A stretch of DNA of 29,880 nucleotides from a virus. This document shows, piece by piece, positions 1-29,880 of the stretch. The notes under the pieces were generated by a model that was given only the letters and a program-made list of their open reading frames with translations, did not search any database and had not been told where the DNA came from. The position numbers and the translations under genes are program-made. The DNA is taken from positions 1 to 29,880 of IMG/VR virus record IMGVR_UViG_3300049432_000214. The stretch is one strand, 5' to 3'. The stretch's first letter is position 1. Every line of letters begins with the position of its first letter.

Positions 1-306
1 ATGTCAGCGAATGAGCGCAACGTGCTGATTGGTGTATTACGCACAGCCATCAACTGCGCGCACAGCCACACGAGCAGTTGTGACCGCGCTATTGACGCGA
101 TGGAACATGCGGTGGAGTTCCTTGAGCGAGCCGAGGCTGAAGAGACTGAGAGTGAGCCGTTTCTGCTTCATACGGATGCCACGATGGCGCACCGGCATTT
201 AGACGTGATGGGCGTGCCGCGTCACGACTCGCACGGCGTGGTGTATTCACTGATCGGTCGCATCAATCAGGCGTGCGCCCTCGAATACGAGAAGGATCGA
301 CGATGA
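1..306 (+). CDS. Hypothetical phage protein, 101 aa
   Basis: Function not recognised. The reading frame opens with ATG at the first base of the window, so a more upstream start cannot be excluded. The product is 101 aa, mostly helical in appearance, acidic in the middle (a Glu-rich stretch near residues 40-50) and His-containing in the second half. No membrane segment or signal peptide is visible. Its stop codon overlaps the ATG of the next gene in an ATGA arrangement, so the two are probably translationally coupled. Position among small genes upstream of the packaging module suggests an early or accessory phage gene; this is inference from context only. Confidence 0.65.
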   Translation: MSANERNVLIGVLRTAINCAHSHTSSCDRAIDAMEHAVEFLERAEAEETESEPFLLHTDATMAHRHLDVMGVPRHDSHGVVYSLIGRINQACALEYEKDRR

Positions 307-938
307 ATCCTGCCCACGATCCGTTACGGCGTGCCGTTGATAAAGCGTTCGAGAAAGCCGCCGATACCAACGGTCGTCTCTCTCGTCATGCGCTAACGTT
401 GGCACTCCGGGATGTGCTCGTCACTGGACCGTGCGATCACCATCCGAACGCGATGCACACAGTGGAATACATCTGCGAAGAATGCCAACAGGCGCTCGGC
501 GTGGACGGTGGGTCCGTGGGAGATGCCCGCGAAGAGAGCAAGCCCGCAACCCCAAAGAACGCACCTCACGAATTACCTGGGCGAGCGGTCCCTCCCCAGC
601 AGGAGCCGGAGATCGCCGAACAGTTGGATGCTGTGCTTGCCGAGATGCAGTTATGGCAGTCCAGCCCTTCGGCGGCCTTTGAGCAAATTGCAGAGCAGTT
701 CTATCGGGAGACTGGCTTTATCGCGCCAGGCAAGAGTGTGCCGATGGAGATGGCCAGCACGCAGCAAGACGAGCGCCGTCAACAGCGGTACAACGAATGG
801 CACCTACAACGTCGCGAGTTGCGGAGCGCCGAAGAAGATCAAGCGGCGCGCGGAGGAAATCAGGCGGCGGGGAGCGTTTCCAGTCCTCCGCAGCCGCCCG
901 CCGGAGATTCGTCTACGCCTGTACCGGAGGAGAAGTGA
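303..938 (+). CDS. Hypothetical phage protein with Cys/His cluster, 211 aa
   Basis: Start chosen at the ATG inside the ATGA overlap with the preceding gene; an upstream in-frame start at 273 lies inside that gene and is less likely. Residues 44-61 hold a Cys/His arrangement (C44, H46, H47, C58, C61) that could bind one zinc ion. A Pro-rich linker follows around residues 80-105. The C-terminal half holds the string FYRETGFIAPGKSVP, resembling small proteins I recall from phage and metagenomic genomes of unknown function, then a charged Gln/Arg-rich tail. A good ribosome-binding site for the next gene (GGAGGAG) lies in its last codons. Zinc binding is inference. Confidence 0.65.
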   Translation: MNPAHDPLRRAVDKAFEKAADTNGRLSRHALTLALRDVLVTGPCDHHPNAMHTVEYICEECQQALGVDGGSVGDAREESKPATPKNAPHELPGRAVPPQQEPEIAEQLDAVLAEMQLWQSSPSAAFEQIAEQFYRETGFIAPGKSVPMEMASTQQDERRQQRYNEWHLQRRELRSAEEDQAARGGNQAAGSVSSPPQPPAGDSSTPVPEEK

Positions 939-939
939 G

Positions 940-1245
940 ATGACAGTCGAAGAATTACAGGAACTGCTGGACGGCGACAGCAATATGGACGAGTTTCTGA
1001 AGTTTGATCGTGTGGTTGGCGAGCGTAGGCTGTCGAACCGTCCAGACCTCTGCGCGTTTCTCTTACTCGACAGCCTCGTGCCTGGCACGTCCGACATGGT
1101 GTCTGCTGCCGAGCACGACCAGATTTGGCTTGATGTGGACCTTGAAAAGCTCGCTGCTGTCATTACGCGTGAGGATGTTGATACGTTGCGGCGGTGCGGC
1201 GTGGTGTGCGACTCCGAAACAGAGTCGCTATTCATGTTTGCGTGA
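940..1245 (+). CDS. Hypothetical phage protein, 101 aa
   Basis: Starts with ATG one base after the preceding TGA, behind GGAGGAGAAG at 926-935, a strong Shine-Dalgarno with short spacing. The product is acidic, rich in Asp, Glu and Leu, and looks like a small globular alpha/beta protein. No known motif, signal peptide or membrane segment was recognised. A longer reading frame exists upstream in the same frame, but its extra part overlaps the previous gene completely and has a different amino-acid character, so the short version is preferred. Likely cotranscribed with the two genes before it. Confidence 0.65.
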   Translation: MTVEELQELLDGDSNMDEFLKFDRVVGERRLSNRPDLCAFLLLDSLVPGTSDMVSAAEHDQIWLDVDLEKLAAVITREDVDTLRRCGVVCDSETESLFMFA

Positions 1246-1322
1246 ACGGACGCTGCTACAGGCGCAGGCTCTGATTACAGGGCAGGCCTGAACGACCAAA
1301 GCGAAAAAGAAAGAGACAAGCG

Positions 1323-1598
1323 ATGGAAGAAAAGTTGTCGCCGGAGACACACCGGGAGCGGATCGAGGCGCTGCAAGCATTGGGCGATTACGCAGAGGAC
1401 TTACGTAGTCGGACATGGCTCTCGCCCGTGTCGGCTGCTGAGATGAACCAGCGGGATCGCTGGCTGGCCGACGAGTTGGATCGCATAGCGGATCGGCTGT
1501 CCTCCTCCTCCGTCAGCGGGGAGCCGCCCCTTGATCCTGTCAGTGGGAGAGGGACTGAAGGTCCACGCGCGACGGACGATCTTCCATCGAAAAGCTGA
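1323..1598 (+). CDS. Hypothetical phage protein, 91 aa
   Basis: A small helical, highly charged protein of 91 aa. Residues 1-60 form Glu/Arg-rich amphipathic helices; the remainder is a Ser/Pro/Gly-rich tail that is probably disordered. No family was recognised. It is preceded by a 77-nt gap with no gene and followed 8 nt later by the excisionase-like gene, for which a GGGGG run at 1600-1604 may serve as a ribosome-binding site. Likely in the same early operon. Function cannot be given. Confidence 0.55.
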   Translation: MEEKLSPETHRERIEALQALGDYAEDLRSRTWLSPVSAAEMNQRDRWLADELDRIADRLSSSSVSGEPPLDPVSGRGTEGPRATDDLPSKS

Positions 1599-1606
1599 GG
1601 GGGGTT

Positions 1607-1831
1607 ATGAGTGAGACAGCGCCAGATCCGTGGTTGCGTCCAAGTGTCGCGGCTCGTCGCCTGGGGATCACGATGCAGACGCTTCGTCGGTGGATGAGCA
1701 AGGGCGTCATAGCCTACAGCCTTGTCGGCCCGAATCGCTTCACGCGCTTCCGGCAATCGGAAGTCGATCAGCATGTGGTGAATGTTCCACGTAGCACAAT
1801 AGGCAACATTAGCAACAACGGCAACATCTAG
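1607..1831 (+). CDS. Excisionase/MerR-type helix-turn-helix protein
   Basis: A 74-aa DNA-binding protein of the short HTH_17/excisionase type. The core, roughly residues 10-55, reads as a winged helix: WLRPSVAARRLGI (first helices), then TLRRWMSKGVI (recognition helix ending in a Gly turn), then a beta-wing with FTRFRQSEVDQHV. Such proteins are directionality factors or small regulators in temperate phages; none of the bases in this window shows the integrase that an excisionase would serve. The last codons consist of three tandem 9-nt units (GCAACA at 1803, 1812 and 1821) encoding a Gly/Ser-Asn-Ile/Asn pattern, an unusual low-complexity tail. Family-level call is good; whether it is Xis or a repressor is unknown. 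Confidence 0.75.
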   Translation: MSETAPDPWLRPSVAARRLGITMQTLRRWMSKGVIAYSLVGPNRFTRFRQSEVDQHVVNVPRSTIGNISNNGNI

Positions 1832-1937
1832 CCACTACTATTGGCCTTCCTCTGCCTCAGCCTTTAAGCTAAGCGTACGCTGCGCGCTCTCAGCCGCGCG
1901 GTGGGTTCCTCACAATTCATCACTCAGGAGTCTGCGC

Positions 1938-2279
1938 CTGCACAGTAGCGCCGAGCTTCAGCACGGGACGCGGCGTACGTATCAGGGGGGCTGTGCCTGC
2001 ACACCCTGCCGGGCGGCCAATGCCGCGTATCAGGCTGCCTTCAGGCGTCAGCAGGCCACCGGCCGCCAACGGTTAGGGGCCAAGGTCAGCGCGCGTGAGA
2101 CCTGGAAGCAGATCAAGGCGCTGCGGATTGAAGGCTTCACGTATGCGGAGATTGCCAGACGCCTCGGGTTGCAGACGCCTCAGTTGCAACTGCACACGGA
2201 CACGGTGACGCTGAGGAACCTGCTGAAGGTGCGCCGGCTGTATCGGGGGCTGATGCTGGAACAGCGGGAGGCGTCGTGA
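1938..2279 (+). CDS. Cys-motif plus helix-turn-helix protein with a CTG start
   Basis: A frame that looks coding but has no ATG, GTG or TTG between its upstream stop at 1800 and the conserved part. AGGAG at 1926-1930 lies 7 nt before a CTG at 1938, so CTG is proposed as initiator, giving 113 aa. Residues 9-27 read HGTRRTYQGGCACTPCRAA, a Cys-rich N-terminal motif (C19, C21, C24) of a kind I associate with small actinobacterial and phage proteins that carry an HTH after it. Residues 56-105 fit that: an HTH (EIARRLGLQT) with basic flanks. It ends in GTGA overlapping a possible start of the next gene. A DNA-binding regulator is likely; its target is unknown. Confidence 0.6.
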   Translation: MHSSAELQHGTRRTYQGGCACTPCRAANAAYQAAFRRQQATGRQRLGAKVSARETWKQIKALRIEGFTYAEIARRLGLQTPQLQLHTDTVTLRNLLKVRRLYRGLMLEQREAS

Positions 2280-2281
2280 GT

Positions 2282-2485
2282 ATGAGCGATGCGAAGGCGT
2301 TACAGCGAAAACTGAACGACGTACGCAGTCGGCAAGCCGAGCTTCTTTCGTTGCGGGTTCTTGCGCCGCAGCCAATGACGCGCTGGCAGTCGTTCCGATC
2401 AGGGTGGATGTGGTGGTGCTACCGTCAGCGGATGCGCCTGAAGCTCTGGTGGTTTATGCGGAGTCTCCCGCCTGTGGCGAAGTGA
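2282..2485 (+). CDS. Small basic Trp-rich hypothetical protein
   Basis: About 67 aa. Two starts are possible: GTG at 2276, overlapping the previous stop (GTGA), or ATG at 2282, which sits at better distance from GGGAGG at 2266-2271; the latter is preferred. The N-terminal half is a charged helix, and the C-terminal half is strikingly rich in Trp, Arg and Met (WQSFRSGWMWWCYRQRMRLK), which could form an amphipathic membrane- or nucleic-acid-associated helix. No family was recognised. Last gene before the packaging module. Confidence 0.5.
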   Translation: MSDAKALQRKLNDVRSRQAELLSLRVLAPQPMTRWQSFRSGWMWWCYRQRMRLKLWWFMRSLPPVAK

Positions 2486-2512
2486 TCTAATTCCTAACGT
2501 TTTATTGAAATC

Positions 2513-2944
2513 TTGAAAAAGAGCCACGGCGGAAAACGGAAGGGCGCCGGCAAGCCCAAGGGCGTGAAGTGGCTGAGCACGCTCGACAAGGAGCAGGCTC
2601 GGGCCGCGGTGCGCTCAATGGTCGTGGCGGCGCTGGCACCGCTCGTTGAAGCCCAGATCGAGAATGCGAAGGGTATCAAATACCTCGTCGTTCGCGAAAA
2701 GGCCACAGGCAAGTTCTTGCGCGTCGGTGAGTTGCGCGCCGGCAGCTTGAAGCCGGATGAAGAAATCATCGAAGTCTGGGAGAAAGACCCGTGCGTGCAA
2801 GCCTTCACCGATCTACTGAACCGCGCGATCGACAAGCCGAAGGAGCAGGAGCAGGAGATTAAGCTGACGGGCGAAGCCGAGCTGATTTCCAAGCTCCTAG
2901 CTGGACGCAAGCGGGCGGCTGAGGCGCGTGGCGGTACCGAGTAA
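2513..2944 (+). CDS. Candidate terminase small subunit
   Basis: A 143-aa protein directly upstream of, and overlapping by 17 nt, the large terminase gene: the usual place of the small subunit, which recognises phage DNA for packaging. Residues 6-17 (GGKRKGAGKPKG) match the Gly/Lys-rich N-terminal leader often seen in phage small terminases and homeodomain-like phage proteins. The rest is helical and charged, with a beta-rich middle around residues 55-90. I do not see a clear HTH, so the assignment rests on position and the leader. The start is TTG without an obvious Shine-Dalgarno, in an AT-rich pocket (about 2485-2520); no better in-frame start precedes the basic leader. Confidence 0.55.
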   Translation: MKKSHGGKRKGAGKPKGVKWLSTLDKEQARAAVRSMVVAALAPLVEAQIENAKGIKYLVVREKATGKFLRVGELRAGSLKPDEEIIEVWEKDPCVQAFTDLLNRAIDKPKEQEQEIKLTGEAELISKLLAGRKRAAEARGGTE

Positions 2945-4424
2945 GCGGCCCACGTACGAAGAACTCCTCCACGATGAGGTAGGCCAGTACTACGCGGATC
3001 CGCTCGGGTTCGTGCTGGCGATGTTCCCGTGGCAGGAGCCCGGACAGCTTGAGGACGAGCCGGGGCCGGACATCTGGCAGCGGGACTTTCTCCTTGCGCT
3101 CGGCGCGGAAGTCCGCAAGCGTGGCTTTGTCGGGCGTGAGCCGGTCGATCCGATCAAGTTTGCCGTGTCCTCGGGTCACGGGATCGGGAAGTCTGTCGTC
3201 ACGGCCTGGATCATCCTCTGGGTGATGTCCACGCGGCCCCAGTGTCAAGGGACGGTCACCGCGAACACGATTACCCAGCTCGATACGAAGACCTGGGCCA
3301 CGCTCCGGCGCTGGCACAAGCTCTGTCGCACAGCCCACTGGTTCAACATCAACTCTGAGAAGATTGCCCGGTTTGGTCACGAGGAGAGCTGGTTCTTTGC
3401 GAAGCAATCGAGCAAAGAGCAGAACTCTGAAGCCTTCGCCGGACAGCACGCCAAGACTTCCAGTTCGGTCTACATCTTCGATGAAGCCTCCAGCATCCCG
3501 GACATCATCCACGAAGTGGCAGAAGGCGGCATGACGGACGGCGAGCCGATGATGCTCCAGTTCGGGAATGCCACGCGCTCACAAGGGAAGTTCCATCAAG
3601 CGTGCTTTGGGTCCATGCGGCATCGATGGCATCCCATCATTGTCGATTCGCGGACGTCGCGGTTTACGAACAAGGCGCTGATTGACGAGTGGATTCAGGA
3701 CTATGGAGAAGACAGCGATTTCGTACGTGTTCGCGTGCGGGGCCTGCCGCCGTCCGCTTCTGACCTTCAATTTATCGACTCCGCAAGCGTCTTTTCCGCC
3801 CAGCAGCGAGCCGCTACCGCCCTTGTGGATGACCCTCTCGTCTGCGGACTGGACCTCGCGCGTGGTGGGTCTGACGAGTGCGTGTTGCGGTTCCGCCGTG
3901 GGAATGACGCCCGCACAATTCCACCTATACGGGTTCCTGGAGAACAAGCCAGAGACTCCATGAAGCTCGTCACCCTCGCCGCGGACGTCATGGGGCGCAC
4001 CTACGACGGCCGCAAGGTGGCGATGATGTTTGTCGATGCCACCGGCGGCAGCATTGGTGGGCCGATTGCCGATCGTCTCCGTCAGCTCGGGCATGGGAAC
4101 GTCGTAGACGTGCAGTTCGGCGGGGAGTCGCCCGATCCCAAGTACGCCAACATGCGCGCGTTCATGTGGGGCAAGCTGCGGGATGCGCTCAAGGGCGGAC
4201 TGGCGATTGATGCAACCGCCCATCTGGAGACCGACCTGACCGCGCCGGGCTACTTCCATGACAAGCAGGACCGGCTCTTGCTGGAGTCCAAGGAGCAGAT
4301 GAAAAAGCGCGGGGTGGACAGCCCGGATGATGGGGACGCGCTGGCGCTCACGTATGCTCAGGTGGTGTCACCGCGGCCTGCGGCACCACTGACGCCGTAC
4401 CGCCCGCCGGCGCGCTGGGGCTAG
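2928..4424 (+). CDS. Terminase large subunit (DNA-packaging ATPase/nuclease)
   Basis: 498 aa, a typical length. The motor pumps DNA into the procapsid through the portal and cuts the concatemer. ATPase domain: Walker A at residues 81-89 (SSGHGIGKS, with the Lys-Ser pair at 88-89) and Walker B at 181-186 (VYIFDE, D185/E186). C-terminal RNase H-like nuclease domain: acidic residues at D309 (GLDLARGGSD), D370 (MMFVDATG) and the cluster D467/D468/D470 (SPDDGDALALT). This set is complete, so both activities should be intact. The start is GTG inside the upstream gene. Followed by a 41-nt gap before a small unknown gene and then the portal. Confidence 0.95.
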   Translation: MAVPSKRPTYEELLHDEVGQYYADPLGFVLAMFPWQEPGQLEDEPGPDIWQRDFLLALGAEVRKRGFVGREPVDPIKFAVSSGHGIGKSVVTAWIILWVMSTRPQCQGTVTANTITQLDTKTWATLRRWHKLCRTAHWFNINSEKIARFGHEESWFFAKQSSKEQNSEAFAGQHAKTSSSVYIFDEASSIPDIIHEVAEGGMTDGEPMMLQFGNATRSQGKFHQACFGSMRHRWHPIIVDSRTSRFTNKALIDEWIQDYGEDSDFVRVRVRGLPPSASDLQFIDSASVFSAQQRAATALVDDPLVCGLDLARGGSDECVLRFRRGNDARTIPPIRVPGEQARDSMKLVTLAADVMGRTYDGRKVAMMFVDATGGSIGGPIADRLRQLGHGNVVDVQFGGESPDPKYANMRAFMWGKLRDALKGGLAIDATAHLETDLTAPGYFHDKQDRLLLESKEQMKKRGVDSPDDGDALALTYAQVVSPRPAAPLTPYRPPARWG

Positions 4425-4465
4425 GATCTTCTATTGGCACGTTACAAAATGATGAGGTGGACGTG

Positions 4466-4717
4466 ATGGGGATTATTGGAGCCGGCAGCAACCTAGACAA
4501 CATTCGCGCCGCCCACGCCGAGCGCACGATGCAACTCACGGTACCGTTGCCGCCTGAGGGGTCATTGACTGTGATTCTGTCGGCCGTTGATGTGAACGGC
4601 AAGACGCGCAGCGTGTCCGTGAATCTCTCGGTCGAGTCATGGGAGCGCATGACGACAGAGCGGCTGATGGTCGAAATCATTCACCCGGCCGTCACAGCCA
4701 TCCGCCAAGGCGTTTGA
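4466..4717 (+). CDS. Hypothetical protein between terminase and portal
   Basis: 83 aa from the ATG at 4466, chosen because GAGGTGG at 4454-4460 is well spaced from it; a GTG at 4457 in the same frame would add three residues. The protein has a beta-rich centre (alternating hydrophobic residues around 25-60) and a short helical C-terminus. No motif, signal peptide or membrane segment was recognised. Small unknown genes at this place are common in P22-like packaging modules. Function unknown. Confidence 0.55.
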   Translation: MGIIGAGSNLDNIRAAHAERTMQLTVPLPPEGSLTVILSAVDVNGKTRSVSVNLSVESWERMTTERLMVEIIHPAVTAIRQGV

Positions 4718-4754
4718 ACCTGCCTCAGTAATTCCGCACACTGGCTGCACACCC

Positions 4755-4973
4755 TTGCAGCCTTCCGCGCCGATCCGGGGTCGTCTCGCGTACCGCGTGC
4801 CGCTCGATGTGGCGGTCACGCTTGTCTCCCGCCCCTGTTGGGGGCGCGAGAACCTGTACGACGAACCCGCCGACTCACGCGCGTTCAAGCCTGTCACTGA
4901 AGCCATGCTCGCGCTGCGTCGTGACCTTGGCCCGGCCCGCCTGACATGGCTGGATACCTGCCGTGTCCGCTGA
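4755..4973 (+). CDS. Hypothetical protein overlapping the portal start
   Basis: Up to 72 aa from a TTG start that lacks a visible Shine-Dalgarno; a GTG at 4797 is an alternative. The end overlaps the portal gene by 11 nt, as expected for coupled phage genes. The composition (YDEPADSRAFKPVTEAMLALRRDLGPARLTWLDTCRV) looks like a real helical protein rather than a shadow frame. No family was recognised. The doubtful start lowers confidence. Confidence 0.45.
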   Translation: MQPSAPIRGRLAYRVPLDVAVTLVSRPCWGRENLYDEPADSRAFKPVTEAMLALRRDLGPARLTWLDTCRVR

Positions 4974-7218
4974 CCTCAAAGAACTCCGGCAGGAATTCGC
5001 CGATGATACCGCCGAATGGCAGGACATCCGGGACGAGGGCGCGATCGACATGCGCCACGCCTCCGGCGATCCCTGGGATCCGAAGGACCGGAAAGCCCGT
5101 GAGGATGCCGGCCGCGTCTGCATCTCGCTCGATGAACTCGGCCAGTACACCAATCAGGTCGTCAACGAAGTCCGCGCCAACAAGCGCGCCATCAAGTTTG
5201 CCCCGGTGGGCAACGGGGCGAATGACGATTCGGCGGAATTCTACGCCGACAAGATGCGGGAGATTGAGTACCGCTCCCGCGCGCAGATTGCCTACACGAC
5301 GGCCTTTGAGAACGCGGTCCAGCGGTCCTACGGGTTCTGCCGTGTCAACACGCGGTATGAGCATTCCCGCTCGACCAATCAGGACATCTGGATCGATCCC
5401 GTTCACAACCCGGACCTGATCACCCCCGACCCGTATGCCTTAATGCCTGACCTGTCAGACATGAAGCACTGCTGGGTCCGGGAACCGTGGACGCGCGAAG
5501 ACTTCAACCGCCGCTGGCCCAAGCACAAGATCGAAGGGAAAGCGGTCAACGATCTGGCGAAGGATGCGCCCTCATGGGTGACCGACCGCCAAGTGTGGGT
5601 GTCTGAGCACTGGAAGATTCGGACCACGAAGCGGAAACTCCTGATCGTCCAGACACAAGCGCCCCAACAACCGGGGAACGTCCTGAACCTCCAGCAGGCG
5701 CCACAGGACGACGTACAGGGCATCTTCGAGGACGAACTCAAGGGCCAGCCGGTCCCAGGACAGGTACTCACCACGCGCGAGGTGGACGATCCCAGCGTGT
5801 ATCAGTGCCTGACCAACGGCGTCGAGAAGCTGGAAGAGACCCCCTGGAGAGGCAAGTACATCCCGATCATTGCCTGCCTCGGGAAAGTGATCTATCTCGA
5901 CCAAGGGGCTGGCTCCAAGCGCAAGATTCTCTCGATGATCCGCTTGGCGCGCGATCCCTACATGCTCTACTGCTACTACCGGACATGCGAACTGGAACTC
6001 GTGGGGATGACCCCGAAATTCCCGTATTTTGCCCGTCGTGGCTCGCTGAAGCCGGATCAGTTGCTCGCGCTCCAGAAGTCGCTGCATGAACCCGTGGCGG
6101 TGATCGAAGTCGAGAACATGGTGGACGGGCTGATGGGGCAACCGCCGGAGTTTCCGGTCCGGCAGCCGTATGAGCCGCCGATCCAGGCGCTTGAAGTGGG
6201 CGCGGAAGCGGCGCGACGGGCGATACAGGCCGCGATTGGGCAGTCACCGCTGCCGACGCAGGCCCAGCGGCGCAACGAGAAGTCCGGGGTAGCTCTTAAG
6301 CGCATCGAGGAAGCGGGCCAGCGGGGCTCGTTCCACTTCACCGATCACTACCTCGACATGATCACGCACGTCGGGATCGTGTGTGAAGACCTCATCGACA
6401 AGATTTACGACACCAAGCGCAAAGTGGGCGTCAGACGGGCGAATGATACCGCCGAGGTCATCAGCATCAACGATCCGAACGACAAGGACTCCATCAGCAC
6501 GAAGGGCGATCACCTTGTCACCGTGTCCACCGGCCCCTCATTCGAGTCGGAACGCGATGCGGCGTCAGATTTCGCGGATACCTTGGCGCAGTTGAGCCCG
6601 GAGACGTTCGCGCTCCTCGGACCGTTCATCGTGAAGCTCAAGAACCTCGGACCCTTGGGCGACGAGATGGCGGAACTGCTCGAGACCATGCAGCCGCCAC
6701 AGGTGCAGCAACTCCGGGCCTCGAAAGCCAAGCCTGGGGATCCCGCACAGGTCCAGCAGGAGCTGATGTCTACGAAAGCACAACTCCAGCAGGTCATGCA
6801 GGCCGCGCAGCAGATGCAGAAGGATCTCGAGACCGACGCAGCGAAGCAGCAGGCCACCATCGAGAAGGCCAAGATCGACGGCGAGTTGCAGATCCAGTTG
6901 CAGCACATTCGGAACGCCGCGACGATTCGGGTTGCGGAGATTGCCGCCGCGGTGAAGGGGTACGCGCAGGAAGCGGCCGACAAGCTGGAACACGAAAAGC
7001 TGGCGCTCGGGCATGCGCACGAGTCGTACGAAGCCGATCAGGCCCGCCAGCACGAGGCAGCGATGGCGGCGGCTGGGCATGCTCAGGGCCTTGAAGCGGG
7101 CGACGTGGCGCACCAGCAGAATCTGGAAGCGGGCGAGCAGGGGATTGCCGGGCAGTTGGCGGCACAGGAGCAGGCGGCGGATCTGGCCCCGGAACCAACC
7201 GAGGGCGCGAGCGCGTGA
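4963..7218 (+). CDS. Portal protein, P22 family
   Basis: 751 aa, close to P22 gp1 (725 aa). Portal dodecamers form the DNA channel at one capsid vertex and dock terminase and the tail. The N-terminal region has the hallmarks of this family: an early ARG-rich helix, ASGDPWDPKDR near residues 32-45, the conserved NEVRANKRAIKFAPVG near 72-88, and the NPDLITPDPYA/DLSDMKHCWV segment near 145-170. From about residue 573 the protein becomes a Gln/Ala-rich helix, matching the long coiled-coil barrel of P22-type portals; here it runs for about 170 residues with a His/Gln-rich end. Start is GTG at 4963; internal ATGs would remove conserved sequence. Confidence 0.93.
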   Translation: MSADLKELRQEFADDTAEWQDIRDEGAIDMRHASGDPWDPKDRKAREDAGRVCISLDELGQYTNQVVNEVRANKRAIKFAPVGNGANDDSAEFYADKMREIEYRSRAQIAYTTAFENAVQRSYGFCRVNTRYEHSRSTNQDIWIDPVHNPDLITPDPYALMPDLSDMKHCWVREPWTREDFNRRWPKHKIEGKAVNDLAKDAPSWVTDRQVWVSEHWKIRTTKRKLLIVQTQAPQQPGNVLNLQQAPQDDVQGIFEDELKGQPVPGQVLTTREVDDPSVYQCLTNGVEKLEETPWRGKYIPIIACLGKVIYLDQGAGSKRKILSMIRLARDPYMLYCYYRTCELELVGMTPKFPYFARRGSLKPDQLLALQKSLHEPVAVIEVENMVDGLMGQPPEFPVRQPYEPPIQALEVGAEAARRAIQAAIGQSPLPTQAQRRNEKSGVALKRIEEAGQRGSFHFTDHYLDMITHVGIVCEDLIDKIYDTKRKVGVRRANDTAEVISINDPNDKDSISTKGDHLVTVSTGPSFESERDAASDFADTLAQLSPETFALLGPFIVKLKNLGPLGDEMAELLETMQPPQVQQLRASKAKPGDPAQVQQELMSTKAQLQQVMQAAQQMQKDLETDAAKQQATIEKAKIDGELQIQLQHIRNAATIRVAEIAAAVKGYAQEAADKLEHEKLALGHAHESYEADQARQHEAAMAAAGHAQGLEAGDVAHQQNLEAGEQGIAGQLAAQEQAADLAPEPTEGASA

Positions 7219-7288
7219 TCCGTTTGCAATCGGCTCAGCCGCTATCGGAGAATCGTCGCACAGATAGCTAGATCGATCGTCTCTCTCG

Positions 7289-7309
7289 GGCGCGCCTAAT
7301 TACCGCGCC
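7289..7309. other. Inverted repeat in portal-scaffold gap
   Basis: GGCGCG and CGCGCC form a perfect 6-bp stem around the AT-rich loop CCTAATTAC. It lies in the 215-nt gap between portal and scaffold, which otherwise shows no gene. There is no T-run on either side, so a classical intrinsic terminator is not supported; it may be an RNA processing site or an operator. The rest of the gap contains a GATCGATC palindrome at about 7272 and nothing else that I could interpret. Confidence 0.35.
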
Positions 7310-7433
7310 GACAACACGCAGCCCGCGTGGAGAGCGTACAGAGGGCAGGCAACGACAGGGCGCGTTGTGGAGTGGCGAAAGCCGATCCGCACGCGCCTTG
7401 TTCCTTGTACTGCCCCGCGTTGTTGAGGAAGCC

Positions 7434-8471
7434 ATGATCACAGACGGAATCGCCGAGTCGTCACCGGCCGCCCCGATCACCGCCGATGCTGTCACCGCGA
7501 CAGAACGCGCTGTGGCCGCGGGCGATGTCGCCACCTACCGTGCCGCGCGTCAAGCGGAGCGGAGTGGCAAGCCCTTGGACGTCGCTGCGGAGTCGTCCCC
7601 CGCCCAGCCTGTGGAACAGGCCGCCTCAACGGAGGTGACGGACCCGCCCGCCTCGGAACCGGGCACACCACAGCCGAAGAACGCGGAAACCCGCATCAAG
7701 GAACTCCTCGCCAAGGAACGCGCGGCGATTGCCCGCGCGGAGGCGGCCGAACGCAAAGCCGCCGACTTGGAAGCGCGCCAGCAGCCACGAGACGTACCCA
7801 AGGCCGCCCCGTCACCGGCCCCTGCTACCGCGCCGTTCCCGCCCTACGACACGTACCTCGCCGAGCACCCGGAGTCCTCCTACGAGGACTACTTGGATGC
7901 CCGCGCGGACTTCAGAGCCGAGCAGCGGTTTACCGCGCTCGAAGCCGAGAAGGCGCAGACGCACGAGCGTGAAGCGCGGTCGCAGTCGATGCAGGCGCGG
8001 GATGAGTCGTTCCGGGTGCGGATCGCCGATGCCGTGAAAGCGGACCCGGATTTCTTCAACAGCCTCAGCGACGACGTGAAGACGCTGAAGCCGTTCGATG
8101 CGATTCGGGACGCCAACGGCCGGTGGACCGCGCAACCCACGGGGATGCATGCCATTGCCGAGGAGTTGCTGTCGTCGGAAGTGGCGCCGCAGTTGATGCG
8201 GCACTTCAGCGATCACCCGGAGGATTTGACCCGGATCGCCGGGCTCATGCCAGCCCAGTTGCTCAAAGAGATGGGCAAGCTGGAAGCGCGCCTGAGCACC
8301 GCGAAGCCGATCACGCCTCCGAAAACCGTCACCGATGCTCCCCCGCCCCCGACGACCTTGGGCACGAAGCCTGGCGCTCCGGCGAATGCCGCGGACGCCG
8401 CGGTGGCGAGTGGAGACCAAGCGGCCTACAAAGCGGCGCGGTTACGCGACCGCACGGCCAACCTGAGATAA
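7434..8471 (+). CDS. Scaffolding protein
   Basis: 345 aa, between portal and coat, the canonical scaffold position; P22 gp8 is 303 aa. Scaffold guides coat polymerisation and leaves the procapsid before DNA entry. The ATG at 7434 is preferred over an upstream in-frame start at 7365 because GAGGAA at 7425-7430 precedes it. Composition is typical: Ala/Glu/Pro-rich, low in aromatic residues, with a coiled-coil stretch near residues 80-110 (Ala/Glu/Arg-rich) and a charged basic C-terminus. An odd feature is a motif present at both ends: AVAAGDVATYRAARQAER near residues 26-43 and AVASGDQAAYKAARLRDR near 323-340. In P22 the C-terminal helix-loop-helix binds coat. Confidence 0.82.
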   Translation: MITDGIAESSPAAPITADAVTATERAVAAGDVATYRAARQAERSGKPLDVAAESSPAQPVEQAASTEVTDPPASEPGTPQPKNAETRIKELLAKERAAIARAEAAERKAADLEARQQPRDVPKAAPSPAPATAPFPPYDTYLAEHPESSYEDYLDARADFRAEQRFTALEAEKAQTHEREARSQSMQARDESFRVRIADAVKADPDFFNSLSDDVKTLKPFDAIRDANGRWTAQPTGMHAIAEELLSSEVAPQLMRHFSDHPEDLTRIAGLMPAQLLKEMGKLEARLSTAKPITPPKTVTDAPPPPTTLGTKPGAPANAADAAVASGDQAAYKAARLRDRTANLR

Positions 8472-8475
8472 CCCC

Positions 8476-9729
8476 ATGCCGAATACATTCGAGTACGCGA
8501 CGTGGTTGGCGATGGAGAGTCTGGACCTGCTCGAAAGCAAGCGAGCGGTCTCAAACCACTTCAACACCGACTACAACAAGGAATTCAAGCAAAAGTTCCC
8601 CATCGGGGAATCCGTGCAGGTGCCATTTCCGCAGCAGTTCACCGTGCGGAACGGGCTCGACTACAACCCCCAGGCGATCAAGCGCCGCCACGCGACCATC
8701 ACGTTCGATGAGCCGTTCGGCATCGATTTCGAGTGGGACTCGGCTGAGCAGGCCCTTCGTGCGCCTCGCGGGAAAGAGAAAGTCTCGAAAGAGATTCTGG
8801 ACCCGGCCATGTCGCAGCTCGCGCAGGAGATCGACTCCCGCTGCGCGCTCTACGCGTACCAGAATTCGGCCAGCGTCACCGGGGCGCTTGGGACCAACCC
8901 GTCCACGTATGACGCCACGTCGGCCGCCGCGCGGCAGATCATGCAGGAACTCGGCTGCCCCGACAGCGGCGAGCGCGCGCTGATTCTGCCGCCTGCGGTG
9001 ATGCGCGCGGTCAAGACCGCAAACATCGCGCTCAACAACCCCGTCTCGGACATCTCGAAGCAGTTCCGCACCGGCATCGTGGCCCAGGCAGACGGCTTCG
9101 ACTGGTACGAGTCGATGTCGCTCTATCGCCACACCGCGGGTACGACCACCTCGCCCACGGTGACGACGACCCAGACCGGCACGGACGCGATCAGCTCGAT
9201 CGCCATCACCTGCACCACCGGCAACACGTTCAAGGCGGGCGACAAGATCGCCTTTGCGGCCGTGCTCCCGGTGCATCCGCAGACCCGGCGCACCTTCGGC
9301 GTCTCGACGGCGCTGAAGAACTTCACGATCACGGCGGATGCGACGGCGGTGTCCTCGTCCGCGACGGTCTCGTTCTCGCCGCCCATGTATGGGCCGGGCT
9401 CGCAGTACCAGAACGTGGACGCGCTGCCCCTTGCCACCGCGGTTGTCACGATGTGGCAAGGCACGACCTCCCCAAACGGCAAAGTCGGGCAGGTTGGGCT
9501 GGCGCTCCATCGCAATGCCTTCGCGCTCGTCGGCGTGGAGCTCGAGGAGCCCAAGTCGTCCAGTGTCGAACTGGTGAGCCAGAAGCGGGATCCCGATTCG
9601 GGGATCTCGGTGCGGTTCATCCGCCAGTGGGACTCACGGGCCTCGAAGATGATCAACCGCTTCGACGTCCAGATCGGCTACGGCACGTTCTACAACGATG
9701 CCTGCGCCGTCGCGATCGCCTGCGGCTAA
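8476..9729 (+). CDS. Major capsid (coat) protein, P22 gp5 family
   Basis: 417 aa, near the 430 aa of P22 gp5, with HK97-fold organisation. Starts 5 nt after the scaffold stop. Visible elements: N-terminal arm (residues 1-40), the FPIGESVQVPFPQQFTVRNG strand region (about 36-56), the long spine helix near 100-125, and a beta-rich insertion of about 100 residues (roughly 215-320) that includes NPQTRRTFG-like sequence (HPQTRRTFGVSTALKNF), which corresponds to the telokin-like I-domain of P22 coat. The C-terminal segment (SVELVSQKRDPDSGISVRFIRQWD) is also characteristic. A perfect 13-bp hairpin follows the stop. Confidence 0.93.
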   Translation: MPNTFEYATWLAMESLDLLESKRAVSNHFNTDYNKEFKQKFPIGESVQVPFPQQFTVRNGLDYNPQAIKRRHATITFDEPFGIDFEWDSAEQALRAPRGKEKVSKEILDPAMSQLAQEIDSRCALYAYQNSASVTGALGTNPSTYDATSAAARQIMQELGCPDSGERALILPPAVMRAVKTANIALNNPVSDISKQFRTGIVAQADGFDWYESMSLYRHTAGTTTSPTVTTTQTGTDAISSIAITCTTGNTFKAGDKIAFAAVLPVHPQTRRTFGVSTALKNFTITADATAVSSSATVSFSPPMYGPGSQYQNVDALPLATAVVTMWQGTTSPNGKVGQVGLALHRNAFALVGVELEEPKSSSVELVSQKRDPDSGISVRFIRQWDSRASKMINRFDVQIGYGTFYNDACAVAIACG

Positions 9730-9742
9730 TCGTTCCTGCAGT

Positions 9743-9775
9743 ACGCCTCGGCAGGGTCACTGCCTGCCGAGGCGT
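9743..9775 (+). terminator. 13-bp hairpin after coat gene, probable terminator
   Basis: A perfect inverted repeat, ACGCCTCGGCAGG and its complement, encloses the 7-nt loop GTCACTG 13 nt after the coat stop codon. The 3' flank is CGTCTT, only weakly T-rich, so termination may be partial. A hairpin here would lower expression of downstream genes relative to coat and protect the coat mRNA 3' end. Confidence 0.65.
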
Positions 9776-9806
9776 CGTCTTGGATCAGTGATTGAAGGAG
9801 TGAGAC

Positions 9807-10268
9807 ATGGCTCTTGGTACTCGACGGACCCCGGAACGCAATTCGCCGCTGCTCTCGGGCGTGGCGATGATCAAAACCACGCCGTATGAAGGCGTCCTGA
9901 CGACCGGCGGCGGTGTCGTGACGCTCACGGCCGCGCAACTGCTCGGCGGGCTGCTGACCCCGGACACCGACGACGCGCAGTCGCTCACCCTGCCCACCGC
10001 GGCGCTGCTCAATGCGGCGATCCCGGGTGTGGAAGTGGGGACGACGTTCGATGTCGATGTCGTCAACTACGGTGACACCACGCTGACGCTCGTCGTCGGC
10101 ACGGGCATCACCGCGAAGTCGCTCTCGGGCGTGGCGGCGGTGCTGACCGTCGTGGCGAATGCCTCGAAGCGGCTCAAGCTGCGCTGCACTGGCGTCATTG
10201 CCCAGGGCAGTTCGGCAGACTCGTGGGATCTGTACGCGTTCGGCAGTGTGGCCGCCGCGACGGCGTAA
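9807..10268 (+). CDS. Putative capsid decoration/head protein, 153 aa
   Basis: Starts at ATG 9807 behind GAAGGAG. The protein is almost all beta: alternating hydrophobic residues with TLPTAALLNAAIPGVEVGTTFDVDVVNYGD near residues 63-92, a pattern I associate with small trimeric decoration or head-fibre domains in phages. Position right after coat and isolation between two hairpins (9743-9775 and 10278-10306) suit a high-copy virion protein. No signal peptide, in contrast with the next gene. The decoration role is inferred from fold appearance and position. Confidence 0.6.
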   Translation: MALGTRRTPERNSPLLSGVAMIKTTPYEGVLTTGGGVVTLTAAQLLGGLLTPDTDDAQSLTLPTAALLNAAIPGVEVGTTFDVDVVNYGDTTLTLVVGTGITAKSLSGVAAVLTVVANASKRLKLRCTGVIAQGSSADSWDLYAFGSVAAATA

Positions 10269-10277
10269 TCGGTCACT

Positions 10278-10306
10278 GGAGGGCGGGTCCATCGGATCCG
10301 CTCTCC
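10278..10306 (+). terminator. Rho-independent terminator after decoration-like gene
   Basis: A 13-bp stem with two G-U pairs and an ATC triloop (left arm from 10278, right arm ending at 10306), followed by CCTGTTTCTCTC. It starts 10 nt after the stop of the upstream gene. This is the most terminator-like element of the window. Because downstream virion genes must also be expressed, it is likely leaky, antiterminated, or followed by another promoter that I could not identify. Confidence 0.75.
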
Positions 10307-10332
10307 CCTGTTTCTCTCAAGGAGTCTGACCG

Positions 10333-10914
10333 ATGCGAAGAATTCTGTATGCCCTCACGATCGCGGCGCTCCTCAGTGTTGGGGTCGTCGCGCAGCAAAG
10401 CGGCGGCGCGTTCATGCCGTCGTTCAATTACACCATTCCCGGCGCCTGGACGTTTACCGGGGTCGCCACGCTCACGTCGCCAGTCCTCGTGACCCCGGCG
10501 CTCGGGGCGGCTACAGCCACCTCACTGGCGGCCACAGGTGCGATCCGATCGTCCAGCGCGACTGCGGGCGTCGGGTACGCCACTGGGGCGGGCTGTGCGG
10601 TCACGCAGATTACCAACCGAGCCACCGGAGTCACCTGTACGGGACTGTCCGGGGCGATTACGACCGATAACACCTCGCTCGCGGCGGAAGCGTCGGCGGT
10701 GTTTGTCGTCACCGATACCTCGGTCGCCATCGGGGACGTCGTGGTGGCTTCGATCCGGTCGGGGTCGATTGCGCTCAATACGGACGTGATCGTGTCCGCT
10801 GTCGCGGCGGGATCGTTCAGCCTCACCGTGGTGAATGGCAACGCTGCCGGCGGCACGGCGGAAACCGGCGCGATCATCATCAACTTTGCCGTCCTGAAAG
10901 CTGTGGGCGCGTAA
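10333..10914 (+). CDS. Signal-peptide-bearing beta-rich virion-type protein
   Basis: 193 aa; ATG with AAGGAG upstream at 10319-10324. Residues 1-20 form a textbook Sec signal: basic MRR, hydrophobic core, then VVA before QQ as cleavage site. The mature part is beta-rich and contains AVTQITNRATGVTCTGLSG followed by an ITTDNTSLAAEASAVFVVTD-type segment and a C-terminal IINFAVLKA; this layout resembles a repeat domain I associate with phage capsid-decoration and tail proteins. Two cysteines remain in the mature part. The contradiction between a virion-type domain and an export signal is real in the sequence. Function as decoration or fibre is inference. Confidence 0.65.
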   Translation: MRRILYALTIAALLSVGVVAQQSGGAFMPSFNYTIPGAWTFTGVATLTSPVLVTPALGAATATSLAATGAIRSSSATAGVGYATGAGCAVTQITNRATGVTCTGLSGAITTDNTSLAAEASAVFVVTDTSVAIGDVVVASIRSGSIALNTDVIVSAVAAGSFSLTVVNGNAAGGTAETGAIIINFAVLKAVGA

Positions 10915-11145
10915 ATGGATTTTCCACGACACGTGCATCGCGCGGGCGGCGAATATCTCCGCGTGGAGGACGCCATTGGACTCGACGCGGCGTTGGCGGA
11001 CGGGTGGCTACTGATGCCGCCGTTGACGCCGGAACAGGCGGCTGAACGGCACGCCCTGCAGCTCGCGGCCGGCGAAATCACGGAGTCCGAACCGGCCAAG
11101 GTTGACAAGCCTGAGCCGACGAAAGCGGTGCATAAACGTCGATGA
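10915..11145 (+). CDS. Small hypothetical phage protein, 76 aa
   Basis: Begins at the base right after the preceding stop codon and ends overlapping the gp4-like gene by 4 nt (ATGA), so all three genes are coupled. The N-terminal half (MDFPRHVHRAGGEYLRVEDAIGLDAALADGW) resembles short phage proteins of the type that carry a YPR-like opening followed by a region ending in a conserved Gly-Trp; these are common between capsid and tail genes and their role is unknown. The C-terminal 35 residues are charged (Lys/Glu/Pro) and probably disordered. Confidence 0.6.
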   Translation: MDFPRHVHRAGGEYLRVEDAIGLDAALADGWLLMPPLTPEQAAERHALQLAAGEITESEPAKVDKPEPTKAVHKRR

Positions 11146-11843
11146 CGGCTGCCGATCTCGTCACCGCGGCGTTGCAGGAGTTGGGCGTCCTGAACGCCGT
11201 CGATCCGCCGAGTGGCGAAGACGGCGCGCTCGGCCTCGCACGGCTCAACGCGATCCTCGATAGCTGGAACGCGGAACGCCTCGGGGTCTACACGCAAGTA
11301 CTGGCGTCGTTCACGCTCACGCCGAGCTTGAGCCCGCACACGATTGGACCAAGCGGGACGTGGGTGACGGCGCAGCGGCCGGTCAGCATCGAGTCGGCGC
11401 GGCTGGTGGTCAGTGGGTCGTACTCGCCGATCGCGATTCGAGACGCGGCGTGGTATCGCCGGCTCACTGTGCCGGGTCAGACCTCCGCGATTCCGACCGA
11501 CGTGTATTACGAAGAGGACTGGCCGAACGGGAAACTGTTCTTCTATCCGATTCCCACGGCGGCGTCGGTCGTCTCGCTGGAATCGCGCGTCGTGCTCGCG
11601 GCCTTGACCGCCTCTGACACGTTCACGATGCCGCCGGGCTATCAGGAGGCGTTGACGTTGACGCTCGCGGAGCATCTGGCGGCGCCGATGCGCATGTCGC
11701 TGTCAGGGGACACCAGACGGCACGCCGAGAAGGCCCGCGCACGCATCTTTAGCACCAACGCGAAGATTCCGACGCTCTGTACCAGGGATTTCGGGATGCC
11801 GAGCGGCGGGGGATCGACCTTCGACTATCTGACGGGGCGGTAA
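11142..11843 (+). CDS. Tail accessory factor, P22 gp4-like
   Basis: 233 aa versus 166 aa for P22 gp4. The N-terminal segment (TAADLVTAALQELGVLN, then a Leu/Asn-rich helix with LNAILDSWNAERLGVYT near 35-53) is the typical opening of head-completion proteins of this family, which bind below the portal and prepare the vertex for gp10. A beta-rich middle (residues 55-150, including Pro-Asn-Gly-Lys-Leu) and a helical end with EALTLTLAEHLAAPM follow. Its order, after coat and before a gp10-like gene, matches P22, but three signal-peptide genes are inserted between it and the gp10-like gene. No signal peptide of its own. Confidence 0.8.
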   Translation: MTAADLVTAALQELGVLNAVDPPSGEDGALGLARLNAILDSWNAERLGVYTQVLASFTLTPSLSPHTIGPSGTWVTAQRPVSIESARLVVSGSYSPIAIRDAAWYRRLTVPGQTSAIPTDVYYEEDWPNGKLFFYPIPTAASVVSLESRVVLAALTASDTFTMPPGYQEALTLTLAEHLAAPMRMSLSGDTRRHAEKARARIFSTNAKIPTLCTRDFGMPSGGGSTFDYLTGR

Positions 11844-11865
11844 GTTCACCAACAAGAGGGGCTGC

Positions 11866-13002
11866 ATGATTCGCTATGACGTTCGGACGCGGGTGTGGTT
11901 CCTGCTGGCGCTCCTGCTGGTGCTGCCTCAGAGTGCGCTGGCGCAGTCGGTAGGCACTCATCGGGGACTCTCAGCGGACGGGAGCGTGACGCTCGGGGTC
12001 GCCGGGATGGGCACGGCCTCGATCACGGTGTCGGGCACCTACAGCGGCACGGTCAACTTTGAATTGATCGCGGCGCCTGGGACGACAGCCATCACGGTGG
12101 ACTGTTTCAAGCCTGAGACGCCGAGCACGGCCGCGAATTCCACGACGAGTACGGGGTCATGGACGTGTCCAGTCGCTGGCTACTCCATTCTGCAAGCCCG
12201 CATGTCGAGTTACGGCTCTGGTACGGCGGTGATTGACCTGATCGCGGCAGTGGCCGGAGGCGGTGGGGGTGGGGGTGGTGGCGGGGGTGGCGCTGCCACG
12301 ACTGACGCGGACGACGCCTCGATAGCGACCGGGCAGACGAACGACAACGTGAACGCCCTACAGCAAGCCTACGACGGGTCTGTGTGGCGGCGGGTGACGT
12401 TCGGGACGGCAGGATCACCCTCGGCGCAAGTCTGGACGGTTCGTGTGGCGAACAGCGCCGGTCCTATCGCGGATGACGTGGCTCACGATGCGGTGAGCAG
12501 TGGCAACCCTGTGCCGGTGGGCGGGTATGCGTCTGATGTGCCGTGCACGGCTGTCGCTGCAAATGGACGCCGAGTGTATTGGTGTCTTGGGCGAAACGGA
12601 CAATCCTACGTCCAGCGCACGGACGGCACAAACATCGAATTACTCGACCCGTGCCAGACGGTCACTAAGCTCTTTGTTCCAATCGATCAGACAGGCGGCG
12701 AGCAACTTGTAACCGGCACCGCGTCCAAGAAAATCTATATCTGCGCGCTCGACATCGTGACCGCCACCGCACAGAACGTGTCGCTGGTGGCCGGCACGGG
12801 GTCTGTGTGTGCAACCAACACGGTCGGACTGGCGGGCGGGGCCACAGCGGCGCTTGGCTGGAACTTTGATGCCAAGAGCGGGATCAATAAGGGTTCCGGC
12901 CAGGCGGCGGTCATTGCGACAACCGTCAACGCCGATAATCTCTGCCTGCTCCAGTCTGGTGCCGGGCAAATCTCAGGGAGCCTCGCCTATGTCGTTCGCT
13001 AA
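11866..13002 (+). CDS. Signal-peptide-bearing two-domain beta protein with poly-Gly hinge
   Basis: 378 aa. Residues 1-26 are a Sec-type signal (basic MIRYDVRTR, a Leu-rich core, ALA before Q27). Residues 27-130 look like an Ig-like beta-sandwich (ASITVSGTYSGTVNFELIAAPG and a late VAGYSILQARMSS) resembling phage tail fibre modules. Twelve consecutive glycines (residues 131-142) form a hinge. The second part (150-378) is another beta domain with SKKIYICALDIVTATAQNVSL and NLCLLQSGAGQISG. The mature protein has eight cysteines, which fits disulfide formation outside the cytoplasm. Ends 14 nt inside the next gene. Receptor-binding or virion surface role is inference. Confidence 0.6.
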   Translation: MIRYDVRTRVWFLLALLLVLPQSALAQSVGTHRGLSADGSVTLGVAGMGTASITVSGTYSGTVNFELIAAPGTTAITVDCFKPETPSTAANSTTSTGSWTCPVAGYSILQARMSSYGSGTAVIDLIAAVAGGGGGGGGGGGGAATTDADDASIATGQTNDNVNALQQAYDGSVWRRVTFGTAGSPSAQVWTVRVANSAGPIADDVAHDAVSSGNPVPVGGYASDVPCTAVAANGRRVYWCLGRNGQSYVQRTDGTNIELLDPCQTVTKLFVPIDQTGGEQLVTGTASKKIYICALDIVTATAQNVSLVAGTGSVCATNTVGLAGGATAALGWNFDAKSGINKGSGQAAVIATTVNADNLCLLQSGAGQISGSLAYVVR

Positions 13003-14137
13003 GCGTGTGCTTGCGCTCGGTGTCGTCGTTCTCGCGAGTGCCACGCTCTACGCGCAGAACTACGTCGCGGTGCCTGGGGGGCCGATCTTCTATCCAGAGT
13101 TTCCGCCCTCGGGCTCGGCGGCGTCGTTGGCGTTCGGCAGTCTCCTGCTTGATGCGAACGCGGAAAAGGGCGCGGTCGTCTTCGAGGCGACGAAAGCCTG
13201 CAACATCGACCGCATCGAAGTCTCGACGCGCACCGTCACGACTGGCGACACGCTCGACGCGCGGATCGAAACCGTAGACCTCGCCACGGGTTTCCCAACC
13301 GGCACGCTGTGGGCGACGAATAGCAACGGGGCGATGGTCATTGCCTCGGCGGACGACAATACGTGGAAAGCCTCCGCGACACTCACGGCTGTCGCGACGG
13401 TCGCCCGCGGGGATCGCGTGGCGGTGGTGCTGGTGCATCCCAACACCGCGAATGCGCTCAACCTTGGCGTCCTCGCCCTGAGCACGAGCGTCCCGATTTT
13501 CATCGCGCCATATGGGCTGACCGATGTGGGCGGGGCGGGGTATGTGGCGACGGGCCAGCCCCTCGCGCTCGGCGTCCACTGCGACGACTCGACGTTCATG
13601 TATCTCGGCCCAAACGTGTGGCCGATCACCGCGATTGCGACGGGCACCGCCTACGGCAGCGGGAGCACGCCTGATGAAACCGGCGTTCGTATCACGTCGC
13701 CCTTCCCGATAAAGGTCAGCGGGGCGTGGGTGCATGGCGATTTTGATGCCGATGCGGATCTCGTCCTCTATGACGTAGACGGCACTACGCCTCTCGCGAC
13801 GGTCGCGATCGATAAGGATGTCCGGTTCGCGGTGGCAGCTGGAGGCGTGCATACGGTGCGTTTTACCTCCGACATCACGTTGGCGGCGAACTCGACGTAT
13901 CGGCTCATCGTGAAGCCCGGCGCGGGCACCGTGGCGCTGCGGGAAGTCACAGTGAACAACGTCGCCAATCTCGACGGGTTCTCGGGCGGGCAGCAAATCT
14001 ACTACACCGCCCGCACGGATGCCGGGGCGTGGAGCGACACGAACACGAAGCGCGTCCAGATGGGGCTGCTGATTTCACAGATGTCAGACGGGACTGGCGG
14101 GACGACCAAGGGTCACATCATCGGCGGGTCGTTCTAA
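12989..14137 (+). CDS. Signal-peptide-bearing beta-rich virion-type protein
   Basis: 382 aa from the ATG at 12989, preceded by CAGGGAG; a longer frame starting at 12809 is a shadow of the upstream gene. Residues 1-22 are a Sec signal ending in LYA before Q23. The mature part appears to hold two similar beta domains: residues about 40-200 (GDTLDARIETVDLATGFPTGTLW) and about 225-380 (KVSGAWVHGDFDADADLVLY, then NSTYRLIVKPGAG). These jelly-roll-like arrangements resemble modules in phage tail and carbohydrate-binding proteins. Two cysteines remain. The stop overlaps the next start (TAATG). No function can be proven from sequence. Confidence 0.6.
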   Translation: MSFAKRVLALGVVVLASATLYAQNYVAVPGGPIFYPEFPPSGSAASLAFGSLLLDANAEKGAVVFEATKACNIDRIEVSTRTVTTGDTLDARIETVDLATGFPTGTLWATNSNGAMVIASADDNTWKASATLTAVATVARGDRVAVVLVHPNTANALNLGVLALSTSVPIFIAPYGLTDVGGAGYVATGQPLALGVHCDDSTFMYLGPNVWPITAIATGTAYGSGSTPDETGVRITSPFPIKVSGAWVHGDFDADADLVLYDVDGTTPLATVAIDKDVRFAVAAGGVHTVRFTSDITLAANSTYRLIVKPGAGTVALREVTVNNVANLDGFSGGQQIYYTARTDAGAWSDTNTKRVQMGLLISQMSDGTGGTTKGHIIGGSF

Positions 14138-15063
14138 TGCGGCTGCGTGTGGGTGTGCTCGCGGCGCTGTTGGCACTGACGTGTGTCGTGGATGCCGATC
14201 AAGGGCTGCGCTCGCGACAGCGCGGCAGCGGGACGGCGGGCGGGAGTGCGGCGGCGTGTTCGGATTGTTTTTTGGAAGTGTCTTTTCTATCCGCAGATGG
14301 CTGGACGGTTGACGTAGACCAGAAAGCCGTCGTGGGAAATGTGTGTCCCGGCACTGCGCCTGGATTCGACAGTATCCAAGCCGGCGTCGATAACGGCGGG
14401 GACTGGGACACGACGGACGGAGGCTGCGATTCGGTCAAGACGACCTCGAACTACGCCCTCGGCCGCGGTGGGCGTGGCCATCGCACGATGATCGGGAACG
14501 GGCACAACAACGATAGCGGCGGTCTGATCTACGACTTCGCGGAAACGGCGCTCAGTGGCGGCAAGACAGACGCCCTCTACATGCGGATGTATAAGCGTTG
14601 GGAAGCTGGCATGGTCATTGGCTTTCCCGCGAATGGCGCGAATCAGAAGATCATCTATTTCGACGGCAGCAGTTGCGGATTTGTCGGCGGCTGCTACGTG
14701 TTGCTCGAAGAAGGCAACATCCGGTTCACGTCAAACGGCAACAATTCTAACAACACGCTGTCCGCGTGGGGCTGGACGAATCTGCATGGTGGGGTCAATT
14801 CCGCAACTGGGAATTGGAGCTGCTGGCAATTCGAGCTGCACAACGAAACATCCGATGCGGCGAATGACGGGATCGTGAAGGTGTGGGTAGACGGCGTGCA
14901 GCGGTTCCAGAATCTCGCGGTGAACTACATCACCGGCACGCTCCCAACAGGGTTTTCCGGCGTGCATATTCCGTCGAATGGGAACTTCTCGCTCCCGAAC
15001 GACATGTACAACGACCATGACGACCTCGCGTTCAGCGCGGTGTCGATGCCGGCGTGTTTCTAG
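14137..15063 (+). CDS. Signal-peptide-bearing lectin/lyase-like protein
   Basis: 308 aa from ATG 14137 in a TAATG overlap. Residues 1-20 form a short signal (MRLRVGVLAALLALTCVVDA before D21). The mature part resembles a concanavalin A-like jelly roll of the LamG/polysaccharide-lyase kind: DALYMRMYKRWEAGM near 145-160, a central NQKIIYFDGSS strand, WSCWQFELHNE near 226-236, KVWVDGVQRFQNL near 247-259, and the final DHDDLAFSAVSM strand. Eight cysteines remain after the signal. It could bind or cut host surface polysaccharide. Catalytic residues cannot be assigned by eye. The 3' end overlaps the opposite-strand gene ending at 15032. Confidence 0.55.
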   Translation: MRLRVGVLAALLALTCVVDADQGLRSRQRGSGTAGGSAAACSDCFLEVSFLSADGWTVDVDQKAVVGNVCPGTAPGFDSIQAGVDNGGDWDTTDGGCDSVKTTSNYALGRGGRGHRTMIGNGHNNDSGGLIYDFAETALSGGKTDALYMRMYKRWEAGMVIGFPANGANQKIIYFDGSSCGFVGGCYVLLEEGNIRFTSNGNNSNNTLSAWGWTNLHGGVNSATGNWSCWQFELHNETSDAANDGIVKVWVDGVQRFQNLAVNYITGTLPTGFSGVHIPSNGNFSLPNDMYNDHDDLAFSAVSMPACF

Positions 15064-15328
15064 GGTGGCGGTAACGTTGCCAGAGCGGCGTGCTGTAGAA
15101 CTCAGCGTCCAGGACGTGCCCTCTCCATTCGGGGGCGCGATGCCACGATCCGGTATTGATCCGAAAAATCAGATCGTCCAGCACGCCTGCGAACAGCACC
15201 AGAGGGATCGCTACCGCGAAGAACCCAAAGAACCACACGAGTGCGTAGGTGTGACGCCAGAACAGCCGGAGCCCAGTCGGTTGCGGCTTACTGGGGTCGT
15301 GAACGGGTGGTAAGGGCAGCCAGATCAT
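15032..15328 (-). CDS. Small membrane protein on opposite strand
   Basis: 98 aa from an ATG at 15328; a GTG at 15391 would add 21 residues. A single strong membrane segment lies at residues 26-51 (HTYALVWFFGFFAVAIPLVLFAGVLD), flanked by basic residues upstream and a Trp/Arg/His-rich tail. The plus strand has no credible gene in 15064-15513, and this frame is protein-like throughout, so the minus orientation is favoured. Its end overlaps 32 nt of the lectin-like gene tail to tail. It sits in the middle of a plus-strand virion operon, a placement typical of morons, for example genes that alter the cell surface or block superinfection. No family recognised; no clear ribosome-binding site. Confidence 0.55.
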   Translation of the reverse strand: MIWLPLPPVHDPSKPQPTGLRLFWRHTYALVWFFGFFAVAIPLVLFAGVLDDLIFRINTGSWHRAPEWRGHVLDAEFYSTPLWQRYRHPRNTPASTPR

Positions 15329-15416
15329 GGCGCGAGCCGCACGGGTGGAACAGGCCGATCCGGGAGCGGCAGATCGGGCATTTGGGACCACGGAGCCAGA
15401 GAAGGAATTGTTTCAT
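15288..15416 (-). CDS. Cys-rich mini-protein upstream of the membrane protein
   Basis: 42 aa from an ATG at 15416 on the minus strand. Residues 1-10 are hydrophobic/basic (MKQFLLWLRG) and are followed by CPIC at 13-16, then HPC near 24-26 and a further His, a possible small zinc knuckle. It overlaps the start of the membrane-protein gene by 41 nt, suggesting coupling. Upstream, at 15430-15442, GCAC and GTGC form a small palindrome next to a duplicated CTAGAT element that could be an operator. The alternative is that this frame merely overlaps an extended N-terminus (GTG 15391) of the membrane protein; the two cannot be separated by eye. Confidence 0.4.
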   Translation of the reverse strand: MKQFLLWLRGPKCPICRSRIGLFHPCGSRHDLAALTTRSRPQ

Positions 15417-15513
15417 GAGGGCGAATCTAGCACATCTAGTGCCACAAGAAACACGAGCAAATACCCGCACGGGACTGATGGAAAACATGCCACTGGGAGA
15501 CTTTAGGTAAGCA

Positions 15514-16986
15514 ATGCCGCCCTACGCTGGGTTTTGTGGCCCCTCCAATCCGTCCCAGTCGCTGCAAGCCGACTGCGAGCGGACGATCAACTGGATGATT
15601 GAGCGCGTTGAATCAGACGCCGCGCCGACCGGGGCCGCGCTCTATCCCACGCCCGGACAGATCGACGTGGTTACCTCGAACCAGCTGGAGCCCCGCGGCG
15701 CGTTCACCATGGCTGGCCGGACGTTTGTCGTGATCGGCACGGACTTTCTGGAGTTGTTCTACAGCGGCACGGTCTGGACGAGCACCAGCCGCGGGACGGT
15801 CAAACAGAACAACTATCCCGCAACGATCAGCGGTAACGGAAGTACCGGCGGGCAGTTGCTCATTACGTCGGGTGGCTCGGGCTACTGCTACGTGCTGGCG
15901 ACGAACACCCTCACGGAGGTGCTGCCGGGCGAAGCGACGATGGGCGGGATGATCAACGCGCGGTTCCTCGCGTTCAACATCGCCAACGGGAAGGTTCGGC
16001 TTTCGGCGCTCAACGACGGCACGACATGGGATCCGAATCTCTATTTTCAGCGCACGCTGGCCCCGGACCCGTGGCAGTCGATGCTTATCAACCCGCCGGA
16101 GATTTGGCTCATCGGCGAACAGACCGGCGAGGTCTGGTACGACACCGGCGCCTTTCCGCAACCCTTCGCCCCGATTCCCGGCGCGTTCTTCAAGTACGGC
16201 ACGCCGGCGCCCTTCTCCGCGTCTGTGGCGGGGGATTACGTGACCTGGCTGTCACGGGGGCGGGACGGGTCCGGCACGATGGTCGCGGCGCGCGGCTATA
16301 CCCCGCAGCGGATCAGTAATTTCGCCGTCGAGCACGCCTTGAGCGGCTTCGCGCGCGCCACGTCCCTCGCTGATTTTGAAGTGCTCGTCTATGAGGACGG
16401 CGGCCACCTCTACGCCAACTTCTCGTCCGCGCAGAACCGCAGCACCTGGACCTGTGACCTGTCGATGGGGATGGCGTGGCACGAGCGGGGCGTCTGGGAC
16501 GCTGCGAATGGTCGCTACGACGTCTGGGGACCACGGGTCCATACGTTTGCGTTTGGGGTGCATCTGGTCGGGAACCGTGGCAGCAACACGATTGCGAAGA
16601 TGGACACCACGATCGGCACGGAGTCAGACGGACGCGCGATCCGCAGGCTCCGCATCGGCCCGCCACTCTGGGCCAGCTCGCGGCAACGGCTGGAGGTGAG
16701 CCGGTTCGAGCTCAAGGCGGAAAGCGGCCTAGGGCTGCCGATAGGGCAAGGTTCAGATCCGATGGTCATGCTGCGGACGAGCAGGAATGCGAAGACGTGG
16801 GGATCGGAGCGGATGGCGAGTGCGGGCAAGATGGGCGACTACGATCGGCGGATCGTCTGGACGCGTTGCGGGTCGAGTGATTCGATGTGGGTTCCCGAAG
16901 TCACCGTGAGCGATCCCACGCCGTGGCGATTGAGCGGCGCGGAGATTGACGGGTCCGGATTCCAGCAGGCGAGGGCCGCCGCGTGA
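15514..16986 (+). CDS. P22 gp10-like tail hub/packaged-DNA stabilisation protein
   Basis: 490 aa versus 472 aa in P22. gp10 hexamers close the portal vertex below gp4 and carry the needle and spikes. The opening (YAGFCGPSNPSQSLQADCERTINWMIE) with Asn-Trp, then ALYPTPG near residues 42-48, and the repeating WDPNLYFQRTLAPDPWQSM and INPPEIWLIGEQTGEVWYDTG segments near 170-215 are the recognisable blocks of this family. The rest is beta-rich, consistent with a propeller-like fold. Start at ATG 15514, following the minus-strand island. It ends in a GTGA overlap with the next gene. Confidence 0.85.
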   Translation: MPPYAGFCGPSNPSQSLQADCERTINWMIERVESDAAPTGAALYPTPGQIDVVTSNQLEPRGAFTMAGRTFVVIGTDFLELFYSGTVWTSTSRGTVKQNNYPATISGNGSTGGQLLITSGGSGYCYVLATNTLTEVLPGEATMGGMINARFLAFNIANGKVRLSALNDGTTWDPNLYFQRTLAPDPWQSMLINPPEIWLIGEQTGEVWYDTGAFPQPFAPIPGAFFKYGTPAPFSASVAGDYVTWLSRGRDGSGTMVAARGYTPQRISNFAVEHALSGFARATSLADFEVLVYEDGGHLYANFSSAQNRSTWTCDLSMGMAWHERGVWDAANGRYDVWGPRVHTFAFGVHLVGNRGSNTIAKMDTTIGTESDGRAIRRLRIGPPLWASSRQRLEVSRFELKAESGLGLPIGQGSDPMVMLRTSRNAKTWGSERMASAGKMGDYDRRIVWTRCGSSDSMWVPEVTVSDPTPWRLSGAEIDGSGFQQARAAA

Positions 16987-17468
16987 GCGCGAACCTAGCC
17001 GCGCCTCCGCTCCAGACCCCGCTGGTGGAGCCGCCCGTGCGTGGGCAGGCCCCGACATGGCTCATCACGAAGGCTTGGAACGAATGGTTTCGCAGCGTCG
17101 TGACGCGGGCACAGGATGCCGCGGTGGCGCTTGTCACGATCGCGCTGTCGGCGCAAACGGCGTCTCTAGGGTTGACCACGTTGATTCCCGTCGCGGCGGC
17201 GGGGCTCTACCGGGTCAGCTATCGATTCCGCGTCTCCACGGCGGCGAGTGTCAGCAGTTCGCTTGACGTGACGGTCTCCACGACGGAAGGCGGTATCGCG
17301 TGTCAGCAGACGAGCGCGGCCTATACCGGTAACGCGACGAACCGACCCCAGAGCGGGGCGTTTCTCGTGAAAGCGGATGCGGCGACCCCGATCCAGATCA
17401 GTACCGCGTACGCGAGCGTCGGCACGCCGATGGTGTACGAACTCGATTACGTCGCCGAACAGATTTAG
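16983..17468 (+). CDS. Beta-rich tail protein in the P22 needle position
   Basis: 161 aa, GTG start in a GTGA overlap with the gp10-like gene. N-terminus: Pro-rich leader followed by a short helix (WLITKAWNEWFRSVVTRAQ near 26-44). The C-terminal 90 residues are beta-rich: GLYRVSYRFRVSTAASVSSSL, a Gly-Gly turn, then QSGAFLVKADAATPIQIS and a Tyr-ended final strand. I recognise this layout as recurrent in uncultured phages just after head-tail genes but cannot name a family. In P22 this slot is occupied by the trimeric needle gp26, a coiled coil, which this protein does not resemble. Confidence 0.6.
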   Translation: MSANLAAPPLQTPLVEPPVRGQAPTWLITKAWNEWFRSVVTRAQDAAVALVTIALSAQTASLGLTTLIPVAAAGLYRVSYRFRVSTAASVSSSLDVTVSTTEGGIACQQTSAAYTGNATNRPQSGAFLVKADAATPIQISTAYASVGTPMVYELDYVAEQI

Positions 17469-17478
17469 AGGACAGCCG

Positions 17479-18372
17479 ATGCCGACACCTGTCATGCCGA
17501 CGCCGACGCGCAAGACCCCTGAGCAGCAGCTCAATGAGTGGAATATCGCCTTGCGGGCGTCTCCGGCGTATCAGCAGTTTCTCAAGGCGCGCGGCATCGG
17601 GGCGAACGGCCGTGCGGTTGGGCTGTCGCGGAGTCAACAGGGCGAACTGGAAGCGATGCTGACCCGCTCGGGGATTCCGATTCCCTCCGGCATGCACATC
17701 GACAACGCCGGGAACCTGAACCAAAAGAACCGGCTCGCACGCAATGTCGCCATCACGATCGGCATCACGGCCGCCACGCTCGCCACAGCAGGCGCAGCGG
17801 GCTTCGGGCCGCTTGCGGGCGCGATGGGCGGGGCGAGTGGCGCTGGTGGGGCGGCAGGCGCCGCAGGAGCCGGTGCGGGGGCGTTCGGGAGCACTGGCGT
17901 GGGCGCGGCTGGAACCTTAGCAGCGACCGGCGGCGGGGCTGCGGCGGCTGGCGGCGCGGCGGCGGCAGGCGCTGGGACGCTCGGCGCGATTGCCGCTGGT
18001 GGAGGCGGGATGTCAGCAGCCACAGCCGTCCCATTGGTGACGACCGGCATCGGCGCGCTCTCCAGCATCTTTGCGAATCGCTCCGCCAACAACGCCGCCA
18101 CGCAAGCCGCTGAGATCCAGGCGCGTGGACAGGAGCAGCAACTCCAATTCCTCAAAGAGCAAGAAGCGCAGCGACAGAAGGAATGGCAGCTCGCGCAGGA
18201 CCGGAACAAAGCGATCTACGACACGGAACTGGCGCGCGATCAGGGCCGGTATGACGACCTCCAGGCACGGATGCAGCCGTATCGCCAGTTTGGCGCGGGG
18301 GCCATCGGGCAGATTGCCCGGCCCATTTATGCACAGCAGCCGGGCACCCTCGGCGCACGGATGGGAGCGTAA
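17479..18372 (+). CDS. Probable DNA-ejection/internal virion protein, Gly/Ala-rich
   Basis: 297 aa from ATG 17479, behind GAGGAC. Residues 1-85 are a soluble helical region; residues 88-200 are almost entirely Gly, Ala, Thr and Val with hydrophobic stretches (AITIGITAATLATAGAAG near 91-108 and PLVTTGIGALSSIFA near 185-199), well suited to membrane insertion; residues 202-270 form a Gln/Glu/Arg-rich amphipathic helix. Position after the tail hub corresponds to P22 genes 14/7/20/16, whose products are injected with the DNA and form a conduit through the envelope. Start upstream at 17377 would overlap the previous gene and is rejected. Confidence 0.7.
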   Translation: MPTPVMPTPTRKTPEQQLNEWNIALRASPAYQQFLKARGIGANGRAVGLSRSQQGELEAMLTRSGIPIPSGMHIDNAGNLNQKNRLARNVAITIGITAATLATAGAAGFGPLAGAMGGASGAGGAAGAAGAGAGAFGSTGVGAAGTLAATGGGAAAAGGAAAAGAGTLGAIAAGGGGMSAATAVPLVTTGIGALSSIFANRSANNAATQAAEIQARGQEQQLQFLKEQEAQRQKEWQLAQDRNKAIYDTELARDQGRYDDLQARMQPYRQFGAGAIGQIARPIYAQQPGTLGARMGA

Positions 18373-18374
18373 CG

Positions 18375-19280
18375 ATGGCAATCGCGAAGTACGGGGAGTA
18401 CGAGGATCCGAACGAGCCGGCGTATGGCACACAGCCGTACGTCGATCCGAACGCCGCCCCGCCCGGTGCGCCACCGGCCCCTGTGCCGCCGGTCGATCCG
18501 AATCCGCCGGCGGCGGATCCGTGGGACACCGCGCCCGCCGATGGGAACTGGCAAGCGTGGTTTCTGCAGAACGTCTCGGCCTTGCCGGCCAATCCCGGTT
18601 CCTTGACGCAGATTGAGCCCAAGCTCCAGAAGCACGGGATCCAGGTCGTCAGGAATGCTGCAGGCGTGGCGGGGAAGATCCGGCTGCCGAGCGGTCAGAT
18701 CATCGACGTCGGGCGCAGCTTCTCCAGCGGCAACCCCTCCAGTATGGGCTGGCAGTGGAACGGTGGGACAGACAGCGGCAGCGGTGGGAGCGGCGTTGAT
18801 CTGAGTCAGGTCTCGGTGAACCCGGAGTACCTCGCCCCGTGGACAGGCACCGCTCCGACCGGCCCGGCTGTCCCAGAGTTTCAATCCCCAGGTGAGTTTG
18901 AGCAGCCCACTGGGGACGACGTGCTCAAGGATCCGTCGTTCCTCTGGCGGGTCGATCAAGGCCGGGGCGCGATCGAGAATTCGGCAGCGGCGAAAGGCGT
19001 GCTCAATTCCGGGGGCACGCTGTCGGACATCCTGAACTACGGCCAGAAGGCCGGAAGTCAAGAATTTTCGAACATTTGGGATAGGGCGTACGGGGTCTGG
19101 AACTCCAAGTGGAACAATGCACTCGGCGCGTTCCGGGCGCGCGAGTCGTCCTCCAATGACGCCTATCAGCGGGCATGGAGTCAGTACACGGACGCCCGCG
19201 ATACGCATTACCGCAATCAGAACGAGCCGTTTTCAAAATTGATTCAGGCCGCCAACATCGGCGCGGGCGCGGCGCGGTAA
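18375..19280 (+). CDS. Probable ejection/structural protein
   Basis: 301 aa, beginning 2 nt after the previous stop. Residues 20-55 form a Pro-rich disordered leader. Residues 190-260 hold a block I recognise from many phage virion proteins: DPSFLWRVDQGRGAIENSAA, then AKGVLNSGGTLSDILNYGQ and QEFSNIWDRAYG, a helical repeat ending with a hydrophobic C-terminus (LIQAANIGAGAAR). Such proteins accompany ejection proteins in P22-like and other podovirus genomes. Role is inferred from this block and from position. Confidence 0.65.
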   Translation: MAIAKYGEYEDPNEPAYGTQPYVDPNAAPPGAPPAPVPPVDPNPPAADPWDTAPADGNWQAWFLQNVSALPANPGSLTQIEPKLQKHGIQVVRNAAGVAGKIRLPSGQIIDVGRSFSSGNPSSMGWQWNGGTDSGSGGSGVDLSQVSVNPEYLAPWTGTAPTGPAVPEFQSPGEFEQPTGDDVLKDPSFLWRVDQGRGAIENSAAAKGVLNSGGTLSDILNYGQKAGSQEFSNIWDRAYGVWNSKWNNALGAFRARESSSNDAYQRAWSQYTDARDTHYRNQNEPFSKLIQAANIGAGAAR

Positions 19281-19284
19281 CGCC

Positions 19285-20673
19285 ATGTTCCAGTACGAGC
19301 CGTATCAGTCACCGCTCACGGGCTCCATTGCCGAGATCATGGGGCAACAGGCCCAGACGCGCGCGGGCGCCGTCGTGGCGCGTGGGCAGAATACCGCGCA
19401 CCTGATCGGCTCGCTCGGACAGATCGCGCAAGGAGCCATCGGCGACTACCAGCAGCGGAAGGCGGACGCGCCACGTCGAGAGATGGAGCAACTACAGCTC
19501 CGTGACGCGCGCCGGCATGAAGCCTCGACACAGCAGGAAGCGCAGCAGGAGCAGTGGCTCCGCAGCCGCATCGCCGATCCGTCTCAGCCACCGCCGTCGT
19601 ACGAGGAGCTGGTGTCGCATCTCGGCGCCCAGCGGGCCACGGCGATCCAGCAGGGCTTTCAGCAGGTGACCAAGGCGGATCTCGAGAACGAGACCGTCAC
19701 GCTTGATCACTTCGGGCGCGATCTGCGCTGGGCGATGGCGATGCCCGGAGGCATGAAGCAGGAAGCCTGGCAGGCGCTCAAGGGGAAGTGGGCCGGACAC
19801 GGGCTGCCGGCGGACCTGATCCCGGAGGAGTACGACGAACAGGTCGCCTCAGCGCTCCTGCTGAAGACACAGAAGGTGCCAGAGGCGAAAGCGCCGGAGC
19901 CGTTCACGTTGAATCCGGGGGATGTGCGGTTCGGGTCGGATGGAAAGCAAATCGCAAACGTACCACCGAAGCCGCCCGATGTGAATGTCGGGAGCTTCGA
20001 GGATTACTTGTCGCGGTACGCGGCCGAGCGGCATCTAAAGCCCGAGCAGCTTTCGACCAAAGACGTCGAGAACGCGCGCAAGAAGTATCAGCAGTCAGAC
20101 GACCGACCGTACCGGGATCCTGTGCCCATCGTGATTGTGGGACCGAATGGCCCGATGCAGGTCGATCGCACGCACGGGACCGCCACGGCGGTGACTGGAC
20201 CGGACGGGAAGCCGCTCGGGCTTGTGCCGACAGCCGATCAGCGCAATGCCGTCGTCTCACGCGAACGCGCCCAGCCCGTGCTGGCGTCCATTGCGGAGTT
20301 GTCCGAGAAGATCAACACGCTACAGGGCGTCTACGCGAAGATGGCCGGCGGCGTGGAGAAGCAGAAAGCGAAGCTGAACCTCGATGACGACGTAGCCGAG
20401 TATCAGTCGCTCGTCTCGATGTTCACGCCGATGCTGGCGCGGATGGTTGGGCACGTCGGGATCTTGACCGAGCAGGACGTGCAGAGCGTGCGATCCGGGC
20501 TGCCGCAGCCGGGAGATTCCAAGTCACTTCGCGATCGGAAGATGGCGCGCATTAAGAAGATCCTCGGTGAGCAGGGCGGGGGCGCGGAGAAACCCGCCCC
20601 AGCGCCGGCTGCTGGTGGCGGACTCAGTTATCAGGACTACCTGAACGCGAAAAAGAAGCCGGGAGGCGGGTAA
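19285..20673 (+). CDS. Probable internal virion/ejection protein, 462 aa
   Basis: 462 aa, starting 4 nt after the previous stop. Opening residues FQYEPYQSPLTGSIAEIM, followed by long Gln/Arg/Glu-rich helices (residues 20-100). Around residue 208 lies FTLNPGDVRFGSDGKQIANVPP, a short segment seen in many phage structural proteins. The C-terminal third is helical with RMVGHVGILTEQDVQSV followed by LPQPGDSKSLRD near 380-410, also widespread in phage virion proteins. No membrane segment. Analogous by position to P22 gp20/gp16 region. The stop overlaps the next start (TAATG). Confidence 0.68.
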   Translation: MFQYEPYQSPLTGSIAEIMGQQAQTRAGAVVARGQNTAHLIGSLGQIAQGAIGDYQQRKADAPRREMEQLQLRDARRHEASTQQEAQQEQWLRSRIADPSQPPPSYEELVSHLGAQRATAIQQGFQQVTKADLENETVTLDHFGRDLRWAMAMPGGMKQEAWQALKGKWAGHGLPADLIPEEYDEQVASALLLKTQKVPEAKAPEPFTLNPGDVRFGSDGKQIANVPPKPPDVNVGSFEDYLSRYAAERHLKPEQLSTKDVENARKKYQQSDDRPYRDPVPIVIVGPNGPMQVDRTHGTATAVTGPDGKPLGLVPTADQRNAVVSRERAQPVLASIAELSEKINTLQGVYAKMAGGVEKQKAKLNLDDDVAEYQSLVSMFTPMLARMVGHVGILTEQDVQSVRSGLPQPGDSKSLRDRKMARIKKILGEQGGGAEKPAPAPAAGGGLSYQDYLNAKKKPGGG

Positions 20674-22304
20674 TGCCGGATTACATCACGCATCCGCGCC
20701 ATCTCGGTGAGTCGGAATTCACCGCGATTCGAGATCGACTACTGGCCTCGGCGCCGGAGGGCTTATCCGAGTCGGATTTTCACCTCTGGGTTGCGCCGCG
20801 CTTGGCATTCGAGTTGGGGAAGGCTGAGACTTCAGCGCCAACCCCGGAAGGCAGCCCGATCGGCCGCTTCCTCTCAAATGCTGGCAGCGTGCTGAACCCG
20901 GCCGCGCTCGTCACGGGGCTCTACAACGCTGTGCGGCATCCACAGGACACGGCGATGGCTATCGGCGCGCAACAGGCCGAACAGGGCATGCAGGCCGTGC
21001 GAGAGTTTCGCGGAGGCAATCCCAGCGCTGGCGCTGGCCGGACGCTCGCCGCTGCTGTGCCAATACTGGGGCCAGTAGCCGCTGAAGCGGGCGAGCAGAT
21101 CGCGGAAGGCGACGTAGCTGGAGGGTTCGGAAAAGGGGCTGGGCTGTTGGTTCCGATGGGCGCCCCATCCGCAATTCGCGCGACAGCCGGCGCCGTGCGT
21201 CGTGTGGCTCCGGCCGGCCTGAAAGCCACAGCAGCCGGCGCGCTGGAAGAGGGCGCGGCGGCACGTATCGCCGATGTCATGACGCCGAAGGTTGGACCGA
21301 ACAAGACTCGGTTTGCGAACACAGCGGTCAAGGTCGCACCTGATCTCGTGGGCGAACCAGCAGTAGCCGGGGGCTGGTCGCGCGATGCGCTTCACGGCAA
21401 AGTTGGGGCGAAACTGGAGGAAGCCGCCGCTGGACTCGATGAGGCTGCAAACGCTCGGATGTCAGCGCGCACGTTTCCGACCAAGCCGCTCATTGATGGG
21501 TTACTGGAACGTCGCCGGGCGCTCACGGCTGAAGCTGTCGAAGGGAGCAAGGCGATTCCGCGTTATGCAGAGCAACCTGGAGCAGGCGGGAAGCCAACGC
21601 CGGCCGGGCCAGTGCGAGATATCCAGTCTGGCAAAATGAAACCGACTCTCCCGCGCATCGAGCGCCCGATCGGGCAAGACGTCGTGCCGGCGCCGAACGC
21701 CGCCCGCGTGGCTGAGATCGATCGTGCGATTGCGGAACTGAAAGAGCTTGGCCCGTTCACACGCTACGAGTCCATCCGGCGCATTCGCGAGGCATACGAC
21801 GGACCGGCGAAGGCGATTTATAACCCGTCGATGACTGCTGATTTTCTTAAGGCGCAAGGCGGCAAGATGGGCGCGGCCGATGTTACCGGCGTGCTGCGTG
21901 AAAACCTCGCGAAGTGGGATCCACAGACCGCGAAAGCGAACGCTTCGTATTCAGTGTTCAAAAGCGCGAACGATGTATTGGAGGCCGCTGCCGAAGCCGA
22001 GCGTGCGCGGCCGACGATGTTTCGACGCACGATGACACGCGTTGCGGGCGCCTCAGCCGGCGGCGGAATCGGGCTCCTGATAGCGGAAGTATCGGAGCAG
22101 GTGGCGTCGGCAGGATGGACAACGAAACTGAAGACAGCACAGGCCATGGGAAGCCTCGCGAAAGCGATTCAGCGCGGGGATTCAGGTCATGTGGCGAGCT
22201 TAGCGAATCAGATCAAACGGATAGGGGCGCAGGCGGTCACGCTGGCCGGGAACGCTACCAGCCCCAGCGGATCCCAAACCCAAACCACAGTACCAGCACG
22301 GTAA
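20673..22304 (+). CDS. Large virion-associated/ejected protein, 543 aa
   Basis: 543 aa, TAATG overlap with the previous gene. It is Ala/Gly-rich with several mildly hydrophobic helices: residues 65-90 (SNAGSVLNPAALVTGLYNA), 115-160 (LAAAVPILGPVAAEAGE and GKGAGLLVPMG), and GGGIGLLIAEVSEQVASAG near 470-488. The middle contains long amphipathic helices with Arg/Glu (AARVAEIDRAIAELKELG). Such large, loosely conserved proteins close the ejection-protein cluster of podoviruses and prophages. No enzymatic motif was found. Third-position GC looks somewhat lower than in the coat and portal genes, suggesting a different history, but this was not counted. Confidence 0.6.
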   Translation: MPDYITHPRHLGESEFTAIRDRLLASAPEGLSESDFHLWVAPRLAFELGKAETSAPTPEGSPIGRFLSNAGSVLNPAALVTGLYNAVRHPQDTAMAIGAQQAEQGMQAVREFRGGNPSAGAGRTLAAAVPILGPVAAEAGEQIAEGDVAGGFGKGAGLLVPMGAPSAIRATAGAVRRVAPAGLKATAAGALEEGAAARIADVMTPKVGPNKTRFANTAVKVAPDLVGEPAVAGGWSRDALHGKVGAKLEEAAAGLDEAANARMSARTFPTKPLIDGLLERRRALTAEAVEGSKAIPRYAEQPGAGGKPTPAGPVRDIQSGKMKPTLPRIERPIGQDVVPAPNAARVAEIDRAIAELKELGPFTRYESIRRIREAYDGPAKAIYNPSMTADFLKAQGGKMGAADVTGVLRENLAKWDPQTAKANASYSVFKSANDVLEAAAEAERARPTMFRRTMTRVAGASAGGGIGLLIAEVSEQVASAGWTTKLKTAQAMGSLAKAIQRGDSGHVASLANQIKRIGAQAVTLAGNATSPSGSQTQTTVPAR

Positions 22305-22455
22305 GTAGGACCGACCATAGCGCTAGCGAACCGATAGCAAGGAGCACTGTGTATACGCGCAACCAGATCGTCACGATCAAGGCTGGTACTTCAACTAGTC
22401 CGACCACTGCCACGCGGCGCCAATTTGGCATCGGGCGGGGAGTATACCACCTCAT
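22255..22455 (-). CDS. Candidate two-TM membrane micro-protein, opposite strand
   Basis: A minus-strand frame of up to 66 aa (ATG 22455, or ATG 22431 for 58 aa) with two hydrophobic stretches, VAVVGLVEVPALIVTIWL and VLLAIGSLALWSVLLTVLVLWFGF. It covers the end of the 543-aa gene, the 44-nt gap and the start of the spike adaptor gene. Hydrophobic frames can appear opposite hydrophilic coding sequence, and no good ribosome-binding site exists, so this remains a weak candidate. A small membrane protein here would be the second minus-strand one in this operon. Confidence 0.25.
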   Translation of the reverse strand: MRWYTPRPMPNWRRVAVVGLVEVPALIVTIWLRVYTVLLAIGSLALWSVLLTVLVLWFGFGIRWGW

Positions 22456-23653
22456 CCTCACCGCCGTCGTGTGGCTGGCTTTGGCGGTTCCGGCCGCTTC
22501 CCAGACCGGGACGCTTATGCCAGTCCCGCAACAGGTCTTTCTCGACGCCAGCGGCAACCCTCTCAATGGGGGGTTGGTCTACACCTACATCGCCGGCACG
22601 ACCACGCCGCTCTCCACCTATTCCGATCTGGCGCTGTCGGTCCCCAACACCAACCCGATCGTCCTAAACAGCGCGGGGCGCAATGCCGCCGGCGGGATCT
22701 ACCTCTCGGCCGCCAACTACAAGATCATCGTCAAGACCTCGGCCGGGGCCACGATCTACACGCAAGACAACGTAGGAGCTACGCCCCCGACTGTCGCCGT
22801 CTCCAGCTTCAACGACTTGTGCAACGTCCGCCTGACCCTGACGAGCGGCGCACCTGTTACGGCCTCGGATGTCACGGCCGCCACGGTCGTCTACGTCTCC
22901 CCGTACCGCGGCAACCGCTGCGCCACGTACGACGGGAGCGCCTGGAACATCACGACGTTCACCGAGTTGTCCATCAGTCTGGGGGCGGATGCCGCGAACA
23001 CGAATTATGACGTGTTCTTCTACGTCTCCAGTAGTGTCGCGACCGTCGAACGGGTGGCGTGGACGAACGATACGACGCGCGCGACCGCCTTGGTCAAACA
23101 GGACGGGGTGTACGTCAAGTCCGGCTCGACTACCAAGCGATACCTGGGCACCTACCGGACCACAGGGACGGTGGGGCAGTGTGAAGACTCGAAAGCGAAG
23201 CGCTTCACCTGGAACTACTACAACCGCGTCCGCAAAGACGTGCGCGCGGTCGATGCCACGGATACCTGGACCTACACGACGGACACATGGCGACAAGTCC
23301 GGGCCTCCACCGCGAATCAGGTGGCGGTCGTAGTGGGCGTGGCGGAAGACACGATTGACCTGACCGCGATGTCGCTGGCGGCCAACACCAATGCTGGCGT
23401 GATTCTCTACGCCGGGATCGGGGTCAACGCGACGACAGCCCCGTCCACCGCCGGGCAACCGGCCCGTGTCGATGCGCCGGCGGCAAATGCGGTCGTCGTG
23501 GTTCCGGCGGCCCTGCTCACGGTGCCCAACGAAGGCTATACGTTCTACGCCTGGCTGGAACGGAGTGCCGCCACAGGAACGACGACATGGCTGGGGGACA
23601 ACGGGGACAACCAGAAGCAGCAGAGCGGGATCTTCGGGACGTGGTTGTGCTGA
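22349..23653 (+). CDS. Tail spike/fibre adaptor protein with signal-like N-terminus
   Basis: 434 aa from a GTG at 22349 behind AAGGAG at 22339-22344; longer upstream frames overlap the previous gene. After a 34-residue hydrophilic leader comes a hydrophobic core (YHLILTAVVWLALAVPAAS) and a probable cleavage before Q52. Next is a spike head-binding-like module (residues 53-140): PVPQQVFLDASGNPLNGGLVYTY, then NPIVLNSAGRNAAGGIYLS and ATIYTQDNVG, the layout of virion-attachment domains in many phage tailspikes. The remainder (140-434) is beta-rich with four cysteines. It should attach the following beta-helix protein or act as a fibre. The export-type N-terminus on such a module is unexpected. 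Confidence 0.65.
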   Translation: MYTRNQIVTIKAGTSTSPTTATRRQFGIGRGVYHLILTAVVWLALAVPAASQTGTLMPVPQQVFLDASGNPLNGGLVYTYIAGTTTPLSTYSDLALSVPNTNPIVLNSAGRNAAGGIYLSAANYKIIVKTSAGATIYTQDNVGATPPTVAVSSFNDLCNVRLTLTSGAPVTASDVTAATVVYVSPYRGNRCATYDGSAWNITTFTELSISLGADAANTNYDVFFYVSSSVATVERVAWTNDTTRATALVKQDGVYVKSGSTTKRYLGTYRTTGTVGQCEDSKAKRFTWNYYNRVRKDVRAVDATDTWTYTTDTWRQVRASTANQVAVVVGVAEDTIDLTAMSLAANTNAGVILYAGIGVNATTAPSTAGQPARVDAPAANAVVVVPAALLTVPNEGYTFYAWLERSAATGTTTWLGDNGDNQKQQSGIFGTWLC

Positions 23654-24207
23654 TGGTCTCCGGGAGCTTTGAGGATCTGGCGCTCAGCGGGCCGGTGACG
23701 GTCCCGGCCCAGTCGCGCTTTGTGCGGATTGCTCGCCAGCGCATCGTCGGGGACGTGATTATCGAGACGCAGGCGAGCCATGTGGTGATCGAGGACTGCT
23801 ACATCGTGGGCCGGGTGATCGTTGCGGGCGGAGCGTTTCATTGCAGCCTGGACAACCTCTGGGTCGATGATGCGCCGGGGCACGGGGTGATGATTGGCGA
23901 CGGCGCGGGGATGGCGGGCTGCGGGAACTCCACCCGGCACGTCCATGTGCGGCGCGCTTTGGGCTGGGGCTTCCTGATTCAGAACCAGCAGGCGTTTCTG
24001 TTGGATGCGTCCTCAGCGGATGTGAGCGGGTCAGGCGGGATGCTGGCCGTCTCCGCGCACGGCACGTATCTCAGCCCCTCAGCGGAGTCGAACCCGATCG
24101 GGATGTCCTTTTTCGACTGTCGCGGGACGGTGATCGGGATGAACTTGCTCGACAACGCGGAGCCGTATCGGAACGGCGGCGCGAGTCTGATTCGCGTGCT
24201 CGACTAA
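23653..24207 (+). CDS. Right-handed beta-helix protein
   Basis: 184 aa, TGATG overlap with the adaptor gene. The sequence has repeating short strands with stacked hydrophobic residues (VVIEDCYIVGRVIV, LDNLWVDDAPGHGVMIGDG, RHVHVRRALGWGFLIQN, MSFFDCRGTVIGMNLLDN), spaced at about 20-25 residues, the signature of pectate-lyase-like beta-helices found in tailspike depolymerases. At 184 aa it is short for an enzyme spike (P22 gp9 is 667 aa) and lacks an N-terminal adaptor of its own; the gene before it may supply that. Catalytic residues cannot be assigned. No signal peptide. Confidence 0.65.
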   Translation: MVSGSFEDLALSGPVTVPAQSRFVRIARQRIVGDVIIETQASHVVIEDCYIVGRVIVAGGAFHCSLDNLWVDDAPGHGVMIGDGAGMAGCGNSTRHVHVRRALGWGFLIQNQQAFLLDASSADVSGSGGMLAVSAHGTYLSPSAESNPIGMSFFDCRGTVIGMNLLDNAEPYRNGGASLIRVLD

Positions 24208-24225
24208 AGGGTAGGGGAGGTAGGG

Positions 24226-24248
24226 GCCGCGTCCACGGCGGGCGCGGC
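24226..24248 (+). terminator. GC-rich hairpin after beta-helix gene
   Basis: GCCGCG and CGCGGC form a 6-bp stem with an 11-nt loop, 18 nt after the stop of the beta-helix gene. No T-run follows, so it is only a possible terminator or RNA 3'-end stabiliser. It is the first of three stem-loop elements in the 251-nt gap to the lysis genes. Confidence 0.4.
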
Positions 24249-24259
24249 GGCAGGGTGAG

Positions 24260-24359
24260 AACTGCTGAGTAATACATGTGCAGTTTGCTGAGGGCGGTCT
24301 GTAGCTAGCTACTACAGATTCTGTGCGTAGAGGCGTCTGCGCCGTTCCTCAGCAATTTT
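24260..24359 (+). ncRNA. Structured non-coding element before lysis genes
   Basis: In the gene-free gap, TTGCTGAGG at 24285-24293 pairs perfectly with CCTCAGCAA at 24347-24355, followed by TTTT. The 53 enclosed bases hold a 7-bp hairpin with a 7-nt loop (24298-24318) and a 4-bp hairpin GGCG/CGCC (24332-24343), giving a three-way junction. A second copy of TGCTGAG at 24263-24269 can compete for the same right arm and also lies in a 6-bp hairpin AACTGC/GCAGTT (24260-24285). A 10-codon frame with ATG at 24276 ends inside the 7-nt loop. No tRNA T-loop sequence is present. It may be an attenuator, a riboregulator or a small RNA; function is inference. Confidence 0.5.
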
Positions 24360-24380
24360 GACGCCAGTTAGAACCGTCAC

Positions 24381-24429
24381 GCGCGGCTCTGACCGTTTCC
24401 ACTTGCAGGTGGAGCAGGTTGAGCCGCGC
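24381..24429 (+). promoter_or_regulatory. 9-bp stem enclosing a hairpin, 5' of the lysis operon
   Basis: GCGCGGCTC at 24381-24389 pairs perfectly with GAGCCGCGC at 24421-24429; inside is a 5-bp hairpin TCCAC/GTGGA (24398-24413). TTTGTGTTT follows the right arm, and the ribosome-binding site of the next gene (GGAGAGAGG, 24442-24450) comes 12 nt later. The structure resembles a terminator placed in the leader of the lysis operon, so it may set the timing of lysis gene expression by attenuation. Confidence 0.45.
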
Positions 24430-24458
24430 TTTGTGTTTCGGGGAGAGAGGCTAGGCCA

Positions 24459-24707
24459 ATGACCGCACTGGATATTGACGCGGAGCGCGAAGTCGGCTCT
24501 CGCTTGCCGCGCGTGAATTGGGGCCTCGTCGCCGCGGTCCTGACGGTGCTTGGCTGGCTGTTGGCCGCCAGCTCCGGGGCGTTCGGGGACTACCGCAAGA
24601 CCGGGGACAGGGTGACGGTGCTGGAAACGCAGCGGGCCAATGACACCGATCGCATGGAAAGAATTGAGTCGAAACTCGACAGGCTCTTAGAACGGATCCG
24701 GCCGTGA
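24459..24707 (+). CDS. One-TM coiled-coil protein: holin or inner-membrane spanin candidate
   Basis: 82 aa, ATG behind GGAGAGAGG. A hydrophilic N-terminus (residues 1-19), one membrane helix at about 20-40 (NWGLVAAVLTVLGWLLAASSG), then a heptad-patterned helix at 49-79 (RVTVLETQRANDTDRMERIESKLDRLLER). This topology suits a small holin or hemolysin-XhlA-like protein, or an inner-membrane spanin with a periplasmic coiled coil. It is directly followed by the lytic transglycosylase (GTGA overlap), so a role in lysis is well supported, while the exact one is not. Confidence 0.7.
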   Translation: MTALDIDAEREVGSRLPRVNWGLVAAVLTVLGWLLAASSGAFGDYRKTGDRVTVLETQRANDTDRMERIESKLDRLLERIRP

Positions 24708-25171
24708 CGCCGTACCGCTCACTCATCGAGCACGCCGCCGCGCGCTATCGGCTGGATCCGAATCTTGTCGAAGCTGTGTGCATTGCGGAGTCCAGCGGGC
24801 TCACCAGTGCGTTTCGGTACGAGCCGGGCTTCTACACGCGGTACCTGAAAGGCAAGCCCGAATACGCCGGGATGATTCCGCAGCGGGTGTCCAGCTCCTA
24901 CGGCTTGCTCCAAGTGATGTACACGACCGCGCAGCAGTACGGCTATCAGGAGCCGCCGGAGCATCTGTTTGTCCCTGAGACTGGCTTGAAATACGGCTGC
25001 CTGCATCTCGCGGCGATGGTGGACTGGGCGGGCGGGAACGTGCGACAGGCACTCGCTGGGTACAACGGCGGGAAAGGCAATTGGAAAGCGGACCAGCCCC
25101 AACGATATGCCAGTCGCGTGCTGGCGCTCTATCGTTCGGTCGAACTCGCGCATCCCGCGGAGACGGTATGA
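24704..25171 (+). CDS. Lytic transglycosylase endolysin (SLT fold)
   Basis: 155 aa. The goose-lysozyme/SLT-like motifs are all present: catalytic Glu in CIAESSG (E29), the SYGLLQVM motif at about 65-72, and AGYNGGKGNW at 118-127. Such enzymes cleave the MurNAc-GlcNAc bond with formation of 1,6-anhydro-muropeptides. There is no signal peptide or membrane anchor, so release through a holin is expected. GTG start overlapping the previous stop. Could in principle be a virion-bound peptidoglycan enzyme, but position beside the membrane protein favours endolysin. Confidence 0.88.
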   Translation: MTPYRSLIEHAAARYRLDPNLVEAVCIAESSGLTSAFRYEPGFYTRYLKGKPEYAGMIPQRVSSSYGLLQVMYTTAQQYGYQEPPEHLFVPETGLKYGCLHLAAMVDWAGGNVRQALAGYNGGKGNWKADQPQRYASRVLALYRSVELAHPAETV

Positions 25172-25383
25172 GGCAGGTTCACCGCGTGAAGCGCCAGCCG
25201 CAGGCGAAGGTATTGAAGCTGCCCGTAGACCGCAAGGTCAACGGCCGCTCCCTGCTCACGGCTGAAGGGATCTTGCTGGAGAGCATCTGGGATGGCCGCG
25301 ATCCGCTACCGGGATCGGCCGAGTGGCCAGACGGGTTCAGGATGCACGAGCGGACGATTGGACATCCGGTGGTGACACGATGA
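25168..25383 (+). CDS. Small basic hypothetical protein, 71 aa
   Basis: 71 aa from ATG 25168, overlapping the transglycosylase stop (ATGA). The first 25 residues are strongly basic (MRQVHRVKRQPQAKVLKLPVD), the rest is mixed with Trp-Asp-Gly-Arg-Asp and a final HPVVTR. No membrane segment or known motif. The gene overlaps the next one by 4 nt in the same way, so it belongs to the lysis/tail operon. Function unknown. Confidence 0.5.
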   Translation: MRQVHRVKRQPQAKVLKLPVDRKVNGRSLLTAEGILLESIWDGRDPLPGSAEWPDGFRMHERTIGHPVVTR

Positions 25384-26606
25384 GCCGCGTTGTTCTGCAG
25401 GGCGCGCTGTACTCGTTCTGCCTGCCTGATGGCAGTTACGGTGGCGTGTTCCCCGGCTCGCATATCCAGACCTACCGCGAGCGCGTGGAGCTGCCCGGCG
25501 AAGACATCCTGTTCCTCGACGGCACGCGCTTTCAGGGCCGCATCTGCATGGCCGGACAGGGGCACTCATCGGGCTTCGCGTGGCTCTACGCCGATGGGAA
25601 GTGGCGGCATCTCGTCCAAACAGCACTCAACACGCACGAAACCTTCGGCGTCAATCCGTGCCGGTTCGATGGCGGCAAGCTGTACATCGCCACGTCTGGC
25701 TACAGCTACGACGTGCTCGACCTGGCGACGGGCGAAGTCGAATCGCACATGGCGCAGATCGGGACGCAGGGTATCCGCTACGTCGAGAACGGCGTACCCG
25801 TCTCAGGCGATGCGACCTACACCGCGCCTGGCGCGCAGCTCCACGAATACACCGTGCGCGGCGATGTCACCGCAGGGCAGGGCCACGAAAGCGGGCTGCT
25901 AGTGAATGGCCGCGTGCTTGAGCCTGGGCTCTGCTACTTCGTGCGCTTCGAGCGCAGCGGCGATGCACTGGCTATCGCCACGGTCAAATTACAGGACCGG
26001 CAAGCGGTGCTGCACTGGCTGACCGTCGCGGAGATTGCGAGCCTACCCAATCTGGGCACGACTGAACCCGATCCTGTCCCTGTTCCCCCTGTTCATCCAC
26101 CGGAGCCGACGCATATGGAAGACCAAAGCGCATTCGTTGCTAATCACCCGATGAAAGCCGTGCTCGGGAAGGGCGCGACGGAAATGGAGCGGGCCTATAA
26201 CGCCTTCCGGTTCGTCTGCGCCGTGGCGCGTGACCTTGGCCCTTTGTGGGGCGTGCAGAAGAAAGACGCGGGCGATTTCCTGCCACGGGTCAACGGGCAA
26301 GGCTACTGGGGCGACGGCCTGCGTACGCGTACGGGCGGGGTGGACATCGTGAACAGCCGCGAAGGCACCGACGCTGCACCAAGCTGGAACAATCCAAAAG
26401 ACGACGCCGATCCGAACACGTTTGCGGCCCCGCCGAGCGACGCCGAGATCGTGGCGGCGATGGGTGGGGCGCCAGTCGTGGTGCCACCTACGCCAGTCCC
26501 TGTGCCAGTCCCGACGCCGACGCCAGTACCGGTCGATGTCAGCGCACAGCTCACGGCGATTGAATCACGGCTGGCGAAGCTGGAAGCGTGGACGCGGGGG
26601 GTGTGA
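25380..26606 (+). CDS. Modular fibre-like protein with Pro-rich linkers
   Basis: 408 aa, ATGA overlap. Module 1 (residues 1-225) is beta-rich with repeated short strands and turns (LYIATSGYSYDVLDLATGEVE near 101-121), which could be a beta-propeller. A Pro linker (226-244) leads to module 2 (about 245-350), with AYNAFRFVCAVARDLGPLWG, then RTRTGGVDIVNSREG near 316-329 and SWNNP at 335-339, a pattern I have the impression recurs in uncultured phages. A second Pro/Val linker (364-386) and a short C-terminal coiled coil (387-404, LTAIESRLAKLEAW) complete it; the coiled coil suggests trimerisation. No signal peptide. Fibre or host-recognition role is inferred. Confidence 0.55.
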   Translation: MSRVVLQGALYSFCLPDGSYGGVFPGSHIQTYRERVELPGEDILFLDGTRFQGRICMAGQGHSSGFAWLYADGKWRHLVQTALNTHETFGVNPCRFDGGKLYIATSGYSYDVLDLATGEVESHMAQIGTQGIRYVENGVPVSGDATYTAPGAQLHEYTVRGDVTAGQGHESGLLVNGRVLEPGLCYFVRFERSGDALAIATVKLQDRQAVLHWLTVAEIASLPNLGTTEPDPVPVPPVHPPEPTHMEDQSAFVANHPMKAVLGKGATEMERAYNAFRFVCAVARDLGPLWGVQKKDAGDFLPRVNGQGYWGDGLRTRTGGVDIVNSREGTDAAPSWNNPKDDADPNTFAAPPSDAEIVAAMGGAPVVVPPTPVPVPVPTPTPVPVDVSAQLTAIESRLAKLEAWTRGV

Positions 26607-27028
26607 TGGCAGGCCCGGCCCGCTTCCTCGGCAAGCTCTATTTAGAGGACATGGGGAAAGGTCTGTTCATGACCACGGAACCCCTCGGGTTCTACTCCGC
26701 GAAGCTCGATACCGTCGTACAAGCCCCGGCTGGTCTCGTCACGGATCTGGCGTCGATTCCGCCGTATGTGCCGGGCTGGCTTGTGCCGAAGCTGGGCGAC
26801 TACGACTACGCCGCCATCATCCACGATGCCGCCTACAAAAACATGCTGCAGGACGCGATAGGCAATTGCTTCAGCGTGAACAAGAGCACAGCGGATGCGC
26901 TATTCCGAGAGGGCATGGAGGCAAGGGGCGTCAACAAGTTCAGGCGCTGGACTATGTGGCGCATGGTGAGCTGGTTCGGGAAAGGCGAGTTTGGTACGCG
27001 ATGCCGGGCAACCACGGCGACGACATGA
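26606..27028 (+). CDS. DUF1353 family protein
   Basis: 140 aa from ATG 26606, TGATG overlap. It carries the two signatures of DUF1353: GLVTDLASIPP at residues 43-53, and HDAAY at 73-77 with a second-helix acidic/His set. The family is widespread in phages and prophages near lysis or tail genes and has no established function; the conserved His/Asp pair has suggested a hydrolase. The C-terminus (residues 115-140) is basic and Trp-rich. Cotranscribed with its neighbours. Confidence 0.85.
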   Translation: MAGPARFLGKLYLEDMGKGLFMTTEPLGFYSAKLDTVVQAPAGLVTDLASIPPYVPGWLVPKLGDYDYAAIIHDAAYKNMLQDAIGNCFSVNKSTADALFREGMEARGVNKFRRWTMWRMVSWFGKGEFGTRCRATTATT

Positions 27029-27216
27029 AGTCCTGTTGTGCGCTGCGGCTGGCGATCCGCCGGTTCAAGGGTGAGGCGGGCGCACGCTTCACCTGTGCGA
27101 AGTGTGGGCAGAGCTTCCTCAGGCGCGAGTGGCGATGGGAACCGATCCGAACGGTGGAGGACATTCTCGACATGATGGCGACCGAACACGCGCGACAACA
27201 GCAGGTGCAGGAATGA
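27025..27216 (+). CDS. Small Cys-pair (zinc-ribbon-like) protein, 63 aa
   Basis: 63 aa, ATGA overlap. Two Cys pairs, C4/C5 near the start and CAKC at residues 24-27, can form a single zinc site. A helical acidic C-terminus (VEDILDMMATEHARQQQVQE) follows. The protein is too small for a catalytic role, and its function is unknown. The frame extends far upstream in a different composition, but that part overlaps the modular fibre gene and is a shadow. Confidence 0.6.
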   Translation: MKSCCALRLAIRRFKGEAGARFTCAKCGQSFLRREWRWEPIRTVEDILDMMATEHARQQQVQE

Positions 27217-27476
27217 AATTCAAACTTTGGTTACGCGGATTGCTGGCAGCGGCCATCAACAGCGCCGTCTCGGGCCTCTCCGTGATCGTGGCGGACTCCC
27301 AGACGTTCAACCTCTCCAGCGGTATCAAGCCCTTGCTGAGCGTGGTGGGGCTGTCGGCGGTGACAGGGGCGTTGCTATACCTGAAGCAGCATCCGCTCCC
27401 CGATCAGGACGAACTGGACACGATGCAGATTAAGCGGGAGCAGGTGGATGCGAAGGCGGAAGGGATTCTCCGGTGA
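27213..27476 (+). CDS. Two-TM holin candidate
   Basis: 87 aa, ATG in an ATGA overlap. Two membrane helices, about residues 8-27 (RGLLAAAINSAVSGLSVIVA) and 39-57 (KPLLSVVGLSAVTGALLYL), then a short loop and a charged tail (residues 58-87). Its length, two helices and charged C-terminus fit class II holins, and small proteins of this layout are frequent next to phage lysis genes. It lies 2 kb after the transglycosylase, in the same coupled operon. The alternative is that the 82-aa one-TM protein is the holin and this one an antiholin. Confidence 0.68.
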   Translation: MKFKLWLRGLLAAAINSAVSGLSVIVADSQTFNLSSGIKPLLSVVGLSAVTGALLYLKQHPLPDQDELDTMQIKREQVDAKAEGILR

Positions 27477-27763
27477 CGGACATCCCCGGCTCCGCGACAG
27501 ACGCCCTCAGACGAGCGGGGGAGTTACCGCCCCTCCCGCGCGAGCACCCTTTACAGGATGCACTGGATCAACTTGGCACGTCTGGCGAAGGACTGGCGCT
27601 CGACGCCTCCCGCGATCAGGCCGGGCATGTCGGGGTGACTGTCGAAGGCACGAAGCACCTCGGCAAAAGTTGGACAGTCAGCGCGGCGGCCCAATGGGCC
27701 AAAGGCGTTGGCTACGCGGCGATCGGCAAACTGCGATGGACCCCACGGAAGACACAACCATGA
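27473..27763 (+). CDS. Hypothetical protein, 96 aa
   Basis: 96 aa, GTG start in a GTGA overlap with the holin candidate. The N-terminal half is a soluble helical/Pro region; the C-terminal half contains GHVGVTVEGTKHLGKSWTVSAAAQWAKG, which reads like two antiparallel beta strands followed by a helix. No signal peptide or convincing membrane segment. Not recognised. Its last codons overlap the start of the next gene (ATGA). Confidence 0.5.
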   Translation: MTDIPGSATDALRRAGELPPLPREHPLQDALDQLGTSGEGLALDASRDQAGHVGVTVEGTKHLGKSWTVSAAAQWAKGVGYAAIGKLRWTPRKTQP

Positions 27764-29154
27764 ATATTCCCTCAGCCCTCTCATCACTCGACGCGATCAT
27801 TGCCTCGGCACAACAGGCCAAAGCGGATCTGACCGCTGTCGTACCGACCATCCTTGTCGTCCGTGCGGGGGAATCCCTGCAGGCGGCTCTGGACACGCAC
27901 TTGCCGGTGGAAGTCGAAGCCGGGGCGATCTTCGAGGGGCACTACACCGCGCCCTCGGGAACACGGCTCGCCTTCCGGGCGGGCTCTGGCGCGCACGGCA
28001 AGACGGGACCGGCACTCACGCTCTTGCCAGGCACGAAGGACAGCCACGTCATCGGGGGCGAGCTCACCTCGGACTACGCCGGGGAAGTGGTGCTGATCGG
28101 GAACAACGTGGATCAGCGCACACTGGCGGATCAACCGACAAATATCGGCTTCACAGGGACGCGCGTACCGATGCATCGGGGGCGGCGGGCGTTCGGCATC
28201 CATGCCTACCAGGTGACGCTGCAGGACTGCGAAGTCCTCGACTGCTGGAGCGCGGCGGGGGAAGACTCGCAAGCGGTCTACGTCGGCAACGCGCAGGGCG
28301 CGGTCACGCTCAACGGTGGACGGTATCAAGCGGGGAGCGAAGTGTTCTTAGCCGGTGGTGATGCGGTGAGAACGCCGGGTCTGGTGCCTGACGGGATCGT
28401 GCTCGACGGCGTGGAACTCTCCCGGCCGCTGTCGTGGCAGACGGATGGGGTCAAGCGCAAGGTCAAGAACCTGTTCGAGGTCAAGAGCGGGCGGCACGTC
28501 ATTCTCAGAAACTCGCGGCTCTCGGGCTGCTGGGCAGACGGGCAGACCGGCGAAGCCATCGTGTTGACCCCGGCCCTCGACGGCGCGAAGACAACCCCGG
28601 TGTCCATGAGCGGGATTGTCGAGGACGTGCTGATTGAGAACAACGACGTGCGGCACGTCGGGGCGACCTTCAACATCCTCGGCCGGAACTACAGCGCGTA
28701 TACCCCCACACCGCTCACCGGCCTGCTGGCGCGCAAGAACGTCTTTCTTGCCAGCAAGGCGCTGTACGGCGGGACGGGGCAGTTTGCCAAAATCGGCGGC
28801 GAGCCCGGCACGCTGACCTTTGAAGACAACATCATCGTCACAGACGGCTCCTCCCTGATCTACTTCTACCGGGGTTCCGTGATCGAGAGTGACGGATTCG
28901 TCCACGGCGCGGGCAACCTGCAAGCGCTCGCGTTCAGAGCCAACTACTCCACCATCGGGGCGTACGGGATCAACCTGGATGGCTACGCCAATGCGGGGGC
29001 AGGCGGACGAGCGGCTGTGACAGCACTGGATGTGAGCGGCAACACGTTCGGGGGCGGGACGCTGATGAAAGCAAACCTCCCGAGCAATACGTACCTCACG
29101 CGGGCGGCGTTCGATGCGCTGCCAGAGGTGCAAGCGGCGGTGGCCGGTGCATGA
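27760..29154 (+). CDS. Beta-helix spike/depolymerase-like protein
   Basis: 464 aa from ATG 27760 in an ATGA overlap; ATG 27736 is an in-frame alternative. After a helical first 40 residues, the protein has an opening strand (TILVVRAGESLQAALDTH, 33-50) typical of pectate-lyase-like beta-helices, then repeating strands: GTRLAFRAGSG, HVIGGELTSDYAGEVVLIG, YQVTLQDCEVLDCW, VYVGNAQGAVTLNGG, GIVLDGVELSRP, HVILRNSRLSG, VEDVLIENNDVRHVG. This fits an enzyme or receptor-binding spike. No N-terminal head-binding module is evident. The catalytic residues cannot be named by eye. A second receptor-binding protein beside 22349-24207. Confidence 0.7.
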   Translation: MNIPSALSSLDAIIASAQQAKADLTAVVPTILVVRAGESLQAALDTHLPVEVEAGAIFEGHYTAPSGTRLAFRAGSGAHGKTGPALTLLPGTKDSHVIGGELTSDYAGEVVLIGNNVDQRTLADQPTNIGFTGTRVPMHRGRRAFGIHAYQVTLQDCEVLDCWSAAGEDSQAVYVGNAQGAVTLNGGRYQAGSEVFLAGGDAVRTPGLVPDGIVLDGVELSRPLSWQTDGVKRKVKNLFEVKSGRHVILRNSRLSGCWADGQTGEAIVLTPALDGAKTTPVSMSGIVEDVLIENNDVRHVGATFNILGRNYSAYTPTPLTGLLARKNVFLASKALYGGTGQFAKIGGEPGTLTFEDNIIVTDGSSLIYFYRGSVIESDGFVHGAGNLQALAFRANYSTIGAYGINLDGYANAGAGGRAAVTALDVSGNTFGGGTLMKANLPSNTYLTRAAFDALPEVQAAVAGA

Positions 29155-29243
29155 CGTGGGCGGGTGGGTCATCGACTACGGCGACTATTGAGGCATCCCT
29201 ATGGAGAGCCGCCCCGTGTTGACCGCGCTCGTCGCCAAAGTGA

Positions 29244-29432
29244 TTGGCCGATGGCTGGGTGTGTCTGTCCGAAATATTGCCCTTAGCCGATGCCGTCGCC
29301 AAGCGCGAGGAAGACTGCCGATTCGTCCTACTGATCGACCCGGCCGACGAGATCGCGCTGGCGAACTATGAGCGGGCGATTCTGCCGATCAACCGCCCGC
29401 GCTTTCGAGACACGGCGTGCAATGGAGAGTGA
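29244..29432 (+). CDS. Small hypothetical protein, possibly 3' part of a frameshifted gene
   Basis: 62 aa from TTG 29244, with a stop directly upstream in the same frame. The product (VCLSEILPLADAVAKREEDCRFVLLIDPADEIALANYE) looks like a real helical protein. In the +1-related frame, an ATG at 29201 with TTGAGG 7 nt upstream starts a peptide (MESRPVLTALVAKVI) that reads well up to about 29245 and then turns into an Arg-rich shadow sequence until a stop at 29371. Joining the two frames would give a smooth 77-aa protein, so a sequence error, mutation or programmed shift is possible. No family recognised. Ends 11 nt into the next gene. Confidence 0.45.
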   Translation: MADGWVCLSEILPLADAVAKREEDCRFVLLIDPADEIALANYERAILPINRPRFRDTACNGE

Positions 29433-29601
29433 CTGTCCGCACTGCACAAACGATCGTGATTTAGAGCGGTTGGCGGATGGCCGGATGCTGTGTCCGGTGT
29501 GTGCAAAAACCTCGGGGGTACGCGATGCGACGGAGCCTGATCCTGTGCGTGCTGCTGTCGGGGAGCTGCGCGCTCCGACCCGCGCCAGCCGTGCGTCCTG
29601 A
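29422..29601 (+). CDS. Small zinc-ribbon protein
   Basis: 59 aa from ATG 29422, overlapping the upstream gene's end. CPHC at residues 5-8 and CPVC at 24-27 form a four-Cys zinc ribbon, and a soluble charged tail follows. Zinc ribbons of this size are common in phages as nucleic-acid or protein-binding accessory factors. The last 77 nt are shared with the start of the candidate lipoprotein gene in another frame. Confidence 0.55.
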   Translation: MESDCPHCTNDRDLERLADGRMLCPVCAKTSGVRDATEPDPVRAAVGELRAPTRASRAS

Positions 29602-29746
29602 AGCGCGAGGGCGGTACTTCATCCCGCTCGATGCCGGGGATCAGGATTTAGTGTGCGCGCTCACCCACATCAACGTGTCCGTGAATTTTTGCATGACAGT
29701 CGGGGAGTTTCGTTCGATCGCGTCGAGTCTCAAGGCCGAGCCGTAG
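29525..29746 (+). CDS. Candidate lipoprotein, possible outer-membrane spanin
   Basis: 73 aa from ATG 29525, with GGGG in the preceding 10 nt. N-terminus MRRSLILCVLLSGSCALRPAPA has a basic start, hydrophobic core and a lipobox-like LLSGSC with C15, though Ser at -3 is atypical. A Pro-rich segment follows, and then about 45 residues (YFIPLDAGDQDLVCALTHINVSVNFCM) of probable folded domain. Nested start inside another gene and Pro-rich lipoprotein character recall Rz1-type spanins, but it is not next to the Rz-like 82-aa gene. A minus-strand frame overlaps its second half. Confidence 0.45.
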   Translation: MRRSLILCVLLSGSCALRPAPAVRPEARGRYFIPLDAGDQDLVCALTHINVSVNFCMTVGEFRSIASSLKAEP

Positions 29747-29880
29747 CACGAGTCGCTGGGAACCTGTCCGCCCCGGACAGGATGCGGACTATCTACGGCT
29801 CGGCTCGCACTGAGCTTTACCGGCCCATCCGCGTCATAGACCTCCGCGAAAAACACGCCGCCCAGGCGGTATTTCGGCAT
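29641..29880 (-). CDS. Low-confidence minus-strand gene at window edge
   Basis: 79 aa starting with ATG at the last base of the window and reading leftward. The first 25 residues (MPKYRLGGVFFAEVYDADGP) look protein-like, whereas the rest, overlapping the lipoprotein gene in antisense, is unremarkable. If real it would converge on the plus-strand operon. Its upstream region is outside the window, so no ribosome-binding site can be judged. Confidence 0.3.
   Translation of the reverse strand: MPKYRLGGVFFAEVYDADGPVKLSASRAVDSPHPVRGGQVPSDSCYGSALRLDAIERNSPTVMQKFTDTLMWVSAHTKS
29763..29781. terminator. 8-bp hairpin with CCC loop
   Basis: CCTGTCCG and CGGACAGG pair perfectly around CCC, 17 nt after the candidate lipoprotein stop. 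There is no T-run on either strand, so it may be a bidirectional, factor-assisted terminator between convergent genes, or coding sequence if the minus-strand frame is real. Confidence 0.4.

Follow-up and report, generated by a model that had tools for sequence, protein, structure and literature searches.

Predicted Sec signal peptides on putative exterior virion proteins of a P22-type podophage and their possible attachment at lysis

The assembly of tailed phages is described in textbooks as wholly cytoplasmic. In P22 the tailspike is added after all other proteins and can join otherwise finished particles, whereas the tail tip of siphoviruses is built early. Filamentous phages (inoviruses) are the classical case of signals on virion proteins: their coat proteins pIII and pVIII are made with Sec signals, and their virions assemble at the inner membrane with no lysis. 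For the tailspikes and decoration proteins of tailed phages, no description of export by Sec was found in the open-access literature searched. Exported phage proteins of the host surface do exist, for example Lom of phage lambda (PMC12309495).

The phage described here resembles inoviruses in having virion proteins with predicted Sec signals, but differs in that its head is predicted to be an icosahedron built in the cytoplasm, packed with DNA and set free by lysis. Comparable are orf035 of Xanthomonas phage PBR31 and gp19 of Pseudanabaena phage Pam5, proteins annotated as "putative structural" or unknown which adjoin the tailspike and have a strong signal; unlike the present phage, these two phages have a single signal gene each and a tailspike which itself has no signal.

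Gene map of the window

The window, meaning the whole stretch of DNA analysed (G000), is a virus record of 29,880 bases (IMG/VR IMGVR_UViG_3300049432_000214). Judged by gene content and order it is a P22-type podophage, with homologues identified by PHROGs matches lying on the plus strand in the P22 order TerL, portal, scaffold, coat, gp4, gp10 and ejection gene. Downstream of the ejection gene are found the spike gene, a one-TM holin-like ORF and an SLT transglycosylase gene. Five ORFs (S1–S5 below), listed in a preliminary description as beginning with signal peptides, were found to be real, with plausible starts and signal-peptide-like N-termini. Shine-Dalgarno-like sequences precede S1, S2, S3 and S5, and the start of S4 overlaps the stop of S3. 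The features are as follows (Cys counts of S1–S5 refer to the mature proteins).

8476–9729, plus strand: P22-type coat protein without a signal, its signal score far under the threshold (phrog_283, E 6.8e-60)
9807–10268, plus strand: post-coat protein, signal-less, in a decoration-type position (phrog_673, E 2.9e-8)
10333–10914, plus strand: S1, predicted signal peptide (about 10333–10392, VVA/QQ) and a module common to phage proteins (phrog_18251, E 1.7e-20, residues 43–190); 2 Cys
11142–11843, plus strand: gp4-like head-tail adaptor without a signal (PF24175 SU10_adaptor, E 7.5e-7; phrog_637)
11866–13002, plus strand: S2, predicted signal peptide (11866–11943, ALA/Q) and two conserved segments; 8 Cys
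12989–14137, plus strand: S3, predicted signal peptide (12989–13054, LYA/Q) and an unassigned mature part; 2 Cys
14137–15063, plus strand: S4, predicted signal peptide (14137–14196, VDA/D) and a possible polysaccharide-lyase/lectin-type domain (weak); 8 Cys
15514–16986, plus strand: gp10-like head closure protein without a signal (phrog_578, E 9.9e-66)
18375–19280, plus strand: gp7-like DNA-ejection protein without a signal (phrog_598, E 2.5e-13)
22349–23653, plus strand: S5, putative exported-type tailspike/fibre, its C-terminal part related to the Pam5 tail spike (residues 134–364, E 6e-13); 4 Cys
22349–22501, plus strand: predicted leader of S5, 51 residues with a long n-region, hydrophobic core LILTAVVWLALAV and AAS/Q
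22511–22780, plus strand: P22-type tailspike head-binding domain of S5, residues about 55–144 (7eeq_A, E 5.4e-8; tail spike 9vyg, E 4e-6)
24459–24707, plus strand: one-TM holin-like protein, assigned by its hydrophobic segment and its position before the lysis enzyme; no family match
24704–25171, plus strand: SLT transglycosylase (endolysin) without a signal (PF01464, E 1.1e-14)

The ORF right after gp10 (g16983), the slot examined for the tail needle gp26, gave weak matches only. No recognisable virion domain was found in S2–S4. Homologues of S2 with predicted signals occur in four loci (L115, L109, L135 and L127; home-made scorer, see below), and a further homologue (MW202554, 27039–29579), which reads MLNRLAKFCVLIGLLAAPVYA/QTP, was not listed by the scan at threshold 9. 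Single-protein scans of viral contigs and tblastn of the phage collection found no relatives of S3 or S4. A single-protein scan of viral contigs with gp10 likewise retrieved no relatives, although gp10, coat and head-binding alignments did retrieve them. The match of S4 to the polysaccharide lyase family PF14099 (E 0.0042) is below the cut-off, at 17.4 bits against 29.9, and its AF2 model, made with no alignment, was unusable (pLDDT 32).

Signal scores and the leader of the spike

N-termini were scored with a home-made scorer combining von Heijne prokaryotic matrix weights, the best 10-residue hydrophobic core and the charge of the n-region, on which 13 textbook E. coli signal peptides gave 10.7–20.2. 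S1–S5 scored 8.7, 12.1, 7.7, 9.5 and 9.7, respectively, and every other virion gene scored 5.5 or less. Outside the virion genes, the holin-like ORF at 24459 alone was also high (11.1). The features of a Sec/signal peptidase I precursor (basic n-region, uncharged hydrophobic core, small residues at −3 and −1) are present in all five proteins, and internal windows of these proteins never attain the S1–S5 scores. When the first 60 residues were shuffled, a procedure which preserves hydrophobic composition, the score was attained by 10% of shuffles for S1, 0.1% for S2, 14% for S3, 1.8% for S4 and 1.1% for S5. The predicted signals of S1 and S3 are consequently weaker, or moderate, when taken singly, and it is in these two that a chance origin, with hydrophobic N-termini or wrong start codons imitating signals, finds its support.

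Residues 55–144 of S5 gave tblastn matches at the N-termini of tailspikes of Rhodoferax, Xanthomonas, Vibrio and other podophages. In the named-phage homologues aligned with this head-binding domain the start Met is right at the domain and the leader is absent, while S5 has an extra N-terminal stretch of 51–54 residues ahead of it. In the primary product of S5 the domain does not lie at the extreme N-terminus, and would do so only with the leader removed. P22-type tailspikes (e.g., 7eeq) share with S5 the homologous head-binding domain and the same neighbourhood of ejection and lysis genes, but lack the 51-residue predicted signal leader, and signal-bearing relatives of S5 have in addition gained Cys pairs in the domain. 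Between close pairs the leader shows no changes, synonymous or non-synonymous. Matches of S5 to DARPins were judged to be chance similarity to designed repeats.

It could be supposed that the spike exists as two pools, partly exported and partly cytoplasmic through a slow signal or an internal start, with only the cytoplasmic pool assembling. The unusually long n-region of S5 and an in-frame ATG where its head-binding domain begins would accommodate this. However, S5 starts with a GTG behind "aaggag" and no comparable ribosome-binding site precedes the domain ATG, in the other spikes with a signal and this domain a strong signal leads directly into the domain, and the gain of Cys in the docking domain (see below) implies an oxidised functional form. 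Such a division of the spike is regarded as quite improbable.

Distribution of the signals among relatives and hosts

An alignment of the coat protein together with two relatives (A5) retrieved 80 loci from IMG/VR and a single bacterial contig. With a score of at least 9 counted as signal-scoring, the 80 coat-relative loci contained 82 such ORFs among 1754 on the coding strand versus 15 among 1695 on the other strand, whereas 71 gp10 relatives without that coat type contained 7 among 1104 versus 14 among 889. The gene directly 3′ of the coat encodes a predicted signal protein in 46 of the coat-relative loci. The post-coat slot in many of these relatives is occupied by a signal-peptide protein of another family than the 9807–10268 protein of the window. 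In this family the signal is followed by a domain opening roughly A/QTxLTxTTLSAAV. Signal-less versions of the domain, starting right at the domain and with 0–1 Cys, were found in L143, L010 and L012. The post-coat slot of the window itself is of the signal-less type, and its signal genes lie downstream of it. The post-coat type (signal family versus signal-less family) has undergone at least 9–10 changes on the coat tree. In a model of the post-coat signal family (pLDDT 88.9), the N-terminal 80 residues resemble the GP4 portal-tail chain (Z 10.9) and the VP1 capsid chain (Z 10.4); as evidence for a virion role this is weak, because the same fold is matched by beta-barrels of no relation to it, ATP synthase domains among them. 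A tblastn search of the phage collection with the post-coat protein of L106 gave no match.

Spikes with the head-binding domain numbered 121 in the loci, 14 with a predicted signal exactly before the domain (L234 and L235 being the least convincing) and 107 with none. In L141 the signal-bearing spike extends into a part recognised as tail fibre (phrog_863, PF21722). An alignment of six head-binding sequences proved too variable for scanning. Lack of the N-terminal segment in homologues had been named in the preliminary description as evidence against a signal, and most S5 homologues do lack it; the signal is nevertheless not contradicted, as 14 spikes have one in the same place with different sequences. 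The predicted export-signal trait is patchy among the coat relatives: the nearest ones (L089, L091–L093, L107 and L113) have no convincing signal genes in the stretches analysed, which mostly end short of the spike gene, and L090 is the only nearest relative which has them.

The likely cleavage site is A/Q or G/Q in 47 of 55 signal proteins. This is relevant to the suggestion that the signals are uncleaved anchors, by which spikes would be held on the inner membrane for particles to dock there. Hydrophobic cores and positive n-regions are compatible with an anchor, but small-residue cleavage contexts and Gln at +1 in these 47 proteins are not what it predicts, and the released virion would keep a hydrophobic tail. 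An anchored spike is therefore considered very unlikely.

The bacterial contig was found to be a prophage, with an integrase at one end and host genes (lipid A acyltransferase, squalene-hopene cyclase and epimerase) at the other, in a Candidatus Acidiferrales assembly (Acidobacteriota). It encodes both the post-coat signal protein and a spike with signal and head-binding domain, and 8 of 16 predicted signals of its host genome end in A/Q. From this prophage relative we infer that the host of the window phage belongs to the Acidobacteriota. A coat search of 396 genomes of the same phylum gave a strong match to the known prophage alone; one further match was distant but clear, and three were weak.

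Cultured podophages of Acidobacteriota, Tunturi_1 and Tunturi_2 (PP887698, PP885685), resemble the window phage in having a run of signal-bearing, Cys-rich spike or virion proteins, and are likened to it by these traits only; they differ in their 63 kb genomes and gene order. Their gp12, gp14, gp16 and gp17 score 10.6–13.6 and gp13 scores 6.8. The four large signal proteins have 10–34 Cys, and gp14 is annotated as tail spike/pectin lyase and gp17 as virion structural protein. The paper describing these phages has no mention of signals (PMC11924767). With the home-made scorer no strong signals were found in Tunturi_3, isolated on the same host strain, and the structural genes of the siphophage Tunturi_4 have no signals, which rules out a host-wide cause acting on all Acidobacteriota phages.

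Cysteine content and proposed late attachment

The mature Cys counts of S1–S5 (2, 8, 2, 8 and 4) were recounted and, as first reported, are all even. For a wider comparison the signal-bearing set was reduced at 60% identity and obviously non-secreted ORFs, such as coat ORFs with an upstream extension, were removed by hand. The signal-bearing proteins gave 51 even and 4 odd mature counts (53 and 7 without hand curation), with 1.6 Cys per 100 aa and counts varying between 2, 4, 6, 8 and more. Signal-less proteins of the same loci (portal, coat, gp4, gp10, TerL and others) gave 70 even and 70 odd (Fisher p 4e-9, an optimistic value since the sequences are related). Within complete signal-bearing spikes alone parity was not significant (8 even, 3 odd). 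In the head-binding domain, Cys was found in 10 of 13 signal-bearing spikes versus 5 of 65 signal-less homologues (p = 5.5e-7), usually as two residues at differing positions. Three signal-bearing domains have a CxxC where signal-less homologues typically read PLAGG. The domain of S5 itself has 0 Cys, its four lying farther along. The Cys pattern gives independent, though indirect, support to export and points to an oxidising compartment, repeated passage through which would select for Cys pairs in the docking domain.

Chance imitation of signals is, on these data, extremely improbable. The recurrence over dozens of loci, the contrast between coding and other strand, the Cys parity and the exact placement of signals before the head-binding domain refute it for the group, and it is possible for S1 or S3 taken singly. 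The predicted export of the S-type proteins is well supported by their signals together with the Cys pattern. Proteins of this kind were earlier said to be ones that should not be exported; this is the textbook expectation, and these phages appear to break it.

It is probable that the exterior proteins leave the cytoplasm through Sec, become oxidised in the periplasm and are joined to cytoplasm-built particles at lysis. S5 and the accessory S1–S4 would be synthesised with a Sec signal and carried into the periplasm, where signal peptidase I would remove the signal, in most cases ahead of a Gln, and the proteins would be oxidised, while heads, portal, gp4, gp10 and ejection proteins would be built in the cytoplasm as in P22. 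Once holin and endolysin open the cell, nearly finished particles would meet and bind the exported proteins, S5 doing so through its P22-type head-binding domain. What the sequences themselves show are the signals, where they lie, how often they recur, and the Cys pattern; from these we infer Sec export, cleavage, oxidation, periplasmic residence and attachment after export, the last because the spikes retain a virion-docking domain. This suggests that completion of the particle takes place outside the cytoplasm, the simplest moment for it being cell burst. Since P22 adds its tailspike last and onto otherwise finished particles, late addition would have no need of the cytoplasm. A podovirus is a plausible setting for this, whereas a siphovirus would not allow late addition; Tunturi_4 fits, although one phage is no test.

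Among three readings offered in the preliminary description, addition on the envelope side during or after lysis is best supported by the signals before docking domains, the conserved A/Q or G/Q site and the Cys pattern. Inner-membrane anchoring is disfavoured by the same facts, and a role as surface modifiers is possible for S2–S4. The main alternative is that the proteins are exported but do not belong to the virion and act on the envelope or medium before lysis (capsule or polysaccharide degradation, receptor blocking or superinfection exclusion). It is favoured by S3 and S4, in which no virion domain was recognised, by the weak polysaccharide-lyase match of S4, by a signal protein of L017 matching glycosyl hydrolase family 43 and by the precedent of Lom. 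It is nonetheless considered unlikely, as S5 and 13 other signal proteins retain a particle-docking domain, the signal genes sit among the head and tail genes, there is a likeness of the post-coat family to virion domains, and the Tunturi gp14 and gp17 carry spike and virion annotations. For S3 and S4 taken by themselves it is a real possibility. Points against Sec export with attachment at lysis are the patchy trait, the moderate signals of S1 and S3, the home-made scorer and the Cys-free docking domain of the window's own spike; in addition, an oligomeric, periplasm-folded spike must reach the particle before dilution.

With slightly less confidence, but still as the likelier account, these phages may form a two-compartment assembly lineage, in which heads and tail core are made in the reducing cytoplasm and disulfide-bonded spikes and decoration proteins are stockpiled in the periplasm through Sec for fitting at lysis, the export route having been gained and lost repeatedly. 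If so, disulfide-bonded receptor-binding proteins would be usable by these phages, and spikes could be swapped among particles in a lysate. A signal together with paired Cys may serve as a sequence mark for exterior virion proteins in environmental phages. The signal-bearing and signal-less head-binding spikes constitute a natural experiment on one homologous domain, and the existence of cultured Acidobacteriota phages, of which the Tunturi phages are convenient, makes the idea testable. Should assembly outside the cytoplasm be shown, it would represent a new mode of tailed-phage assembly.

Signal peptides and cysteines in related phages

Tunturi_1, a cultured podophage of an Acidobacteriota host, possesses a single module (10371-23028) of five genes with predicted signals and up to 32 cysteines apiece, and its gp17 was found to match beta-helix and CHB_HEX_C_1. 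In the integrated Acidobacteriota prophage L193 (contig C236, genome G001), the head-binding domain of the gene at 13351-14676 contains a CxxC motif, PCAGC, which recurs in the loci L249 and L167.

Genes adjoining the tailspike have strong predicted signal peptides in two cultured phages, Pam5 (17837-18304) and Xanthomonas phage PBR31 (24674-25483, with a product annotated as 'putative structural protein').

Other genes of the window and lifestyle

Further features of the window
1607-1831, excisionase-like ORF, HTH_17
26588-27028, DUF1353 protein (PF07087, phrog_1158)
27748-29154, 468-aa protein of repeat-rich appearance
29477-29746, small ORF near the right end, lipobox-like start MRRSLILCVLLSGSC

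The small ORF may encode a phage lipoprotein. The 468-aa protein, for which no signal peptide and no match in Pfam or PHROGs was found, is possibly beta-helix-like and could represent a second spike, of cytoplasmic type. The excisionase-like ORF, together with the integrated relative, hints at a temperate lifestyle.
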